From the NCBI GenBank assembly GCA_002083775.1, contig MTEI01000003.1:248001-312000 (forward strand): DNA of 64,000 nucleotides, given 5' to 3'. Each line of letters begins with the position of its first letter. Positions within the stretch are counted from its first letter, which is position 1. A program made the position numbers and the translations under genes. This stretch comes from Rhodoferax ferrireducens (GTDB lineage: Bacteria; Pseudomonadota; Gammaproteobacteria; Burkholderiales; Burkholderiaceae_C). This document shows, in pieces, positions 1-64,000 of this stretch. Under the pieces are notes generated by a model that saw only the letters and a list, made by a program, of their open reading frames with translations, made no database searches and was not told the DNA's origin.

Positions 1-569
1 AGCCAAATGGGCAGCAGCACCAAAATGGCCGGCCCCGCGATCAGCGCCGCCGCACCGACCAGCAGCCAACGCTGTCGGCCCTGTGCAAAAAAGTAGGCGC
101 CAAACAGCACATAAAACCAGACCTCGTAACACAGCGACCAGTAAGGGTTGTTCAAGGGCAAATCCACCTGGTTCATCCAAGACTGGTTCAGGAACAGCAA
201 ACTGCTGACCAACTGCCACACCGAAGGCAGGCTGAAGTTGCTCAGGCGGCTGGGGTCGAAGTTGGGCAGGTACGAGAGCCACAGCGCCAGCAGCACACAA
301 AGCACAACGGATGGGAGTGCCACCGAGTAGATGCGGGACAGCCGGGCCACGGCATACATTTTCAAGTTGGGAGTGCGCGCGGTGGTGCTGTAGTAAATGA
401 TGAAACCGGAGAGTACAAAAAATATGATCACTGCCTCGTGGCTGAAGCGTGAAAGCGGCATCCAAGCCATGGGTAAACCGTCTTGATTCATGTGCCCTAG
501 CAGCACCGCCAACGCAGCCACAAATCGCATGAAGTCCAGGTAGGCGGAAAGGGCAGGCTTTAAGGTCAT
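1..569 (-). CDS. Acyltransferase 3 family membrane protein (partial, C-terminus outside window)
   Basis: The reading frame stays open from an ATG whose first base is at 569 to the window edge, giving the first 189 residues. The N-terminus has the family signature: a first membrane segment with Arg at its start and GHMN at its end (YLDFMRFVAALAVLLGHMN), followed by further hydrophobic segments and NNPYWSLCYEVWFY. Members of this family (OafA/NodX-like) move acetyl or other acyl groups onto sugars across the inner membrane. Next to a flippase and other polysaccharide genes, O-acylation of an exopolysaccharide repeat unit is the likely job; the substrate is inference. It diverges from the flippase gene, so 570-680 must hold two promoters. 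Confidence 0.85.
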   Translation of the reverse strand, partial: MTLKPALSAYLDFMRFVAALAVLLGHMNQDGLPMAWMPLSRFSHEAVIIFFVLSGFIIYYSTTARTPNLKMYAVARLSRIYSVALPSVVLCVLLALWLSYLPNFDPSRLSNFSLPSVWQLVSSLLFLNQSWMNQVDLPLNNPYWSLCYEVWFYVLFGAYFFAQGRQRWLLVGAAALIAGPAILVLLPIW

Positions 570-680
570 CGGCACTCCTAGATTGGTGCCCATGTTAATC
601 GGGCCGGAGGACACCCGCCAAACTGGTGCGTCCGTCTGTTACGCTTGTCCTGTTTTAGCCCTGCCCGCTCTCACTCTCAG

Positions 681-2195
681 ATGGACGATCTCAAGAAAAA
701 AACACTTCAAGGCCTACTGTACCTGGGTGTCGGCAAAGGCGCGGGCAAGTTTATCTCGTTCGGCACCACACTGGCGTTGGCACGTATGCTCAGCCCGCAG
801 GACTATGGCCTGATGGCCCTGGTGATGGTGGTGGTGGGATTTTTGGAGTTTTTCAACGAAATCGGCCTGGGCAGCGCCATCAAACAACGGCCGCAGATCA
901 CGCCGAGCCAGCTCAACGGGTGTTTCACCCTGTCGTTGCTGATCAGTACGGGGCTCTACGCCGCCTTGTTCCTAGCCAGCCCCGCAATTGCTTCCTACTA
1001 CGATAACGATGCCCTGTCACCGGTGTTACGTTTTATCGGACTGACCTTCGTGATTGGTGCGGCCGTCACTGTCCCTGATGCGCTGATGGCGCGCAACATG
1101 CAGTTCAAGCTGTTTGCAGGGATCGATTTCGTGATGGTCGTGTTGCAAAGCGCGGTCACACTGACACTGGCTTTGCTGGGCCTTGGCGTCTGGGCCCTGG
1201 CTTGGGGCTTCCTCGTGGCGCAGATATTCAAGTCGCTGTGTATTTTTTTCTTTAGCCGATGGCGCCCAAGCAAGTTAGGCGAAGTGTCCGAAGCCTTGAG
1301 CCTGATGCGCTTCGGCGTGACTGTCACCTATTCGCGGCTGACCTGGTACCTCTACAACAACGCTCAGACGCTGATCATCGGCAAGACGCTGGGTGCGCAG
1401 GCAGTGGGCATCTACTCCATGGCTGGCACCCTCTCTTCACTGCCCTCGTCGCACATCACGAGCATGGTGATCCGGGTGGCATCGCCACTTTTTGCCAAGC
1501 TCCAGCATGACCGGCAACGCCTGAATAACACCTTGTTGCGACTGACTTCTGGCATTGCCCTGATCAATTACCCGGTGATTGTGGGCATGGCCATCACCGC
1601 CAGCGAGTTGGTGCCAGTCGTGCTCGGACCACAGTGGCTCGAGGCCACGCTTCCCCTTCAGATACTCTCCCTGATCGGGCTGATCAAATCAGTTGACCCG
1701 TTGTTGACTCAGGCATTGACATCGACTGGTCAAGTCAACGTCACCGCCCGCTACACCACACTTTGTGCGATCACCATCCCGCTGAGTGTCTACATTGGCT
1801 CAGTACAGGGTGGCTTGGCGGGAGCCGCACTGGCCATGGCAGTAGCCTACCCGCTCTCGTCCATCTATCTTTTCATGGCGGTGCGGCGGTATCTTGATCT
1901 GTCGTTGATGCACTACCTGCAGGCCGTGCGTCTTCCGCTCGAAGCTTGCGCCTGGATGGCGGGGATCGTGCTGGGCGGCGGGCAACTGCTCACCATGCTG
2001 GGCCTGCAGAATGCTGCGATACTGCTGGGGGTCAAGACCACGCTGGGTGTGCTGACTTACGCGGGTTTTCTGATTTACGTGCGTCCAGCCGGACTGCGCG
2101 ACTGTCACGAGGTTCTGTGTGAATTAGGCGTGCCGGCCGACAAGCTACGGCGCTGGCCTTTTTCCAGACTGACTGTTCAAACCAATGATAACTAA
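681..2195 (+). CDS. Wzx-like oligosaccharide flippase (MATE/PST superfamily)
   Basis: About 505 residues, almost entirely hydrophobic, with 12-14 predicted membrane segments. The early LYLGVGKGAGKFISF and MLSPQDYGLMALVMV stretches are typical of the lipopolysaccharide/polysaccharide flippase family, which turns lipid-linked repeat units across the inner membrane. I start at the ATG at 681 (MDDLKKK) because family members begin just before this segment; an in-frame start at 645 would add a 12-residue tail without a recognisable role. The end overlaps the ATP-grasp gene by 11 bases, so the two are probably translated together. Polymer specificity cannot be read from the sequence. Confidence 0.9.
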   Translation: MDDLKKKTLQGLLYLGVGKGAGKFISFGTTLALARMLSPQDYGLMALVMVVVGFLEFFNEIGLGSAIKQRPQITPSQLNGCFTLSLLISTGLYAALFLASPAIASYYDNDALSPVLRFIGLTFVIGAAVTVPDALMARNMQFKLFAGIDFVMVVLQSAVTLTLALLGLGVWALAWGFLVAQIFKSLCIFFFSRWRPSKLGEVSEALSLMRFGVTVTYSRLTWYLYNNAQTLIIGKTLGAQAVGIYSMAGTLSSLPSSHITSMVIRVASPLFAKLQHDRQRLNNTLLRLTSGIALINYPVIVGMAITASELVPVVLGPQWLEATLPLQILSLIGLIKSVDPLLTQALTSTGQVNVTARYTTLCAITIPLSVYIGSVQGGLAGAALAMAVAYPLSSIYLFMAVRRYLDLSLMHYLQAVRLPLEACAWMAGIVLGGGQLLTMLGLQNAAILLGVKTTLGVLTYAGFLIYVRPAGLRDCHEVLCELGVPADKLRRWPFSRLTVQTNDN

Positions 2196-3339
2196 GGTTC
2201 CGGTAGTGGTGGTGGGTGGCAGCGCCAACGCGCTGGGTGTCTTGCGCTCGCTGACGCATTGCGACCTGACCCTGCTTTGCGACAGCCTGGATGCTCCCGC
2301 GTGGAGCAGCCGTTATGGTCGCAAGATTCTGGTTGCCAACACCCGTGCTGCCACGGTGGTGAAAGATCTGGTGCAACTTGCAACTGAATGTACGTGGGCA
2401 CACCGACCGGTGCTGGTATTAACCGAGGAAAAGACAGTTGTTCATGTGAGTGCTGCGCGCACGCAACTGCAATCCCTCTACGAATTCTTGCTTTGCCCCG
2501 AGCCGCTCCTGTCAGACTTGCAATCCAAAGCAGGTTTTCAGGATCGTGCAAGTAGCGCAGGGTCCCCCGTGCCGCGCGGGGTTGTTCTGGAGGGGGAGGG
2601 GAGCCTCCCCAGGATTCAGGCGTTGCAGTATCCCTGTGTTCTCAAGCCGCTGGAACAGGATCCCATTTACGCCCAGCACTTCAAAAAAGCCTACAAGGTG
2701 TCATCTGCCGCGGACGTGGTGGCACTGTACCGGGACATCGAACCCATCATGCCGCGGATGATCGTGCAGGAGTGGCTAGAGGGCGAAGACAGCGATATCT
2801 ATTTTTGTCTGGGTTTCTACGACAATGACTCGCAATTGGTTGGCGAAACGTTCACCGGCCGGAAGGTTCGATCATGGCCTTTGCAGGTCGGAGGCACCGC
2901 CTCTTGCACCTCGGCTCCGGAAGCAGCGGCTGAGCTCACACGGCTGACCAGTGATTTTGTCCGGGCAACCGGCTTTGTCGGCCAGATCGGGATGGAGTTT
3001 AAAAAGGATCGGCTACGCGGCGCTTTCTACATGATCGAACCGACGGTGGGGCGGACCGATTACCAGCATGAAATTGCAACGCTATCGGGCTGCAATGTGC
3101 TGACCATGATGGTGGCGTACCTTAGTCGCCAACCTGTACCAGGGTGTGGTTCGTACCGCGAGGTCATCTGGTATGACGAGATTGCGGATGCCAACGCCTT
3201 GGAGCACGGCGCTCGGAACTCACTGTTTCTGGATCGCACACGCGTGTCTGCAGTATGGCGGGTCTCCGATCCCTTGCCCACCATCACCGACTTATGGCGG
3301 CGAATAAAAAATCGTTTGAGGCGCCTATTGGGTGGTTGA
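2185..3339 (+). CDS. ATP-grasp carboxylate-amine ligase-like protein
   Basis: A 384-residue protein with an N-terminal Rossmann-like beginning (VPVVVVGGSANALGVL) and an ATP-grasp fold: PCVLKPL (ATP-binding lysine strand), IVQEWLEGED (hinge) and FYMIEPTVGRTD (metal/phosphate-binding strand). ATP-grasp ligases join a carboxylate to an amine through an acyl-phosphate. Similar proteins in polysaccharide clusters are thought to attach amino acids or other amines to uronic acids; with a ManNAcA pathway at wecBC, amidation of a uronic acid is a reasonable but untested guess. It overlaps the flippase stop by 11 bases and ends shortly before the convergent beta-propeller-like gene. Confidence 0.8.
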   Translation: MITKVPVVVVGGSANALGVLRSLTHCDLTLLCDSLDAPAWSSRYGRKILVANTRAATVVKDLVQLATECTWAHRPVLVLTEEKTVVHVSAARTQLQSLYEFLLCPEPLLSDLQSKAGFQDRASSAGSPVPRGVVLEGEGSLPRIQALQYPCVLKPLEQDPIYAQHFKKAYKVSSAADVVALYRDIEPIMPRMIVQEWLEGEDSDIYFCLGFYDNDSQLVGETFTGRKVRSWPLQVGGTASCTSAPEAAAELTRLTSDFVRATGFVGQIGMEFKKDRLRGAFYMIEPTVGRTDYQHEIATLSGCNVLTMMVAYLSRQPVPGCGSYREVIWYDEIADANALEHGARNSLFLDRTRVSAVWRVSDPLPTITDLWRRIKNRLRRLLGG

Positions 3340-3377
3340 TCCTATCTGCTGACGGTGATACCAGGATGAGCGTGGTC

Positions 3378-4535
3378 TCAGCATCGCCAATTTGGCTGTG
3401 GGGACGGTAGCGGTATATCCAGTAAGTGGTAATGATGGTCTCGGGTGTTGATGGGCGTTACCAGAACATGCCCTTGCGGACTGACACCGCGAGGCAACAG
3501 CAGTTGCCCATAGGCACCCTGGCCTTTGCGGGGACGGTGCATGTGCGGCATGCTCATCACTTTGCGCCACATCCCATCAGGACCCCTGTGCCAAAGAGCC
3601 ACTTCTTCTGGGGTGTCCTGCCGTCGGCCAGGCTCAAAATTGGTAGCCATCACCGCGGTGCCGTCATTGAGATCACATGCGGCATAAGCTGGGTTGCCGA
3701 TGACAGCCCGTTCGGTGCGTTGACCGGTCGCAAAATCATGACGGTAGATACGGTTGATCGTTTCAGCAGGGGCATCTTTGCCGGCATCCATACCCCATTC
3801 GACACCACTCTCGTCGAACAGCAGGGCAATGGCTCGCCAGCTTTGATCCCCGCCGCCAAAACGTTTCAAGGAAACAAATTCGTCATCGGTGAAATAGATC
3901 ACCGATTCGTGGTCAAGATCTCCGGTACAGACCCACAGGCGGTTTCGGAAGCGGTCGTAGTGGACCGCGTGTACGTGCTTTGCATCGTTGCCAGAAAAAG
4001 TCCAGCACACTTGAACCGACTCTGTTTGCGCATCGACGCAATAGATTCTCACCCCGAGCTTGCGCCCGTTGAGGTACTCGCCAAAATAGGCTTTTTTGCT
4101 GACTGGATGCACCGCGATTCCATCAGTTAAAGGCGTGTAGAGTGGTCGCGACCCTTTCCACGGAAGCGCTTTGGCCTGCATGCCTTCCCGCCCAACCCGG
4201 TGCAAGTAAACACGGTCATGGATGATCAATGTGGTTTGCGCGTCCAGACATGCTACGTTCTCCAGGCCGGGCCCGGGGAAGAACCGCGTTCGGACCCAGC
4301 TTCGTGCCAAGCCGTCGCGAAGGCGTGCCGTCAGCGTTTTTTCGCTCGGCGGCAGGCGACACACCTTGCTCCAGCGCTGGTTTTCATAGACATAGCGAAG
4401 GATCCAATGGTCATGGCTACACAAGCAGCCATGTTCATTCGACCAGTGAGGGATCAACTCGGCGCCTCTTACGTTCGAGTGGGCAGTGGTCAACTCCATG
4501 CCAGATACGCGGCTCAACTCTTGCACATCATTCAT
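3378..4535 (-). CDS. Hypothetical beta-propeller-like protein of the polysaccharide cluster
   Basis: I do not recognise a named family. From the ATG at 4535 (MNDVQELS) the protein is 385 residues, with no signal peptide or membrane segment. It has repeated short strands ending in aromatic/acidic turns (HDHWILRYV, DRVYLHRVG, AYFGEYLNG, LWVCTGDLDH, AIALLFDESGVEWG, INRIYRHDF), the pattern of a WD40/NHL-like propeller. A longer frame starting at 4652 would overlap the upstream gene by 125 bases, whereas the 4535 start overlaps it by 8, as elsewhere in this operon. It is the last gene of the minus-strand tailoring operon. A sugar-binding or scaffold role is conceivable but not shown. Confidence 0.65.
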   Translation of the reverse strand: MNDVQELSRVSGMELTTAHSNVRGAELIPHWSNEHGCLCSHDHWILRYVYENQRWSKVCRLPPSEKTLTARLRDGLARSWVRTRFFPGPGLENVACLDAQTTLIIHDRVYLHRVGREGMQAKALPWKGSRPLYTPLTDGIAVHPVSKKAYFGEYLNGRKLGVRIYCVDAQTESVQVCWTFSGNDAKHVHAVHYDRFRNRLWVCTGDLDHESVIYFTDDEFVSLKRFGGGDQSWRAIALLFDESGVEWGMDAGKDAPAETINRIYRHDFATGQRTERAVIGNPAYAACDLNDGTAVMATNFEPGRRQDTPEEVALWHRGPDGMWRKVMSMPHMHRPRKGQGAYGQLLLPRGVSPQGHVLVTPINTRDHHYHLLDIPLPSPQPNWRC

Positions 4536-5439
4536 GAAGAACAACTGACGGTCTGTCTTTGAGGGAGTAGTCGTAAACCGCACGGCACTTGTAGTAGCTG
4601 TTGGGATAGAAGTTGACCTGTTTTCCCAGCAACACACCACCAATACAGACATGAAGCCGATTGGTATTGATGACGCGGTAGTGGTTCAGGAACGATAAAA
4701 AGTAGTGGGATGCGAGATAGGCAAGCCTGCGGGTTTCAACGCCCAGTGTCAGTACTTCCGATACATCCACGTTGTCTGGTGGCAGCTTGATGTCCGTCTT
4801 CTCTGAGTCTGTTCGGAAGGCATTCAACACGTCGCCTTTGGCCGCGTCGCGCATTCCTTGAACCAACCTCTCGGCGATAAAAAGCTTACGTACAGACGAC
4901 AGTGAGGGGGCTTGTGCGCCGCTGAGTTTGCCTTTGCTCAGACTGTATTCAGCGCCAACCGACAGTTTGTCCAGCCAAGAGTGACTCAGCGACAGCAATG
5001 GTGCCACCTTGAGACTGAGCGCCATATCGTCTGCCAGGTAAACATTGGCTTGCCGCACAGAACCCTTGACGTATTCGTAGGAGATGCGTTCCCGGCAGAT
5101 CACATCCACGTTCGCCCCGAACTCACTGAGCAGGGGCGTCACCGCCTTGATGGTGTGCGGCAGGATCACGAGCCGCTTGACGCCTTGGTGTACCCGTGAA
5201 AGCATGCGGGCAGAGAAATTCTTCATGAGTCCCAGATTTCCGCCACCGCCATAGATGAGCACTTGGCCGTCATAATTTGGCAAGTCACGGTTGACGATTT
5301 GGAAATCCAGCCCAAGTTCATCGAACAATTGGTAAGTACCCGCTGCGATGAGCGCATCACCGCCATTGCCCGGGTTGGGGGTGTAGACAAGTGGCTGCCC
5401 ACGGAATTGATGGAGGAATTCTTTGAGGACGATTTCCAT
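4528..5439 (-). CDS. Polysaccharide pyruvyl transferase family protein
   Basis: A 303-residue protein with the family's N-terminal PNPGNGGDALIAAGTYQL segment, the glycine-rich LIYGGGGNLG loop and VILPHTIKA. C-terminal NTNRLHVCIGGVLLGK resembles the conserved region of WcaK/PssK-type enzymes. These transfer pyruvate from PEP to form ketals on sugar residues of exopolysaccharides, giving negative charge. Its ATG directly follows the TGA of the glycosyltransferase-like gene (no gap), and its stop overlaps the next gene by 8 bases, so it is translationally coupled on both sides. Whether it makes a pyruvyl ketal here is inference from the family. Confidence 0.82.
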   Translation of the reverse strand: MEIVLKEFLHQFRGQPLVYTPNPGNGGDALIAAGTYQLFDELGLDFQIVNRDLPNYDGQVLIYGGGGNLGLMKNFSARMLSRVHQGVKRLVILPHTIKAVTPLLSEFGANVDVICRERISYEYVKGSVRQANVYLADDMALSLKVAPLLSLSHSWLDKLSVGAEYSLSKGKLSGAQAPSLSSVRKLFIAERLVQGMRDAAKGDVLNAFRTDSEKTDIKLPPDNVDVSEVLTLGVETRRLAYLASHYFLSFLNHYRVINTNRLHVCIGGVLLGKQVNFYPNSYYKCRAVYDYSLKDRPSVVLHE

Positions 5440-6363
5440 TCAATCGCCTTTTTGATTGAGTTCGCGAATCACACACTGTGCGGTGCCTCGGTATTTCCCA
5501 TTGACAAACCGCCGTGAACCGATGAAATGAATAAAGGTATCGCCCAACCCGGTGACGTTGGGCGTGCCATATTTGGGAAAGGGAAGTACCTCTGTACCCG
5601 GTTGGTTGGCCACCGTGAAGTTCGAGGCCACCTGCTCAGTGCCCCAAGCAGACCATCTTTCTTGAAATCGCTCTCGCATTCGACGAGAAAACTCCACAAC
5701 TTTGTCTTGCATGGCTGTGTCCGTTTGAAAGCCGGTGAACCCGGCGCAGCCACGCACGTAGCGCGTTCCAGAACCAAAGCCCATGGATGACAGTGCAGCC
5801 TCCGACTGGTGCTGGATGTGCGCGCCGGGTTGCGCCCGCAGCGCGGCGTTGGCCGAAACGGTTTCAACCGGCAGAATCGTCTGGTTGACGGCCTCTCCTA
5901 AGACAAAGCCACGCATTTGGTTGATGGCTTGTTCCACCTCAATGGGGCGGGCGATGGTCACGGTGTCTGCATCAAGTTGAACAACATAGTCTTGACGGGC
6001 GTACTCGGTGATGGCAAACAAGCGCTCCCAGCATCCACCTCGGGGAATGTCATGGTGAACGAACTCTGACGCGTCGCGCAAATCGATGTGCGGTACCTGC
6101 TGCCGCAGCATGTCGCGATCGCCGGCCGTGATTGTTGGATCGCACACTACTAATATTTTGTGTGGATTGAGATATCTGGTGAACGACTTCAAGGCAAGTA
6201 GATAGGGCAACACATCTCGGTGTTGCACCATTGAAACCAGTCTGAATGGCATAGAGCCTACCGAGACGATCGGTGTGTCCAAAATAGTTTTAACAGTCCA
6301 CAGGAACAAAAATTCTTCATACTCGACTCGTCCCCGATGTAGGGCTCTTTGTAAAAGGCTCAT
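5440..6363 (-). CDS. GT-A-like glycosyltransferase
   Basis: About 307 residues with a mixed alpha/beta N-terminal half and the metal-binding DxD motif in VVQLDADTVTI, as in GT-A fold glycosyltransferases. C-terminal TFIHFIGSRRFVNGKYR resembles the acceptor-side end of such enzymes. I prefer the start at 6363 (MSLLQRA) because GGAGAG lies 4 bases before it; an ATG at 6375 would add four residues. No signal peptide or membrane helix is evident. It sits between the deacetylase-glycosyltransferase fusion and the pyruvyl transferase gene. Donor and acceptor are unknown. Confidence 0.72.
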   Translation of the reverse strand: MSLLQRALHRGRVEYEEFLFLWTVKTILDTPIVSVGSMPFRLVSMVQHRDVLPYLLALKSFTRYLNPHKILVVCDPTITAGDRDMLRQQVPHIDLRDASEFVHHDIPRGGCWERLFAITEYARQDYVVQLDADTVTIARPIEVEQAINQMRGFVLGEAVNQTILPVETVSANAALRAQPGAHIQHQSEAALSSMGFGSGTRYVRGCAGFTGFQTDTAMQDKVVEFSRRMRERFQERWSAWGTEQVASNFTVANQPGTEVLPFPKYGTPNVTGLGDTFIHFIGSRRFVNGKYRGTAQCVIRELNQKGD

Positions 6364-6401
6364 ATGTCTCTCCATTTGACTTCAAACGCCATTCAAATTA
6401 C

Positions 6402-8591
6402 CTAGCGACTGAGACGTTCGAAAAGCTCTCCCAGTTGTGCAGTTGCAGCCCGACGGGAGTAACGCTTAACCAGTTCCAGATTTTGTTGCAGTGAGATTTC
6501 CTCTGGTGTCAGACGATCGGAAGCAAGCCAATTCACTAATGCCGCTGCGACGCTGTTATCCGAAGCGATATTGGCGGTCCAGACTCCCACGAACTGGCCT
6601 AGTTGTCGGTTGGTTTCCCCGGCAGGGTCGGTCACTGCCAGGATTGGTCGTAGGGAACGCACATATTCATATATCTTGGCGGGTACCTGCGCATTGAAGT
6701 TACTCCCCTGAAAAACCAGCAGCAGGTTAGCTGTCATCATCTCGGCAATTGCATCTTGGTAAGGTACCGGCGGCGCGATCTCCACCACTTTCTCCAAGCC
6801 GTGGCGTTGCGCACATTCGTATACTTCTGACCCGTGACCCGGGGCTCGAAAGCGTATGCATAAACTTTCGGCGTTCAGGTCACCGTGGTCAATCAGTTGC
6901 CGGACTGCGGAGAAGAATGTTGACGGATCACGATCTGCCGGATAGATCAGCCCGCTGTGCAACATCAGCATGCGACCGTCCTCGCGTGGTTTTTTGTCCC
7001 GTTCCGCTTGTTCGAAGGCATCGTCGTCGTAACCGTTTTCAATCACATGACATTTGAATGCAAAGTCAAGGTATTCTTTCCGATAATTTTGGGCGGAACT
7101 GGTTGTAGTGAAAACGCAGGCCGAGGCATTTCGCAAGATCAGTAGTTCCAGCCACCGTACAACGCGCCGTTGCAAGGCACCAGCGGGATTGCTACTGTTT
7201 AACATTGGATCACGGAAATCGGCGACCCAAGGCAAGCCAGTTAGCATTGCGAGAGTCCCGCCAATCATGTGTGCGGTGGCGATCGGGTAGGTGCTCCATA
7301 TTAAATGCGGCCTTGATCGGCGTACCTCACTTAACCCCGCCCAGACCCCCGGCAACCACCAAGTTGACCAGCGGTCTGGCAAGGCTGACAGCCTCAGGTA
7401 TTTCCCCCGGATGGCCAAGTGTCTGGCGGCGTCGAGAGCACCTGCCCGGATTACAACGGTATCAGAAGGAATAGAGGGAACCAAGTCATTGCGTTGCTGA
7501 ACATATGCCTTGGGTGATGCTGTCAGTACCGATGTCTGCCAACCCTGCAATGGAAGGTACTTGACGAAGTTGAGACTACGCAAAACCCCGCTACTGCCCG
7601 CCTGAGGCGGAAAATGAAAAGCGACCATTAGTGCTCGCCGCCGTCCTGACTGTTCTTCCGGCAGGACAGTACCTTTTTGCAACAAGTTGCGCATGAACTG
7701 TAGATCCATGCGTCCTGCACTTGGCCCCCATGGCGTGAAGCGGGGAATTTGCATCAGCGGCGTGTTGGCCGAAGCGACGCCACGTTGCGTGGTGACAGCT
7801 AGTCGGTAACCGGCGCGACGCGCCATCTCGATATGCTCGGGGCCAAAATCTTTGCCGGGGGTGCCGTTCGGGTAGGCGAAGGTAGTGACTTTGCCTCGGA
7901 TCAGCGATTCAAGCTGCTCGCGTGCGCCCGCGATTTCTTGGTAGGCTTGGTGCGGGGTGCAGCGGCTGAGGATGGGGTGTGTGATCGAATGGCTGCCGAT
8001 ACCAAAACCCCTGGCGTGAAGATGCCGGAGGTCGTCCACGCTCATGATGGGAACTAGCTGCTGTTCATACTTGGTGTGTTGCTCTAAATTGCATAGCAAT
8101 TGTTCTTTCTCGGCTGGCTCCTGGTATTTGAGGAACGCATCCAGGATTTCGATGCTGCGCTGGCGCTCCCGCTGCTCTCCGAAACGCAGTTCGCCCAAGC
8201 CTGCCCAATACAGTGGCGCGGTGTTAACTGGTGCGGCGTGAACAGCATGAAGTATGCGCTCGTTCCACATGGGCAATCCACCGTACTGGCCAGCGGTGAG
8301 GAAGAAAGTCGCATGTACCCCCAAACGCTCCAGTTCAGGTAAAACTCCCGAGCGCCAGTCGGGGTAGCCGTCGTCAAAGGTGATGCAGGCGGCTCTGGGT
8401 GGCAGGTTACCCGCGCGCAGGGCGGTCACTGCTTCCTCCAAAGGAAGTACTCGGAACCGACGCAAGGTCGCACCGAGGATCGCAGAGAAGTCTGCCAATG
8501 CAAGTTCGGCAGGGACGAGCGGGTGCCTGACTTTAGGAACTTTATGAAACAGCAGTGTGGTGAGCTTGCCACGTGAAAGTATTTCAAGCAT
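6402..8591 (-). CDS. Fusion of polysaccharide deacetylase (NodB domain) and GT-B glycosyltransferase
   Basis: A single 729-residue frame carries two enzymes. Residues about 1-300 are a carbohydrate esterase 4 domain: TLLFHKVP, the metal-binding ITFDDGYPDW (FDDGY at 72-76) and GIGSHSITHPIL with the two histidines. After a linker, residues about 320-729 form a GT-B glycosyltransferase: ALMVAFHFPPQAGSSG at its start, WVADFRDPM, then a nucleotide-sugar half with MLMLHSGLIYPADRDPS and NAQVPAKIYEYVRS. The ATG at 8591 overlaps the O-ligase stop by 8 bases; an upstream ATG at 8633 would add 14 residues. Adding a sugar and deacetylating it or a neighbour in one polypeptide is the natural reading; the substrate is unknown. 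Confidence 0.85.
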   Translation of the reverse strand: MLEILSRGKLTTLLFHKVPKVRHPLVPAELALADFSAILGATLRRFRVLPLEEAVTALRAGNLPPRAACITFDDGYPDWRSGVLPELERLGVHATFFLTAGQYGGLPMWNERILHAVHAAPVNTAPLYWAGLGELRFGEQRERQRSIEILDAFLKYQEPAEKEQLLCNLEQHTKYEQQLVPIMSVDDLRHLHARGFGIGSHSITHPILSRCTPHQAYQEIAGAREQLESLIRGKVTTFAYPNGTPGKDFGPEHIEMARRAGYRLAVTTQRGVASANTPLMQIPRFTPWGPSAGRMDLQFMRNLLQKGTVLPEEQSGRRRALMVAFHFPPQAGSSGVLRSLNFVKYLPLQGWQTSVLTASPKAYVQQRNDLVPSIPSDTVVIRAGALDAARHLAIRGKYLRLSALPDRWSTWWLPGVWAGLSEVRRSRPHLIWSTYPIATAHMIGGTLAMLTGLPWVADFRDPMLNSSNPAGALQRRVVRWLELLILRNASACVFTTTSSAQNYRKEYLDFAFKCHVIENGYDDDAFEQAERDKKPREDGRMLMLHSGLIYPADRDPSTFFSAVRQLIDHGDLNAESLCIRFRAPGHGSEVYECAQRHGLEKVVEIAPPVPYQDAIAEMMTANLLLVFQGSNFNAQVPAKIYEYVRSLRPILAVTDPAGETNRQLGQFVGVWTANIASDNSVAAALVNWLASDRLTPEEISLQQNLELVKRYSRRAATAQLGELFERLSR

Positions 8592-9915
8592 GGACCACTG
8601 TCTCTCCGATGGAAATGTTGCGCGCTGGTGCAAGTGCGGCCTGCTGTATCAGCAAACGCCGGATGATCGCCAGAATCACGATCAGTAGATGCGCCAACTC
8701 GAAATATGCAAGACTCACACCCGCTCCGCCAGCTATGAACGCGACGAGAGACAGGTTGATTGCGGTTGCCAAATCGACGGACCAAGCGTTGTCCCCCGGC
8801 GTTTTTGTTGCCAAGGACTTGATCTGCCAGCGAGTAACGAAAGCAGCGGCAAGCAAGGCCAGGAAGAGCAGTAGCCCGACGTAACCCAGGTCACCTAATA
8901 CTTGGAAGTAGTTGCTATGTGCAGCTTTATAAGCAATCCCCTCTGGAATATTGACATCAATGAAATTGGATGCCTGCTTGTACTTGTCCCATATCCATTT
9001 GACCTGGGTAGCGTCGAATCCAGCGCCGAATACAGGGTTATCGTTTGCGATGTTGACACTGACTTTCCAGGCCGCTACTCGACCGATAAACGACATATCT
9101 TGATCTGCATTCTTGATGGTCTCCATGCGATCGAACCAACGATCAGGAGCGACCTGCATCACCGTTATGGCAACGATCGCGACGAACAGTGTCGAGATGA
9201 GCTTGCGTGGACTGGTGATCCAATACCACACCCCGAGGATGGCCAGCGCAAGGAAACCACCCCTGGAATTTGACCCGAGAACGGCCATCACGCACAGGCC
9301 AAACACGCCCAAGGCTGCCCATTTGGCCAACCGAGATGCACTGTATCTGGCCAGGTAGAGTGTGAGTGGTAGCAGCATGACCATGCCCACGGCAAAAAGA
9401 TTGTTGTCAGCCAGGGTCGACCGAGGAATTCCTGAAACGATGTGGGTACCGCCTGAAGAAATCATCTTCAGTCCGTTCTGAATACCGTGAAACCCCAAGC
9501 CCGCTACCAGCACAATCAGTACCATATGAATGCGCCAGCGCGAGTTGATGAAGAAAGGCGCTGCCACTGCGAGGGCCATGCCCTTGATGAAGTACTCCAG
9601 TCGATATTCCACCATCGGGTTGGAGTTCATGTTGATCACCGCCGATAGTAGGACGTGGGTGATGAACAATAGTAACAAGACCATCAATTTGTCCACCAGA
9701 AAATAACCCCGGTCCTTGACTCTTCCCAGTACTAGCGCCCCAAGGGAAAGCACGGCAAAGACGAAGGTATACCGAAAGTCAATCATGAAGCCGTACAAGT
9801 AGCCATGTGGTGCCAGCAAGGTCATATAAACCCACATGAGGAAGGCCACAAACCCGTTCATGAACGCCATGGGTAGCATGAACAGCATCACGGCAAGCAT
9901 CAGTTGGTCTCTCAT
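8584..9915 (-). CDS. O-antigen ligase/polymerase-like membrane protein, exosortase A-associated
   Basis: A 443-residue polytopic protein with about 11 membrane helices. It begins MRDQLMLAVMLFMLPM and contains a Wzy/WaaL-type region (LGSNSRGGFLALAILGVWYW, and the large periplasmic loop with DNPVFGAGFDATQVKW). This layout matches the putative O-glycosylation ligase family found beside exosortase A systems. Members of the wider family join lipid-linked glycans to acceptors or polymerise repeat units. Its ATG overlaps the TGA of a 49-residue upstream peptide by four bases (ATGA), and its stop overlaps the fusion glycosyltransferase. Acceptor (PEP-CTERM protein or polymer) is unproven. Confidence 0.85.
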   Translation of the reverse strand: MRDQLMLAVMLFMLPMAFMNGFVAFLMWVYMTLLAPHGYLYGFMIDFRYTFVFAVLSLGALVLGRVKDRGYFLVDKLMVLLLLFITHVLLSAVINMNSNPMVEYRLEYFIKGMALAVAAPFFINSRWRIHMVLIVLVAGLGFHGIQNGLKMISSGGTHIVSGIPRSTLADNNLFAVGMVMLLPLTLYLARYSASRLAKWAALGVFGLCVMAVLGSNSRGGFLALAILGVWYWITSPRKLISTLFVAIVAITVMQVAPDRWFDRMETIKNADQDMSFIGRVAAWKVSVNIANDNPVFGAGFDATQVKWIWDKYKQASNFIDVNIPEGIAYKAAHSNYFQVLGDLGYVGLLLFLALLAAAFVTRWQIKSLATKTPGDNAWSVDLATAINLSLVAFIAGGAGVSLAYFELAHLLIVILAIIRRLLIQQAALAPARNISIGETVVHA

Positions 9916-10061
9916 TGCTTGCTTTCTTCTTGTTTTTCTTTATAGGCAAACAAACCCAAGTCAGCGCCTGTCACATGGGATTTGCGGGAAGCACGGATCA
10001 CCACCCAGCAGCAGTAAGTTATCAAGACCAAGTCTAAGGTTAACAATGCGGCTTCAGCCAT
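9912..10061 (-). CDS. Small membrane peptide (49 residues) translationally coupled to the O-ligase
   Basis: A short frame begins at the ATG with first base 10061, with AAAGG about 8 bases upstream, and ends in a TGA that overlaps the start of the ligase gene (ATGA at 9912-9915). The product starts MAEAALLTLDLVLITYCCWV. Residues about 4-23 form one hydrophobic helix, followed by a basic patch (RASRKSH) and a charged tail ending KEKQEESKQ, so an N-out/C-in single-pass peptide is likely. I do not recognise a family. The four-base overlap and one-helix layout argue that it is real rather than chance. It could be an accessory subunit or the first cistron that sets ligase translation. Confidence 0.6.
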   Translation of the reverse strand: MAEAALLTLDLVLITYCCWVVIRASRKSHVTGADLGLFAYKEKQEESKQ

Positions 10062-10288
10062 AGGGCGCCTTTGGGTGAATATCCTGAAAAATTGTCAAAG
10101 TTGTCATGTTCTGAGAGTCGTCAAACTAGTCAGCAAAACGCGCACAGAAAGCTGTGCATGTTGCAATTGTTTGGGTTAGGACAAGTCGGATGTGGCGTCG
10201 TGATCAGCGGACTCAACAAATTGAATTTTGTTTGCTTGTGGCCTCGTCTATTACCCGTTTCGGCTAAGTAGCTCCAGAGTGGCACGGG

Positions 10289-11326
10289 TCAGGCCCCAAT
10301 AATTTTGCGGCTGCGGTTGCCAAGCGCTTTTTTACTCACCCAGATGAAAGCGGTTGAAAGCACCAGCACCGAGCCAGCATAAAGCAGCAGCATGGGCGCA
10401 CTTCCACGGATCACCTCGCCACCAACGCCCTGATAGATTGAGCCCTCCACAAGGTAAACCGTGGTGACTTTGATCGCAGAAATGAAATAGGCGTGTATGA
10501 AAAAAATCCCAAAGCTGACCTCAGCTACAAAGTCAAGACGATGTCCAACGCGATGATGCTGGCGGTAAAGCAGGTACACCAGAAGCAGACAGGCGGCCAT
10601 TTTCATCGGCAGCTGGTAATGGGGTGGATCGGCCCATTGCAGAACCACACCAGCGCAGCAAACCGCTGCGCATGCTAACAAGGCCCACCACCAGCGCTGT
10701 ACCAATGCCATGCCTTGCTCTTTGTGATGCGAAAAGGCCATGCCCATCAGATAGGCCGGCAGTAGGTAGATGGCCTTGTCGAGCGGGCCGTGCGGGCCGT
10801 CTCGCCCCAGGTAGGTGGATAGTATGAGCAGCGGGATGATCATCCAGTACAGGCGCGGCACGCTTCGGTCAATCCACAGTAGCAGGGGTGCCATCAGGTA
10901 AAAAAGCGAAATGGTCGGCACAAACCATAATGGTGCCAGATGCTTGCCGGTAATCAGGAACATGCCCACCTGCTCCCAAACGGGTAACTGGTAAAACCAA
11001 GGCCACATACCGGTGCGCTGCGTGAATTGCGTAAAGATGATGAGCGCCGGTACCGAGAGAATCAGGTATGGCAGGATGACGGTCATCAACTTCTGCCGTA
11101 GGTAGTGTTTGAACACAAACCGTGCGCTGAGGTGCTGAAACAGGTAGCCAGCAATGAAAAAGAAAAAGATGGAGCTTTCGTTGACCAGAGCGTCAAAAAA
11201 ACGGCCCGTCAGAGGGGAATGGCTCCAGTCCAATGACGGGATGGTGTGGGCCATAACAATGCCCATGATGGCTACGCCTCGAAAGACGTGGATGTGCTGC
11301 TGGTAGCCCGTGTTCTTAGTCACCAA
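10289..11326 (-). CDS. Acyltransferase 3 family membrane protein
   Basis: A complete 345-residue member of the acyltransferase 3 family. The first helix has the expected HVFRGVAIMGIVMAHT, with Arg16 and His27 at the positions the family uses for catalysis, followed by about nine more membrane segments (LIFTQFTQRTGMWPWF, FSHHKEQGMAL between them). It is a second putative sugar O-acyltransferase in this cluster, distinct in sequence from the one at the left edge. It diverges from the CapK-like gene with 82 bases between them. Downstream are about 230 bases before the small peptide gene, so it may be the last gene of its own transcript. Confidence 0.85.
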   Translation of the reverse strand: MVTKNTGYQQHIHVFRGVAIMGIVMAHTIPSLDWSHSPLTGRFFDALVNESSIFFFFIAGYLFQHLSARFVFKHYLRQKLMTVILPYLILSVPALIIFTQFTQRTGMWPWFYQLPVWEQVGMFLITGKHLAPLWFVPTISLFYLMAPLLLWIDRSVPRLYWMIIPLLILSTYLGRDGPHGPLDKAIYLLPAYLMGMAFSHHKEQGMALVQRWWWALLACAAVCCAGVVLQWADPPHYQLPMKMAACLLLVYLLYRQHHRVGHRLDFVAEVSFGIFFIHAYFISAIKVTTVYLVEGSIYQGVGGEVIRGSAPMLLLYAGSVLVLSTAFIWVSKKALGNRSRKIIGA

Positions 11327-11408
11327 TGATCTCCACGCGGCGTCTATTACAAACCGTTAAAGGTGAATTTTCCAGCATAGCTTCCTACAGGATGTTTAAG
11401 ATGCATGC

Positions 11409-12758
11409 ATGACACTCCGAACTCGACTCATTTCCCACCTGATTTTTCCACTGCAAGAACGCTTGAAGCACCATACCACAGCACGTTTGCTGCAAGAAAT
11501 GGAGGCAAGCCAGTATTGGCCCAAAGATCAACTGGACGACCAGCGGCTGAGTCGACTGCGGGAATTGTTTGGGCATGCTAACCAACATGTGCCATATTAC
11601 CGGGAACTTTTCAGTCGCGTTGGCTTTGATCCGCGAGCGATCACCAGCGTAGATGACCTGCAACGCCTGCCGCTGCTGACCAAGTCGGAGGTCAGGGCGC
11701 ATACCGACGCCATGAAATCGGATTTGGCCCAAGGCCTGACCCGATTCAACACGGGCGGTTCCAGCGGTGAGCCGCTGGTTTTTTTCATTGGCCGGGAGCG
11801 GGTGAGCCACGATGTGGCGGCCAAATGGCGCGCCACGCGTTGGTGGGGCGTGGACATTGGTGACCCCGAAATTGTGCTGTGGGGCTCACCCATAGAACTT
11901 AACTCTCAGGACCGCATACGCCAATGGCGTGACGCTTTGATGCGCACCCAATTGCTGCCAGCCTTTGAAATGTCGCCTGAGAAGGTGCGGCATTTCATCG
12001 CAGTCATACGTAAAACCCGCCCGGCCATGCTGTTTGGCTACCCGTCTGCCTTTGCGCACATTGCTCAGTTTGCGCAAAGCCAGGGTACCAGGCTCGATGA
12101 TTTGGGGGTCAAGGTTGCGTTTGTGACGTCTGAGCGGTTGTACGATCATCAGCGCGAGTTGATAGAGCGCACCTTCAACTGCCCTGTCGCCAACGGCTAC
12201 GGTGGCCGCGATGCCGGATTCATCGCACACCAATGCCCAGCGGGCGGCATGCACCTCACCTACGAGGATGTGATCGTCGAAATCGTGGATGCCCAGGGGC
12301 TTTTGCTGCCTCCAGGGCAAAGTGGGGAAATTGTTGTCACCCATCTGGCCACTCAAGATTTTCCATTCATCCGTTACCGTACTGGTGACATTGGCACACT
12401 CGACACCCAGCCCTGCACCTGTGGTCGGACATTGCCGCTGCTGAAAGACATTCAGGGGCGAACGACTGACTTTCTGGTGGCGAGCAATGGCACGGTGATG
12501 CATGGGCTGTCTCTGGTTTACATCGTGCGGGATTTGCCGGGTGTGCAACAGTTCAAGATTGTTCAGGAAAGTCTGGAGTTGACCCGAATTCTCATCGTTA
12601 CCGGTGATTGTTTTGACAGTGCCAGCATTCAAGGCATTGAGCAAGGCGCCAAGGCTCGGCTGGGACAAAACGTGCGGGTCTCGGTGGAGTTAGTTACGTC
12701 CATTGAACCTGAAAAATCGGGTAAGTACCGCTACGTTGTGAGTCATGTTGCCTCATAA
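11409..12758 (+). CDS. CapK/PaaK-like adenylate-forming enzyme
   Basis: A 449-residue protein of the phenylacetate-CoA ligase-like branch found in capsule clusters. It has the adenylate-forming core motifs FNTGGSSGEPL (phosphate loop), YGGRDAGFIAHQC and FPFIRYRTGDIG, and a CxC pair (TCGRT region) near residue 340. Members activate a carboxylic acid as acyl-adenylate or CoA thioester. In exopolysaccharide loci they are called CapK and presumed to supply acyl groups, possibly for the neighbouring acyltransferase; that link is inference. It is the only plus-strand gene in this part of the cluster and converges on the glycosyltransferase at 12789-14009. Confidence 0.8.
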   Translation: MTLRTRLISHLIFPLQERLKHHTTARLLQEMEASQYWPKDQLDDQRLSRLRELFGHANQHVPYYRELFSRVGFDPRAITSVDDLQRLPLLTKSEVRAHTDAMKSDLAQGLTRFNTGGSSGEPLVFFIGRERVSHDVAAKWRATRWWGVDIGDPEIVLWGSPIELNSQDRIRQWRDALMRTQLLPAFEMSPEKVRHFIAVIRKTRPAMLFGYPSAFAHIAQFAQSQGTRLDDLGVKVAFVTSERLYDHQRELIERTFNCPVANGYGGRDAGFIAHQCPAGGMHLTYEDVIVEIVDAQGLLLPPGQSGEIVVTHLATQDFPFIRYRTGDIGTLDTQPCTCGRTLPLLKDIQGRTTDFLVASNGTVMHGLSLVYIVRDLPGVQQFKIVQESLELTRILIVTGDCFDSASIQGIEQGAKARLGQNVRVSVELVTSIEPEKSGKYRYVVSHVAS

Positions 12759-12788
12759 CAGCCAAAAGACACTTTTTATATACATGTT

Positions 12789-14009
12789 CTAACGAATCGG
12801 GTAGATTTTCCGCAAAAGGGCTTCATACGGCCCCGCATAATTCTCCACGCTATTCTTCCAGTTGCGCACGTTCTCCACAAACTCGCGCCCATTGGTTTTG
12901 AGCACCGGCCACAGGGCTGGGCTGTTCAGCAGGTCCAGCAGCGACTTGGCTAGCGCATCGGCACTACCCGCCTTGAACAACACGCCGGTCTGGTTGTGCT
13001 GCACCAGTTCTTTGTGGCCGCCTACATCAGATGCCACAAACAACTGGCCTTGGGCCATGGCTTCCAGCGGTTTCAGGGGGGTGACCAGCTCGGTCAGGCG
13101 CATGGGGTGGCGCGGGTAGGCCAGCACCTTGATCAGGTCGTAATATTTGTTGACATCCTGGTGCGGCACGCGCCCGGCAAACACCACTTTGTCGGCCACG
13201 CCCAGCGTTTGGGCCTGCTGGCGCAGGTTGGCTTCTTGCGAGCCGCCGCCCACCAGCACCAGTTTGACATCCGGCCGGGCTTGCAGCAGTTGGGGCAGTG
13301 CGGCCACCAGCAGGTCCAGCCCTTCGTAGGCGTAAAACGAACCGATGAACCCCACCACGGTGCTGCCAGTCAGGCCGAGTTGGGCCTGCAAGGCTGGGTC
13401 GGGCGGGCTGCCGAGCTGGAACGATTCGACATTCACCGCGTTGGGGATGACGGTGACCTTGCTGCTGGGCACACCACGGGCCACGATGTCAGCGCGCAAG
13501 CCTTCACAGATGGTGAAAACATGGTCAGCGCGCAGGATGGCGCGGGTTTCCAGAGAGCGTGTGGCGCGGTAGCGCAGGCTGCCTTGGTTGGTGGTGCCGT
13601 GGTCTACCGCGGCGTCTTCCCAAAAAGCCCTGATCTCGTACACCACCGGAATGCCCAGCTTTCGCCCCACTTTCAGGGCGGGCAAGGCATTGAGCACGGG
13701 CGAGTGGGCGTGGATGATGTCGGGCTCGACGATGCGGGCCACTTGCTCCAGCCGCTGGCCCAGCGCTTTCATCAGCGCCACCTCGCGGCCAACAGGCAGG
13801 TCGGACATCAGGCCGGTGCCGCCCGCCGTGCGGTAAAAGTGCAAGCCGTCAACGGATTCTTCTGGTGCGTTGGTCCCACCCTGTTTGGGCGAGGTGATGT
13901 GAAACGTGTCCCAACCCAGCGCGCGCTGCTCGCGCAGGATGGACGCCGTGCGAAACGTGTAGCCGCTGTGCAGCGGAATGGAGTGGTCTAAAACGTGGAG
14001 GATGCGCAT
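12789..14009 (-). CDS. GT4 glycosyltransferase, exosortase A-associated
   Basis: A 406-residue GT-B enzyme. The start RILHVLDHSIPLHSGYTFR matches the glycosyltransferase subgroup that accompanies exosortase A loci. The C-terminal half has VVGFIGSFYAYEGLDLLV and the donor-binding PLKPLEAMAQGQLFVASDVG, with the EX7E-type glutamate region. It acts in the cytoplasm, adding a sugar to the lipid-linked repeat unit; which sugar is not evident. It is the last gene of the long XrtA-system run, starting 2 bases after the wecC stop, so translational coupling is likely. Confidence 0.88.
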   Translation of the reverse strand: MRILHVLDHSIPLHSGYTFRTASILREQRALGWDTFHITSPKQGGTNAPEESVDGLHFYRTAGGTGLMSDLPVGREVALMKALGQRLEQVARIVEPDIIHAHSPVLNALPALKVGRKLGIPVVYEIRAFWEDAAVDHGTTNQGSLRYRATRSLETRAILRADHVFTICEGLRADIVARGVPSSKVTVIPNAVNVESFQLGSPPDPALQAQLGLTGSTVVGFIGSFYAYEGLDLLVAALPQLLQARPDVKLVLVGGGSQEANLRQQAQTLGVADKVVFAGRVPHQDVNKYYDLIKVLAYPRHPMRLTELVTPLKPLEAMAQGQLFVASDVGGHKELVQHNQTGVLFKAGSADALAKSLLDLLNSPALWPVLKTNGREFVENVRNWKNSVENYAGPYEALLRKIYPIR

Positions 14010-14011
14010 GG

Positions 14012-15232
14012 CTACCGCAGCACACCCCGCGTATCAATCACCACCTTGTCGCGGATAGAGTCGGGGTCGATCTCCTTGAACTCGGTGTGGTCCACCAGCA
14101 GCAGCAGGATGTCGGCCTCTTTGAGCACCTGCTTCAGGTCGTAGAGCGGAAAGCCCAGCTTTCCGGCATGCACATTCGGGTCACAGGCCATGATGCGGCC
14201 GACGTTTTGTGCGGTCAGGTCCTTGACAATTTCCAGCGAGGGTGATTCGCGCATGTCGTCAATGTTGGCCTTGAAAGCCAAGCCCAGGCAGGCAATGACC
14301 GGGTCTTTGAAACGCGCGGCTTTGGCCTTAACCTTGTCGATGACCCAGTGCGGTTTGGCATCGTTGACCTCGCGGGCGGTTTTGATGAGCCTGGCCTGCT
14401 CTGGCGCGCTGGAGACGATGAACCACGGGTCCACCGCAATGCAGTGGCCACCCACGCCCGGGCCGGGCTGCAGGATGTTGACCCGCGGGTGCCGGTTGGC
14501 CAGGGCGATGGTTTCCCAGACGTTGATGCCAAGGTGGTCGCAGATCAGCGACAGTTCGTTGGCAAAGGCGATGTTGACGTCGCGGAAAGAGTTTTCCACC
14601 AGCTTGGAGAGCTCGGCGGTTTTGCTGTCGGTGAGCAAAATGGCCCCATTGCAAAAGCTCTTGTACAGGTCACGGGCCTGTTCGTTGGCGGTTTTGGTCA
14701 GGCCACCGACGATGCGGTCGTTGTCCACCAGCTCACGCAGGATGTGGCCGGGCAGCACCCGCTCGGGGCAATGCGCGCAGTGGATCTTGCCTGCCAGTTC
14801 CGGGCGCACCTCCACAATGGTTTTGTAGATGAACTCGGTCGTGCCCACCGGCGAGGTGGATTCCAGGATGACCAGATTACCCTCGCGCAGGTACGGCACG
14901 ATGGCGCGGGTGGCCGCTTCCACATAGGTCAGGTCCGGTGCTTTGGGGTTGCCATCCACCTCCATGAACGGCGTGGGCACGGCGATGATGAAGGTGTCAC
15001 CTTCTTCGGGGGTGAGCGAAGCCTTGAGGTTGCCGCTGTTGACGGCAGAGCGCACCAGGATGTCCAGGTCGGGCTCGATGATGTGGATGCGGCCACTGTT
15101 GATGGTGTCCACCGCATGCTGGTTCACATCCACCCCCAGCACCTGATGGCCCTTGGTGGCGAGCATGGAGGCGGTGGGCAGGCCGATGTAGCCCAGACCC
15201 ATGACGATGATTTTTTGACTCAGGCGTGCCAT
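14012..15232 (-). CDS. wecC: UDP-N-acetyl-D-mannosamine dehydrogenase
   Basis: A 406-residue member of the UDP-glucose/UDP-ManNAc dehydrogenase family. It has the NAD-binding VMGLGYIGLPTASMLATKG at the N-terminus, the central helix region ENSFRDVNIAFANELS and the catalytic cysteine in GPGVGGHCIAVDPWF. The C-terminal domain carries LGLAFKANIDDMRESPS. It oxidises UDP-ManNAc twice to UDP-ManNAcA, following WecB. I start at the ATG at 15232 (MARLSQKI), which has GGGGAAAG upstream; a start at 15322 would add 30 residues without family support. With wecB 28 bases upstream, it predicts ManNAcA in the polymer. Confidence 0.93.
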   Translation of the reverse strand: MARLSQKIIVMGLGYIGLPTASMLATKGHQVLGVDVNQHAVDTINSGRIHIIEPDLDILVRSAVNSGNLKASLTPEEGDTFIIAVPTPFMEVDGNPKAPDLTYVEAATRAIVPYLREGNLVILESTSPVGTTEFIYKTIVEVRPELAGKIHCAHCPERVLPGHILRELVDNDRIVGGLTKTANEQARDLYKSFCNGAILLTDSKTAELSKLVENSFRDVNIAFANELSLICDHLGINVWETIALANRHPRVNILQPGPGVGGHCIAVDPWFIVSSAPEQARLIKTAREVNDAKPHWVIDKVKAKAARFKDPVIACLGLAFKANIDDMRESPSLEIVKDLTAQNVGRIMACDPNVHAGKLGFPLYDLKQVLKEADILLLLVDHTEFKEIDPDSIRDKVVIDTRGVLR

Positions 15233-15260
15233 GTTGACTTTCCCCTTTGCTTTTGAACAG

Positions 15261-16409
15261 TTAATGTTTTTGGCTGGATAAAACGGTATCCACAATGCGC
15301 TGGGTAGCGTGACCGTCACCATACGGGTTATGCGCCTGCGACATGCGTTGGTAGTCTGCCGCGTTGGTCAGCAGGTTCAGACATTCTTTGACGATGGCCT
15401 CGCGCGAGGTGCCCACCAGCTTCACGGTGCCTGCCGCCACAGCTTCAGGGCGCTCGGTGGTGTCGCGCATCACCAGCACGGGCTTGCCCAGCGAGGGGGC
15501 TTCTTCCTGCACGCCACCGCTGTCGGTGATGATGAGATGGGCGCGGTTCATCAGATAAACAAAGGGCAGATAGTCCACCGGGTCGATCAGATGCACATTG
15601 GACAAATGCCGTGAAGCCAGAATCTCGGCCACGGGTTGGCGCACGTTGGGGTTCAGGTGCACCGGGTAGAGCACTTCAATATCAGGAGCGCTACAGGCAA
15701 TATCCGCAAGGGCCAGGCAGATGTTTTGAAAGCCTTCACCAAAGTTCTCGCGGCGGTGGCCGGTGACAAGAATGAGTTTTTTGGAGGCATCCAGGAACTT
15801 GAACTGTTCATCAAACCCTGTTTTGAGTTCGGGATGGTCTTTGAGGCGCTGGGTGGTCGCCAGCAGTGCATCAATGACGGTGTTGCCGGTGACGAAGATG
15901 GTGGCGGGGTCAACGCCTTCGCGCAGCAGGTTGGCGCGCGCAGCCCCGGTCGGGGCAAAGTGCAGGTCGGCTATCGCGCCGGTGAGCTTGCGGTTGATTT
16001 CCTCGGGGAACGGGGCGTGTTTGTTGCCGGTACGCAGGCCGGCTTCCACATGACCCACGGGCACGCCAGCGTAATAAGCGGCCAGGCTGGCGGCGAAGGT
16101 GGTGGTGGTGTCGCCGTGGACCAGCACCAGATCAGGCTTTTCTTGCGCCAGAATGCCTTTGAGCCCGGCCAAAATGCTGCCGGTGATGTCAAACAGGTCT
16201 TGCCCGGGTTTCATGATGTTGAGGTCATGTTCTGGCACGATGTCAAACAGTTTGAGTACTTGGTCCAGCATTTGCCGGTGCTGGGCGGTGACACAGACCA
16301 CCGTTTGAATGGCAGGGGCTGCAGCCTGGAAGCCTTTGACCACAGGCGCCATCTTGATGGCCTCGGGGCGGGTGCCGAAGATGATGAGGACTTTGTGTGC
16401 TTGAAACAT
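15261..16409 (-). CDS. wecB: UDP-N-acetylglucosamine 2-epimerase (non-hydrolysing)
   Basis: A 382-residue protein with the hallmark motifs of WecB/Mna[16 protein letters not shown] at the N-terminus, [38 protein letters not shown] and, in the C-terminal half, [20 protein letters not shown]. It interconverts UDP-GlcNAc and UDP-ManNAc in the cytoplasm, feeding WecC directly downstream. Ninety-one bases separate it from the XrtA gene upstream, the longest gap within this part of the run, so a secondary promoter there is possible. Length and motifs are complete. Confidence 0.95.
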
Positions 16410-16500
16410 AGGTATTTGGCTTGACTGAATGATCTAACGAGGCTGCACTTCAACAAGTTCAACGTAGACCGTGTGAATAGCTAGAAGTTTAGCGTGGACT

Positions 16501-18090
16501 CTATGGAGATGGCCTGGCTTGCTGGGTGGCTTCCAGCAGCCGGATGATGCCCGGACCGTTGGTTTGCACGAAGGCTTGCAGACGCTGGGCACCCTGATTG
16601 GCCTCGCCTTTTGGGGTGTAAAGAATCACGACAGCTGAGTCGTCACCCCGACCCAGCAGGCGCTGCAGTGCACCCTGCAGCTTGGCCAGGGCGTTGCTGG
16701 CAGTGAGCGTGCCGTTCACCCAGTAAAGCTGCCAGACCGTCAGGCGTTCATCGCTTGGGCTGGAAGATAATGAGGTTTTTCGCAGCTGGCCCTCGCGGAT
16801 AGTCACTTGTTCGCTATCAAAAATGATGTTTTGACTGGTGTTGGCGACTTGTGCCCAATCGGCGTCTTTGGAAGTGACCAGCACATTTTGTGAGCTGACC
16901 AGCTTGCGCTCATAGTTTTGCTGGCGGTAGTAGCCCAGGTACAGGCTCACCCGCTCGGGGCCCTGCACATAGGTAGCATGGATGTCAGCAGACGGGTTTT
17001 GGAACGCGGGCCGGAACACCACCGGTGCGCTGGCGTCAAGCACCCAGCCAGGTGACAACTTGGCCGGTGCCACCAGCTGCACCGGTGCGGTCACGTTGCT
17101 GTGCTCCAGCGCCCAGCGGGCTGCGATGGGCAGGGCGATGATGATGGCGACAATCACGGCAGCCACTTCAAAGCGCGGGCGCGCGGCCACGGCGCTGCCG
17201 GTCAGGGTTTTGTTGAGCGTGACCGAGTCCAGATCTGCCGCGCTGACGCTGGGCTCGGGCTCAGACCAGCGTGCGCCGACCCAAAACATCAGCATGATCA
17301 CAATGCCAAAAAACACCCAGCCGTAAATGAGGTGGTCCACCCCGGCGGCCAGCTTGTTGCCTGACAGATGGCCCAGCATCACGATCATGTAGGCGCGCAG
17401 CCAGTTGGCCAACACCGGCACCAAAATCGACACCATGATGAACAGCACCCGGCGCTGGGTGGACTGGTAGTTGAGGTAGGCAAACAGCGTGCCCACCGTG
17501 AGAGAGGCAATCAAATAACGCACACCGCTGCAGGCTTCCACCACCGACCAGTTGCCCGACGGAATGACAAACTGCAGCCCCTCGCGGTAGACCGGAATGC
17601 CGCTCAGGCGCAGTGCGCCAACGGTGAAATCTGCCGTCCATTCCATCAGCTGTGGCATGGCAAACTCGCCAATCGGCACGGCAAAAAACAGGAAAACCAG
17701 CGGGAAAACCAGCGCGCGCGTCACCGCCAAGCCCAGCAAGGCAGGCACCAGCAGGGCCAGCATGCTGACCAGTGCCAGTTGAGTGACCGCATTCACGGCC
17801 ACCAGATCGCCCAGCAGCCAGCCAAAACCCACCAGCAGCAGAGCCACCAGGCCCCACCCGTTGGGCTGGGGGTGCAGATGTGACAGGTGAGCGCGCTTGT
17901 GCCACACCATCCACAGCACGATAGGCACCACCAGAAAACCGTGGGTGAAGGTTTCAGAACTCCACCAGATGCCGACGATGGCACTGGCAGTGCTGAAATA
18001 CAGCGCCAGCGTGCAAGCCAGCAACACGGTCAGCACCCCCACTGCGTGGGGCCAGTGGTGCTGGGGGTTGAGTTGCAGGGCGGTGCTCAT
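16501..18090 (-). CDS. xrtA: Exosortase A fused to an EpsI domain
   Basis: A 529-residue protein. Residues about 1-290 are an eight-helix exosortase with the catalytic triad in order: Cys187 in VVEACSGVRYL, Arg232 in ANWLRAYMIV and His253 in DHLIYGWVF. These membrane cysteine proteases/transpeptidases recognise C-terminal PEP-CTERM signals. Residues about 320-529 form an EpsI domain (GWVLDASAPVVFRPAF, YLGYYRQQNYERKLV), which elsewhere is often a separate gene beside exosortase. Its start overlaps the glycosyltransferase stop by four bases. Two PEP-CTERM tails occur in this window (34.7 and 35.2 kb), consistent with a working sorting system. Confidence 0.94.
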   Translation of the reverse strand: MSTALQLNPQHHWPHAVGVLTVLLACTLALYFSTASAIVGIWWSSETFTHGFLVVPIVLWMVWHKRAHLSHLHPQPNGWGLVALLLVGFGWLLGDLVAVNAVTQLALVSMLALLVPALLGLAVTRALVFPLVFLFFAVPIGEFAMPQLMEWTADFTVGALRLSGIPVYREGLQFVIPSGNWSVVEACSGVRYLIASLTVGTLFAYLNYQSTQRRVLFIMVSILVPVLANWLRAYMIVMLGHLSGNKLAAGVDHLIYGWVFFGIVIMLMFWVGARWSEPEPSVSAADLDSVTLNKTLTGSAVAARPRFEVAAVIVAIIIALPIAARWALEHSNVTAPVQLVAPAKLSPGWVLDASAPVVFRPAFQNPSADIHATYVQGPERVSLYLGYYRQQNYERKLVSSQNVLVTSKDADWAQVANTSQNIIFDSEQVTIREGQLRKTSLSSSPSDERLTVWQLYWVNGTLTASNALAKLQGALQRLLGRGDDSAVVILYTPKGEANQGAQRLQAFVQTNGPGIIRLLEATQQARPSP

Positions 18091-19304
18091 GCGGGTGTTG
18101 GTTTCAGGTGGGCGTCAATGCGGGACAGGTGGGCAGACCAACTGTAATCGCTCAGCACCCGCTTGCGCCCGGCGGCACCCACGCTGGCGCATCGCTGAGG
18201 TGAATTCAGCATGGCGTTGATCTGCGCCACAAAGTCTGCCGGGTGGGTGGCCCAGAGCAATTCGGCCTCTGGCGTGGCGGTGATGGCCTGCGCGCAGGAG
18301 TCTGAAGCCACCACTGGCCGGGCCATGGCCATGGCCTCCAGAATCTTGTTTTGAATGCCGCGCGCCACCCGCAGCGGGGCCACCACCACGGCGGCGTGCT
18401 GCAGGTAGGGGCGCACATCGGGCACTGTGCCGGTCACCACCACGCCCGGCCCAGCCAGCGCCTGCACGGCGGGTGGTGGGCTGCGCCCGACGATGTAAAA
18501 GCACAGGTGTGGCCACTGCTGGCGCAAAGCGGGCAATATGTCGGCCACAAACCAGGTGACCGCGTCGATATTGGGCCAGTAGTCCATGGCGCCGGTAAAC
18601 ACCAGCGGGATCAGCTGGGTTTGATCTGCCGTGGCCGCAAAAGGGGACGCACGCGCCGGGTCAGGCGCAAAAAACTCGGCATCCACCCCGTTGCTGATGG
18701 CGTCCACCGTGGCGGCACTTTCTGGGGCGAACTGCTTGAACAGCGCGGCCTCGTTGTCCGTGACAAAAAACGAACGCTGGGCGCGCAGCGCCACGCTGCG
18801 CTCGAAGGCCAGCAACTTTTCGCCTTCGCGCCGGTATAGCCAGGACAGCGGCCAGCGGTGGTCTGGCGCGTATTGCGTCCATTTGGCCGAGTCCACGTCG
18901 ACAAAATCCACCAACATGCGGGGGCTGGATCCGATCTTGATGTATTGCGCCATGACCGACGAAAAAATCACCACCGCGTCGATATCGTTCTCAGCCAGCG
19001 TGCGCTGAACCCAAGTCTGCAAGCCGGCGTTTTGGTAGTAATGCTGGCTGAGCGACTGCCCAGTGAGCAAACCGCTCAGGCTGCGCAATTTCGCGCTGCG
19101 CGGCTGGATGCGCGCCACATGCAGGTCTGGGCACAGGTCACGCACGGTGTCCAGGTAAGCCTCATCTGCCGGGTCGTCGATGAAGGTGCCCAAAAAAACC
19201 CGGTGCTGCTGCGTCAAATGCTTGAGCAAATGGTAAGAACGCACCTTGTCACCCTTGTTGGGCGGGTAGGGCAGGCGGTGTACCAGGTAAAGCAGCTTGC
19301 CCAT
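18087..19304 (-). CDS. GT-B sugar transferase, PEP-CTERM/exosortase A system-associated
   Basis: From the ATG at 19304 the protein has 405 residues and begins GKLLYLVHRLPYPPNKGDK, diagnostic of the sugar transferase subfamily linked to exosortase A loci. It contains LVDFVDVDSAKWTQYA in the acceptor half and VFTGAMDYWPNIDAVTWF, ARGIQNKILEAMAMARPVV in the donor half. A longer frame to 19379 runs into the FemAB gene and is unlikely. It acts in the cytoplasm on the repeat-unit precursor. Stop and XrtA start overlap (ATGA). Confidence 0.9.
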   Translation of the reverse strand: MGKLLYLVHRLPYPPNKGDKVRSYHLLKHLTQQHRVFLGTFIDDPADEAYLDTVRDLCPDLHVARIQPRSAKLRSLSGLLTGQSLSQHYYQNAGLQTWVQRTLAENDIDAVVIFSSVMAQYIKIGSSPRMLVDFVDVDSAKWTQYAPDHRWPLSWLYRREGEKLLAFERSVALRAQRSFFVTDNEAALFKQFAPESAATVDAISNGVDAEFFAPDPARASPFAATADQTQLIPLVFTGAMDYWPNIDAVTWFVADILPALRQQWPHLCFYIVGRSPPPAVQALAGPGVVVTGTVPDVRPYLQHAAVVVAPLRVARGIQNKILEAMAMARPVVASDSCAQAITATPEAELLWATHPADFVAQINAMLNSPQRCASVGAAGRKRVLSDYSWSAHLSRIDAHLKPTPA

Positions 19305-19312
19305 GGGGTCTG

Positions 19313-20353
19313 TCAGGCCAGGTTGCGCACAATGAACGGGCCTAGCCAGTTGGCCAGGCCAATGGGCATGCGCCGCCAAGTGGCAATCAGTAAGCTGAAC
19401 TTGGCGTTGGAGGGGTTGTTTTGCGGGATGCTGTCACTCTTGTAGAGCTTGAAGGCGTAGTGCAACTGCGTTGGCTCAAAGCCCCAGTTTTTCTTGAAGG
19501 CATACGGGCCGGTGCCTTTTTTGCTGCGGCCATAGTCAAACACCTTGAGGCCACGCGCGCAGGCACGGCGCATCAGTTCCCAGTATTTGAAGTCGTTGGC
19601 AGCCAGGTCGCGCGCGGCCTCGTCGTCGCCTGCGTAATAAGGCAGCACTTCGTCACGAAAGTAAAAACTCAGCACACTGCTCAGGGGTTTGCCTTGTGGC
19701 GAGACCACGGTGAGCACTTCGCAGTCGGGGCCAAAGACGGTCATCAGGGCCGTGAAGTACTTTTTTGGCAGCGCGGGCGTGCCGTGGCGGTGCACGTTGT
19801 CGGCAAACAGGGCGAAAAAGCGGTCGGCAGTGGCGTCGATTTCGCTGCGCAAGTCGTTTTTGATGCCTTTGCGCACCATGGCGCGCTGCTTGCGGGGGAT
19901 GGCCAGCATGTTGGCATCTTCTGTGGGCAAAATTTCTTTGCGAAAGGTGACATACAGGTCTTGTGTGGGCCAGTCCGGGTGACGGTTGTCCACGTGGCGG
20001 AGTTCCAGGTGATCCACATCCAGACTCTGGGCAATTTTTTGGGCTTCTTGTTCAAGCGCGGTTGTCGCCTGCTCGGAGTTGGCGGCGGCACCGCCATAGA
20101 CCGTGAACGGCACACTGGTCAGCGAGTTGCCAAACAGCCAGCTTTTGACGTGGCCCAGCGGCAGCACGCCTTCGATCTGGCCATTTTCAGATTCTGCGTA
20201 CAAAAAGTAGCTGTCGTGTTTGAAAACGTCGGCAATGATGCTTTGCCAGCCGGCGCGGTGAAAAAACGTGGCCTGTGGGCAGGCCAGCACAAACGCGTCC
20301 CAGCGCGCGGCGGTGGCGCTGTCGTTGGGTGAAAGACGTTTGACAGGGGTCAT
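19313..20353 (-). CDS. FemAB-like acyltransferase, PEP-CTERM system-associated
   Basis: A 346-residue GNAT/FemAB-type protein starting at 20353 (MTPVKRLS). ATFFHRAGWQSIIADVFKHD and LPLGHVKSWLFGNSLTSVPF match the FemAB-related family of exosortase A clusters, and the C-terminal AFKKNWGFEP is the typical end of the second GNAT domain. FemAB enzymes transfer amino acids from aminoacyl-tRNA onto peptidoglycan; the relatives in these loci are assumed to attach an aminoacyl or similar group to the polysaccharide, which is not demonstrated. The gene lies 7 bases downstream of the deacetylase. Confidence 0.87.
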   Translation of the reverse strand: MTPVKRLSPNDSATAARWDAFVLACPQATFFHRAGWQSIIADVFKHDSYFLYAESENGQIEGVLPLGHVKSWLFGNSLTSVPFTVYGGAAANSEQATTALEQEAQKIAQSLDVDHLELRHVDNRHPDWPTQDLYVTFRKEILPTEDANMLAIPRKQRAMVRKGIKNDLRSEIDATADRFFALFADNVHRHGTPALPKKYFTALMTVFGPDCEVLTVVSPQGKPLSSVLSFYFRDEVLPYYAGDDEAARDLAANDFKYWELMRRACARGLKVFDYGRSKKGTGPYAFKKNWGFEPTQLHYAFKLYKSDSIPQNNPSNAKFSLLIATWRRMPIGLANWLGPFIVRNLA

Positions 20354-20360
20354 GCCGGTG

Positions 20361-21224
20361 TCAGGCGGCCAGCGGCAAACGTGCAACTTGGTCCAGAAAG
20401 AGCTGGTCCACACGCCCCCACTTGAAATCGGTCAGCAACCGGTTCAGGCGGGCGTGTGTTTGCCCGATGTTGACGTAGTGGCGAAACTGCGTCTTGCGGT
20501 TGATGCCTTGAATGCGCGGCTGGCCGGGGTCAATCTCCCAGGGGTGAAAGTAAAAGATGCCAGGCTGTTGGTCACGCGTGTTGACGCGATGGATCAGCCA
20601 GCGCGACACCGGGTAAGGCAGCAGCCGGAAATAGCCGCCGCCACTGGACGGAAAGTTGCGCTCAAACAGACGCACAGTGGTGATCGGGATCTCGGTCAGG
20701 CCGGGCCGCACTTCATAAGCAAATCGGGGTGAATCCGGCATGCCGTAATGGTCGTGTGCTATTGGATAGATACTGGAGCTGTAGCGGTAACCGGCCTCCA
20801 GCAGCGTGTCATAAGCCCACAAATTGCTTTTGCCGATGGAAAAACTCGGCGCCCGGTAGCCTTGCACGGGTTGGCCAGACAAGTCTTCGAGCATCTTCTT
20901 GGCCCGGTCAACGTCGCTGAAAAACGCCTCGGGCGTCTGGTCGCTGGCACGTTGGTGGCCGTAGCCATGGCTGGCCAGCTCGTGGCCGTTGTCCACAATG
21001 TGCCGCACCAGTTGCGGGTAGCGCTCGGCGATCCATCCCAAGGTGAAAAAGGTGGCGTGGGTGTGGTGCTTGGCCAGCATCTCCAGGATGGCGTGGATGT
21101 TGCGCTCCACCCGGCATTCGCGGCTGTCCCAATCGGCGCGGGCGATGTAGGGGGCAAACGCCGAGACTTGGAAATAGTCTTCGACATCGATCGTCATGGC
21201 GTTGGTCAGGCGTGCCGCGTGCAT
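20361..21224 (-). CDS. Polysaccharide deacetylase, exosortase A-associated
   Basis: A 287-residue carbohydrate esterase 4 enzyme. The metal site is visible: Asp in MTIDVEDYFQVSAF and the HELASHGYGHQ histidines; the family end region includes FYFHPWEIDPGQPRI and a DUF3473-like tail. Similar proteins are constant members of XrtA loci and would remove N-acetyl groups from the polymer. Start uncertain: the ATG at 21224 gives MHAARLTNAMTID; the second ATG, nine codons on, is also possible. There is no clear signal peptide, unlike exported deacetylases, which fits the subgroup. Confidence 0.9.
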   Translation of the reverse strand: MHAARLTNAMTIDVEDYFQVSAFAPYIARADWDSRECRVERNIHAILEMLAKHHTHATFFTLGWIAERYPQLVRHIVDNGHELASHGYGHQRASDQTPEAFFSDVDRAKKMLEDLSGQPVQGYRAPSFSIGKSNLWAYDTLLEAGYRYSSSIYPIAHDHYGMPDSPRFAYEVRPGLTEIPITTVRLFERNFPSSGGGYFRLLPYPVSRWLIHRVNTRDQQPGIFYFHPWEIDPGQPRIQGINRKTQFRHYVNIGQTHARLNRLLTDFKWGRVDQLFLDQVARLPLAA

Positions 21225-21252
21225 CCTATGGCCTCCCGGAGCGGACTGGGGG

Positions 21253-22383
21253 TCACGTGTCTTTGTCCGCTGGTTCGCCGGTCGCAGCCTTGACCAGCCG
21301 CTGCAGCATCACCAGAATTTCCAGGTTGATGCGCTCCAGCCGCAGGGCGCTACCCTCCAACCGACGCAGCCGGATGTCGTACTGCTCGGCGTTCAGCGTG
21401 GCGATCTGGCCGCTGATGGCTTGGCCCAGGCCCGACGGAAACTGCAGTTTGGACAAGTCAGCAGCACCCGCATGAGCGGAGGTTAATTCGTTCATGAACG
21501 AATCTGACCAGCCCGGGCCTTCCAGTGCATGTTGTGACGATGTGGCGACCACCGGCCTGTCGCCAGAGGATGTCTCGTCGTTGAGTTCGCTCACCACTTC
21601 CTTGACGTCGTCCAGCCCAAAGCCGTCTTTGCTAGCCAGATAGCCTGCCAGTAGCAGGCGGTCACACACCAGATTGATACGCCGGGGAATACCGCCTGTA
21701 CCTTTGAAGATGGCCTCAAAAGCGGCAGCGTCAAAACTGGGGCGCTCTGGCAGGGCACCAGCACATTTCAGCCGATGCTCAATGTAGCCCTGGGTTTCAG
21801 TCAGGTCTAGCGGCCCGATGTGGCAGGTGGCTGTAACGCGCTGGCGTAATTGCTGCATGCCAGGACTTTGTAAAATGGCGCGAAACTCCGGCTGGCCGAT
21901 CAAAAAAGTTTGCAGCAAGGCCTGCTGGCCGTATTGAAAGTTGGACAACATGCGCAGCTCTTCCACCGCGCGATGGCTCAGGTTTTGTGCCTCGTCCACG
22001 ATCAGCAGGCAGCGCTTGCCCTGGCTGGTGTGGTTCACCAGAAACGCTTCTAACGCCATCAGCAGGTCGGATTTGGAAACGTCTTTGACGCGCACGCCAA
22101 AGGCAGCACCCACCATGCGCAGGGTATCTTCGGCGTCCAGTTGGGTGGTAACCAGATTGGCCGCCACCACCTTGTCGGCGTCCAGGCTGTCCAGCAGGCC
22201 ACGCACCACCGTGGTTTTGCCCGCGCCCACCTCACCGGTGATGACGATGAACCCTTCATTGCGCATGACGCCGTACTCCAGGTAGGCTTTGGCGCGGCGG
22301 TGTTGTTTGCTGGCGTAGTAGAAACGCGGGTCCGGATTGATCTGGAACGGCTCGCTCTCTAATCCATAAAAGGCTGCATACAT
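21253..22383 (-). CDS. ExeA/GspA-like AAA ATPase, exosortase A-associated
   Basis: A 376-residue cytoplasmic ATPase with YAAFYGLESEPFQINPDP at its start, Walker A in ITGEVGAGKTTVVRG (about residue 50), Walker B in CLLIVDEAQNLS and an arginine-finger region GGIPRRINLVCDR. The order and ends match the XrtA-associated relatives of ExeA/GspA. The last 80 residues are a helical segment, probably coiled coil (LRRLEGSALRLERINLEIL). In such clusters it presumably powers assembly or regulation of polymer export; the exact role is unknown. It lies 3 bases downstream of the outer-membrane protein gene. Confidence 0.9.
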   Translation of the reverse strand: MYAAFYGLESEPFQINPDPRFYYASKQHRRAKAYLEYGVMRNEGFIVITGEVGAGKTTVVRGLLDSLDADKVVAANLVTTQLDAEDTLRMVGAAFGVRVKDVSKSDLLMALEAFLVNHTSQGKRCLLIVDEAQNLSHRAVEELRMLSNFQYGQQALLQTFLIGQPEFRAILQSPGMQQLRQRVTATCHIGPLDLTETQGYIEHRLKCAGALPERPSFDAAAFEAIFKGTGGIPRRINLVCDRLLLAGYLASKDGFGLDDVKEVVSELNDETSSGDRPVVATSSQHALEGPGWSDSFMNELTSAHAGAADLSKLQFPSGLGQAISGQIATLNAEQYDIRLRRLEGSALRLERINLEILVMLQRLVKAATGEPADKDT

Positions 22384-22386
22384 GGG

Positions 22387-23898
22387 TCAGAACTGCACAT
22401 TGAGGTTGCCTGTCACCGCTGTCTCGGTGTAAGCGTTCGAGCTGTCAGACACCACGTGGCGCAGGCCCAGCGAAGCCGCTGTTTTCTGGCCCAACTTGCC
22501 TGTGAGGTTGACGTTAATGGATTTGAGTGTGGTTGCCTCGGCGGCGGTTGAGCCTTCGGAGGCTCGATGCGACAGCACCACGCCCAAAGAATAGTCGGGC
22601 GTGAGGCGGTGGCTGTAGTTGATGCTGAAGCCGTTTTGAATCACGGTGTTGGCATTGGACAAGTTGTCTACCACGCTGGCGATGGTGTCGAGGCGGCTGC
22701 TTTCGGTGCGGGTCAGCAAGAAAGTGATAGTGTCGCGGATTCCCAACAGGGCAAAAGATAGATTTTGGCTCCGTTGCACCGAAGCAGCCGAGGTTAGAAA
22801 GTTGCCCAGCACGGTGGCAGATGGGCTGATGCCGCGGTTCGCCAGGAAGCTACTGACCAGCGCCGCGCGAGCTGATAGGTCGGGTTCAAGGGTTGCAAAC
22901 TGGCTGAAAAGTAGGTCATAAACATTGCCAACGGTACCAAAGCCGCTCTGACTGCCCGGAGTTGACACATCTTTACTATCCGTAAACCGCCACACCGTGC
23001 GGGCGCTGCGGTGCTCAAAACTCACATTGTGGTTATTGCCAAATGAGCGCTGGCCGGTCAGCAGCGACAACTTGGTGCGCCCGGAGGGCAGCCAGGTCAG
23101 CCCCAGACTGTGGGTGCTGTAGGTTTGCTTGTCCAGGCTGGTGTAGTTGTTGGACTCCTGCCCTGAATTGGCCGACAACTTGACCTGCGGGCTGAGGTCA
23201 TAAGTGAGCCCCAGGCTGTAGTTGTCTGCCGTGGTGGTGCGCCCGGCGCTGTAACTGGACTGCAGGCGCGACACATCGGCAGACCAGCCCAAACGGCGAA
23301 AGCTGGAGACATTGCTGACCCGCACCACGCTGTTGGTGCTGGCGGTATCAGAGGCGGTGGCATTGTCGGCAGAGGTGACAGAGCGGCTGACACGTGCCTC
23401 GTAATTGGCTACGTTCCCCAACTGCCCTTTCACGTAGGGCGAAACCCGGTAGTTGGCCACCTCGGTCTGGTTGGCGTTGACTGCCGTGTTGTTGGTGGAC
23501 TGGGTGTCAAACGCCGAGATGGTCTGCTGCGAGATATTGCCGCTGAAATCAATGAAAGCCCAGTTGTCCACCGCCTCGAACGTGCCAAAGGTGTTGAGTG
23601 CGTTTTGCTGGCGGCTGGACGAGTTGCCGCGCGCGTAGTCCACATGGCTCAGCGCGTAATCAAAATAGGTCTTGAGCCGCGCGCCCTGAATGTTGACGCG
23701 AATGCCGGGGCTGATCTCTGTGACGAGGTCTGAGCGTGCACCCGCTGAATTGCTCAGCGCCACGTTGTTGGTCAGCGTTTCGGTGACCGACACGCGGGGC
23801 GTGATGGAAATGGGACGCGAGGCATCTTGCGCCCAAGCCATGGGCAGTGGCAGCAGCGCCAGGGCCGCGGTGGATAAGGTAAAGCGCAGCGGTTTCAT
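22387..23898 (-). CDS. PEP-CTERM system-associated outer-membrane beta-barrel protein
   Basis: A 503-residue protein with a clear signal peptide (STAALALLPLPMAWAQ, cleavage near residue 24). The mature chain is rich in alternating amphipathic strands with Asn/Ser/Thr turns (LTNNVALSNSAGARSDL, VNIQGARLKTYFDYALS) and ends in Phe (NLNVQF), the C-terminal signature of barrel proteins. It corresponds to the outer-membrane protein always found in XrtA loci and could be the export porin-like partner for the polymer. Its start overlaps the kinase stop by four bases. Confidence 0.88.
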   Translation of the reverse strand: MKPLRFTLSTAALALLPLPMAWAQDASRPISITPRVSVTETLTNNVALSNSAGARSDLVTEISPGIRVNIQGARLKTYFDYALSHVDYARGNSSSRQQNALNTFGTFEAVDNWAFIDFSGNISQQTISAFDTQSTNNTAVNANQTEVANYRVSPYVKGQLGNVANYEARVSRSVTSADNATASDTASTNSVVRVSNVSSFRRLGWSADVSRLQSSYSAGRTTTADNYSLGLTYDLSPQVKLSANSGQESNNYTSLDKQTYSTHSLGLTWLPSGRTKLSLLTGQRSFGNNHNVSFEHRSARTVWRFTDSKDVSTPGSQSGFGTVGNVYDLLFSQFATLEPDLSARAALVSSFLANRGISPSATVLGNFLTSAASVQRSQNLSFALLGIRDTITFLLTRTESSRLDTIASVVDNLSNANTVIQNGFSINYSHRLTPDYSLGVVLSHRASEGSTAAEATTLKSINVNLTGKLGQKTAASLGLRHVVSDSSNAYTETAVTGNLNVQF

Positions 23899-24803
23899 GC
23901 TGCCTGCTCTTCTGCCCGGTCGTAACCATAGCCGCCACCGTAGCCATAGTTGTAACCATAACCTCCCTTGAACAAGGAACTGGAGCGGTTCAGCAACAAC
24001 AGTTTGACAGGGCAGGCCTCAATGGTGCCCAAGGCCTGTTTGACTTCAGATTGCAGTGTTTTACCCGCATGCACCACCAACACCACCTGCCCCATGTGGG
24101 TGGCCAGTACGCGTGACTCGGTGGTGATCAGCAGGGGCGGCGAGTCAAACACAATGATGCGGTCCGGGTAGCGCGCTGCCATGTCTTCCAGCAGGTGCAC
24201 CATGGCGTCGCTGGCCAGCAGCTCGGTGGCGCGCGGGTGTGGCGTGCCACTGGGCAGAATAGTCAGCTTTTCGATATTGGTTTTGAGCAACACAGACGAC
24301 ATGTCCATCTTGGCGTCCAACACCAGGTCAAGCAGGCCGGGGCCATCTGGGAGGCCCAGCATGCGCATGACCGAAGGCCGCGCCACATCCGCGTCCACCA
24401 ACATCACGGTGTTGTCTAACTCAGTAGCGATGCTCAAGGCCAGGTTGATCGAGGTGAAGCTCTTGCCCTCGCCGGGCAGTGCGCTGGTGACCATGATCAG
24501 GTTGCCATTGGCAATGATCGAGGCGCCTTTGCCCATGGCGTTCTTGATCAATGGACGTTTGATCACCCGGTACTGGTCGGCAATCTCTGAGCGCGGGGAA
24601 TTGGGGTTGATGATGCCTGCTTCTGACATCGCCTCCAGATCCAGATCAACCTTGCGAGACGCCACGGCCGGCTTGGCTGGCGGTGTTGGCTCAGGGGTAA
24701 TCGCTTTCGGGGATGCTGCCGCAACGGGTGTTGCAGGCATGTCTACACCGGCCTGGCGCAGTTGTTCCAGTCGCCTGGCTGCCTGTTCAATCAAGCTACT
24801 CAT
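23895..24803 (-). CDS. Tyrosine autokinase, exosortase A-associated (BY-kinase)
   Basis: A 302-residue cytoplasmic kinase. Walker A is in TSALPGEGKSFTSINLA (about residue 110), Walker A' in VMLVDADVARPSV and Walker B in IIVFDSPPLL. The C-terminus is a tyrosine cluster (GGYGYNYGYGGGYGYD), the autophosphorylation tail of BY-kinases. The first 60 residues are an Ala/Pro-rich linker. With the Wzz-like protein encoded 7 bases upstream, it forms the split Wzc-type pair that controls polymer length through cycles of phosphorylation. Confidence 0.93.
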   Translation of the reverse strand: MSSLIEQAARRLEQLRQAGVDMPATPVAAASPKAITPEPTPPAKPAVASRKVDLDLEAMSEAGIINPNSPRSEIADQYRVIKRPLIKNAMGKGASIIANGNLIMVTSALPGEGKSFTSINLALSIATELDNTVMLVDADVARPSVMRMLGLPDGPGLLDLVLDAKMDMSSVLLKTNIEKLTILPSGTPHPRATELLASDAMVHLLEDMAARYPDRIIVFDSPPLLITTESRVLATHMGQVVLVVHAGKTLQSEVKQALGTIEACPVKLLLLNRSSSLFKGGYGYNYGYGGGYGYDRAEEQAA

Positions 24804-24810
24804 AAATTTT

Positions 24811-26376
24811 TCACCCTGCCTGGTTGGACATCATGAACAGCGCCGCCATGCCCATGCCGAAGACAAGAACCAAGGCGGCGGTGGCGGCCAAAAACTTCTT
24901 CAATTCGGATTTTCGCCGCTGTGCGCCGCCGTCATCCACCACCAGGGATACCACACCCAGCAAAGGCAGGCCCAGCGACTCACTCATGGCAAAGGCGTCG
25001 TAGTAGACTGCTCGGAGTTGGCTCAGCAAAAAGGAGACCCCCAGTCCAGCACCCAAGGCGGCCAGCAAAGCCAGCGGCATCAGCAGCAGGCGGTTGGGGG
25101 CCACTGGTTTGGGCGAAGCGCGCGGCGGGTCAATCAGGCGGAAATCGGCAACGCCGGTGGCGCTGTCCAAGTTACCCGACATGGTGGCTGATTCGCGGCG
25201 AGAGACAAGGTCGTTGTAGTTCTTCTGGTTGATTTCGTAATCGCGGTTGAGCTGGGCAAACTCTGCCTCTATCTGCGGGGCCGTTTTCATGGCCTCACGG
25301 GCTTTGGCGTATCGCGCGTCGTATTCGGCCACACGGGCGCGCAATGAAGCCACCAGAACTTCAGACGTCGCCAAGACGCGGCTCAGTTCCTGGTAGGCCA
25401 ACGTGTTGCTGGATGGGGCAGCAGTGGGGTTGGCCAGCGCGGCCTTGCGCAGTTCGACAATCTCCTTTCGTTTTTGCTCCTCCAGATCCTTGATCAGCCG
25501 ACGGGCACCAGCCACGTCCGGGTGCTGTTCGGTGAAACGTTGTAGCAGGGCGTCCAGGCTGCGCTTCTGGGCGTCAATACGAGCATCAATTTCCGGGGTG
25601 GAAATGGCAGACGAGTTGTCGGACATTAGATTTTTGGAACTGGTAGCCCGCTCCACATCCAACTGCTTCCTTGCGGCTTCGCGGGCGTTTTCGGCCTCGC
25701 GCAGTTCCAGTCGGGCTTGCCGGAGTTGTTCGCTGATGGCGCCTAATTGCCCCGCCATGTCACGACCGTCAGCCGATTGCAGTTCAATATTGCGCAGCTT
25801 GAAATCCTTGAGCCGCGCTTCGGCTTCCTCCAGCTTGGTGACATAGGTTTTGATCTGTTCGTCGATGAATTTTTTCGCAGCGACAGAATCCTGGCGCGTG
25901 CTACCCATGCTGGATTCGACAAAGATCGACACCAGCGACTGCACCACTTTTTGGGCTTTTTCAGGGCTGGTATCGCGGTAGGCCAGCGTGTAAATGTTGT
26001 CACGCCCTACGTTTTTGATTTCCAATGTCTTGCTGACTTGGTCAATCAGAGCTTCTTGCTCGGCCTTGGAACTGTTACCTAGGTCAAGGTCTGCCATACG
26101 GATGAGCTTCTCGACATTGGGGCGGGTAATCAGCGTACGGCTGAGCATCATCACCTGTTGCTGAACGTTGGGCTGCACTGCCAGACCGGACATCAAGGGT
26201 TTGATAATGGACTGGGTGTCGACAAAAATGCGCGCACTGGCCTCGTATTTGTCGGGCACGGACATAACGGTTACCACGCCAATGATGGCTACCACCCAAG
26301 CAGCGATCAGACCGCGCCAACGGTGCTTCCACATGCCCCGGGCGATGGTTGTTACCTGGCTAATCAGCTCATCCAT
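24811..26376 (-). CDS. Wzz-like polysaccharide chain-length determinant, exosortase A-associated
   Basis: A 521-residue protein with a transmembrane helix near the N-terminus (GLIAAWVVAIIGVVTVMS), a long periplasmic coiled-coil domain (residues about 160-400, with many Lys/Glu/Ala heptads such as KLEEAEARLKDFKLRN) and a second helix region PNRLLLMPLALLAALGAGLG, preceded by the proline-rich DPPRASPKPVAPNR segment. The C-terminus has a further hydrophobic helix (LALVLVFGMGMAALFMM). It anchors the export complex in the inner membrane and sets chain length with the adjacent kinase. Confidence 0.92.
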   Translation of the reverse strand: MDELISQVTTIARGMWKHRWRGLIAAWVVAIIGVVTVMSVPDKYEASARIFVDTQSIIKPLMSGLAVQPNVQQQVMMLSRTLITRPNVEKLIRMADLDLGNSSKAEQEALIDQVSKTLEIKNVGRDNIYTLAYRDTSPEKAQKVVQSLVSIFVESSMGSTRQDSVAAKKFIDEQIKTYVTKLEEAEARLKDFKLRNIELQSADGRDMAGQLGAISEQLRQARLELREAENAREAARKQLDVERATSSKNLMSDNSSAISTPEIDARIDAQKRSLDALLQRFTEQHPDVAGARRLIKDLEEQKRKEIVELRKAALANPTAAPSSNTLAYQELSRVLATSEVLVASLRARVAEYDARYAKAREAMKTAPQIEAEFAQLNRDYEINQKNYNDLVSRRESATMSGNLDSATGVADFRLIDPPRASPKPVAPNRLLLMPLALLAALGAGLGVSFLLSQLRAVYYDAFAMSESLGLPLLGVVSLVVDDGGAQRRKSELKKFLAATAALVLVFGMGMAALFMMSNQAG

Positions 26377-26457
26377 GGGGTAGGTTCTTTTTGGTCAAGG
26401 CAAGAGTGTCACAAAGCAAAGTCAGGCTCACAAGCCCGGCTTGAGCGGAGAAAAAAT

Positions 26458-27099
26458 TTAAAACCAACCTTGGGGAATTATCAGCACGTCGCCCGGCTTC
26501 ATCTCCACATTGGCAGAGATGTCGCCGCGTTTGATCAGATCTTTCAGGCGCACCGAATAACGCTTGTCACCCTCAGCAGCACGGGTGATGGAGGCGCCAT
26601 TGCCGTCTGCAAAATCGGTCAGGCCGCCCACGGCAATCATCACGTCCAGCAGCGTCATTTTTTGCTTGTAAGGCAGGGCCTGTGGCTTGGCAGCCTCACC
26701 CACCACGCGAATCTGCTCGCTGTAGGGGCCAATGAAGCCGGTCACGATCACGGTCACCACCGGGTCGCGCACCAGCTTGCTTAAGGCTTTTTCCACGTCA
26801 CGGGCGATTTCAATCGAGGTTTTGCCCTGCACCACCAACTCATCTACCAGTGGGGTGGAAAGCTTGCCGTCCGGGCGAACCGGCACAGACATCGACAACT
26901 CAGGGTTGCGCCAGACGATGATGTTGAGGTTGTCACCCGGGCCCACGATGTAATTGTAGTCTGGCGTGGCGGCCAGGGTGGGCGCGACCGGGTAGTCGCC
27001 GCCCGTGGCGCAGCCCGCCAGCCAGACGGCCGCCAAGCCTGTTGCGGCGATGCGGGCAAGACGCTTGAAGATGGATGCGGTGGAAGAAAAACTGTTCAA
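26458..27099 (-). CDS. Wza-like polysaccharide export lipoprotein, exosortase A-associated
   Basis: I start at a TTG (first base 27099) with GGGGA at good distance upstream. This yields 213 residues with a signal peptide ending in a lipobox (AVWLAGC). Starts further up at 27363 give a 88-residue leader with no family resemblance. The mature protein contains the polysaccharide export domain (YNYIVGPGDNLNIIVWRNPE, VPVRPDGKLSTPLVDELVV) and SLBB region (VVGEAAKPQALPYKQKMTL). It forms the outer-membrane channel/periplasmic ring for export. It is the first gene of the XrtA-system run, so its promoter should lie in 27100-27360. Confidence 0.9.
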   Translation of the reverse strand: MNSFSSTASIFKRLARIAATGLAAVWLAGCATGGDYPVAPTLAATPDYNYIVGPGDNLNIIVWRNPELSMSVPVRPDGKLSTPLVDELVVQGKTSIEIARDVEKALSKLVRDPVVTVIVTGFIGPYSEQIRVVGEAAKPQALPYKQKMTLLDVMIAVGGLTDFADGNGASITRAAEGDKRYSVRLKDLIKRGDISANVEMKPGDVLIIPQGWF

Positions 27100-27359
27100 G
27101 ATAAATCCCCTGAATGAAGCCAATGCAAAACGCGGGACGCTGGAAAAGCGAATATTAAAGCAATATAACGCATTTAGGCTGCAAGTCTGCGGCAGAGAAT
27201 GAGTCTGTTGTACCTTGGCGTCTTGTCGGTGCAACCAGTGAAATAGGCAGGGCTGTGCTACTTCACCAAAAAAGCCGCGGGCGGCAGGATCGGAATTGAT
27301 CGCTGTGGGTGCAGCACCGGCAGGCTTCAAAGTGTAGACCCCAAGGTTCCGCCTTGATC

Positions 27360-27596
27360 TCACCGCGCCACATCGCTCTCAAGCAACAAGCGAACATAGC
27401 GGGTGTACGGAATGCCTTTTGACTTGGTCTTCATTTTCAAAGCGTCCAGCAAATTTTGAGGAATGCGCATATCCAGAGCCGCAGCCTTGGGTTCAAATTC
27501 AAATTGCGTGGGTTTAAATCCTGACAGGTCATAAGCGGAGAGATCGGCCGTCTCGACAAACTGCTGCGCATCCGGATCAGTAGCAAGAGTTGGCAT
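27360..27596 (-). CDS. brnA: BrnA-like ribbon-helix-helix antitoxin
   Basis: A 78-residue protein whose C-terminal half, LDMRIPQNLLDALKMKTKSK plus GIPYTRYVRLLLESDVAR, is a CopG/ribbon-helix-helix DNA-binding domain as found in BrnA antitoxins. The N-terminal part is acidic and would wrap the toxin. Its ATG lies inside the end of the BrnT-like frame (20-base overlap), the normal toxin-then-antitoxin arrangement. BrnA represses its own promoter; since an IS66 copy sits 31 bases upstream of the brnT start, that control is probably disturbed. The antitoxin itself looks intact. Confidence 0.75.
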   Translation of the reverse strand: MPTLATDPDAQQFVETADLSAYDLSGFKPTQFEFEPKAAALDMRIPQNLLDALKMKTKSKGIPYTRYVRLLLESDVAR

Positions 27597-27795
27597 CGGT
27601 TTGAGTTGTGCTTTCGTAGTGGTCGATCTCCTTTTGATACTTGTATCGGGCGCTTATGGGGCGAATCATGGTCTTCCGGTAAGGCATCATGGCAGGCCGC
27701 CCAACAAGCACCTGCTCAATTTCTTTCCGCAAGAAAACAGGCTTGCCGCACTTGGGCCAATTGCCGTCACCCCACTCAAACCCAGAAATTTTCAT
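27577..27795 (-). pseudogene. brnT: BrnT-like toxin, internally deleted
   Basis: The 72-residue frame begins like BrnT (MKISGFEWGDGNWPKCGK, then KEIEQVLVGRP) and ends like it (IRPISARYKYQKEIDHYE). The stretch between MPYRK and TMIRPISAR, where BrnT toxins have about 25 residues carrying catalytic strands, is missing. The KPVFLRKE segment also departs from the usual KHGVS pattern and may reflect a compensated frame change. The frame is open, so a shortened protein could still be made, but an active RNase is unlikely. The comparison is from memory of the family, not an alignment. Confidence 0.65.
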
Positions 27796-27878
27796 GATCC
27801 GATATCAAACTTTTGTCTTTACGTTAGTAAGCAAACGGCAAAGTCATCTTGCGAGTAACAGCAGTTCTTAAGAGCATC

Positions 27879-27904
27879 GTGTCCACTAAAAAACAGGTGG
27901 ACAC
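27879..27904 (+). promoter_or_regulatory. Perfect hairpin immediately before the tnpA start codon
   Basis: GTGTCCAC, a 10-base loop (TAAAAAACAG), then GTGGACAC: an 8-bp perfect stem ending one base before the tnpA ATG. It would cover the ribosome-binding region and could damp transposase translation. Seen directly; function inferred. Confidence 0.5.
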
Positions 27905-28309
27905 ATGCACACTTCAAATTCAGAAATACAAATGCCGCAGCCGCGTCGTCGGCGCGGGCGCTACAGCAACGACTTCAAACGCCAAGTCATAGCAGCCTGC
28001 CTTGAGCCAGGGGTGTCGACAGCCGCGGTGGCACTGGCCAACGGCCTGAACGCCAACTTGGCGCGTCGCTGGGTGGTTGAGGCTTCACGGCGCAACACAG
28101 TGCGGCGATCAAAAACGCCAACAATGTTGGCCCCCATTGCCACCAACCCGGCCTTCCTGCCAGTCAAATTTGACCCCCAGCCGCCAGTGCCAGTTACTCA
28201 AACTGACATCCGTATCGAGCTCCAGCACACCAGCACCCGCGTGTGCATCTACAGGCCGCTGCAGGCCTCGAGCCAATGCGCCCAGTGGCTGCGTGAGGTC
28301 CTGGCATGA
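27905..28309 (+). CDS. tnpA: IS66 family accessory protein TnpA
   Basis: A 134-residue basic protein with a helix-turn-helix region (GRYSNDFKRQVIAACLEPG, STAAVALANGLNANLARRW) typical of the first IS66 gene, and the FDPQPPVPVTQTDIRIEL tail of that family. IS66 needs TnpA, TnpB and TnpC to move. The stop overlaps the tnpB start (ATGA at 28306-28309), the usual coupling. The frame is intact, but its partner TnpB is not. Confidence 0.88.
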   Translation: MHTSNSEIQMPQPRRRRGRYSNDFKRQVIAACLEPGVSTAAVALANGLNANLARRWVVEASRRNTVRRSKTPTMLAPIATNPAFLPVKFDPQPPVPVTQTDIRIELQHTSTRVCIYRPLQASSQCAQWLREVLA

Positions 28310-28534
28310 TCCGCACCGACGCCGTGTGGCTGGCCACCCAATCGCATGAAGGTGCTGGTGCATGACGGTATCGGCTTCTGGTTGGCCGCCAGGAGGCTGC
28401 ACCAAGGCCACTTTGTCTGGCCAGAGCCGAGCGCCCAAACCCAGCTCAGCTTGAGCCGTCCACAACTCGACGCGCTGGTTCTGGGACTGCCCTGGAAGCG
28501 TATCGGCGAGGGCGGCATCATCACCGTTGTCTGA
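28306..28534 (+). pseudogene. tnpB: IS66 tnpB with internal frameshifting deletion
   Basis: The gene starts correctly as MIRTDAVWLATQ, overlapping the tnpA stop. The sequence then jumps, in another frame, to the family's second half: MKVLVHDGIGFWLAARRLHQ and PQLDALVLGLPWKRIGEGG, which runs to a stop at 28534. About 35-40 codons that normally lie between are missing, and the original frame hits a stop a few codons after the junction. No full TnpB can be made, so this copy should not transpose unless helped by another IS66. Confidence 0.85.
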
Positions 28535-28671
28535 CCTCAAAAGGGGCGCCAAACTTAGGCAAGAAAGTAGGCGCCAGAGTCTGTGGAGCAATGTTGATAC
28601 GCTATTGATTTTGAGTCAATTGGGGCATATCAGAATAGCCAGAAATAACTCACCATGGGACACTGCGTTCC

Positions 28672-30246
28672 ATGGTCCAAGCCCTTGAAATCCTGTCCGA
28701 TTTGAACGCAGAACAACTGCGCGCACTGGCCCAGGAACTCATCGCCAAGCTGGCCCGGCAAAGCCAGCAGCATGCTTGTGCCATCGCTGCCAAAGACAGC
28801 GACATCCTGTACCGCCAGGCCAAGATCGACAAACTCACCCACGAGCTGGCCACCCTCAAGCGCTGGAAGTTCGGGCGCAGCAGTGAGCAACTCAATGGCG
28901 TGCAGATCAGCTTGATCGAAGAAACCCTTGACGCTGACATCGCCGCCATCGAAGAAGAACTCAAAGAGTTGGCCGCGCCTGCCAAGGCTGACGCTGGCGT
29001 ACCCCGCCAGCAACCCAAACGGGCCGCCCTGCCTGCAGGCCTGCCCCGTGTGGACATTCATCACGAACCCGACGCCAACACCTGCAGCTGCGGCTGCCAA
29101 CTCAAGCGCATCGGCCAAGATGTCTCCGAGAAGCTGGACTACACCCCGGGTGTGTTCACGGTGGAGCAGCACATCCGGGGCAAGTGGGCCTGCCTGCACT
29201 GCCAAACCCTGATCCAGGCACCGGTGCCAGCGCAGATCATTGACAAAGGTATCCCCACGGCGGGTTTGCTGGCCCAGGTGCTGGTGGCCAAGTACAGCGA
29301 CCATTTGCCCTTGTACCGCCAGGAACGCATTTTTGGCCGCGCTGGTGTAGCCATTCCACGCGCCACCCTAGCCCAGTGGGTGGGCAGCTGTGGTGTGCAG
29401 TTGCAGCCGCTGGTGGATGCCCTCAAGGGGGAGATTCTCAGCCACTCGGTGCTGCATGCCGATGAGACGCCGGTGGCGATGCTCAAACCGGGCAACAAAA
29501 AAACCCACCGGGCTTACCTGTGGGCGTATGCGCCAGGCTCATTTGAGGGTTTGTTGGCGGTGGTCTATGACTTCTGTGAATCCCGAGCAGGAGAACACGC
29601 CAGAACCTTTCTTGGCAAATGGAAGGGTAGCCTGGTCTGTGACGATTACGCGGGTTACAAGGCGGGCTTTGTCAGCGGCATCACGGAGGCCGGGTGTATG
29701 GCGCACGCCAGGCGCAAGTTCTTTGATTTACATGTGGCAGCCAAGAGTCAGATTGCGGCTCAGGCTTGTGCCTATATCCGTCAGCTCTACGATGTGGAGT
29801 GTGAGATCAAGACGCTCAAACCCGAGGAGCGTCTAAAAATCCGCCAAGCCAGATCAAAGCCGCTGGCGATGAAGTTTCATGCGTGGATGCTGTTGCAGCG
29901 CCAGAGAATCACCGATGGCACGGCCACGGCCAAAGCGCTTGATTACAGTTTGAAGCGCTGGGGGGCACTGACGCTGTTTCTGGATGATGGGCAAGTGCCC
30001 ATCGATAACAACACCATCGAGAATCAGATTCGTCCGATTGCCATTGGTCGCAACAATTGGTTGTTCGCCGGCTCTCTACGTGCGGGCCAACGGGCAGCTG
30101 CGGTGATGAGTTTGATTCAGAGTGCCAAACTCAATGGGCATGATCCTTATGCCTATCTGAAGGATGTGCTGGCTCGTCTGCCGACGCACAAAAACAGTCA
30201 GATCGCCGACTTGCTGCCCCATCGCTGGCAGCCCGCTTCCCTTTAA
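28672..30246 (+). CDS. tnpC: IS66 family DDE transposase TnpC
   Basis: A 524-residue, full-length IS66 transposase. It has an N-terminal leucine-zipper-like helix (QHACAIAAKDSDILYRQAKI), a zinc-binding CSCGCQL..C..C region, and a DDE catalytic core: Asp in HADETPVAML, Asp in VCDDYAGYKAGF and Glu in NTIENQIRPIAIGRNNW. It comes 137 bases after the broken tnpB and ends 59 bases before the right inverted repeat. Confidence 0.95.
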   Translation: MVQALEILSDLNAEQLRALAQELIAKLARQSQQHACAIAAKDSDILYRQAKIDKLTHELATLKRWKFGRSSEQLNGVQISLIEETLDADIAAIEEELKELAAPAKADAGVPRQQPKRAALPAGLPRVDIHHEPDANTCSCGCQLKRIGQDVSEKLDYTPGVFTVEQHIRGKWACLHCQTLIQAPVPAQIIDKGIPTAGLLAQVLVAKYSDHLPLYRQERIFGRAGVAIPRATLAQWVGSCGVQLQPLVDALKGEILSHSVLHADETPVAMLKPGNKKTHRAYLWAYAPGSFEGLLAVVYDFCESRAGEHARTFLGKWKGSLVCDDYAGYKAGFVSGITEAGCMAHARRKFFDLHVAAKSQIAAQACAYIRQLYDVECEIKTLKPEERLKIRQARSKPLAMKFHAWMLLQRQRITDGTATAKALDYSLKRWGALTLFLDDGQVPIDNNTIENQIRPIAIGRNNWLFAGSLRAGQRAAAVMSLIQSAKLNGHDPYAYLKDVLARLPTHKNSQIADLLPHRWQPASL

Positions 30247-30305
30247 CCGCTACCTCCTGCCAGCAAGGCATCGCCTGGGTCAAGGCGGGTTGGCCAGCCG
30301 CTTAC

Positions 30306-30835
30306 TTACGTTTGAATACACTGGTGCCCCAATGTATAGATTTTGGTCATTTTCCCGCTTGTAAGCCGTTGATTTCATTGGCTACGGTTTCTGAATTTTG
30401 TTCAAATCGAGACCATTGAAAAGTAGATAAATGCCCATTAGGTTCAATGAGTTACACGCAAATAGAGGCTCAACGTTGGGACACCACTGATTTGAATAGT
30501 TAAGTTTCGCTATTCCCGGATGAAGGGGCTCAGCCAGCCATGACCGTCAGCGTTCATTTTTAGGGTTGTCGATGGGCGCAGGCTGACAGACCCGCATGAA
30601 CGACGCTTTGCGCGACTGGCTACGTACCCACTTGCCGGTGTCACTCAAGGACTGACGCGACAGGCCGGGCCAATCGTGCCGGCTGCAGGCCCAGGACCGA
30701 TGTCCTCGGCTGTCATGCCGGGCTTGATCCGGTATCCATGAACCCAGGGATCTGGATTACGGATCGGGTCTGCAACGACAGTTAAATTGCCCTTCAGCCT
30801 TTATTTGTATTGACTTACAGCTATGTTCTAAATAG
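30306..30835. other. 530-base region without a convincing gene
   Basis: Between the IS66 end and the ThiF-like gene I see no intact gene. On the minus strand, about 30556-30720 reads as an open run of roughly 50 codons ending in a TGA (with GKWVRSQSRKASFMRV and PAPIDNPKNER), which looks like the end of a decayed protein I cannot name. At 30711-30781 lies one copy of the GATCCGG-type palindromic repeat. The rest shows nothing I can interpret. Confidence 0.5.
30711..30781. repeat. Palindromic intergenic repeat, copy A (degenerate)
   Basis: Begins TGTCATGCCGGGCTTGATCC and ends GGATCGGGTCTGCAACGACA, with CCATGAACCCAGGGATCTGG between. The ends form an imperfect inverted repeat. It resembles copies at 41034-41129 and 44010-44083, which share TGTCNTGC...ATCCATG...ATGACAG. 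Confidence 0.6.
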
Positions 30836-31714
30836 CTATTCAGGCCCACTCCCCCGCAGCACCGGCCGGATGAACTTCAGCAGCAGCTGCTGCAGCGGGT
30901 TGGCGTTGCCAAAAGGCCGCCAGGTGTGTTTGAGCTTTTGGTGGTAGGCGTCAAAGTGCAGACCCCAAGGCGCCGCCTTGATGTCACCGCGCTTGAGCAG
31001 CACTTTGAGCACTGCGGTGCCCATCACTCCGGCGCACAGGTCACACGCCATGATGGTGGACGGCCCGCGCTTTTCGGCAAAGTTCACCGCTTCAGGGGCC
31101 ACCAGATAGTCGCGGTTGAGCATGGCGGGCGACAAACCGGCAATGAACCGGGCGTATTGCTCCTGCGGCTCATGGCCCTCTACCTTGAAGTAATCCTCAA
31201 AACTCATGCCTGTCGGGCTGAAGTAAAGAAAAGCGACACCCATGCCCAGCGGTGCAGCGGTCAGGGCCGGAATGCCTTTGGCGCGACATTTCGCAAACAC
31301 CATGCGCCGCGCGGGCAGGGCAAAAAAGTCCAGGCCGTCCACATACACGTCCACATCTTTCAAAAAATCGTCCACGTTGTCAGGGGTCACGCCTTGCGGG
31401 AACAGGCGCAACTCGGTTTCGGGGTTGATGTCATGTGCCAACTTGGCCACCGTGTCGATCTTGGGTTGGCCCATGAACGACATGAAGGCACCAGCCTGGC
31501 GGTTCATGTTGTGCACATCAAAGTCGTCAAAGTCGGCAATGTTGAAGTGCGCCAGGCCCAGGCGGCTCAAGGTGAGCAAATGGGCGCCGCCCACACCGCC
31601 CAAGCCGGCAATCGCCACGCGGCTGTGGCGCAATTTCTCTTGCTCAGCCAGCGTTACCCAGCCAATATTGCGGGAGAAGGCGCGTTCGTAGTCAAAGTGG
31701 ATGATTGTTGGCAT
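30836..31714 (-). CDS. ThiF/MoeB/HesA family (E1-like) protein
   Basis: From the ATG at 31714 (MPTIIHFDYERAF) the protein has 292 residues. It shows the E1-like nucleotide-binding fold: SRVAIAGLGGVGGAHLLTLSR, NIADFDDFDVHNMNRQ (Asp and Arg of the adenylation site) and KIDTVAKLAHDINPE. The family adenylates the C-terminus of ubiquitin-like sulfur carriers. The two CxxC zinc motifs of MoeB/ThiF are reduced to one CDLC, and I see no clear catalytic cysteine, so it may adenylate another carboxylate. The gene diverges from a nitroreductase-like gene with about 90 bases between, suggesting a shared pathway. Confidence 0.75.
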   Translation of the reverse strand: MPTIIHFDYERAFSRNIGWVTLAEQEKLRHSRVAIAGLGGVGGAHLLTLSRLGLAHFNIADFDDFDVHNMNRQAGAFMSFMGQPKIDTVAKLAHDINPETELRLFPQGVTPDNVDDFLKDVDVYVDGLDFFALPARRMVFAKCRAKGIPALTAAPLGMGVAFLYFSPTGMSFEDYFKVEGHEPQEQYARFIAGLSPAMLNRDYLVAPEAVNFAEKRGPSTIMACDLCAGVMGTAVLKVLLKRGDIKAAPWGLHFDAYHQKLKHTWRPFGNANPLQQLLLKFIRPVLRGSGPE

Positions 31715-31807
31715 GTGTCTTGGGGTGAAGGGGCTAGCAGCGACATTTTGCACAGGTTACCCTTGCTCACTCAACGAATTTTGTGCTTTGCCCTATAGTG
31801 AGTGACT

Positions 31808-32878
31808 ATGAGCCGTGAGATTCTTACCAAAATTCTTGACCTCGCCCGCTGGGCACCCAGTGGTGACAACACCCAGCCGTGGCGTTTTGAAATAGCCGGC
31901 GAGCAGCACATTCGCGTGCATGGCTTTGATACCCGCGACCATGTCTTGTATGACTACGACGGCCATCCCAGTCATATAGCACACGGTGCGTTATTGGAAA
32001 CCTTGCGCATTGCGGCTTCCAAGTGGGGCTTGAAGGCCGCCTGGTCAACCAATAGCAAAGGCGACCACCGCACTCCGGTGTATGACGTGCATCTGGTGAG
32101 CGATCCCGGTTTGCAGCGCGATGCGTTGTTTGACTACATAGAAAAGCGCACGGTGCAGCGTCGGCCCATGCAAACCACCCCCTTGACCGCAGACCGGCGC
32201 CAAGCGCTCGCCACGGCGGTAGGTGATGCCTTCACAGTGCAATGGTTCGAGTCTGCTGCCCAGCGTAGACAGGTTGCTGCCCTGCTGTGGCGCAGCGCAA
32301 AAATACGCCTGATTTGCCCCGAAGCCTACCCGGTGCACAAAAACATCATCGAATGGGGTGCGCGTTTCAGCAAAGACCGCATTCCTGAAGAAGCGGTGGG
32401 TGTTGACCCGCTGACCGCGCGGCTGATGCATTGGGTCATGCAAAGCTGGAGCCGGGTGGATTTTTTCAACCGTTACCTTGCCGGAACGGTAGCGCCGCGC
32501 TTGCAGCTTGATCTGCTGCCCGGTTTGCGCTGCGCAGCGCATGTGTTGGTGCGTCCCAAGCAAGCGCCCAAGGCATTGGAAGACTGGGTGAATTTGGGTG
32601 TGGCCGTGCAGCGGCTGTGGCTTACCGCCACCCAGCAGAATTTGCATTTGCAACCGCAGATGACACCGGTGATCTTCAGATGGTATGCCCGTGCCGGGCG
32701 GCAGTTTTCTGTTGACGCCCATTTGGCAGAGCTGGCCAGCCAGATGGCGGATGATTTTGAGGTCATCGCGCAGGTCAAGCCCAGCGAGCCCTTTGGCTTT
32801 TTTGCCAGAGTGGGCATCTGCCCGGTGCCGCTCAGCCGTTCGGTCCGACTGGAAGTGGCGCAACAGATGCAGGCTTGA
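31808..32878 (+). CDS. Nitroreductase-family-like flavoprotein
   Basis: A 356-residue protein beginning SREILTKILDLARWAPSGDN followed by TQPWRFEI, the FMN-binding start of the nitroreductase fold. It has a later LGVAVQRLWLTATQQNLHLQP, the second flavin-contact helix. The insert in the middle (about residues 130-240) makes it longer than standard nitroreductases. An alternative GTG start at 31802 adds two codons. It pairs head-to-head with a ThiF-like gene; such ThiF-nitroreductase pairs recur in proteobacteria, but I know no proven reaction. The 3' end overlaps the convergent transporter gene by 47 bases. Confidence 0.75.
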   Translation: MSREILTKILDLARWAPSGDNTQPWRFEIAGEQHIRVHGFDTRDHVLYDYDGHPSHIAHGALLETLRIAASKWGLKAAWSTNSKGDHRTPVYDVHLVSDPGLQRDALFDYIEKRTVQRRPMQTTPLTADRRQALATAVGDAFTVQWFESAAQRRQVAALLWRSAKIRLICPEAYPVHKNIIEWGARFSKDRIPEEAVGVDPLTARLMHWVMQSWSRVDFFNRYLAGTVAPRLQLDLLPGLRCAAHVLVRPKQAPKALEDWVNLGVAVQRLWLTATQQNLHLQPQMTPVIFRWYARAGRQFSVDAHLAELASQMADDFEVIAQVKPSEPFGFFARVGICPVPLSRSVRLEVAQQMQA

Positions 32879-33689
32879 ACTGCAGCAGCGTGGTACCCAC
32901 CACAATCAGCACAATGCCAAAGCCGCGCAGCAGCGTGATGTGCTCGGCAAACACCACCACACCGGCCAGTACGGTGATGGCATTGGCCATGGCCAGTTGC
33001 AAGGGCACCACCACAGAAGCCCGCCCGCGCTGAAAAGCCGCCTGAAGCAAGGCCAGCCCCGCCACGTTGGCCAGCACCACGGCCAGCAGCAGCGGGTTCA
33101 GCAGCACCGCCCAAGTCATGATGGACTGCCCCGGCCCTGCCGATGCCACCGTTAACGCCTTGGTCAGGATCGACCCGGCGCCAAAACACAGCCCCACTAC
33201 CAGCGCCAACAGCACCTCAGGCTGGCGCGAGCGCCGGTTGGCCAGCAGCAGGGCAGCGCCCAAAAGCAGCGTCACCCCCAGCAGTACCGCCAGCCGCATC
33301 CCGTCGAAGGCGGTCACTTGCGAGCCTTCGGCCTCCATCGCCAGCGCCACGGCGCCCAGCACGGTCAGCAGCACCCCGGCCCATTCCACCCGCACCATAC
33401 GTTCATTGAGGAAAACCACCGCCAGCACCACCAGCAGCAGGTCTCCGGCTGACATCAGCGGCTGCACCAGGCTGATGTCGCCCAGCGCCGTGGCCTGCAC
33501 AAACAGCACCCAGCCCACGCTGGTGGATGCAAAACCCAGCATCCAGCGCCAGTCGGTCACCAGTGCCTTGGCCACCACCAGCGCCGGTGCACTGCCAATC
33601 TGCGGCTGGCCATCGGCGGAAACCTTCCACATGAAGTAACCCAGTTGGATCAGCAGGGTGGCAACAAGGGTGGTCAGCACAACAAGCAT
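32832..33689 (-). CDS. EamA-family (DMT) membrane transporter
   Basis: A 285-residue protein with ten hydrophobic segments in two repeats. The EamA features include ALGDISLVQPLMSAGDLLLV, VFLNERMVRVEWAGVLLTVLG in the first half and AEHITLLRGFGIVLIVVGTTL in the second. Such transporters export metabolites or amino acids; the substrate is not readable. The gene ends inside the convergent nitroreductase-like gene (47-base overlap), so antisense interference between the two is possible. Confidence 0.82.
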   Translation of the reverse strand: MLVVLTTLVATLLIQLGYFMWKVSADGQPQIGSAPALVVAKALVTDWRWMLGFASTSVGWVLFVQATALGDISLVQPLMSAGDLLLVVLAVVFLNERMVRVEWAGVLLTVLGAVALAMEAEGSQVTAFDGMRLAVLLGVTLLLGAALLLANRRSRQPEVLLALVVGLCFGAGSILTKALTVASAGPGQSIMTWAVLLNPLLLAVVLANVAGLALLQAAFQRGRASVVVPLQLAMANAITVLAGVVVFAEHITLLRGFGIVLIVVGTTLLQFKPASVAPLPVGPNG

Positions 33690-33842
33690 GGAATAGGTCC
33701 AATCTGAGGAATGGCATGGGCGCCATGGCAGCCACTATAGGTCAATTTGGTGTTGGGAAACTTTACACCGCAATCTGCGCCCACAACCATGAAGCACCTT
33801 TTTTGAGTCTAACTTATTGATTTATATAGGAGTCGATCGACC

Positions 33843-33859
33843 TGGCACGAACTCTGCTT
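33843..33859 (+). promoter_or_regulatory. Sigma-54-type (-24/-12) promoter of the PEP-CTERM gene
   Basis: TGGCACGAACTCTGCTT has GG (33844-33845) and GC (33856-33857) separated by 10 bases, as sigma-54 promoters require, and a perfect TGGCAC -24 element. Transcription would start near 33868, about 70 bases before the PEP-CTERM start codon. PEP-CTERM genes in related bacteria are known to be controlled by sigma-54 with PrsK/PrsR, so the position is telling. Confidence 0.75.
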
Positions 33860-33938
33860 GTATTCATTTGCAAGCGCCAGATTGTCAGCACTGGCAACCA
33901 GAAATTGATTTATTCCTACCAACTTTTTAGGACAAGCC

Positions 33939-34772
33939 ATGAAAACACTTAAATTAGCACGTATCGCGGCGGCCACGGTCGCCTTGGTGGCAGGAGGCGC
34001 GCACGCTGCACTTATTACGTCCTGGGATATCTCGGATGTAGCCTTTTTTGACCCGACTACTGTTACGCCTACGGGCGCCTCCATTTACAGTCCGAAATTG
34101 AGCAATGCTAATACGACGCTGCGTTGGGGTGACCCTTATGCACCTAACACACAACAAAGTGGTTTGGACATTGACTCCCAGTCCTTCACTGGTGTTTCAC
34201 TTGGTCAACTCGTAAATACCGTTTCTGTGACGCACCTCAATTTCCCCATTGAGGCGCCGTTTCTGACTGCAGTCGATATTTTGGCAACCATTAGCCTGAC
34301 TCCCACCGTAGCCATTCCGGGTTTCCCCGTTCCTCTGGTTAGTGGCACCACTACTTTCAAAGTCAAGTTCTTTGAAACCCCAAATGGTGGTTCAAATGGC
34401 GTTTGCGCTGATGGTAATGCAGTCGGCGTTGGGCTTAACGTAGCCGGTTGCGCTGACATTTTCGTGGTTGATAAAGAAACTCCTTTGGATTTTTCGTTTA
34501 TTGTTCCGGATTACGATGGGCTCGGTGACATTGAGTATTTCGTGAAGTTCTCTGGTACAGGGTTCACAAACCTGTCGGCTGCGGCCTGTTCAAGCCTAGG
34601 TGTTGCGGCAGGTTGTACCGGCTTTTTGACTGAAGAAAATAAAGCCTCAGACGCTGTATTTGGTCTTACCATTACCGGACCGCAAGGAGTGCCGGAGCCA
34701 GGTAGCTTGGCATTGCTTGGCTTGGGTTTGTTGGGCTTGGGTGCTGTTCGTCGGCACAAGTCAGTTAAATAA
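33939..34772 (+). CDS. PEP-CTERM surface/matrix protein
   Basis: A 277-residue exported protein. Residues 1-25 are a signal peptide (AAATVALVAGGAHAA). The C-terminus is a textbook exosortase signal: VPEPGSLALLGLGLLGLG followed by basic AVRRHKSVK. In the middle is VSVTHLNFPIEAPFLTAVD, containing a THxN-type motif seen in one PEP-CTERM subgroup, and a domain low in Lys with many Asp/Gly/Thr. RBS AGGA precedes the ATG. It should be processed by XrtA encoded 16 kb away and kept in the exopolysaccharide matrix. A sigma-54-type promoter lies upstream and a strong terminator downstream, so it is monocistronic. Its lower GC than its neighbours is notable. Confidence 0.9.
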   Translation: MKTLKLARIAAATVALVAGGAHAALITSWDISDVAFFDPTTVTPTGASIYSPKLSNANTTLRWGDPYAPNTQQSGLDIDSQSFTGVSLGQLVNTVSVTHLNFPIEAPFLTAVDILATISLTPTVAIPGFPVPLVSGTTTFKVKFFETPNGGSNGVCADGNAVGVGLNVAGCADIFVVDKETPLDFSFIVPDYDGLGDIEYFVKFSGTGFTNLSAAACSSLGVAAGCTGFLTEENKASDAVFGLTITGPQGVPEPGSLALLGLGLLGLGAVRRHKSVK

Positions 34773-34800
34773 TCTGACCTTCTTCGTTAAGAATCTCTAA

Positions 34801-34826
34801 GAGGGGCGCGAAAGCGCCCCTCTTTC
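34801..34826 (+). terminator. Intrinsic terminator after the PEP-CTERM gene
   Basis: GAGGGGCGC, loop GAAA, GCGCCCCTC, then TTTCT: a 9-bp GC-rich stem with a UNCG/GNRA-like tetraloop and short U-run, 29 bases after the stop. Confidence 0.85.
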
Positions 34827-34914
34827 TATGGTGAACTCAGACCAACAGTCGAAGTTAAAAAAACCCGACAACTTGGATTCATAGAACTGAGTCGCGATAG
34901 CCCGGATCAGCACA

Positions 34915-35193
34915 ATGGTGTTGTCAACGATAAAACGCGGCCCCGGATTAACCGTGATTTGGCTCCAAATGTGGTTTTACGCAACTTTGCCGGTACTCGT
35001 TGAAATATGTCGGGAAAACGGCGATGTTTATGATTTCAAGATGTTCCATGCTGAGCGGCATTGGACACAGTCAACCATTGCCATCACGTCCACCCTGGGT
35101 GACCCGGTTGAGGTACCTGAACCCGCCACCTTGGCTTTGCTGGGTGTTGCCTTGGCTGGCCTGGGTTGGTCTCGCAGGAAGAACAAGGCCTGA
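34915..35193 (+). pseudogene. C-terminal remnant of a second PEP-CTERM protein
   Basis: The frame ends in an intact exosortase signal (VPEPATLALLGVALAGLGWS, then RRKNKA) preceded by about 25 residues of plausible coding sequence (HAERHWTQSTIAITSTLG). The first 40 residues look unlike a PEP-CTERM protein, there is no signal peptide, and no RBS or promoter is evident. I therefore read it as the 3' end of a decayed gene. Expression of a 92-residue peptide cannot be excluded. A good terminator follows at 35228. Confidence 0.6.
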
Positions 35194-35227
35194 AGATGGT
35201 GGGAGCAGCACCGCTGCGCACCCCGAG

Positions 35228-35251
35228 CCCCGCCACCGTGCGGGGTTTTTT
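35228..35251 (+). terminator. Intrinsic terminator after the PEP-CTERM remnant
   Basis: CCCCGC, loop CACCGT, GCGGGG, then six T. On the other strand the convergent PIG-L gene ends at 35261, so the stem may serve both directions although the A-run side is weaker. Confidence 0.8.
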
Positions 35252-35260
35252 ATTGGGCGG

Positions 35261-36229
35261 TCAAGTGAAGTCCTGGGCTTGATGTGTCCAGTAACGTTCC
35301 ACAGCCCCGGTGGCCTGGCCCATGGTTTGGGCGTAGGTGGTCAAGGTGGTGAGGCCGTCCTGGCGCGACACAAAAAACTCGCCAAACTGGCTCGGGTACA
35401 AGGCCATGGCATCCACCTTGCGCTCGAGCTGGTCGGCCACGGGTACCAGCAGCGGCTGCAAATGGTGTTGGCTGGCGCGTGCCACCGGGTGGCGGTGCTG
35501 CGCCATCAGTCTGAACAGGTAGAAGCTGACGGCAGGCAGGGCCAATTGGCGCACGATCCAGGGTTGCAGGTTTTTCATCAAGGCGGTGTTGGCATAGGCG
35601 CTGGCTGCTTGTTGCCAGGCCAGCAGCGCACTGGTGGGTGCCAGGCTGGCATCACCCGCTGGCACCGGCGCATAGGCCAGGTCGTTGAGCCGATAACGGG
35701 TGGCGTGGGGAATGCAGCAGTAAGGCGCATCTTCGTAATACAGCAGCTTGCTGCGCTCGGCCCAGGTGTCGAACGCCAGGTGGGTCAGCACATGGTCCAC
35801 ATGCCAGCCAATGCCCAAGGGCACATAGAGCTGGTCGAAATCTATCCCGTCCAGCAGGCCCAACAGCCTGGCTCGCAATGTGGGCAGCCAGGCCATGTCT
35901 AGTTCGCAGGGTGGGCGAAACAGGTTACCCAGCTTGCGGTAGGCATCGCGGCGAAAGGGGGCGTCCAGTTCGTCAAGACTGCGCGATTCATAGCCCAGAA
36001 ACGCGGCGGCGTCGCGCTCTTCCTGATGGCGCTGCGCACCCATCACGGCCCCGTGGATTTTGAGGTCAGCCAGGTAGCGTGTGAAAATGTTGAGGACCAG
36101 CACCGGGCCTTCCAGGACCAATTGGGCTATTCTTCCACCGCAGGAAAACACGGCATCATCGAGGTGCGGCGAAATAAAAACCGCGCGGTAATGGGGGCGC
36201 GTTGGCCCCAAAAGCGGTGTCTCAGGCAT
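35261..36229 (-). CDS. PIG-L/LmbE-family deacetylase
   Basis: From the ATG at 36229 the protein has 322 residues. The zinc-binding motif is AVFISPHLDDAVFSCGG (PHLDD), with the third ligand probably in GIGWHVDHVLTH. The family removes N-acetyl groups from amino sugars or related substrates. It is the last gene of an operon with an ABC exporter and a glycosyltransferase, overlapping the latter by 8 bases, so it probably modifies the glycan or glycolipid that this system makes or exports. The longer frame to 36352 overlaps the glycosyltransferase extensively and is unlikely. Confidence 0.85.
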   Translation of the reverse strand: MPETPLLGPTRPHYRAVFISPHLDDAVFSCGGRIAQLVLEGPVLVLNIFTRYLADLKIHGAVMGAQRHQEERDAAAFLGYESRSLDELDAPFRRDAYRKLGNLFRPPCELDMAWLPTLRARLLGLLDGIDFDQLYVPLGIGWHVDHVLTHLAFDTWAERSKLLYYEDAPYCCIPHATRYRLNDLAYAPVPAGDASLAPTSALLAWQQAASAYANTALMKNLQPWIVRQLALPAVSFYLFRLMAQHRHPVARASQHHLQPLLVPVADQLERKVDAMALYPSQFGEFFVSRQDGLTTLTTYAQTMGQATGAVERYWTHQAQDFT

Positions 36230-37367
36230 GGGCTGGCGGGGGTAACAGCGCGCGGTAGCTGGCCTGCAGCGCGTCCACCACGTGTTCGGGCAGGTAGGCA
36301 CCTGCCCGCGTGTGGCTGGCGGTGCCCATGGCGGCACGCAGGGCGGGGTCATTCGCCAGTGTGGTGAGGCGCTGGGTCAAATCTGCCACCGAGTCGGGGT
36401 TGACGATGTAGCCGTTCACACCCTGTTCGACCAGTTCGTCAGCCGACACAATGGCACGGGTGACGATCACCGCCCGGCTGAACCACATGGCTTCCATCAC
36501 CACCAGGCCCTGCGTTTCCATCAGCGACGGCAACACAAACACATCACACGCGGCATAATAACGCGCCAGCGTGGGGTGGTCCAGAAAACCCAGAAACCTG
36601 ACCTGGCTGGTAAGGCGCAGCTGCTTGCACAGGCTGCGCAGCGCCGGGCCCTCAGGCCCTCCGCCCGCTATCCATAATGTAGCTTTCAGCTCTTGATTGA
36701 TAAGGGCTGAGAACGCTTTTAATAGATAAGGAATATTCTTTTCAGGGCCCAGTCGCCCGGCGTACAGCACGGTGAACTCGGGGGTGCGCTCGGCGGGAAT
36801 CACGTCCGCGCTGTCACCAAACACCACGGGGTTGGTGATGAAACGCACCGGGGTACGCACGCCCCCGGCGCGGATTTGCTGGGCCAGGTTGCTCGACGGT
36901 GCAATGACCAGGTCAAAACGGTTGTTGAGGTTGACCATCAGTTGTCGTACCAGCCCGCGAAATGGCCGCATGGGCAGCGGCTGGGTCAATACCTCGGCGC
37001 TGAAATGGAAGGTGGACACCTGTGGCAGCTTCAAAGACTCGGCCACCAGGCACACCTGGCGCATCATGAAACCCACGTAATGGTGGTGCACGATGTCTGG
37101 CTTGATGGCTTGAAAGATGCGCCGAACTGTCGCCTGGGACGGCAGGGCCTGGTAAAAGCCGTAAGCCTTGAGCGTGCGGACGCGATAAATGGTGACACCT
37201 TCCCAGTGTTCGACTTCAGCCTCACCCGCCCTGCGGGTGGTGATGACGCACACCCTGTGGCCACGGCGCACCAGTTCCGGGGCCACCAGTTTCACATGCG
37301 TGCCCACGCCGGTCATGGCCGGCAAGAAGTCGTCCGACACCATGCAGATGGACAGCGGGCTAGACAT
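36222..37367 (-). CDS. GT4 glycosyltransferase carrying a repeat-derived segment
   Basis: A 381-residue GT-B enzyme starting at 37367 (MSSPLSICMVSDDFLP) with GVGTHVKLVAPELVRRGH at the N-terminus. The donor half has TVLYAGRLGPEKNIPYLLKAF and VFVLPSLMETQGLVVMEAM with the EX7E glutamates. Its codon use is GC-rich except at 36676-36730, which is AT-rich and resembles the GATAGCTATC repeat family in reverse orientation; it encodes about PYLLKAFSALINQELKA without changing the expected protein length. The start overlaps the ABC permease stop by 8 bases. Substrate unknown. Confidence 0.87.
   Translation of the reverse strand: MSSPLSICMVSDDFLPAMTGVGTHVKLVAPELVRRGHRVCVITTRRAGEAEVEHWEGVTIYRVRTLKAYGFYQALPSQATVRRIFQAIKPDIVHHHYVGFMMRQVCLVAESLKLPQVSTFHFSAEVLTQPLPMRPFRGLVRQLMVNLNNRFDLVIAPSSNLAQQIRAGGVRTPVRFITNPVVFGDSADVIPAERTPEFTVLYAGRLGPEKNIPYLLKAFSALINQELKATLWIAGGGPEGPALRSLCKQLRLTSQVRFLGFLDHPTLARYYAACDVFVLPSLMETQGLVVMEAMWFSRAVIVTRAIVSADELVEQGVNGYIVNPDSVADLTQRLTTLANDPALRAAMGTASHTRAGAYLPEHVVDALQASYRALLPPPAHA
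36676..36730 (-). repeat. GATAGCTATC-family repeat inside a glycosyltransferase gene
   Basis: The stretch GTAGCTTTCAGCTCTTGATT and on to TTTTAATAG matches the reverse complement of the 45691-45744 element at 30 of 47 positions by eye, including TAGCT, TCAGC and AAGGGCT. It is markedly more AT-rich than the surrounding gene. Confidence 0.55.
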
Positions 37368-38760
37368 GGCGCAGCGCATCCACCACCTTAAGCTGAGCTG
37401 CGCGGTACGCAGGCACCCAGGCCGACAAGATGGCAATACAGATCAGGCCCACGGTGGTGCCCAGGATCATCTGGTTTTCGCCCCACACGGTCAGCGTCAG
37501 AGGCAAAGGCACCACACTGCCGGGTGCCGACCAGGTCAGCCCCATCTGGTTGGCGATGCCTGACACCGCCAGCGCCAGAACCACCCCCAGCAGCGCACCG
37601 GTCAGGCCCAAGAGCGCGCCTTCTGTCACAAAAAGTTGCCGGATACCTGCGCGGCGCAGCCCGATGGCGCGTAGTGTGCCAATTTCAACGGTGCGCTCCA
37701 CCACCGCGGTGTTCATGGTGTTGCCAACGGTGAACAGCACAATGGCGCCAATCAGCGCGAAGATGAAACCAAAAATAGTGTCAAACATCTGGATGGTCTG
37801 GACATAAAACGGGTTCAGCGTCTTGAAATCCATCACCGCCAGCGGCTGGGTTTTGGCGTATTTCTGCAAAATTGGTGTCAAGCGCTCTAGGGCCTTGGGG
37901 ATCTGGTCTGAGTGGCTAAGCTGCAGGATGATGGAGCTGACCTTGGGGGGCGCACTGCCGTAGATGAGCTGCTGCGCCTGGGCCAGGTGCATCATCACGT
38001 AGATTTCGTCCAGTTCCTTGAAGCCTTGTTCTTCGGCGCGTATCACTTTGAGCGAGGCCACATTGGGCGCACCTTTGGCTGTGCCTGCCAGAACTTCAAT
38101 CCGGCCAGCCTCTGTGTCTGAAGAGGTTTTGGAGGTTGGCGCTGACTCTAGCGCACCGAGTTGCGCAATGTCGTCAGGCAGACTGGCTCCGTCAGAAGGG
38201 GCTTCGGCTTCAGGGGTGGGGCAGTTGGCAATTTTCAGGGCATCGCACAACAGCAACACACGTGCCACGCCCGTGCCCACGATGGCGGCGTCTGGCGCAG
38301 AGCCTTCCAGGGCAAAAGGCGGCGAACCGGTGCGCAGGTTGAAGTCGTTCCAACGCCGCATCTGGTTGATGTCCTGGGCCACCAGCCCGTTGCCGACAAT
38401 GGTGCGCGACACCCCGGCCGCGTAGTTGCCGGCGATACCGCCAAACTGCAGGGTGGGCGTCATGACCTGAACCATGCCTTTCAAGACCACGTCGTTGTCG
38501 ATGTCGGCCATGATTTGGAGGTAGTCCGCAATGGCGTATGCGGTAGGGTTACCGCTGCCATACAGATAAAAGTCCCGGTGTTGGATCTGCAGGTGCCCAC
38601 CGGTTTGCACATATTCGGTGTGCATGGTGTAGTTGATGTTGGCGCTGTAGCCGCCGAACAGCAGGATGGATGTTGACCCGATCGCCATGGCCAGCAAGGT
38701 GGCAAAAGACCGGCGCCGGTTGCGCAGCAGGTTGCGCACCGCCAGAGACAAGGTCATCAT
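37360..38760 (-). CDS. MacB/FtsX-type ABC transporter permease
   Basis: A 466-residue permease with an N-terminal membrane helix after LSLAVRNLLRNRRRSFATLL, a large periplasmic domain (residues about 40-330), and three C-terminal helices (FIFALIGAIVLFTVGNTMN, GALLGLTGALLGVVLALAVS, VGLICIAILSAWVPAYRAA). The VERTVEIGTLRAIGLRRAGI coupling segment is diagnostic for FtsX domains. With the ATPase encoded just upstream (four-base overlap) it forms an exporter or mechanotransmission complex of the LolCDE/MacB kind. No membrane-fusion partner is encoded here. Confidence 0.9.
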   Translation of the reverse strand: MMTLSLAVRNLLRNRRRSFATLLAMAIGSTSILLFGGYSANINYTMHTEYVQTGGHLQIQHRDFYLYGSGNPTAYAIADYLQIMADIDNDVVLKGMVQVMTPTLQFGGIAGNYAAGVSRTIVGNGLVAQDINQMRRWNDFNLRTGSPPFALEGSAPDAAIVGTGVARVLLLCDALKIANCPTPEAEAPSDGASLPDDIAQLGALESAPTSKTSSDTEAGRIEVLAGTAKGAPNVASLKVIRAEEQGFKELDEIYVMMHLAQAQQLIYGSAPPKVSSIILQLSHSDQIPKALERLTPILQKYAKTQPLAVMDFKTLNPFYVQTIQMFDTIFGFIFALIGAIVLFTVGNTMNTAVVERTVEIGTLRAIGLRRAGIRQLFVTEGALLGLTGALLGVVLALAVSGIANQMGLTWSAPGSVVPLPLTLTVWGENQMILGTTVGLICIAILSAWVPAYRAAQLKVVDALRHV

Positions 38761-39494
38761 GCTGCACCCTCCGCGCCTTTGCGCTTGATGCCCCGGATGC
38801 GGCCATCCTTCAGGAAAATCGTGTCATCTGCGGCTTCGATCACATCCGAGTCATGCGACGAGAAGATGAACGAGATCTTGAACCGGTCCACCATGCGGCG
38901 CATCAGGCCCAGAATGGCGGCGCCGGTTTCGCTGTCGAGGTTGGCGGTGGGTTCGTCGGCAATCACCAGCTTGGGTTTGCGCACCAGGGCACGGGCAATG
39001 GCCACGCGCTGGCGCTGCCCGCCCGAGAGCTGGCCGGGCAGGTGATGCGCCTTGTCGGCCAGGCCCACGGCTTCGAGCAGCTTGGGCACGCGGTCGGCAC
39101 GGGTTTTGGCGGTGGCGCCGGTCAGCAGCAGCGGGTATTCGATGTTTTCGTAGGCGCTCAAGACTGGCAGCAGGTTGAAGTTCTGGAAGATGAAGCCGAT
39201 GTTTTTGGCCCGGAAGTCTGACAAATCGTCGTCAGACAATTCGCCCACCTTGCAGCCCGCCACCATGACCTCACCCGCGTCGGGCTTGTCAATGCAGCCA
39301 AACATGTTGAGCAAGGTGGTTTTGCCGCTGCCGGACGGCCCCAGCAGCACGGTAAAACAGGCCGGGCGCACCAGAATGTCCACCCCTTTGATCACCGGCA
39401 CGCTCACCGAGTCCATGTGGTAGGTTTTTTCCACCCTGGTCAACAGGGCCACCGGGCCCTGAAAAGGTGTGTTGTCGGGCTCTTTGTCGGTCAT
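38757..39494 (-). CDS. LolD/MacB-type ABC transporter ATP-binding protein
   Basis: From the ATG at 39494 (MTDKEPD) the protein has 245 residues. Walker A is in LLGPSGSGKTTLLN, the signature motif LSGGQRQRVAIARAL and Walker B LVIADEPTANLD; the LDSETG end is typical of the LolD/MacB branch. It pairs with the permease whose start it overlaps (ATGA) and is the first gene of the operon that continues with a glycosyltransferase and PIG-L deacetylase. An in-frame start at 39548 would add 18 residues not expected in the family. Confidence 0.92.
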   Translation of the reverse strand: MTDKEPDNTPFQGPVALLTRVEKTYHMDSVSVPVIKGVDILVRPACFTVLLGPSGSGKTTLLNMFGCIDKPDAGEVMVAGCKVGELSDDDLSDFRAKNIGFIFQNFNLLPVLSAYENIEYPLLLTGATAKTRADRVPKLLEAVGLADKAHHLPGQLSGGQRQRVAIARALVRKPKLVIADEPTANLDSETGAAILGLMRRMVDRFKISFIFSSHDSDVIEAADDTIFLKDGRIRGIKRKGAEGAA

Positions 39495-39590
39495 GGGGTG
39501 CCTTACATCTTGCGGCTGTTTGAACTTGGCTATTGAAAGACGCTGCACCCTGAGGCGCTGTGGGTCAATTATTAACGTGAAAGTGCAGGT

Positions 39591-39821
39591 TTGTCATGCC
39601 GGGTTGAATTGGGTGTCACCGTGCATACGGCCGCCGCATTTGGCGTGCTGGCCGCTGCCGTCAAGCTGGCCGGGCGGTCGCCAATGCCGCGCTACAACGA
39701 CCTGTGGATCGCTGCACAAGCCATCGAAAACGGCTACACCTTTTTGACGCTCAATACCAGCGATTTTGTCGATTTGCCGGGGCTACGGCTGGCGACGATT
39801 TCATCCAAAGCTCAGACGTAG
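39591..39821 (+). pseudogene. PIN-domain (VapC-like) toxin remnant
   Basis: The segment RYNDLWIAAQAIENGYTFLT and LNTSDFVDLPGLRLATI is the C-terminal half of a VapC-type PIN domain, with the acidic Asp residues of that half. The N-terminal part with the first catalytic Asp is absent; the frame opens only with a TTG and an unconvincing VELGVTVHTAAAFGVL. No antitoxin gene is next to it. It is a decayed toxin gene, perhaps a trace of past mobile DNA. Confidence 0.65.
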
Positions 39822-39917
39822 CAATGTCATGTGCTGATCGCCTTGGCTGATCAGGCACTTCATTCAACAGGCTGACAGGAAATACCTCACGCGGTCAGGT
39901 GATCGATGTTTCGAACT

Positions 39918-39936
39918 GAGAACGGTTATCATTTGT
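39918..39936 (+). promoter_or_regulatory. Possible Fur box upstream of the iron ABC operon
   Basis: GAGAACGGTTATCATTTGT matches the 19-base Fur consensus at 12 positions and lies directly before a TATAAAAT-like -10 region and 45 bases before the fbpA start. The match is only moderate; the placement beside a ferric transport operon is the main support. Confidence 0.4.
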
Positions 39937-39980
39937 ATAAAATAATTCCACCCGTTTTCAACTCATTTTTTTGGTGCCCC

Positions 39981-40988
39981 ATGAAACTGATCCGCCTGAT
40001 GACCACGCTTGCGCTAGCTGCCGCTGTTTTGCCTGCCCTTGCCGAAGAAGTGGTGGTGTATTCCGCCCGTAACGAGCAGCTGATCAAGCCGCTGTTTGAC
40101 ATTTACACCCGTGACACCGGGGTGCAGATCAAGTTCATCACCGGCGGCGAGGGCCCGCTGATGGAGCGCCTGAAAGCCGAGGGCAGCAACACCCCCGCCG
40201 ATGTGTTGCTGACCGTGGACGCTGGCAACCTGTGGCAGGCGTCCAACGCTGGCCTGTTGCGCCCCATGTCATCGGCCACACTGCAGGCCAATGTGCCCGC
40301 GCACCTGCGTGACCCGGGTAACGAGTGGTTTGGCCTGTCGGTGCGGGCGCGTACCCTGGTTTACAACACCACCAAGGTGAAGCCTGGTGAGCTGTCAAAC
40401 TATGAAGCACTGGCAGACCCGGCCTGGAAAGGCCGCTTGTGCCTGCGCACTGCCAAAAAGGTCTACAACCAGAGCCTTGTGGCGATGATGATCACCGAGC
40501 ACGGTGAGGCCCGGGCTGAGAGCATCGTCAAAGGCTGGGTTGCCAACCTGGCCACCGCCCCGTTTGCCGACGACACCAAAGCCATGGAAGCCGTGGCCAA
40601 CCGCCAGTGCGATGTGACGCTGGTCAACACCTATTACTACGGTCGCCTGATGGCCAAAAACCCGACACTGCCGCTGGCCATCTTCTGGCCGAACCAGATC
40701 GGCACCACCCGAGAGGCCGGTGTGCATGTGAACGTGTCGGGCGCAGGTGTGACGCGCCATGCTAAAAACCCTGCGGGCGCGCAAAAGCTGATCGAGTGGC
40801 TGTCGTCAGACAAGGCGCAAAACCTGTTTGCCGACAACAACCAGGAATACCCCGTCAACCCCAAAGTGGCACCCGCCGCCGACGTGGCGGCCTGGGGCAG
40901 CTTCAAGCAGAACCTGATCAACGTGAAAGAAGCCGGCAGCCTGCAAGCGCAGGCCGTGAAACTGATGGACCGCGCTGGGTACAAGTGA
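39981..40988 (+). CDS. fbpA: Ferric iron ABC transporter, periplasmic binding protein (FbpA-like)
   Basis: A 335-residue exported protein starting at 39981 ([10 protein letters not shown]) with signal peptide ending near VLPALAEE. The mature start [17 protein letters not shown], the [16 protein letters not shown] segment and the tyrosine cluster VNTYYYGRL, which provides Fe(III) ligands, match the FbpA/FutA family. It captures ferric iron in the periplasm and hands it to FbpBC encoded downstream. A frame from 39906 would place 25 extra residues before the signal peptide, so I reject it. A palindromic repeat separates it from fbpB, possibly raising its level relative to the rest. Confidence 0.9.
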
Positions 40989-41033
40989 TGTATTTGGATC
41001 ACAGCCAACCACAACGCACACCCCCCGACTCGC

Positions 41034-41129
41034 TGTCATTGCGGGCCACGACCCGCAATCCATGGCCCCAGGTTCATGGATCCCCCCGGGTCGTGGCCCG
41101 GGGCAAGCTCCTCGAGTCCGGGATGACAG
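41034..41129. repeat. Palindromic intergenic repeat, copy B (between fbpA and fbpB)
   Basis: Starts TGTCATTGCGGGCCACGACC and ends GTCCGGGATGACAG, with internal CCATGGCCCCAGGTTCATGG and CCGGGTCGTGGCCCGG. The arms fold into a long stem-loop. It lies in the 152-base gap of the iron operon. Confidence 0.75.
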
Positions 41130-41140
41130 TCTTTTGAGCT

Positions 41141-42814
41141 GTGCCAGACCAAGCCGTTGCCACCTTGAACTTACCTCATCTGCGCCAAACTCGCCCGTCT
41201 GATGGCTGGCGGGTGAACTATTGGGCCGTGTTCGCCGGGGCCATTGCCGCGCTGGTGCTGGTGCCGGTGGCCGTCAGCTTTTCGGCGTTTGCCACGCTGC
41301 AGGGCGACATCTTGGGGCATCTGGCGGAGTTTGTGCTGCCGGAGTTGCTGGTCAACACCTTCTGGCTGATGGGTGGCGTGGCGGTGGGCGTGACTGTGCT
41401 GGGCGTGTCGCTGGCGGCGTTGGTGTCGCTGTGCGAGTTTCCGGGGCGGCGGGTGTTTGACTGGGCGCTCATGCTGCCGCTGGCGCTGCCCGCCTACGTG
41501 ACCGCGTTTGTGGCAATAGACCTGCTGGACTTTAGCGGGCCGCTGCAAAGCTGGCTGCGTGAAGGCTGGGGCATCACCGGGCTGCCAGAGGTGCGCTCCC
41601 GCGCCGGGGTGATTGCGGTGATGTCGCTGGCGCTGTACCCCTATGTTTACCTGATAGCCAAAAACGCTTTTGCCACCCAGGGCGCTGTAGCGCTGGAGGC
41701 AGCGCAGTCGCTGGGCCTGTCGCGGTTGCAGGGCTTCTTTCGGGTGGCGCTGCCAATGGCGCGGCCGTGGATTGCCGCCGGGCTGCTGCTGGCGCTGATG
41801 GAGACCCTGGCGGACTTTGGCACCATGGCCATCTTCAATTACGACACCTTCACCACCGCCATCTACAAGGCCTGGTACAGCCTGTTCTCCCTGCCCGCGG
41901 CGGCGCAACTGGCGTCGGTGCTGATGGTGTTTGTGCTGGTGATGGTGGTGCTGGAGCAGCGCTCGCGCGCGCAGATGCGCTTCAATGCGGTGGGGCGCAG
42001 CGTGGTGGCTCGGCGGGCGGTGTTGTCCCCGGTGCGGGCCTGGGCTGCTTTTGCCTTTGCCGCAGGCGTGTTGCTGGTGGCTTTTATCGTACCCATCGTG
42101 CAACTGACCTTGTGGACCCGCGAGGTGATGGCGCAGGATCTGGATGTGCGGTATTGGGCATTTGCCTGGCATTCGGTGCTGCTGGCCGGCCTGGGTGCGC
42201 TGATGGTGGTGACGGTGGCGCTATTGCTGGCCTATGCCGGGCGCAAACAGCCTGGCAGCACCATGGTCTGGACACAACGCGTGGCCACGCTGGGCTACGC
42301 ATTTCCAGGCGCAGTACTGGCGGTGGGCCTGTTCATACCGGTGGCGTTGCTGGACAACGGCTTGATCGCGCTGGGCCGGGCCTGGTTTGGTTTTGAAGGC
42401 ACGCAGGTGCTCAAGGGCACGCTGCTGGTGATGCTGCTGGCTTACCTGGTGCGTTTTCTGGCGGTGGGTTTCGGGTCGATCGATGCCAGCCTGCAGCGCA
42501 TCAGCCGCCATGTGGACGAGGCCGCGCGCACGCTGGGCACCAGCACTGGCGCGCTGCTGGCGCGGGTGCATCTGCCCATGTTGCGCGCCAGCCTGCAAAC
42601 TGCTGCCGCGCTGACCTTTGTCGACATCATGAAAGAGATGCCCATCACGTTGATGACGCGCCCGTTTGGCTGGGACACGCTGGCAGTGCGGGTGTTTGAG
42701 ATGACCTCTGAAGGCGAGTGGGAGCGCGCTGCCCTGCCCTCGCTGGCGATTGTGCTGGTGGGGCTGGTACCCATCATTTTTTTGACCCGTCGAACAGGTG
42801 CCGCGCATGGCTGA
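41141..42814 (+). CDS. fbpB: Ferric iron ABC transporter permease (FbpB-like)
   Basis: A 557-residue permease formed by two fused six-helix halves, each with an EAA loop: AVALEAAQSLGLSRLQGFF in the first and RHVDEAARTLGTSTGALLARV in the second, the layout of FbpB/SfuB. It starts with GTG at 41141; the first 25 residues are polar. It overlaps the ATPase gene by 8 bases (using the ATG at 42807). With FbpA and FbpC it imports Fe(III) from the periplasm. Confidence 0.92.
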   Translation: MPDQAVATLNLPHLRQTRPSDGWRVNYWAVFAGAIAALVLVPVAVSFSAFATLQGDILGHLAEFVLPELLVNTFWLMGGVAVGVTVLGVSLAALVSLCEFPGRRVFDWALMLPLALPAYVTAFVAIDLLDFSGPLQSWLREGWGITGLPEVRSRAGVIAVMSLALYPYVYLIAKNAFATQGAVALEAAQSLGLSRLQGFFRVALPMARPWIAAGLLLALMETLADFGTMAIFNYDTFTTAIYKAWYSLFSLPAAAQLASVLMVFVLVMVVLEQRSRAQMRFNAVGRSVVARRAVLSPVRAWAAFAFAAGVLLVAFIVPIVQLTLWTREVMAQDLDVRYWAFAWHSVLLAGLGALMVVTVALLLAYAGRKQPGSTMVWTQRVATLGYAFPGAVLAVGLFIPVALLDNGLIALGRAWFGFEGTQVLKGTLLVMLLAYLVRFLAVGFGSIDASLQRISRHVDEAARTLGTSTGALLARVHLPMLRASLQTAAALTFVDIMKEMPITLMTRPFGWDTLAVRVFEMTSEGEWERAALPSLAIVLVGLVPIIFLTRRTGAAHG

Positions 42815-43913
42815 ATTGGCTGAATTGGCTGAACTGGTGTTGCGAGGCGTTTCACAGTCGTATGGCGTTCAAAAAGTCATCCGCGACTTGTCTTTCACCC
42901 TGAAAAAGGGCGACATTGGTTGCCTGCTGGGCGCGTCCGGCTGTGGCAAAACCACGGCGCTGCGCTGCATTGCCGGCTTTGAGCCGGTACAGACCGGCCA
43001 GATTCACCTCGGTGGCGAGCTGGTCAGCCAGCCCGGCTGGTCGCTGGCCGCCGAGAAGCGGCGTATTGGCATGGTGTTTCAGGACTACGCGCTGTTCACC
43101 CACTTGACGGTGGCGCAAAACGTGGCGTTTGGCCTGCGTGAGGTGCCCAAAGCACAAACGCAAGCCCGCGTGGCGGAGTTGCTGGAGCTGGTCGGCCTGG
43201 CCCCGCAGGCAGGGCAATACCCGCACCAACTCTCGGGTGGGCAGCAGCAGCGAGTGGCGTTGGCGCGGGCGCTGGGCCCGCGGCCGCGGCTGATCTTGAT
43301 GGACGAGCCGTTTTCCAATCTGGATGTTGAACTGCGCGAGCGCCTGTCGCTGGAGGTGCGCGACATCTTCAAACGCGAAGCCACCACCGCGCTGATTGTC
43401 ACCCACGACCAGCACGAGGCTTTTTCGCTGGCCGACTGGGTAGGCGTGATGCACCAGGGTTCCATTGCCCAATGGGACACGCCCTACAACCTGTACCACC
43501 AGCCCAAAAGTCATTTTGTGGCTGACTTTGTCGGCCAGGGCACGCTGCTGAGAGGCCACGTGCTCACCGGTTGCCAGATCAGCACCGAACTGGGCACGCT
43601 GGACGGCCTGCTGGCCTCTGGCTCGGACGATGACGCGGGTAACGACGACGGCGCGAGTGGCCCGCACTGCGCCTTCAGCGGCGAGGTGGAGGTGCTGCTG
43701 CGCCCCGACGATGTGGTGCACGACGACACCAGTGAGCTGCTGGCGGTGGTGGCCAACAAGGCCTTTCGCGGTGCCGAATTTCTTTACACCCTGAAGCTGC
43801 CCAGCGGCCAGCAGGTGCTCTCCTTGGTGCCCTCGCACCACAACCATGCAATTGGCGAAAAGATAGGCATCAAACTCGCCGCCGCGCATGTGGTGGCGTT
43901 TCGACTGGGCTAG
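42807..43913 (+). CDS. fbpC: Ferric iron ABC transporter ATP-binding protein (FbpC-like)
   Basis: A 368-residue ATPase with Walker A CLLGASGCGKTTALR, Q-loop MVFQDYALFTHLTVAQ, signature LSGGQQQRVALARAL and Walker B LILMDEPFSNLD. The C-terminal TOBE-like region carries an unusual acidic insert (SGSDDDAGNDDGASG). The start is a GCTGAATTG repeat region encoding MAELAELAELV; a GTG at 42798 would add three residues. It is the last gene of the operon. Confidence 0.92.
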   Translation: MAELAELAELVLRGVSQSYGVQKVIRDLSFTLKKGDIGCLLGASGCGKTTALRCIAGFEPVQTGQIHLGGELVSQPGWSLAAEKRRIGMVFQDYALFTHLTVAQNVAFGLREVPKAQTQARVAELLELVGLAPQAGQYPHQLSGGQQQRVALARALGPRPRLILMDEPFSNLDVELRERLSLEVRDIFKREATTALIVTHDQHEAFSLADWVGVMHQGSIAQWDTPYNLYHQPKSHFVADFVGQGTLLRGHVLTGCQISTELGTLDGLLASGSDDDAGNDDGASGPHCAFSGEVEVLLRPDDVVHDDTSELLAVVANKAFRGAEFLYTLKLPSGQQVLSLVPSHHNHAIGEKIGIKLAAAHVVAFRLG

Positions 43914-43963
43914 CGCACGTGAAGGCCGCTACTTGTAGCAGCTACATCAACGCCACTAAGACA

Positions 43964-43993
43964 AGGCGACTACGTGAAGGCGACGACGTGAAG
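43964..43993 (+). repeat. Short tandem repeat
   Basis: ACGTGAAGGCG occurs twice head to tail at 43972-43993, with AAGGCGACT just before and a further ACGTGAAGGC at 43917. It lies in the non-coding stretch 43914-44168 after fbpC. Confidence 0.6.
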
Positions 43994-44009
43994 GCGGTTG
44001 GCGTTCTTC

Positions 44010-44083
44010 GGCTGTCGTGCCGGACCTGATCCGGCATCCATGCCCCCCGGACTGCATGGATTGCGGGTCGGAGCCCGCAATGA
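44010..44083. repeat. Palindromic intergenic repeat, copy C
   Basis: TGTCGTGCCGGACCTGATCC, then GGCATCCATGCCCCCCGGAC, ending GGGTCGGAGCCCGCAATGACA. The same start and end words occur at 41034-41129, and the TGCCGG..TGATCCGG arm also at 30711. It lies between convergent fbpC and mmsA, so it may act as a bidirectional 3' structure. Confidence 0.75.
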
Positions 44084-44168
44084 CAGCCATTTTTCATGCG
44101 TTTGAGGTGGCTTTGCGGCAATGCGCATCAGCCCGCAGACACAGGCCCGGCAAGGCCTGTGCCGCTCC

Positions 44169-45677
44169 CTACCGGCTGCTCGGAAAGCTGAACACCGCAC
44201 CCTCGCGCACGCCCGCACTGGGCCAGCGCTGGGTGATGGTCTTGCGCTTGGTGTAGAAGCGCACGGCGTCCGGGCCATAGGCGTGCAAATCGCCAAACAG
44301 GCTGCGCTTCCAGCCACCAAACGAGTGGTAGGCCACTGGCACCGGCAACGGCACGTTGACGCCCACCATGCCAACCAGGATGTTGTCGGAAAAATAGCGC
44401 GCTGCTTCGCCGTCGCGGGTGAAGATGCAGGTGCCGTTGCCGTATTCGTGGGCGTCGATCATGTCCATCGCCTCTTGCAGCGTTTTAACGCGCACCACGC
44501 CGAGCACCGGGCCAAAAATTTCTTCCTGATAGATCACCATGCCGGGTTTGACGTGGTCAAACAGGCAGGCACCCAGGTAATACCCGTCGGGGTGGCCGGG
44601 CACGCTGATGCCACGGCCGTCTACGACCAGGGTGGCACCCTCGGCCACACCCTGATCGACATAGCCTTTAACCTTGTCGAAGTGCGGCTTGGTCACCAGC
44701 GGGCCCATGTCGCAGCTGGCATCGGTGCCGGGGCCGACCTTCATTTTGGCAATCTCGACCTTCAGTCCCGCCACCACCGCGTCTGCCGTGGCATCACCCA
44801 CCGCCACCACCAGCGGGATCGCCATGCAACGTTCGCCGCAAGAACCGTAGGCCGCGCCCATGAGGGCACTTACCGCGTTGGGGATATCAGCATCGGGCAT
44901 GACCACAGCATGGTTTTTGGCGCCGCCCAGCGCCTGCACGCGCTTGCCGTGGGCGCAACCGGTGCTATAGATGTATTCGGCAATCGGCGTGCTGCCAACA
45001 AAACTGATGGCTTTCACGCGCGCATCGGTCAGCAGCGTGTCGACCGCCTCCTTGTCGCCATGCACCACGTTGAGCACGCCAGGGGGCAGACCGGCCTGCA
45101 GCGCCAGTTCGGCCACCAGCAGGGCGCTGGACGGGTCGCGCTCGGACGGTTTCAGGATGAAGGTGTTACCGCAAGCCACCGCCATCGGCCACATCCATAG
45201 CGGCACCATCACCGGGAAGTTGAACGGTGTGATTCCCGCCGTGACGCCCAGCGCCTGAAATTCGCTCCACGAGTCGATGGCCGGGCCGACGTTTTTGCTG
45301 TGTTCACCTTTGAGCAGCTCCGGCGCGTAAGACGCGTATTCGACGTTTTCAATGCCGCGCTGCAACTCGCCCAGCGAGTCGGCCAGCACCTTGCCGTGCT
45401 CGGCGGTGACCAATGCGCAGATGGCGTCGGCGTTGGCCTCCAGCAGCACTTTGAGCTTGCTCATGACGCGGGTGCGTTTGAGTGGGGGCGTGGCACGCCA
45501 GGCCGGGTAAGCGGCCTGGGCGCTGGTGATGGCTTGCTCCACGGTGAGCTTGTCGGCCAGCAGCACCTGCTTTTCAGGCTGGCCGGTGGCGGGGTTGAAT
45601 ACCGGCGCGGTGCGGCTGCCGCCAGCCACCAGTTGGCCGTCGATCAGGTGGTGAATGGTGGGCAAGTCTTGGGTCAT
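44169..45677 (-). CDS. mmsA: Methylmalonate-semialdehyde dehydrogenase (CoA-acylating)
   Basis: A 502-residue aldehyde dehydrogenase. GVTAGITPFNFPVMVPLWM is the NAD-binding entry, and the catalytic cysteine lies in AAYGSCGERCMAIPLVV, the characteristic SCGERCMA of the MmsA group. The C-terminal VPLPVPVAYHSFGGWKRSLF also fits. It converts malonate- or methylmalonate-semialdehyde to acetyl- or propionyl-CoA. Directly upstream is an aminotransferase that can make malonate semialdehyde from beta-alanine, so the pair probably degrades beta-alanine or valine/pyrimidine products. Confidence 0.94.
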   Translation of the reverse strand: MTQDLPTIHHLIDGQLVAGGSRTAPVFNPATGQPEKQVLLADKLTVEQAITSAQAAYPAWRATPPLKRTRVMSKLKVLLEANADAICALVTAEHGKVLADSLGELQRGIENVEYASYAPELLKGEHSKNVGPAIDSWSEFQALGVTAGITPFNFPVMVPLWMWPMAVACGNTFILKPSERDPSSALLVAELALQAGLPPGVLNVVHGDKEAVDTLLTDARVKAISFVGSTPIAEYIYSTGCAHGKRVQALGGAKNHAVVMPDADIPNAVSALMGAAYGSCGERCMAIPLVVAVGDATADAVVAGLKVEIAKMKVGPGTDASCDMGPLVTKPHFDKVKGYVDQGVAEGATLVVDGRGISVPGHPDGYYLGACLFDHVKPGMVIYQEEIFGPVLGVVRVKTLQEAMDMIDAHEYGNGTCIFTRDGEAARYFSDNILVGMVGVNVPLPVPVAYHSFGGWKRSLFGDLHAYGPDAVRFYTKRKTITQRWPSAGVREGAVFSFPSSR

Positions 45678-45690
45678 GAGGGGTTTCCAG

Positions 45691-45744
45691 AAATAGTTAT
45701 AAAAATGGCTTCTAGCCCTTTATATATAAGGGCTGATAGCTATC
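45691..45744. repeat. GATAGCTATC-family repeat between aminotransferase and mmsA
   Basis: AAATAGTTATAAAAATGGCT, TCTAGCCCTTTATATATAAG and GGCTGATAGCTATC. The centre AGCCCTTTATATATAAGGGCT is a near-perfect dyad and the ends (ATAGTTAT, ATAGCTAT) also pair. It fills most of the 89-base gap of the operon. Confidence 0.75.
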
Positions 45745-45766
45745 GTATTAAAAGTAAAAGGTGTGA

Positions 45767-47116
45767 TCAGGCCGTGGCGTTCAAACACTCGCCCAGGGCG
45801 TTGACTAGGCTGTCAATCTGCTCGGGGGTGCTGATGAACGGTGGCGCCAGCTGGATGGTGTCACCGCCGTAGCGCACGTAAAAGCCATTTTTGAGCATCG
45901 CCATGGCCACCTCATACGGGCGTTTGGCGGGTTCGCCCGGGACCGGGTCGATGCTGAAGCCAGCGGCCAGGCCCAGGTTGCGGATGTCGGTGACGTGTTT
46001 GGCGCCCTTGAGGCTGTGCACCGCGTTCTCAAAGTAAGGGGCCAACTCACGCACGCGCTCCACCATGTTTTCGCGCACCAGAATGTCTAGCGTGGCCAGG
46101 CCCACCGCGCACGGCACCGGGTGCGCCGAGTAGGTGTAGCCGTGGGCAAATTCCAGCAGGTACTCGGGGCCGCCCTGCGCCATGAAGGTGTCGTAGATCT
46201 CCTTCTTGGCCATCACCACACCCAGCGGCTGCGCGCCGTTGGTGATCTGTTTGGCAGCGTTCAGAATGTCGGGCGTCACGCCAAAGTATTCGGCGCCGGT
46301 GTAGGCACCCAGGCGGCCAAAACCGGTGATGACCTCGTCAAAAATCAGCAGGATATTGTTGGCTGTGCAGATGTCGCGCAGGCGCTGCAGGTAGCCCTTG
46401 GGCGGCACGATCACGCCGGCCGAGCCCGCCATGGGCTCGACAATGACGGCGGCAATGTTTGACGCATCATGCAGGGCGATCAGGCGCAGCAGGTCGTCGG
46501 CCAGTTCGGCGCCTTTGTCCGGGCAGCCACGTGAAAATGCATTGCTGGCCAGCTGGGTGTGCGGCAGGTGGTCAGCCTGAATGCCTTGGCCAAACATCTT
46601 GCGGTTGCCCACAATGCCACCCACCGAGATGCCGCCAAAGTTGACACCGTGGTAGCCCTTTTCGCGGCCAATCAGCAGCGTCTTGCTGGCCTGGCCTTTG
46701 GCACGCCAATAGGCGCGGGCCATTTTTAAAGACGTGTCGGCAGATTCAGAGCCAGAGCCGGTGAAAAATGTGTAGTCCAGCCCTTCTGGCGTGAGCTCCT
46801 TGAGCTTGTTGGCCAGCTCAAAAGACAGAGCGTGACCGAACTGGAAGGCAGGGGAGTAGTCCAGCGTGGCCAACTGGTGGCGCGCAGCTTCCACAATCTC
46901 GGCCCGGCCATGGCCCAGGCCGCAGGTCCACAGGCCCGACAAACCATCGAATATCTTGCGCCCTTCGCTATCGGTGTAATAGCAGCCTTCGGCACGGGCC
47001 ATCATGCGCGGGGCGGCTTTGAAGTTACGGTTGCCGGTGTAGGGCATCCAGTGCGCCTCCAGCCAAGCGGCATCTGTGCGGGGCTGGGCAAGTACTTTGG
47101 TGTCGGTCAGGTTCAT
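45767..47116 (-). CDS. Class III aminotransferase, beta-alanine/omega-amino acid:pyruvate type
   Basis: A 449-residue PLP enzyme from the ATG at 47116, preceded by GGAGG. It has YFTGSGSESADTSLKMARAY, LIFDEVITGFGRLGAYTGAE (Asp binding the PLP nitrogen) and the PLP lysine in AAKQITNGAQPLGVV. PYTGNRNFKAAPRMMARAEG at the N-terminus fits beta-alanine:pyruvate transaminases. It would give malonate semialdehyde for MmsA encoded 89 bases downstream. A LysR gene diverges upstream. Substrate preference among omega-amino acids is not certain. Confidence 0.88.
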   Translation of the reverse strand: MNLTDTKVLAQPRTDAAWLEAHWMPYTGNRNFKAAPRMMARAEGCYYTDSEGRKIFDGLSGLWTCGLGHGRAEIVEAARHQLATLDYSPAFQFGHALSFELANKLKELTPEGLDYTFFTGSGSESADTSLKMARAYWRAKGQASKTLLIGREKGYHGVNFGGISVGGIVGNRKMFGQGIQADHLPHTQLASNAFSRGCPDKGAELADDLLRLIALHDASNIAAVIVEPMAGSAGVIVPPKGYLQRLRDICTANNILLIFDEVITGFGRLGAYTGAEYFGVTPDILNAAKQITNGAQPLGVVMAKKEIYDTFMAQGGPEYLLEFAHGYTYSAHPVPCAVGLATLDILVRENMVERVRELAPYFENAVHSLKGAKHVTDIRNLGLAAGFSIDPVPGEPAKRPYEVAMAMLKNGFYVRYGGDTIQLAPPFISTPEQIDSLVNALGECLNATA

Positions 47117-47186
47117 GGGGCCTCCTTGAAGGTGTGCGAGAGTAAACGCTGGCGCAGCCAACGGGCAAAGCGCGATTGTGTGGGGC

Positions 47187-47203
47187 ATCATTACTCTTAT
47201 GAT
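47187..47203. promoter_or_regulatory. Candidate LysR-type operator between aminotransferase and lysR genes
   Basis: ATCAT-N7-ATGAT is a perfect dyad in the 118-base divergent region, 31 bases before the lysR start. LysR proteins usually bind AT-rich dyads in such places. Specific binding is inference. Confidence 0.45.
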
Positions 47204-47234
47204 TGCTTAACTATCACTGCTTGGTTGCTGTTCT

Positions 47235-48176
47235 ATGCAAGTAAACACCCGCGCCGCGCTGGGCCAGCTCAGCGACATGGACATCCGCCTGTTGCGGGTG
47301 TTCAAAACCGTGGTCGATTGCGGTGGCATGGCGGCCGCCGAGCTGGAGCTCAACATCGGCACCAGCACCGTCAGCCGCCACATCAAAGACCTGGAAACCC
47401 GCCTGGGCCTGACCCTGTGCCGCCGAGGCCGGGCCGGTTTTGCGCTCACGCCCGAGGGCGAGCAGATTTATGCCGAGACGCTGCGCCTGCTGGCCGGGGT
47501 GGACGCGTTTCGCAGCCGGGTGGACGAAATCCACCAGCGCATGGGCGGCGAGCTGCACCTGGCAGTGTTTGACAAAACCGCCAGCAACCCGGGGGCGCAC
47601 ATTGCTGAATCCATCACGCTGTTTCAGGCACAGGCGCCTGAAGTGGCCTTGCATCTGCATGTGGCGCCGCTCAATGTGATTGAGCGCGGTGTGCTCGACG
47701 GGCAGTTTCAGGTGGGCGTTGTGCCCGGCCACCGCGCCTCTGGCGCCCTGGCTTACGACGAGTTGTTCAGCGAAACCATGTACCTGTATTGCGGCCAGAC
47801 GCACCCGCTGTTTGGCGCCAGTGCCGCCCAGCAGCCGGACGACTGGGCCGCGTTGCACCGCTTTGCCTTTGCCGGGCTGGGCTACCACTCGCCCAACATG
47901 GAGCTGGCGCAACAGGTGCAGCTCACCCGCCAGGCCACCGGTTATGACCAGGAATCCATTGCCACGCTGATCCTGTCCGGGCGTTTTCTGGGTTTTTTGC
48001 CCGACCACTACGCGGCAGAGTTTGTGCGCCAGGGCCGCCTGCGCACGGTGCAGGCGCCGGTGTTCAGCTACCGCTGCAGCTTTTTTGGCATTGTGCGGGC
48101 GTCGCCGCAGGCGGCACGGGTCACGCTGGCGTTTCAGGCCTGTCTGCACCAGGCGCATGCCGGAGGCGCGCCATGA
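47235..48176 (+). CDS. LysR-family transcriptional regulator
   Basis: A 313-residue regulator with an N-terminal winged helix-turn-helix (DIRLLRVFKTVVDCGGMAA, IGTSTVSRHIKDLETRLG) and a periplasmic-binding-like effector domain from about residue 95. It diverges from the aminotransferase-mmsA operon with a dyad between them, so it probably controls that operon, perhaps in response to an amino acid intermediate. It overlaps the following permease start by four bases (ATGA) and may therefore be co-transcribed with it. Confidence 0.88.
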   Translation: MQVNTRAALGQLSDMDIRLLRVFKTVVDCGGMAAAELELNIGTSTVSRHIKDLETRLGLTLCRRGRAGFALTPEGEQIYAETLRLLAGVDAFRSRVDEIHQRMGGELHLAVFDKTASNPGAHIAESITLFQAQAPEVALHLHVAPLNVIERGVLDGQFQVGVVPGHRASGALAYDELFSETMYLYCGQTHPLFGASAAQQPDDWAALHRFAFAGLGYHSPNMELAQQVQLTRQATGYDQESIATLILSGRFLGFLPDHYAAEFVRQGRLRTVQAPVFSYRCSFFGIVRASPQAARVTLAFQACLHQAHAGGAP

Positions 48177-49441
48177 ACCAGCTGCTGCACGATGCCAGCG
48201 GCCTGAATGCCGGCATTGTGGTGATCTTTGTGCTGGTGTATGCGGGCATGGTGCTGGGCGGCCTGCCGCACGTCAAGCTCAACCGCGCTGGTGTGGCGCT
48301 GCTCGGGGCCATTGGGGTCATTGGCATGGGTGCCATCAGCACCGAAGACGCCGCCCGCACGGTGGACCTGCCCACCATGCTGCTGCTGTTTTCGTTCATG
48401 GTGGTGTCGGCGCAAATGCGGCTGGGCGGCTTTTACGTGGCGGTAACGCGCAGGGTGGCCGCCTTGCGACTGGGGCGCAACGGGCTGCTGGGAGCGCTGA
48501 TTGGGGTGTCTGGCGCGCTGTCGGCCATCTTTTCCAACGACATCATCTGCCTGGCCATGACGCCGGTGGTGGTGCAGCTGTGCCTGCAGCGGCAGTTGAA
48601 CCCGGTGCCTTTTCTGGTCGGATTGGCCTGCGCGGCCAACATTGGCTCGGCGGCCACGCTCATCGGCAACCCGCAAAACATGCTCATTGGCTCGGTGCTG
48701 CAACTGCATTTTGGCGACTACCTGCGTCAGGCGCTGCTGCCGGTGGGCCTGAGCCTGGCGGTGTTGTGGGCCTGGCTGGTGTGGGGGCCACAGCCGCGCA
48801 CCGCTGGCATCACCGCCACCGCCGTGGGCCAGGGCGCGGCGCTGCCCGAAGGCCTGGGGCCGCTGCAGTCGCCACCGTTTGATGCCTGGCAAACCACCAA
48901 GGGCCTGCTGGTGGCGGGGGCGCTGGTGGGGGTGTTTTTGTTGACCGACTGGCCGCGCGAGGTGGCGGCGCTGGTAGGTGCCGGGGTGCTGCTGCTGAGT
49001 CGGCGCTTTCATTCATCCCACGTCATGGGTTTTGTGGACTGGGAACTGCTGGTGCTGTTTGCCGGGCTGTTTGTGGTGAACCACGCCTTTGCCAGCACCG
49101 GGCTGGCCAGCGATGCGGTAACGCTGCTGGCCGCCCAGGGCATGCATCTGAATGAGCCCGGGCCCTTGTTGGTTGCCGGGGTAGTGCTATCCAATTTGGT
49201 ATCTAACGTGCCCGCGGTGATGCTGCTGCTGCCGCATGTGCAAGGCCCGCAGGCGGGGCTGACGCTGGCGCTGGTGAGCACCTTTGCCGGCAATTTGCTG
49301 CTGGTGGGCTCCATTGCCAACCTGATCGTGGTTGACCTGGCAGAAAAAAGCGGCGTGCTGATCGACTGGCGCGACCATGCGCGCATTGGCGTGCCGGTGA
49401 CGCTGTTGTCGTTGGCGGTGGTCTGGGCCACTTTGCGATAA
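48173..49441 (+). CDS. SLC13/ArsB-NhaD superfamily anion permease
   Basis: A 422-residue protein with about 11 membrane segments. The conserved hairpin SAIFSNDIICLAMTPVVVQL and, in the second repeat, LSNLVSNVPAVMLLLPHV carry the Asn-containing ion-binding loops of the ion transporter superfamily (citrate, arsenite, Na+/H+ types). AANIGSAATLIGNPQNMLIG is another hallmark. The likely cargo is an organic anion; coupling with the upstream LysR gene suggests a carboxylate linked to the aminotransferase pathway, which is inference. Confidence 0.82.
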   Translation: MNQLLHDASGLNAGIVVIFVLVYAGMVLGGLPHVKLNRAGVALLGAIGVIGMGAISTEDAARTVDLPTMLLLFSFMVVSAQMRLGGFYVAVTRRVAALRLGRNGLLGALIGVSGALSAIFSNDIICLAMTPVVVQLCLQRQLNPVPFLVGLACAANIGSAATLIGNPQNMLIGSVLQLHFGDYLRQALLPVGLSLAVLWAWLVWGPQPRTAGITATAVGQGAALPEGLGPLQSPPFDAWQTTKGLLVAGALVGVFLLTDWPREVAALVGAGVLLLSRRFHSSHVMGFVDWELLVLFAGLFVVNHAFASTGLASDAVTLLAAQGMHLNEPGPLLVAGVVLSNLVSNVPAVMLLLPHVQGPQAGLTLALVSTFAGNLLLVGSIANLIVVDLAEKSGVLIDWRDHARIGVPVTLLSLAVVWATLR

Positions 49442-49512
49442 CGCTGACCACAAATGGCGCTGGGGGCAGCGTGCGTGTGCGTGACATGGATCAATCGGCC
49501 TGACGCGTTTAA

Positions 49513-49526
49513 TTGATTTGTATCAA
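49513..49526. promoter_or_regulatory. Perfect FNR/Anr-type site upstream of the Mrp-Ehr operon
   Basis: TTGAT-TTGT-ATCAA matches the FNR consensus TTGAT-N4-ATCAA at all ten positions. About 28 bases downstream is AATATAAG (49552-49559), a plausible -10 element, giving a start near 49565 and placing the site around -42 to -46, as at FNR-activated class II promoters. The mnhE start codon is at 49668. It predicts induction without oxygen. Confidence 0.75.
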
Positions 49527-49667
49527 TAAGCGCCTAAATTCGCTCGGCCAGAATATAAGTATGGACTACTTAAAAGCGGGCGGCTTTTCCAGCGCGAGCC
49601 CCTCACCAGAAGCTCCCAGCGTCTTGGGTGGCTTATTTCCCCACACACTTGTACGAGGGCTCGCAGC

Positions 49668-50165
49668 ATGAGCAGAACACGCGAATTTGTTGTGCTTTTT
49701 GGCACGCTGCTGATTTTCTGGGTGCTGTTGAACAACTCGGTGGCGGGTGATGTGCTGCTGGTGGGTGCGGTGGCGGCGCTGGTCATCACGCTGATGTTCA
49801 ACAACGGCTTGGGTTTGTTTTCGGAATTTCGTTTCACCCCCAAGGCCATTTTGATGGTGCCGGTGTTTTTGGCCTACTTTCTGAAAGAGTTGGTCAAGTC
49901 CAACCTGAAGCTAGCCACCGTGGTGTTGTCGCCCGAGTTGCCGGTCAAACCCGGCATTGTCAAGGTGCACACCAAGCTCAAAAGCCGCATGGGCCGCCTG
50001 CTGTTGACCAATTCGATCACCCTCACGCCCGGCACGCTCACCGTGGACATCGTCGGGCAAGACCTGTACATCCACTGGGTCACCGTGGAGTCGGTGGATA
50101 TTGACGCAGCCACCGCCAGCATCGTGGCCGGCTTTGAGCACTATCTGGAGGTCATGTATGGTTGA
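49668..50165 (+). CDS. mnhE: Mrp/Mnh antiporter subunit E-like protein
   Basis: A 165-residue membrane protein with two or three N-terminal helices (VVLFGTLLIFWVLLNNS) and the soluble C-terminal part VKVHTKLKSRMGRLLLTNSI, TLTPGTLTVDI that marks MnhE. In Mrp antiporters it is an accessory subunit of the Na+/H+ exchange module; homologues occur in membrane-bound hydrogenase and sulfane reductase complexes (MbhA/MbsA). It is the first gene of the twelve-gene operon, following an FNR-type site, and overlaps the next gene by 8 bases. Confidence 0.92.
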   Translation: MSRTREFVVLFGTLLIFWVLLNNSVAGDVLLVGAVAALVITLMFNNGLGLFSEFRFTPKAILMVPVFLAYFLKELVKSNLKLATVVLSPELPVKPGIVKVHTKLKSRMGRLLLTNSITLTPGTLTVDIVGQDLYIHWVTVESVDIDAATASIVAGFEHYLEVMYG

Positions 50166-50418
50166 ACTGCTGGTTTCTGTGGCCGCAGCGATCACGGGGG
50201 TGGCGTTTTTGCTGGCCTTGTACCGCTTTCTGAAAGGCCCGTCGGTGGCGGACCGGGTGGTGGCGTTTGACGTGATGACCATTGTCGGCATCACCGCCAT
50301 CGTGTTGGTGGCCTATCTGGAAGGGCGCGGCATCTACCTGGATGTGGCGCTGGTGTATGCCCTGCTGTCATTCCTGGGGGTGATTGTGGTGGCGCGTTAC
50401 ATCGAGAGGGGGTTTTGA
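50158..50418 (+). CDS. mnhF: Mrp/Mnh antiporter subunit F-like protein
   Basis: An 86-residue protein with three membrane helices and the family segment YRFLKGPSVADRVVAFDVMT. It starts at the ATG at 50158 inside the end of mnhE. An in-frame ATG at 50101 would overlap mnhE by 65 bases and add a poor N-terminus, so I reject it. It is a small scaffold subunit of the antiporter module. It overlaps mnhG by four bases. Confidence 0.92.
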   Translation: MVELLVSVAAAITGVAFLLALYRFLKGPSVADRVVAFDVMTIVGITAIVLVAYLEGRGIYLDVALVYALLSFLGVIVVARYIERGF

Positions 50419-50756
50419 TGGACTCTGCACTCGATCTGCTGGGTGGCTTACTGCTGGTGTTTGGTGCCCTGTTTTTGCTGCTGGGCGGTTTGGGGCTGGT
50501 GCGTATGCATGACGTGTTCAACCGTATCCAGGCTGGCACCAAAGCCACCACGCTGGGCACCATTGCCACACTCGGCGGCATGGCCTGCTTGCAGCCAGAC
50601 TGGGCATTGAAGCTGCTGCTGATTGGTCTGTTCATCCTGCTGACCAACCCGCTGTCATCGCAGGTGATGGCCCGCTCGGCTCACCGCACCGGCAGCCACA
50701 AAACCTCCAAAACCGTGGTGGACCGTCTGGCCGAAGACACGGGAGAGCCACTATGA
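50415..50756 (+). CDS. mnhG: Mrp/Mnh antiporter subunit G-like protein
   Basis: A 113-residue protein with three helices and the MnhG signature LGLVRMHDVFNRIQAGTKAT. It forms part of the membrane module with E and F. ATGA overlaps join it to both neighbours, pointing to one translation unit. The C-terminal 25 residues are charged and cytoplasmic. Confidence 0.92.
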   Translation: MMDSALDLLGGLLLVFGALFLLLGGLGLVRMHDVFNRIQAGTKATTLGTIATLGGMACLQPDWALKLLLIGLFILLTNPLSSQVMARSAHRTGSHKTSKTVVDRLAEDTGEPL

Positions 50757-51022
50757 GCGGCGTGATGACGATGATGATGGTGGTTCTGTGCGTGGCCATG
50801 ATTGGCGCTGCGCTGCTGGCCATCAAGGGCAAGAGCCTGCCGATCGCCATTCTGGCGGCCGGGCTGGTGAGTCTGGTGGCCTCGGTGGTGTTTTTGATCA
50901 TGGCTTCGCCCGACGTGGCCATGACCGAAGCAGCCATTGGCAGCGGATTGACCACTTTCCTGTTTTTCTTTGTGCTGGGCCGCGTGCGCGCCGGTGAGCA
51001 AGATGGAGACAGCCATGATTAA
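50753..51022 (+). CDS. DUF4040/MbhD-like membrane subunit
   Basis: An 89-residue, two- to three-helix protein with GKSLPIAILAAGLVSLVASV and MASPDVAMTEAAIGSGLTTF, the conserved part of the DUF4040 domain found at the MrpA C-terminus and as MbhD in energy-converting hydrogenases. Here it is a separate gene, as in Mbh/Mbs-type complexes rather than canonical Mrp antiporters. It overlaps the mnhB-like gene by 8 bases. Confidence 0.88.
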   Translation: MSGVMTMMMVVLCVAMIGAALLAIKGKSLPIAILAAGLVSLVASVVFLIMASPDVAMTEAAIGSGLTTFLFFFVLGRVRAGEQDGDSHD

Positions 51023-51713
51023 GCGTTTTCTGGCGCTGCTGCTGGTGCTGGGTCTGGGCAGTATTTTTGCCAGCCTGCTGTTGGGCTACACGCCAGACCA
51101 GGTGCTGAACCTCACCGCCAATTACTACGCAGCCAACACCGCGCGTGACATCGGCTCGGCCAACATCGTGACCGCCATTGTGGTGACGTACCGGGGGCTG
51201 GACACGCTGGGCGAGGTCACCGTGCTGTTCCTGGCAGCCACGGTGGTGGGCCTGGTGCTCACGCTGGGTGACAAAAAGGTCGGCAAACCGCACGGCTTGG
51301 TGCCGGTGGGGGAACTGCTGACGACTGGCGCGCGCTTTCTCACACCGCTGATCATGCTGCTGGGCGTGTATGTGTTTGTGAACGGGCATCTGACACCCGG
51401 CGGTGGTTTCCAGGGCGGGGCCATCATTGCTTCGGGCACCTTGCTGCTGCTGCTGGCAGACCCCATGAAACATTTCAGCCACAAACTCATTGCCACGCTG
51501 GAGTCCATAGCCGGTGTGACGTATGTGGGCGTGGGTTTGCTGGGGCTAGTGCTGGCGGGTGGGTTTCTGGACAACCGTTTCCTGCCCATCGGCACGCTGG
51601 GCGCACTGTTTTCAGCCGGTGCCATTCCGGTGATTTATTCGCTGATTGGCCTGAAGGTGGGGGCTGAGCTGTCGTCCTTGCTGGCCAACCTGTCCGAGAC
51701 GGAGGAACTGTGA
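51015..51713 (+). CDS. MbhE-MnhB fusion subunit
   Basis: A 232-residue protein from the ATG at 51015. Residues about 1-85 resemble the MbhE/MrpA C-terminal segment (ARDIGSANIVTAIVVTYRGL, DTLGEVTVLFLAATVVG). Residues about 95-232 are an MnhB domain (FLTPLIMLLGVYVFVNGHLT, PGGGFQGGAIIASG). A single gene for both is found in several Mbh/Mrp-like operons. It overlaps the preceding gene by 8 bases and mnhC by four. Confidence 0.88.
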   Translation: MIKRFLALLLVLGLGSIFASLLLGYTPDQVLNLTANYYAANTARDIGSANIVTAIVVTYRGLDTLGEVTVLFLAATVVGLVLTLGDKKVGKPHGLVPVGELLTTGARFLTPLIMLLGVYVFVNGHLTPGGGFQGGAIIASGTLLLLLADPMKHFSHKLIATLESIAGVTYVGVGLLGLVLAGGFLDNRFLPIGTLGALFSAGAIPVIYSLIGLKVGAELSSLLANLSETEEL

Positions 51714-52069
51714 TGGCTTACATGGCAATGGCGACCGGCTTTCTGCTGATCCTGATTGGTTTTTATGGCGCTTTGACGCAGCGTAACCTGCTGCGCATGA
51801 TTGTGGCTTTCACCGTGGCTGATGCCGGGGTCAACCTGGTGATCATTGCCGTGGGGTACATGAGCGGGCGTACCGCCCCTATCCTGGACAACACCCTGCA
51901 GGCGACCGACGCGGTGGCCCGCATCATCGACCCGGTGCCGCAGGCGCTGGTGCTCACCGCCATCGTGATTGGTGTGGGGGTCACGGCCATGATGTTGGCC
52001 TACGCCTACAAGCTGTATGAAAAGCGGCGCACGCTCGACATTGCGCAACTGACGGAGCTGAAATGGTAA
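51710..52069 (+). CDS. mnhC: Mrp/Mnh antiporter subunit C-like (NuoK-like) protein
   Basis: A 119-residue, three-helix protein with LIGFYGALTQRNLLRMIVAF and QALVLTAIVIGVGVTAMMLA, the NuoK/MnhC pattern. In complex I and Mrp this subunit carries conserved carboxylates in the ion path; the acidic residue in VADAGVNLVII may correspond. It joins antiporter-like subunits to the connecting module. The stop overlaps the start of the large subunit. Confidence 0.9.
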   Translation: MMAYMAMATGFLLILIGFYGALTQRNLLRMIVAFTVADAGVNLVIIAVGYMSGRTAPILDNTLQATDAVARIIDPVPQALVLTAIVIGVGVTAMMLAYAYKLYEKRRTLDIAQLTELKW

Positions 52070-55000
52070 GCGCTCTCTACATATTGGCAGCGGCTCTGGC
52101 CGCCGCTTTCCTGCTGGGCTTGCTCAAGCAAGGCAGCCACCGCACGGCTTACGGTATCACGCTGGCGGCATTGGCGTTCATGAGCTTTGTCTCCGCCAGC
52201 TGGCTGTTGGGTTTTGTGTCGGGCACGGCCGTACCGGCCGAGATTTTTACCGCTGGTACCGAGCCACCGTTTGCCATCAACCTGCGTATGGGTCTGGCAG
52301 AAGCTGCCCTGACCACGCTGGTCACCATCACCGGCCTGCTGTCCGCCATCTACTTGAAAGAAGCCCTGTTCAAGCTGGGTCACCGCACCATGGCGATTCT
52401 GCTGGTGGCGGTGATGGCGCTGTGCGGCGTGATCCTGACACGTGACATCTTCAACCTGTTTGTGTTTTTTGAGCTGATCGTCATCTCCACTGCAGGGTTG
52501 GTACTGTTGTCGGAAGATGACCGGGCGCTGTCGGCGGGGTTCAAGTATTTGATCGTCTCGCAGGTGATCTCGGCGCTGCTGCTGATCGGCATCATCTTTG
52601 CCTACCACGCCACTGGCACGCTCAATATTGACGGCATGGCCGAGGCCTCGCTGAACCTACGAGCAGGCGGCATCGCGGCCTTCTTTTTCATGTTCATTGC
52701 GGTGTCTGCAGAGCTCAAGCCCTTTCCAGCCAACGGTTGGGCGCTAGACATTTATGAGTCCGCCCACCCGGCATTCTCGGCGATTTTCTCGGCTGCGACC
52801 GGTGCAGCGGCTTTGTATGCGGTGGACAAACTGCTGCTGATTGGGGGCCCACAGTGGTTGCCACTGGCCACTGGCATGGGGTTGGTGACCTTTGTGGCCT
52901 CCAACCTGTTTGCCTTGGCGCAAACCAATGACCGCCGCTTGCTGGGGTATTCGTCCATCGCACAAACCGGCCTGGTGCTGGTGGCGCTGGGCCAGCGCGA
53001 CATTCTGGGTGACGCCACGCCGTTTGTGGCGTTTGGCCTAATGATTTCGCACGCAGTCGCCAAGGCAGGCATGTTCTGGTTGTCCGGGCTGGTGGCGGGC
53101 CGCCAACTCACCGATTGGACCGCGTTGCGTGGCCGCCCGCTGCTGATTTTTGCCTTTGTGACCTTTGCCGCCATGTTGTCCGGCTTGCCGCCTTTCCCCG
53201 GTTTTTATGCCAAGTGGGAACTGATGCGCGTCCTGGCAGGTGAAGGTCGTTTGGCACTTATGGGGCTGATTTTGTTTGGTGCCCTGACGGAAGCGGGCTA
53301 CCTGTTCCGCTGGTTTGGCTACATCATCAAACGCGAGCAGACCGCCGAGCCGGTGGACTGCGTCAAAAACCGTGTTTTACCGGTGTTTGTGGCCCTGTTG
53401 GCAGGCTGGGGGCTGGGGTTTGTCTGGGGCGATCTGTCTGGCCATGGCAACCTGTTGCTGAGCTTGCCGCTATTGTTTGCCTTGTCGTTCCTGCTGCTGG
53501 ATTGGCTGCCCGCCTGGGTCAAGAACATCGTCGCCATCGTTGGCATGGTGGTGTTTTTCTACCTGACCTGGGGCGAATACACGCCGCTGCAACTCATTTT
53601 TGCCATCATCTTCCTGATTGGCGGGCCCATCACCCTGCTGGCGAGTTTTGATGCGCACGGCAAACGCATGGGCTTTTACCCGGCGGCCATGTTGATGTAT
53701 GCCGGGCTGATTTTGCTGGTGCGCGCCACCAGCACGTTTGAGTTTTTTGCCGCCTGGGAATTCCTGACCGTGGGTTCTTACCTGCTGATTTTGCGTGGCA
53801 AGAAGTCGGAGCCGCATGCGTTGTCGTACATCGTGTTTTCTCTGGCCGGTGCGTTTTTGATTTTGGCCGGGTTTGCGTTGGCAGCAGATGGTGCACCGCA
53901 GTTTGCGGTGACCGGATTAAGTTTGCTCAACGCCCCGGTCGCCCCATGGGTGTTTCTGCTGCTGGCGGTTGGTTTCATGACCAAGACCGCCGCCATTGGC
54001 CTGCATATCTGGCTGCCCGGCGCCCATGCCGAGGCAGAAACCGATGTGTCGCCGATGGTCTCAGGCATCTTGCTCAAGGCGGGGCTTTATGGGCTGTTCA
54101 TCCTGTTGATCAATATGGGCAAACAGCAGCTTTTCGGCATGGAGCTCACCCACGGGCTGCTGTGGGTGGCGGCGCTCACCGCCTTGTTGGGTAACCTGAT
54201 GGCGATCTTTCAGGAAGATGCCAAGCGGCTGCTGGCGTATTCCAGCATCGGCCAGATGGGCTACGCCATGTTTGGCCTGGCGCTGATGAACCATTTGGGC
54301 TGGTTGATGGCGCTGATGTTTGTCATCAACCACTACATCTACAAAGCCATGTTGTTCCTGGCCGTGGGTGGTGTGGCCAAGCGCACCGGCACCCGCGACA
54401 TGTACCGCATGGGTGGTTTGATCACGCTGATGCCGCTGTCGTTTGTGGCCACGCTGATCGGCATCATCGCCGTGTCGGGTGTGCCGCCGCTGTCTGGCTT
54501 TGGTGGCCGCTGGATTTTCTACAACGCTATTTTGAGCTCGGACCAGCGCCTGCCGATGGTGATTCTGTTCCTGGCCGGTCCGATTGCTTTCTTGTATCTG
54601 TTCCGCCTGATCCACACCATCTTTCTGGGCCAGCTCAAGGATGAATTGCGCCGCGTGAAAGAGGCACCGTTCTGGGTGGTGCTGCCGCAGATGATTTATG
54701 TGGTGTTGCTGCTGGCCTTTGCGCTATTCCCCGGCATTGCGCTGCGCCGGGTGGACACCTACCTGAATGAATTTTTCCCGCAGGGCGGGCTGGATTGGAG
54801 CGGGGCCGACATTGTCAGCAATTACGGTTACTGGAACCCCATTGCCATCATGATCATTGTGGCGGTGATCTTCCTCACCTTGCTGGGCTGGCTGATGTTT
54901 GTGGACCGTGGGGCGCAAAAGGTCAAGCAGTTCAACATCGTGTTTTCAGCCGAGCGCCCTTACCGGCCGGAAACCACCCACTTTGCCTGGAACTTTTTCG

Positions 55001-55188
55001 CCCCTTACCGCAAGGCGCTGGGTTTCCTGGTGAAACCGGTGGCCACGATGTTTTGGACCACGGTAACGGACGTGCTGCACACCGGGGCCGACATCGGGCG
55101 GCGTTGGTACACGGGTAATGGCCAGAGTTACGCCATCCACTTCCTGATCTTTGTTCTTGTTGCCTTCATGTTCAAGGCAGGAGCTTAA
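52063..55188 (+). CDS. Double antiporter-like subunit (two fused NuoL/M/N/MnhD domains)
   Basis: A 1041-residue membrane protein made of two proton-translocating modules. Module 1 (about 1-490) has the key Glu137 in NLFVFFELIVISTAG and Lys209 in VSAELKPFPANGW. Module 2 (about 500-960) repeats the pattern with FFAAWEFLTVGSYLL, VGFMTKTAAIGLHIWLPGAH and MVSGILLKAGLYGLF, plus the broken-helix SGVPPLSGFGGRWIF. The final 80 residues form a helix and a cytoplasmic tail. In Mrp and Mbh the two would be separate or one would be MrpA-like. Two pumping modules in one chain suggest more than one ion moved per cycle. ATG at 52063 overlaps the mnhC stop. Confidence 0.9.
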   Translation: MVSALYILAAALAAAFLLGLLKQGSHRTAYGITLAALAFMSFVSASWLLGFVSGTAVPAEIFTAGTEPPFAINLRMGLAEAALTTLVTITGLLSAIYLKEALFKLGHRTMAILLVAVMALCGVILTRDIFNLFVFFELIVISTAGLVLLSEDDRALSAGFKYLIVSQVISALLLIGIIFAYHATGTLNIDGMAEASLNLRAGGIAAFFFMFIAVSAELKPFPANGWALDIYESAHPAFSAIFSAATGAAALYAVDKLLLIGGPQWLPLATGMGLVTFVASNLFALAQTNDRRLLGYSSIAQTGLVLVALGQRDILGDATPFVAFGLMISHAVAKAGMFWLSGLVAGRQLTDWTALRGRPLLIFAFVTFAAMLSGLPPFPGFYAKWELMRVLAGEGRLALMGLILFGALTEAGYLFRWFGYIIKREQTAEPVDCVKNRVLPVFVALLAGWGLGFVWGDLSGHGNLLLSLPLLFALSFLLLDWLPAWVKNIVAIVGMVVFFYLTWGEYTPLQLIFAIIFLIGGPITLLASFDAHGKRMGFYPAAMLMYAGLILLVRATSTFEFFAAWEFLTVGSYLLILRGKKSEPHALSYIVFSLAGAFLILAGFALAADGAPQFAVTGLSLLNAPVAPWVFLLLAVGFMTKTAAIGLHIWLPGAHAEAETDVSPMVSGILLKAGLYGLFILLINMGKQQLFGMELTHGLLWVAALTALLGNLMAIFQEDAKRLLAYSSIGQMGYAMFGLALMNHLGWLMALMFVINHYIYKAMLFLAVGGVAKRTGTRDMYRMGGLITLMPLSFVATLIGIIAVSGVPPLSGFGGRWIFYNAILSSDQRLPMVILFLAGPIAFLYLFRLIHTIFLGQLKDELRRVKEAPFWVVLPQMIYVVLLLAFALFPGIALRRVDTYLNEFFPQGGLDWSGADIVSNYGYWNPIAIMIIVAVIFLTLLGWLMFVDRGAQKVKQFNIVFSAERPYRPETTHFAWNFFAPYRKALGFLVKPVATMFWTTVTDVLHTGADIGRRWYTGNGQSYAIHFLIFVLVAFMFKAGA

Positions 55189-55191
55189 GCC

Positions 55192-56097
55192 ATGGCTTTC
55201 GACTGGATGAAAATTCCCTATGCGTTGCTGACGCTGTTCATCGTCATCAACTACGGCTTCCTGATGGGTGCCTTTGTGCAGAAAATCGCGGCCCGTGTGG
55301 GGCGCCGCCATGGCATCCCGATCTGGCAATACTACGCTGACGTGATCAAGAACTACGGCCAGCGTACCTCCATTACCCACGGAGTGATGTTCTACATGGG
55401 GCCGGTGTTTCGGTTGTCGGGTGGTGTGGGTCTGCTGCTGTTTGTGCCGACCATTTACGGCTCTTACATGTTTTCCAACATGTCGTTCGCCGGTGATCTG
55501 ATCCTGGCGCTGTACTTCATCTTTTTTGGCACGCTGGGCATGGCACTCGGTGCCGGTGAGAGCGGTCACCCACATGCCGCCATGGGCGTGTCGCGCGGGT
55601 TGTCATTGGTGAGCACCGCCGAGCTGCCGTTTGCGCTGGCCGTGTTTTCCGTCGCCTTGCAGTACCAAAGTCTGTCTGTCACCGAGATTGTGGCGGCCCA
55701 GCAGGGTGGTGTGTTGAATTGGACTGTGTTCACCAACCCTTTGGCAGTGGCCGCAGCCATGTTGTCGTTTTTGGGTTCCATGATGCGCCCGCCGTTTGAT
55801 CTGGTGATTGCCCCGCAGGAAATCCCGATTGGCCCGCCCACCGAATTCCATTCCTCCTACCTGGCGCTGATGCAGACCAACCGGGCGCTGTTCCCGGTGG
55901 CCAAGGTGGTGATTTACATGAACCTGTTTTTTGGCGGTGCCACCGACTGGCCGACGTTTTTCCTGAAAGTGTTCCTGATCTATCTGTGGGCCGCTTTTGT
56001 GGGCGTGGTGTTCCCGCGTTTTCGGGTGGAGCAAGCGGTGCGCTGGTTCCTGATCTGGGCCGTGCCGATTGGCATCCTTTCCATCGTCCTGGTGTAA
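55192..56097 (+). CDS. NuoH/EchB-like membrane subunit
   Basis: A 301-residue protein with eight hydrophobic segments. The conserved cytoplasmic loop GRRHGIPIWQYYADVIKNYG and the later MMRPPFDLVIAPQEIPIGPP, EFHSSYLALMQ are the NuoH/EchB/MbhM signatures; the acidic loop near the end of the E-channel follows. It connects the soluble redox arm to the antiporter modules. Start follows the double subunit after 3 bases. Confidence 0.92.
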   Translation: MAFDWMKIPYALLTLFIVINYGFLMGAFVQKIAARVGRRHGIPIWQYYADVIKNYGQRTSITHGVMFYMGPVFRLSGGVGLLLFVPTIYGSYMFSNMSFAGDLILALYFIFFGTLGMALGAGESGHPHAAMGVSRGLSLVSTAELPFALAVFSVALQYQSLSVTEIVAAQQGGVLNWTVFTNPLAVAAAMLSFLGSMMRPPFDLVIAPQEIPIGPPTEFHSSYLALMQTNRALFPVAKVVIYMNLFFGGATDWPTFFLKVFLIYLWAAFVGVVFPRFRVEQAVRWFLIWAVPIGILSIVLV

Positions 56098-56104
56098 GAA
56101 GCAT

Positions 56105-56746
56105 ATGAAAGAAGAACTCAAAATCCGCGTCGTCAAGGGGCCGGACGGTACCACCTTCGAGGTGGACCCGATGCGCGACTACTTCTGTGAGGCCGCGCCT
56201 TCGGTGCACGCCCCGGCGTATTCCAAGATTGTGGAAGACCTGTTCAACTGGGCGCGCTCGCGCTCCATCTGGATCCTGGGCTTTGGCACCGGCTGCGGTG
56301 CGATTGAAATGCGCCCGCTGATGACCCCGCGTTTTGACGCTTACCGGTTTGGCATTGCCTGGCGGCCCACACCGCGCCAGGCCAATCTGCTGGTGATCTC
56401 GGGCTACCTGTCCACCAAAACCCTCAAACGCGCCATTCGCACTTACGAACAGATGCAAAGCCCCAAATACGTGGTGGGGCTGGGTTCCTGCACCATCAAT
56501 GGCGGCATGTACTGGGACTCTTACAACACCATCAAGCGGCTGGATGACTACATGCCGGTGGACCTGTACATCACCGGCTGCATGCCGCGTCCCGAAGCGT
56601 TATTGCAGGGTTTTGAAGACCTGAAAAAACTCATTCGCGCTGGCAAGGCCGAAGGGGCCAACCAGTACGCCGAAAACTTTGCCTGGTACAAAGAAAACCA
56701 AAAGCGTGTGATCCACGACTGGGACATGCCGGACTACAACTGGTAA
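56105..56746 (+). CDS. NuoB-like small subunit with an altered N2 cluster motif
   Basis: A 213-residue soluble subunit of the NuoB/HycG/MbhJ family. The cluster ligands are Cys64 in GTGCGAIEMR, Cys129 in VGLGSCTINGGMYW and Cys159 in ITGCMPRPEAL. Where NuoB has tandem CC and hydrogenase small subunits CxxC, residue 65 is Gly, so only three of four usual cysteine ligands are present. An extra Cys28 lies near the N-terminus. The terminal electron carrier is therefore either a cluster with a non-Cys ligand or something else. The start at 56105 follows the nuoH-like stop by 7 bases; a start at 56069 would overlap it. Confidence 0.9.
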   Translation: MKEELKIRVVKGPDGTTFEVDPMRDYFCEAAPSVHAPAYSKIVEDLFNWARSRSIWILGFGTGCGAIEMRPLMTPRFDAYRFGIAWRPTPRQANLLVISGYLSTKTLKRAIRTYEQMQSPKYVVGLGSCTINGGMYWDSYNTIKRLDDYMPVDLYITGCMPRPEALLQGFEDLKKLIRAGKAEGANQYAENFAWYKENQKRVIHDWDMPDYNW

Positions 56747-56756
56747 GGACAAGACC

Positions 56757-57287
56757 ATGCAACACCTCCATGCCAGGCTGAGTGCGCTGTTTCCGCTGGG
56801 TGAATTCACCCCGCAGCGCGACAAACTCGGTTTTTTGACCGTGCCCCAATCGCATTTGCGCGCCGTAGCCACCCACCTGCGCGATGTTGAGGGTTTTTCT
56901 CACTTGGTGCTGTTGACCGCGGTGGACTGGCTTGAAGAAGGCCAGTTTCAGCTGACCTATTTGCTGTGCAACCGTTTGGCGCGGTTGGATCTGGGCCTGC
57001 GGGTGTTTTTGCCGCGCGAGGCGGCCACCATGGACAGCATTCACGACCTGTGGCCCACCGCAGCCACCTACCAGCGTGAACTGCGGGAGATGTTTGGCAT
57101 TGACTTTCCCGGCAGCCCGCGCTTGGCAGAAGAGTTCATTCTGGAAGGCTGGATCGACATTCCGCCCTACCGCCGCGATTTCGACACCAAAAAATTCGCC
57201 GCCGAGAACTTCAGCCAGCGCCCGGGCCGCGTGACGCATGACCCGGCTGCGCACATGAAGCAGCAACTCTACCCCGGTGGGCTCTGA
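56757..57287 (+). CDS. NuoC-like 30-kDa subunit
   Basis: A 176-residue protein with the NuoC fold: FSHLVLLTAVDWLEEGQFQL in place of the usual Asp-Tyr start of the domain, then the family signature YQRELREMFGIDFPGSPRL and the WIDIPPYRRDF end. In complex I the subunit braces NuoB and NuoD; homologues occur in group 4 hydrogenases and related complexes. It ends just before the NuoD-like start (the ATG is at 57289). Confidence 0.9.
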   Translation: MQHLHARLSALFPLGEFTPQRDKLGFLTVPQSHLRAVATHLRDVEGFSHLVLLTAVDWLEEGQFQLTYLLCNRLARLDLGLRVFLPREAATMDSIHDLWPTAATYQRELREMFGIDFPGSPRLAEEFILEGWIDIPPYRRDFDTKKFAAENFSQRPGRVTHDPAAHMKQQLYPGGL

Positions 57288-57288
57288 T

Positions 57289-58467
57289 ATGGATTACTTT
57301 GCACCTGACCGCACCCAATACCCGGCCACCAAGGCCGATGGCACGCTGGACATTGACCTGACCTCAGGCAAGTACCTCAAGCTCTGGCAAGGCCCGAATC
57401 ACCCGGGCATCACCGGCAACATGTCGGTGGAACTCACCGTGTGTGGCGACGAAGTGGTAGAGGGCAAAACCCATGTGGGTTACCTGCACCGGGGTTTTGA
57501 GAAGCTGATGGAGCGGCGCATCTTCATCCAGTGTTTCCCGATTGTTTGCCGTATCTGCGTGCCCGAGCCGGACTTCAACGAATACTGCTACGCCGCTGCC
57601 GTGGAAGACCTCGCCGGTATCGAATCACCCGAGCGTGCCAACTGGATCCGCGCCTTGATTCTGGAGATGGGCCGCATCAACAGCTACCTGATGTACCTGG
57701 GCGGCCAAGCCGGTGCCTTGGGCCTGGGGGTGATCGGCCAGTGGACGACCTATGTGCGTGATCTGATGCTGGACCGCTTTGAGGAACTGACCGGTGCCCG
57801 CATCTACCATATGTTCATCATCCCCGGTGGCGTGCGCGACGGCCTGCCTGAGGGGTTTGATGCGCGCATGGAAGAGACCTTGCGCGAGATTGAGCGCACC
57901 ATGAAAGACGTGTGGGATGTGATGTTTTGCAACGCCGTCTTCAAGAAGCGCACCGTGGGCCTGGGCGTGATCGACAAGGCCTGGCTGGAGCCCTATGGCG
58001 TGACCGGCCCCAACGCCCGCGCGGCGGGTGTGGCCAAAGATGTGCGCAAGGACGACCCGTACCTGATCTACGACCAGCTCGACTTTGAGGTGCCACTGGG
58101 CACGGATTCCGACATCTTCACCCGCTCGGACGTGCGCAGGCGCGACGTGCTGGTGTCGGTAGACCTGGTGCGCCAGATGCTGGCCAAAATGCCACGCACT
58201 GGCGCGGTGGCCTCGCCCACGCCCAACGTGCTGCACTGGAAGATTCCACGCGCCGAGACCTATGTGCGCGGCGAGTGCTCGCGCGGCGAATATGGCTACT
58301 ACCTGGTGACCGACGGCAGTGGTTACCCGCGACGCGTCAATGTGCGTGGCCCGTCTTACACCCACGCCATGGCGTTGCTGGAACGCATGATCGTGAACGT
58401 GAACATTTCCGATGTGGCGGCCCTGATGGTGTCGTTACACACTTACCCGCCCGAGATCGAGAGATAG
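57289..58467 (+). CDS. NuoD/hydrogenase large-subunit-like protein lacking the full NiFe site
   Basis: A 392-residue protein of the NuoD/HycE/MbhL family. N-terminal GPNHPGITGNM (35-45) has Thr where complex I has the quinone-site His in HPxxHG. One CxxC (Cys87, Cys90 in PIVCRICVPEP) lines up with the L1 motif CGIC of hydrogenases, but the histidine after it is missing. At the C-terminus, where hydrogenases have DPCxxC, the protein ends ALMVSLHTYPPEIER with no cysteine. It can neither bind a normal NiFe centre nor reduce quinone in the complex I way. This places it with Ehr/Mbs-like relatives; the substrate is open. Confidence 0.9.
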   Translation: MDYFAPDRTQYPATKADGTLDIDLTSGKYLKLWQGPNHPGITGNMSVELTVCGDEVVEGKTHVGYLHRGFEKLMERRIFIQCFPIVCRICVPEPDFNEYCYAAAVEDLAGIESPERANWIRALILEMGRINSYLMYLGGQAGALGLGVIGQWTTYVRDLMLDRFEELTGARIYHMFIIPGGVRDGLPEGFDARMEETLREIERTMKDVWDVMFCNAVFKKRTVGLGVIDKAWLEPYGVTGPNARAAGVAKDVRKDDPYLIYDQLDFEVPLGTDSDIFTRSDVRRRDVLVSVDLVRQMLAKMPRTGAVASPTPNVLHWKIPRAETYVRGECSRGEYGYYLVTDGSGYPRRVNVRGPSYTHAMALLERMIVNVNISDVAALMVSLHTYPPEIER

Positions 58468-58469
58468 CC

Positions 58470-60272
58470 ATGAGCGTCCGTGATGTCCTCTCACCCTTCA
58501 CCGCCTGGAAAAACGTTTTCCTGGACCCGGTGACCATTCCTGACCCGATCAACGACCGCCCGGGGGCGCCGCGTTACCGGGGTTTTCACAAAAACGATGT
58601 GGTCAAGTGCATTGGCTGTGGCACCTGCGAAACCATTTGCCAAAACGGTGCCATCGACATGGTGCCGGTCGACGGGATTGCCACCAAGCAGGGTGACTCG
58701 GGCTTACGCCCACGCATTGACTACGGCCGCTGCTGCTGGTGCGCGCTGTGTGTGGATGTGTGCATGACTGGCTCGCTGACCATGAGCAACGCCTACACCT
58801 GGGTCGAGGCCGACCCGGACGCCTTCCGCTTTACACCCGGCGTAGACAAAAAAGCCTGGGACAACGCCGAGTTGGGTTACCAGCGCCCCGAAGGCCACCG
58901 CCTGACCGAGCAGGATCGGGTTGAGATGCACGAGATGACCCCCGAGGTGCGCATCAACTCGTTTGCCGAGATCGTCAACGGTTACTCCGTAGAGCAGGCC
59001 AAGCTGGAAGCCGACCGCTGCGTGGCCTGTGGCCTGTGTATTGCTACCTGCCCGACCCACATGTCGATCCCACAGTACATCGCGGCGGTGCGCGATGGCG
59101 ACTACGAGCGGGGTGTGGAGCTGCTGTATGAGACCAACCCGTTCTCGGGCATCTGTGGCCGCGTCTGCACCCACAAGTGCGAAACATCTTGTGCCTCGCG
59201 CCATGAGGGCGACCCGATAGCCATTCGCTGGCTCAAGCGCCACATCATGGACCAGGTGCCGTTTGAGCGCCGCAAGGAACTCGTCGGTGGGGTGCACAAG
59301 AGCGCCACCGGCAAAAAAGTGGCCATCGTCGGCGCGGGCCCTGCGGGTTTGACTGCCGCCTTTGACCTGGCCAAACAGGGTCACAGCGTGACCGTGTTTG
59401 AAGCGCTGGACGCTGCGGGCGGCATGACGCGCTGGGGCATCCCGGAGTACCGACTGCCTTACGACGTGATTGACGAAGACGTGGACATCATCCGCTCGGT
59501 GGGGGTAGACATCCGCTGCAATATGCGCGTCGGCCAAGACATCAGCTTGGATCAGTTGCACCAGGAGCATGACGCGGTGTTGCTCGGCTTGGGCCTGCAA
59601 CTGGGCCGCGCCACGCGCACGCCCGGTAGCGACCACCCGGACGTGCGCAAAGCCGTCGATTTGTTGCGCCAGGCAACTGCCGGTGAAGACTTTGGCACCC
59701 CGCGCGAAGCGGTGGTGATTGGTGGCGGCAACGTGGCGATGGACATTGCCCGCACGCTGGCGCGCTTGCAAAAAGCCCAGTACGGCGCGGTGAAAGTGAC
59801 CTTGACCGCGCTGGAAGACAAGGCGCACTTTTTGGCAGACCCTGAGGAGATCAAAGAAGCCGGCGAGGAAGGCGTGCATATCATTGATGCACGCGGCCCT
59901 CAGCAGGTCGTGGTCGAAGGCGGCAAAGTGGTGGGTTTGAAAACATGGCGTGTGAAAGCCATTTTTGACGAACAAGGCCGCTTTGCCCCGAGTTATGACG
60001 AGTCTGACGAGCAGTTGCACCTGGGCAGCATGGTTGTGGAAGCCATTGGTCAGATGACCGATGCTTCACTTTTGGGTGACGCGCTTACTGAGAAATTGGC
60101 CTGGCAGCGTGGTCGCTTGCAGGTGGACGGGGGTGGCCGTACCAGTGAAGCCTGGTTATGGGCCGCTGGCGACATGGTGCGCGGGCCAGACGTTGTGACC
60201 GCCGTTGCCGACGGGCACCGTGTTGCCGCTAGCATTCACGCCACTTTCACTTCTACGGAGATTTCCGCATGA
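58470..60272 (+). CDS. Ferredoxin-GltD fusion: Fe-S/FAD NAD(P)H-linked oxidoreductase subunit
   Basis: A 600-residue protein. Residues 40-100 are a NuoI-like ferredoxin with two [4Fe-4S] motifs (C47 IGCGTCETIC; C89 WCALCVDVC). Residues 170-235 add the GltD-type N-terminal cluster domain (CVACGLCIATCP at 174; CGRVCTHKCETSC at 219). Residues 274-600 are a two-dinucleotide-domain flavoprotein: FAD motif VAIVGAGPAGLTAAF (275-289) and NAD(P)H motif VVIGGGNVAMDIART (405-419). Such modules (NfnB, GltD) move electrons between NAD(P)H and Fe-S clusters. I start at the ATG at 58470, after the NuoD-like stop; a frame from 58275 would run through that gene. Confidence 0.92.
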   Translation: MSVRDVLSPFTAWKNVFLDPVTIPDPINDRPGAPRYRGFHKNDVVKCIGCGTCETICQNGAIDMVPVDGIATKQGDSGLRPRIDYGRCCWCALCVDVCMTGSLTMSNAYTWVEADPDAFRFTPGVDKKAWDNAELGYQRPEGHRLTEQDRVEMHEMTPEVRINSFAEIVNGYSVEQAKLEADRCVACGLCIATCPTHMSIPQYIAAVRDGDYERGVELLYETNPFSGICGRVCTHKCETSCASRHEGDPIAIRWLKRHIMDQVPFERRKELVGGVHKSATGKKVAIVGAGPAGLTAAFDLAKQGHSVTVFEALDAAGGMTRWGIPEYRLPYDVIDEDVDIIRSVGVDIRCNMRVGQDISLDQLHQEHDAVLLGLGLQLGRATRTPGSDHPDVRKAVDLLRQATAGEDFGTPREAVVIGGGNVAMDIARTLARLQKAQYGAVKVTLTALEDKAHFLADPEEIKEAGEEGVHIIDARGPQQVVVEGGKVVGLKTWRVKAIFDEQGRFAPSYDESDEQLHLGSMVVEAIGQMTDASLLGDALTEKLAWQRGRLQVDGGGRTSEAWLWAAGDMVRGPDVVTAVADGHRVAASIHATFTSTEISA

Positions 60273-60772
60273 GCCAGCCCGTTCGCCGAATTGATGTGTT
60301 GCGCCACACCACCAGCGTGCAAGAAATTCTGGATGTGGCCAACAGTTTTGAGGCCAGCGCCCGCGACTTTTACACCGCGCTGATCCCGAAGGTCAGCAAA
60401 CGCATCCGGTATTTGGTGGAAGAACTGGCGGCAGAAGAACAAGGCCACTTTGACCTGCTGGCCGCCCTGCGTGCGCGTACCGACTTGGCTGAGCAGGTCA
60501 AGCTGCAGATCCAGCAGCCCGCCAGCGACAGCAAGTTTTCAGACTGCATTCACCTGCCCAACTTGGGTGACAACCCGGACGACCAGGCGGTGCTGCAATA
60601 CGCCATGGGCCGCGAACACATCGCCATGACGCATTACACCGAACTGGCGCAAACCGCGCCCGAAGGCCCGATACGCGAGCTGTTCCAGTTTCTCGCCAGC
60701 GAAGAAACCACGCACAAGCTGGAACTGGAGAAGCTCTATTACGAAACCGTCCACCGCGGTGGCGGCGTGTAG
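60269..60772 (+). CDS. Ferritin-like (rubrerythrin-type) di-iron protein
   Basis: A 167-residue four-helix protein. Di-iron ligands are visible: Glu28, Glu57 and His60 (EEQGH) in the first pair, Glu116 (GREHIAM) and Glu146/His149 (EETTH) in the second. No rubredoxin domain follows. Its ATG overlaps the flavoprotein stop (ATGA), so it belongs to the operon. Related proteins reduce peroxide or store iron in anaerobes; receiving electrons from the flavoprotein to protect the complex is one possibility, and a structural or electron-transfer role is another. Confidence 0.85.
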   Translation: MSQPVRRIDVLRHTTSVQEILDVANSFEASARDFYTALIPKVSKRIRYLVEELAAEEQGHFDLLAALRARTDLAEQVKLQIQQPASDSKFSDCIHLPNLGDNPDDQAVLQYAMGREHIAMTHYTELAQTAPEGPIRELFQFLASEETTHKLELEKLYYETVHRGGGV

Positions 60773-60778
60773 TCTGCT

Positions 60779-61171
60779 TCAGTGGGTGGTGTGCTGCTCT
60801 GCCGTGGATGCACTGGGGATGCGTTTGCCGTGTGGCAACTCGTGCAGCCGGCCAAACATGTCGCGGCAGTAGCCGTGAATCTCCAGGCATTTGTTGATTT
60901 CTTCCACCGGCAGTGGGCCTGACACCACCACGATGTCGTTGGCCTGGTCGAGCGCGCCCGAGGCGCGCAGGCGCCGACGCGCGTTGTTGGCCCAGCAGTG
61001 GATGCGGGTGGGGCTGCCGTGTTCGCGCAGGGCACCGGTGCTGGCCTCAAACGCAATGGCCACGGTTTCTGATTTGAGGCGCAGGCGATGTTCACCTGTG
61101 ACCCGGCTGGCAGGCGTGCTCAGGTCATACAGGTGGTAGTGGCCTTCTTTGAGTTGGTATTGCAGTGTCAT
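60779..61171 (-). CDS. Hypothetical protein, unrecognised
   Basis: From the ATG at 61171 (MTLQYQLKEG) the protein has 130 residues with no signal peptide or membrane helix. Visible features are a beta-rich N-terminal half (HYHLYDLSTPASRVTGEHRL), a basic GSPTRIHCWANNARRRLRAS in the middle and a C-terminal SGPLPVEEINKCLEIHGYC helix with two cysteines. I know no family for it. It converges on the ferritin-like gene with a 6-base gap and so is probably not in that operon. Start uncertain: 61192 would add seven residues. Confidence 0.6.
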   Translation of the reverse strand: MTLQYQLKEGHYHLYDLSTPASRVTGEHRLRLKSETVAIAFEASTGALREHGSPTRIHCWANNARRRLRASGALDQANDIVVVSGPLPVEEINKCLEIHGYCRDMFGRLHELPHGKRIPSASTAEQHTTH

Positions 61172-61336
61172 GGCGTCTCCGGTCTTGCTCACTATTTTGC
61201 AGGACGGTCCGGGTCTCTAAAGCCCAAAAAGGTGGTGAAAAGCCATTTTTTTGAAGCATGTCGCCCACGCCATGGCCGAACCTGCAGGCCTGATGACTTT
61301 ATGATGAACCATTAGCAACTCTTATCACCCAGCCCC

Positions 61337-62287
61337 ATGAGTACTTTTGATCCGGCGGCCCTGGAATGCCTGGCGGCCATTGTGGAAGAGGGTGGCTTTG
61401 AGCGCGCGGCGGTGCGCTTGTCGATCACCCAGTCGGCGGTGTCTCAGCGGCTGCGTTCGCTGGAGGTGCAGGTGGGCACCGTGCTGATTGTGCGCAGCCG
61501 CCCGCTCAAAGCCACTCAGGCCGGGCGTCTGCTGCTCAAACATGCCATGCAGATGCGCCTGCTGCGTGCTGACCTGGAGCGTGACCTGAAAGGGCTGTCG
61601 CCGGGCGCAGCGGGTGCCGCGGGTGAAGATGAGCGCATTTCGATCGCCGTCAACGCCGACAGCATTGCCACCTGGACGCTGCCCGCGCTGAGTCCGCTCG
61701 CGCACCAGGGTCTGGGACTGGAGATCATCACCGACGACCAGGACTTCACCTTTGAATGGCTGCGTGAGGGCCGGGTGCTGGGCTGCGTGACCACTTTGCG
61801 CGCGGCGCTGCGCAGTTGCAAGGTGGAGCCGCTGGGTGCCATGCGGTATGTGGCGGTGGCCGAGCCGGGGTTTGCCGCAGGGCGCTGCCCGCAGGGCCTG
61901 AGCCCGCACAACTTCAGCACGCTGCCCTTCATTGCGTTTAACCGCAAGGACGACCTGCAGGCCGAGTTTGTGGCCAGTGCCTGCGGTTTGCGCCAGGTGT
62001 CGCTGAGCCAAATGTATGTGCCCAGTTCCGAGGGGCAGTTGCACGCGGTGCTGGCGGGCTGGGGCGTCAGTGTGCTGCCTGAACTGATGGTGCAAAAACA
62101 CCTGAGGGCGGGCACACTGGTGGACCTGATGCCCGGGCATCGGCTGGCGGTGGCGCTGTATTGGCATTGCTGGAATTTGAACTCGGCGGTGCTCGATGCA
62201 CTGACGCACGCGCTCAAATCTGCAGCAGCGGTGGCCTTGCTGCCGCCCAAGCCCGAGACGAAACCCGTCAGTAATAAAAAAGTCTGA
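61337..62287 (+). CDS. LysR-family regulator, ArgP-like
   Basis: A 316-residue regulator. The N-terminus, FDPAALECLAAIVEEGGFER followed by VRLSITQSAVSQRLRSLE, and LPFIAFNRKDDLQAEF in the effector domain match ArgP/IciA, which senses arginine and lysine and usually controls the LysE-type exporter ArgO. No argO gene lies beside it here, so its target is elsewhere or different. It is preceded by 165 bases without a gene. Confidence 0.85.
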   Translation: MSTFDPAALECLAAIVEEGGFERAAVRLSITQSAVSQRLRSLEVQVGTVLIVRSRPLKATQAGRLLLKHAMQMRLLRADLERDLKGLSPGAAGAAGEDERISIAVNADSIATWTLPALSPLAHQGLGLEIITDDQDFTFEWLREGRVLGCVTTLRAALRSCKVEPLGAMRYVAVAEPGFAAGRCPQGLSPHNFSTLPFIAFNRKDDLQAEFVASACGLRQVSLSQMYVPSSEGQLHAVLAGWGVSVLPELMVQKHLRAGTLVDLMPGHRLAVALYWHCWNLNSAVLDALTHALKSAAAVALLPPKPETKPVSNKKV

Positions 62288-62324
62288 CAGATCAAGCCGT
62301 GAATAACCCGGCTAAAATTTGCAC

Positions 62325-62942
62325 ATGAACGCCATTGACACCCCCAAATCATCTTTCAAGCAGCGCATGCTGCAGGTTCGTGAAGACGCCATCGTGCATG
62401 CCGTCAACCGCCTGCTGGCTGAAAAAGGCTTTGACGCCATGACGGTAGACGAGGTGGCGGCGCAAGTGGGCATTGCCAAGGCCAGCCTGTACAAGCATTT
62501 TCCGAGCAAAGAAGACCTGGCGGCTGCGGCCATGGTGCGGGTGATGCGCCGCGCACAAGACTTCATCAACAGCCTGCCACCGCAGGCCACGCCTCTTGAG
62601 AATTTGCGTGCGGTGGTGCGCTGGGTGCTGCAGGTCAAGCTGGCGGGTGACATGCCCACGCTGCCCAGCCAGAATTCAAGCCTGCGTGCCACGTTGATGG
62701 CCAACCGCGACTACATGGATGGTTTGATGGAGATCAGCGACCAGCTGGGCGCATGGATTGAGGCGGCGCAGGCCGCCGGAGACCTCAGCCCCAAGCTGCC
62801 CGCGATTGCCATCCTCTACACCTTCTTTGCCCGCGCCTGCGACTCGGTGGTGGAGTTTCTGCAGATGGGCGGGCTGTTTACCGACGAGCAGATCACCGAG
62901 CTGGTGCTGACCACCTGTTTTGAAGGCCTAAATGCCCGCTAA
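62325..62942 (+). CDS. TetR-family transcriptional regulator
   Basis: A 205-residue regulator with the TetR N-terminal domain: REDAIVHAVNRLLAEKGFDA, then MTVDEVAAQVGIAKASLYKH, FPSKEDLAAAAM. The C-terminal ligand domain is helical and unassigned. The ATG at 62325 is preferred to a TTG at 62319. It follows the ArgP-like gene by 37 bases in the same direction, so co-transcription is possible. A GATAGCTATC-family repeat overlaps its stop. Confidence 0.88.
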   Translation: MNAIDTPKSSFKQRMLQVREDAIVHAVNRLLAEKGFDAMTVDEVAAQVGIAKASLYKHFPSKEDLAAAAMVRVMRRAQDFINSLPPQATPLENLRAVVRWVLQVKLAGDMPTLPSQNSSLRATLMANRDYMDGLMEISDQLGAWIEAAQAAGDLSPKLPAIAILYTFFARACDSVVEFLQMGGLFTDEQITELVLTTCFEGLNAR

Positions 62943-62971
62943 CCCTTATGAATAAAGGGAAGATAGCTATC
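62938..62971. repeat. GATAGCTATC-family repeat at the tetR/uspA convergent junction
   Basis: GCTAACCCTTATGAATAAAG then GGAAGATAGCTATC; matches the 45691 copy at 24 of 34 positions by eye, with the dyad CCCTTATGAATAAAGGG. It lies between convergent gene ends and could act as a two-way terminator. Confidence 0.65.
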
Positions 62972-62994
62972 AATAAGATAACGGTTTGAATCGC

Positions 62995-63414
62995 TCAACG
63001 TACAATCAGTACCGGTACTTTGCAACTGGCCAGTACTTCGGTCGCGACTGAGCCGACCACCAGGTTCATCAGCGCGCCATGACCGTGGGAGCCCATCACC
63101 ACCAGGTCGAACTTGCCCTCGGTCGCGGTCTTGGAGATCAGCTCGCCAGGCTTGGCTGTTTTCCAGAGGCATTTGGCGGTGATGCCGTGGCGCAACAGAA
63201 ACTTGGTGACGGGTGCCATGACCCGAACACCTTCATCTTCGTAAAACTTTTGCACCAGTTCTTTGCCCAGGGCGGCACGTGCCTGCGACGGCAGAACCAT
63301 TTGGGCTGTGACGGCGGTGTACTCGTTTGCCGGTGAAAACAGCTCGTGAGCAGCCAGGTAGGCCAGCATTTTTTTGGTGTAAGGGCTGCCATCAACGGCC
63401 AGAAGAATCTTCAT
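62995..63414 (-). CDS. Universal stress protein (UspA family, ATP-binding type)
   Basis: A 139-residue protein with the Usp start MKILLAVDGSPYTKKMLAYL and the ATP-binding loop GSHGHGALMNLVVGSVATEV (G-x2-G-x9-GS), placing it in the nucleotide-binding class. Family members are induced under stress, energy limitation or low oxygen. Upstream at 63486-63515 lies a strong dyad that may control it. Confidence 0.9.
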   Translation of the reverse strand: MKILLAVDGSPYTKKMLAYLAAHELFSPANEYTAVTAQMVLPSQARAALGKELVQKFYEDEGVRVMAPVTKFLLRHGITAKCLWKTAKPGELISKTATEGKFDLVVMGSHGHGALMNLVVGSVATEVLASCKVPVLIVR

Positions 63415-63485
63415 CGATCAACTCCTTGAATAGGGGCTGGCAGTTTAACCAAACGTGACATAGGGCACAAAAAATGGAGAACTGC

Positions 63486-63515
63486 TTGGCTATCCCCCGT
63501 TTGGGGGATAGCCAA
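63486..63515. promoter_or_regulatory. 13-bp perfect dyad between uspA and the PAS sensor gene
   Basis: TTGGCTATCCCCC, loop GTTT, GGGGGATAGCCAA: a perfect 13-bp inverted repeat, 71 bases before the uspA start and about 150 before the divergent PAS gene. With no U-run it is more likely an operator or RNA element than a terminator. Nothing else is evident in 63415-63668. Confidence 0.55.
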
Positions 63516-63668
63516 CAAGCCTGATTCAGCGTAAATTCCGGCAACTTTTGTCGGGCTCCTAAGAAAACCAGGGTTTCTGTTGGTGTTGTTGACTTCTTTG
63601 ATCTCCTCCCGCTGTCCAAATGCTGCCTGCACGCCTGGTGAATCCGCACGGGCGGTGTGGGGGTGCGC

Positions 63669-64000
63669 ATGCTGATGGATCTGTTCACCCAGTTGCTGGC
63701 GCAGTTGGGCCAGCAGGAGCGCGAGCTTACCCATCCGGCGCACGCCCTGATCAAGTCCCGCCAGCGGTTTCAGAGTCTTTTCCAAAACGTGTCACAGATG
63801 GTCTGGCTCAAAGACCCGCAAGGCCGATATTTGGCCTGCAATCCGGCTTTTGAGGCCTTCATGGGCTTGTCCGAATCGCTGTTGCGGGGCAAGTCAGACG
63901 ACGACCTTTACCCCCCCCAGCAGGCGCAGCGTTACCTGGAGATAGACCAGGCCTGCCTGCGCGCCACCGAGCCGGTGGTGACCGAGCGCTGGGCCAGCGC
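63669..64000 (+). CDS. PAS-domain sensor protein (partial, continues beyond window)
   Basis: An open frame from the ATG at 63669 (alternatives GTG 63657/63663 and ATG 63675, with GGGGG just upstream) reaches the window end, giving 110 residues. After a short helix (DLFTQLLAQLGQQERELTH) comes a PAS domain: SLFQNVSQMVWLKDPQGRYL, CNPAFEAFMGLSESLLRGKS, DDDLYPPQQAQRYLEIDQAC. PAS at the N-terminus is usual for histidine kinases and GGDEF/EAL proteins; the output part lies outside the window. Confidence 0.75.
   Translation, partial: MLMDLFTQLLAQLGQQERELTHPAHALIKSRQRFQSLFQNVSQMVWLKDPQGRYLACNPAFEAFMGLSESLLRGKSDDDLYPPQQAQRYLEIDQACLRATEPVVTERWAS

Follow-up and report, generated by a model that had tools for sequence, protein, structure and literature searches.

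An MBS/MBX-type operon with a ferredoxin-GltD fusion, a candidate ion-coupled NAD(H):sulfane-sulfur oxidoreductase

Introduction

MBS, the membrane-bound sulfane sulfur reductase of Pyrococcus furiosus (PDB 6u8y), has a catalytic site described as a three-cysteine cluster that leaves one iron open, and C25 of its MbsJ subunit is reported as not needed for catalysis (PMC7684303). A homolog of MBS, MBX, occurs in the bacterium Thermotoga maritima, where it comprises 12-13 genes and has ferredoxin as its proposed donor (PMC9431562, PMC2246101); mbxA is up 4.36-fold with S0 (PMC9431562). From the sulfur-oxidizing Riftia symbiont, a "putative Mrp-Mbx complex" has been reported by a source that lists MBX among complexes of unknown function or direction and describes co-expression with rTCA, not CBB (PMC11636981).

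Here, we analyze an operon within a window of 64,000 nucleotides, the whole stretch of Rhodoferax ferrireducens DNA under study. Judged by its genes and their homologs, the operon is a variant of the MBS/MBX-type complex in which H and H' are fused, N is fused to GltD and a rubrerythrin-like gene is added. An earlier note on this DNA had proposed a new kind of ion-translocating redox complex. A single complex of that nature is supported, but a new kind is not: MBX (PMC9431562), the "putative Mrp-Mbx" (PMC11636981) and NF010590 were already known. The Mrp-Mbx of the Riftia symbiont (PMC11636981) is perhaps the same operon, and the "MrpEFGBBCDD" noted for the S. velum symbiont (PMC4287430) may be a partial reading of it. 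The complex also belongs to Ehr in the broad sense, that is, group 4-like without Ni and Fe ligands (label as in PMC6349859), and MBS is the narrower fit. We found no activity reported in the literature for any family member.

Results and Discussion

Gene content and comparison with MBS

Thirteen tightly packed plus-strand ORFs (49668-60772) follow one another with overlapping or few-base junctions and no break (Table 1). The ORF positions bear out the single unbroken unit of the earlier note, which had counted twelve genes and begun the operon at 49513; that base is the first of an FNR-like box, and the first start codon lies at 49668. Pfam agrees with the reading of an Mrp-type module, a NuoH/B/C/D-like arm, a ferredoxin-GltD protein and a ferritin-like gene, the last being Rubrerythrin. 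The double antiporter-like subunit carries a double Proton_antipo_M domain, and the fusion protein has Fer4, Fer4_20 and Pyr_redox_2 domains.

Table 1. Features of the operon, with positions in the window.
Feature	Position	Strand	Basis or remark
FNR/Anr-like box TTGATTTGTATCAA	49513..49526	.	155 bases 5' of first start codon
MrpE/MnhE-like subunit	49668..50165	+	Pfam PF01899; MbsA position inferred
MrpF-like subunit	50158..50418	+	Pfam PF04066; MbsB position inferred
MrpG-like subunit	50418..50756	+	Pfam PF03334; MbsC position inferred
MbhD/DUF4040-type subunit	50753..51022	+	Pfam PF13244; MbsD position inferred
MbhE+MrpB (MnhB) single protein	51015..51713	+	Pfam PF20501 + PF04039; MbsE position inferred
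MrpC/NuoK-like (MnhC) subunit	51710..52069	+	Pfam PF00420; MbsG position inferred
Double antiporter-like subunit (MbsH in the N half, MbsH' in the C half)	52063..55188	+	PDB match 6u8y
NuoH-like membrane anchor	55192..56097	+	Pfam PF00146; MbsM position inferred
NuoB/MbsJ-like subunit, three-cysteine proximal cluster (C64, C129, C159)	56105..56746	+	Alignment
NuoC-like subunit	56757..57287	+	Pfam PF00329; MbsK position inferred
NuoD/MbsL-like large subunit, motif VCRICVPEPD	57289..58467	+	PDB match, alignment, tree
NuoI/MbsN-like two-cluster ferredoxin + GltD-type NAD-binding flavoprotein fusion	58470..60272	+	NF010590-like
Rubrerythrin-like di-iron protein	60269..60772	+	Pfam PF02915

The combination that marks the MBS/MBX type, an Mrp-type arm with a NuoH-, NuoB-, NuoC-, NuoD- and NuoI-like arm, is present. 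Subunits L, J, H, H' and N of MBS were matched by sequence; the remaining eight were assigned from their Pfam family and position. The MbhE+MrpB protein has a counterpart in MbsE, which likewise spans both membrane modules in MBS (PMC7684303). Features shared with MBS are the three-cysteine proximal cluster, the motif RICVPEPD and the lack of a NiFe site and of quinone residues. Unlike MBS, the operon has the two fusions and the rubrerythrin gene, lacks the equivalents of MbsJ C25 and MbsL C385, carries extra invariant cysteines and has two antiporter lysines changed; its predicted partner is NAD(H) rather than ferredoxin, and its hosts mostly oxidize sulfur.

The catalytic site resembles that of MBS

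MBS chains were the best PDB matches for both the large subunit (312 bits, with complex I next at 211) and the small subunit (222 bits, next 135). In a tree that holds a single MBS reference, the family and MbsL form one group (support 100/99); complex I, MbhL, HycE/HyfG and other proteobacterial paralogs fall outside it. At the level of residues, the small-subunit alignment showed the MbsJ ligands C28, C93 and C123 conserved in 73/73 sequences, with G or A at the C25 position in all 73. The N2-type cluster has three cysteines, not four. Three of the four NiFe cysteines are gone; the one that remains is C90 of the RICVPEPD motif. Because the two CxxC pairs that bind NiFe are reduced to this one cysteine, a hydrogenase (group 4 NiFe/MBH) was rejected.

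We also considered a complex I variant that reduces quinone, or oxidizes quinol, with an alternative NADH module. This would fit the NuoD/B/C/H-like subunits, the large subunit's score over the cut-off of NCBIfam NF004739 (NuoD; 382 vs 360 bits, with TIGR01962 below its cut-off at 283 vs 459) and the place of MBS and the family next to complex I in the tree. However, the positions of Nqo4 H38 and Y87 are taken by T42 and V91 (invariant, 81/81), the tandem N2 cysteines are lost throughout the family, and the genome holds a separate NuoD-type match (L001). We therefore regard a quinone-reactive variant as improbable; plain complex I was rejected because H38 and Y87 are replaced and the four-cysteine N2 cluster with its tandem pair is lost. 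The altered site described in the earlier note, and its doubts about H2 and quinone chemistry, are borne out by the loss of three of the four NiFe cysteines and both quinone residues. Its doubt about the cluster chemistry itself finds no support, since the catalytic site of MBS has been described as just such a cluster with three cysteines (PMC7684303).

The small subunit has an N-terminal extension with an invariant cysteine, C28. This residue and C87 of the large subunit are invariant in the family and absent from MBS. MbsL C385 in turn has no counterpart in the family, and the chamber thus differs from that of MBS. AlphaFold models were weak (mean pLDDT 68.7 for the NuoB-like subunit and 70.3 for the fusion), and Cys28 could not be placed near the cluster.

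The membrane arm carries two changed lysines

The best PDB matches of the double antiporter subunit were again MBS chains, with 6u8y_H matching residues 3-260 and 6u8y_X residues 507-1034. The position of MbsH K250 is A, T, S or G, and that of MbsH' K399 is R, in 59/59 sequences. For the N half, the counterparts of MbsH H330 and K393 were set by motif, and for E219 the region was read without the gap shown in the printed alignment. With two antiporter lysines changed, the ion stoichiometry may be lower. The arm is homologous to Mrp antiporters, but a plain Mrp antiporter was rejected because the membrane arm is joined here to a redox arm.

The fusion protein is predicted to use NAD(H)

Among NuoI-like chains in the PDB, that of MBS best matched the N-terminal domain of the fusion (81 bits). 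NF010590 (PRK13984), a "putative oxidoreductase" whose name assigns no function, matched nearly the whole length with 865 bits, below its curated cut-off of 946; a relative in the control genome G065 scored 1000 bits, and the model is over cut-off in T. maritima. Sixteen cysteines fitting four clusters are invariant (72/72). The YRR motif, a marker of NADP(H) use in DsrL and NfnB (PMC7596348), is absent from the GltD part, and its position reads A-L-E (E in 71/72). An N-like ferredoxin domain is thus fused to an NAD-type GltD module, and NAD(H) is predicted as the partner of subunit N, in keeping with the NAD(P)H side of the earlier proposal; direct use of ferredoxin, as in MBS/MBX, might also occur.

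DsrL-1 of rDsr sulfur oxidizers is, like the fusion, a GltD-type NAD(H) flavoprotein without YRR, and its partner is DsrAB (PMC7596348). DsrL-like proteins of two carriers, taken as DsrL from their length and nearness to dsrA, are about 30% identical to the fusion and have no N-terminal NuoI-like match. Because the fusion has that domain and the 30% identity spans residues 192-599, it was not assigned to DsrL.

Ligand-type residues of the rubrerythrin-like protein are conserved in an alignment of 63, and no rubredoxin domain was found in it. The bifurcating flavin of Nfn sits in a GltD-type subunit. By analogy, the GltD flavin here might send electrons from NADH down two branches, one through the proximal cluster and a high-potential one through the rubrerythrin, and NF009413, which models a GltD-ferritin fusion, does match both the fusion and the rubrerythrin, each with a different part. 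Pfam revealed no NfnA-like gene among the 13, though, and the rubrerythrin gene is missing from four loci that had space for it, while the L060 version is only 29% alike, which makes bifurcation extremely improbable. Membership in the Nfn transhydrogenases was rejected, given the lack of an NfnA-like gene and of YRR.

The operon is conserved and patchily distributed

A search of genome contigs gave the 80 best loci analyzed here, with 104 further confirmed relatives beyond them. The search for the gene order in other genomes that the earlier note had proposed found it kept, with no missing gene that the contig would hold, in 72 of these best 80, as read from aligned positions. Such conservation is not chance. 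The rubrerythrin gene lies upstream instead in three loci and is absent from four; one locus has the peripheral-arm genes and no membrane genes before nuoB within 4.4 kb. Large-subunit identity is 77-95%, and the double antiporter subunit is one ORF in 57 of the 80 loci.

Only 5/36 genomes in the window's genus set carry the operon, as do 13/57 of the family of locus L100 (by motif), and it is therefore accessory. The 24-base motif search covers R-I-C only and so misses R-V-C members (14/81 of the family). A phage or plasmid origin was rejected: 26 pattern matches in viral contigs yielded no confirmed relative, and the 244 matching plasmid records were all below 60% identity (the ten listed, 33-34%, are named nuoD or unannotated).

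Carriers are mostly sulfur-oxidizing bacteria

We compared 42 carriers, drawn from the ranked list (genomes of 40 of the 80 loci) and including G065, which has the full operon, with 38 non-carriers, all of which were also checked with the fusion family. Cultured carriers include Rhodobium orientis DSM 11290, Magnetovibrio blakemorei MV-1 and Thiothrix. Either soxB or dsrA was present in 40/42 carriers vs 14/38 non-carriers (p=1.1e-8, in a test that ignores shared ancestry), and dsrA in 37/42 vs 7/38. Two carriers had neither gene at the thresholds used; in the window's own genome soxB is present and dsrA was not found. The hosts are thus mostly sulfur oxidizers.

The gene nifH was over cut-off in 22/42 carriers vs 9/38 non-carriers. 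This, and the low-potential iron-sulfur chain, would suit an NADH:ferredoxin reductase driven by the ion gradient, for instance for nitrogenase and with sulfur uninvolved. However, 20/42 carriers, including the window's genome, lack nifH over cut-off, none of 54 upstream regions has a strict sigma-54 site, and the open chamber cluster would be left without a role. We consider such a reductase very improbable, and nitrogenase electron supply was rejected.

An FNR-like box was found in 8/54 upstream regions, including the window's, vs 3/265 pieces of 300 bases taken at random from these loci. A TATAAG-like -10 element, seen by eye, lies about 30 bases beyond the box. The box before the window's operon and those at seven other loci suggest use at low oxygen.

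Proposed mechanism

Based on gene content, homology, residue conservation and distribution, we propose that the operon probably encodes an ion-coupled NAD(H):sulfane-sulfur oxidoreductase of MBS type that is likely to be reversible. From the same evidence we infer NAD(H) over NADP(H), the sulfur substrate, the coupling, the direction and the assembly of the parts into one complex. Set against the proposal are the differences in the chamber, the score with the NuoD model, the two changed lysines, the carriers without soxB or dsrA, the accessory distribution and the locus without membrane genes. For the "unknown partner" of the earlier note, homology and joint occurrence with sulfur oxidation genes narrow the choice to sulfane sulfur. 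With the ferredoxin-docking subunit N covalently joined to the GltD-type FAD/NAD module, the electron path would link NAD(H) and FAD to two clusters of Fer4_20 type, two of NuoI type and the three-cysteine proximal [4Fe-4S] cluster. Sulfane sulfur, either as polysulfide or on a persulfide/disulfide carrier, would react with the open iron of this cluster in a hydrophobic chamber, and the reaction would be coupled to H+ or Na+ movement through the Mrp-type arm. In sulfur oxidizers at a high ion gradient, electrons from sulfide or sulfane sulfur could reach NAD+, bypassing quinone; at a low gradient and with no oxidant, NADH could reduce stored sulfur. The rubrerythrin, by removing peroxide, probably shields the oxygen-labile cluster.

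Forward-only sulfur respiration, in which NADH reduces stored or imported zero-valent sulfur in dark or anoxic conditions while ions are pumped, overlaps with the reversible reading, and MBS/MBX are thought to act in this way in fermenting hyperthermophiles. The core shared with MBS, a reductase (PMC7684303), the induction of the T. maritima MBX gene by S0 (PMC9431562) and the FNR-like boxes are in line with it. Yet the step from NADH (-320 mV) to sulfur (H2S, -270 mV) yields only about 50 mV (PMC4287430), not enough for a pair to move two ions against a normal gradient, and among DsrL proteins the NAD(H) type goes with sulfur oxidation and the NADPH type with reduction (PMC7596348). A forward-only enzyme therefore appears unlikely. 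As a tentative and still rather doubtful form of the NAD(H):sulfane-sulfur proposal, MBS might run backwards, with the ion gradient driving persulfide or polysulfide electrons to NAD+ over about 50 mV, as opposed to the quinol/complex I route, and with an arm geared down, by loss of the MbsH TMH8 lysine, to suit the smaller gap.

NADH in sulfur-oxidizing autotrophs is usually explained by costly reverse flow of quinol electrons through complex I. The operon may give cells a direct electron exchange between sulfur and NADH that draws on the ion gradient. An MBS-type sulfur site with an NAD module, in a widespread and strongly conserved operon, would offer a direct and testable route in hosts such as phototrophs, magnetotactic bacteria, Thiothrix, symbionts and groundwater Rhodoferax. 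It would also provide a bacterial, mesophilic relative of MBS in which catalysis by an open-coordinated iron-sulfur cluster could be studied.

Flanking sequences

The window gave no Rfam match at the gathering threshold, and no tRNA was found in it. A scan for promoters over 49400-61340 gave a single sigma-70-like site, within the operon, and shuffled sequences gave more. The biggest flank clusters occur at 14 and 10 loci, and their distance and strand vary, so the operon has no fixed neighbor. The cluster found at 14 loci resembles a chemoreceptor.

An MBS-type operon with a ferredoxin–GltD fusion

Thirteen plus-strand ORFs, overlapping or at most a few bases apart, make up the operon. The earlier note had described a close-packed plus-strand run of twelve genes at 49513-60772; the packing holds, the ORF count is 13, and 49513 is where an FNR-like box, TTGATTTGTATCAA, begins, with the ORFs starting at 49668. 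Boxes of this kind were found in 8 of 54 upstream regions (6 of the 8 betaproteobacterial by title) versus 3 of 265 random pieces, whereas strict sigma-54 sites numbered 0 and 1 in the same two sets; the random pieces were not confined to intergenic DNA. The minus-strand ORF directly past the operon end had no match in Pfam or NCBIfam, and a relative occupies the same place at three other loci (L030, L033 and L035). The genome is 4.47 Mb in 44 contigs, the window being G000:C3:248001-312000.

Features of the window
Feature	Position	Strand
Polysaccharide cluster	645-27363	
IS66 family transposase	28672-30246	
ABC importer and following genes	39906-47191	
FNR-like box (first base)	49513	
Operon of 13 ORFs	49668-60772	plus
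Ferredoxin–GltD fusion	58470-60272	plus
Rubrerythrin-like protein	60269-60772	plus
137-aa ORF	60779-61192	minus

We compared the subunits with PDB chains. The top match of the large subunit is MbsL (6u8y_L) of the Pyrococcus furiosus membrane-bound sulfane sulfur reductase, MBS (312 bits, against 211 for T. thermophilus Nqo4 and 122 for MbhL), and that of the small subunit is MbsJ (222 bits; next 135). The N-terminal half of the double antiporter-like protein matched MbsH and its C-terminal half MbsH' (6u8y_X). Residues 8-115 of the fusion matched MbsN (81 bits); the remainder is GltD-like, with molybdopterin oxidoreductase, formate dehydrogenase-O major subunit and Nfn as best chains. The other subunits were placed by Pfam and position, following the order in which PMC7684303 names the MBS subunits (A-E, G, H, H', M, J, K, L and N). 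In a maximum-likelihood tree of large subunits with a single MBS reference sequence, 10 family members and MbsL form one clade (support 100/99) beside complex I (95/92), and MbhL, HycE, HyfG and other proteobacterial paralogs all fall outside it. Two related genomes, one of the same genus and one of the same order, encode NuoD-like proteins with both CxxC pairs, that is, intact group 4-type NiFe motifs (L012, G023:C114; L011, G039:C1).

The putative catalytic site

In MBS, the proximal cluster is bound by MbsJ C28, C93 and C123, catalysis is proposed to take place at its open iron, and C25 is too distant from the cluster and dispensable for catalysis (PMC7684303). The three ligand positions are cysteine in 73/73 family small subunits, and the C25 position is G in 69 and A in 4. 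Only one of four NiFe cysteine positions is retained in the large subunit (C90 within RICVPEPD, 81/81). MbsL C385 corresponds to Y386 (81/81), and Nqo4 H38 and Y87 of complex I are replaced by invariant T42 and V91. Unlike MBS, the family has large-subunit Cys87 (81/81) and a small-subunit N-terminal extension of ~36 residues carrying Cys28 (73/73); these cysteines could possibly serve as a fourth ligand or carry a persulfide.

The predicted NAD module and the membrane arm

The fusion has 17 cysteines invariant in 72/72 sequences; two NuoI-type and two Fer4_20-type clusters would account for 16 of them. NfnB and DsrL-2 bind the NADP phosphate through a YRR motif, and DsrL-1, without YRR, favours NAD(H) (PMC7596348). 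Family fusions have A-L-E at this position (A in 68, L in 66 and E in 71 of 72). DsrL-like proteins of two carriers, identified by length and nearness to dsrA, are ~30% identical to the fusion. Against NCBIfam NF010590 the whole fusion scored 865 bits, below the cut-off of 946. T. maritima has a member over the cut-off. NF009413 models a GltD domain joined to a ferritin domain; the fusion matches one part of it and the rubrerythrin-like protein another, which hints that the two proteins may act together.

Among the charged residues listed for MBS, an alignment of 59 double subunits showed retention of MbsH E138, E219 (D in 4; read ignoring a gap in the printed alignment), H330 and K393 (both positioned by motif), and of MbsH' E128, K217 (X in one row), K248 and H336. 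MbsH K250 is replaced by A, T, S or G, and MbsH' K399 by R in 59/59. The number of ions moved for each electron pair may therefore be lower, a ratio that would match NADH, with its smaller gap, better than ferredoxin.

Distribution and gene order

Scanning genome contigs gave 184 confirmed relatives, and we analysed the best 80. Titles name Pseudomonadota lineages for 76 and only "bacterium" for L056, L060, L069 and L070, whose hosts may lie outside that phylum. At these four loci rubrerythrin is absent or 29% alike, or the contig ends there. The full set of 13 genes is present in 51/80 loci, and in 72/80 the order is conserved with no gene missing that the contig would hold. The rubrerythrin gene lies upstream in L075, L077 and L082, and was not found in L056, L069, L078 and L081 among the best 80. 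Locus L043, a Thiorhodovibrio MAG, carries the peripheral-arm genes from nuoB to rubrerythrin without upstream membrane genes, none being found within 4,450 bases before nuoB; the cause is a split operon or else a join made in assembly. The double subunit is a single ORF in 57/80 loci and the fusion in 71/80, the shortfalls besides L043 being contig ends or apparent frame breaks (L059, L047, L080).

Carriers number 5/36 in the window's genus set, 13/57 in the family of locus L100 (by motif) and 3/398 in a phylum sample scored with a motif that overlooks some members. Since presence is patchy and no fixed neighbour gene was seen in the flanks of the loci, we infer that the operon is self-contained and moves horizontally.

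Association with sulfur oxidation

A set of 80 genomes was screened for soxB, dsrA, RuBisCO and nifH. The 42 carriers were the window's genome, 4 of the same genus, 2 of the same phylum, 34 more behind the 80 loci, and G065, a genome first presumed to be a non-carrier; 18 of the 38 non-carriers share the window's genus.

Markers in carriers and non-carriers (p values ignore shared ancestry)
Marker	Carriers	Non-carriers	p
soxB	36/42	12/38	
dsrA	37/42	7/38	
soxB or dsrA	40/42	14/38	1.1e-8
soxB or dsrA, same genus	5/5	10/18	
RuBisCO form I/II-like (author-set cut 380 bits)	35/42	14/38	
nifH over cut-off	22/42	9/38	0.012

At the thresholds applied, neither soxB nor dsrA was found in the two exceptional carriers, G469 and G479. 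In the window's genome, soxB and RuBisCO lie ~7 kb apart on contig C11, nifH matched only under the cut-off, and dsrA had no match.

Proposed mechanism

The complex would most likely wire NAD(H) to sulfane sulfur through FAD, four [4Fe-4S] clusters and then the open proximal cluster, with coupling to the Mrp-type arm; electrons may run either way. Given quoted potentials of -320 mV for NADH and -270 mV for H2S (PMC4287430), forward sulfur reduction by NADH would release less energy than moving two ions for each electron pair requires, and NAD+ reduction could be driven by a normal gradient. This physiological reading is bold yet testable.

Among the open-licence papers listed by our searches, we found no description of this operon, GltD fusion included, from sulfur oxidisers. 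A "putative Mrp-Mbx complex" co-expressed with the rTCA cycle is named in the Riftia symbiont, its direction given as unknown (PMC11636981), and "MrpEFGBBCDD" is listed for the Solemya symbiont (PMC4287430). MBX, the complex homologous to MBS, has 13 subunits in T. maritima, with ferredoxin as assumed donor and mbxA up 4.36-fold with S0 (PMC9431562); a twelve-gene mbx operon was transferred from Thermococcales to Thermotoga (PMC2246101).

Other genes of the window

The polysaccharide cluster, which adjoins the transposase gene, encodes a flippase-like protein, glycosyltransferases, a polysaccharide deacetylase, UDP-GlcNAc 2-epimerase, an exosortase with DUF3485, an AAA protein and Poly_export. 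The ABC importer genes (solute-binding protein, permease and ATPase with TOBE) are followed by aldehyde dehydrogenase and class III aminotransferase genes on the minus strand.
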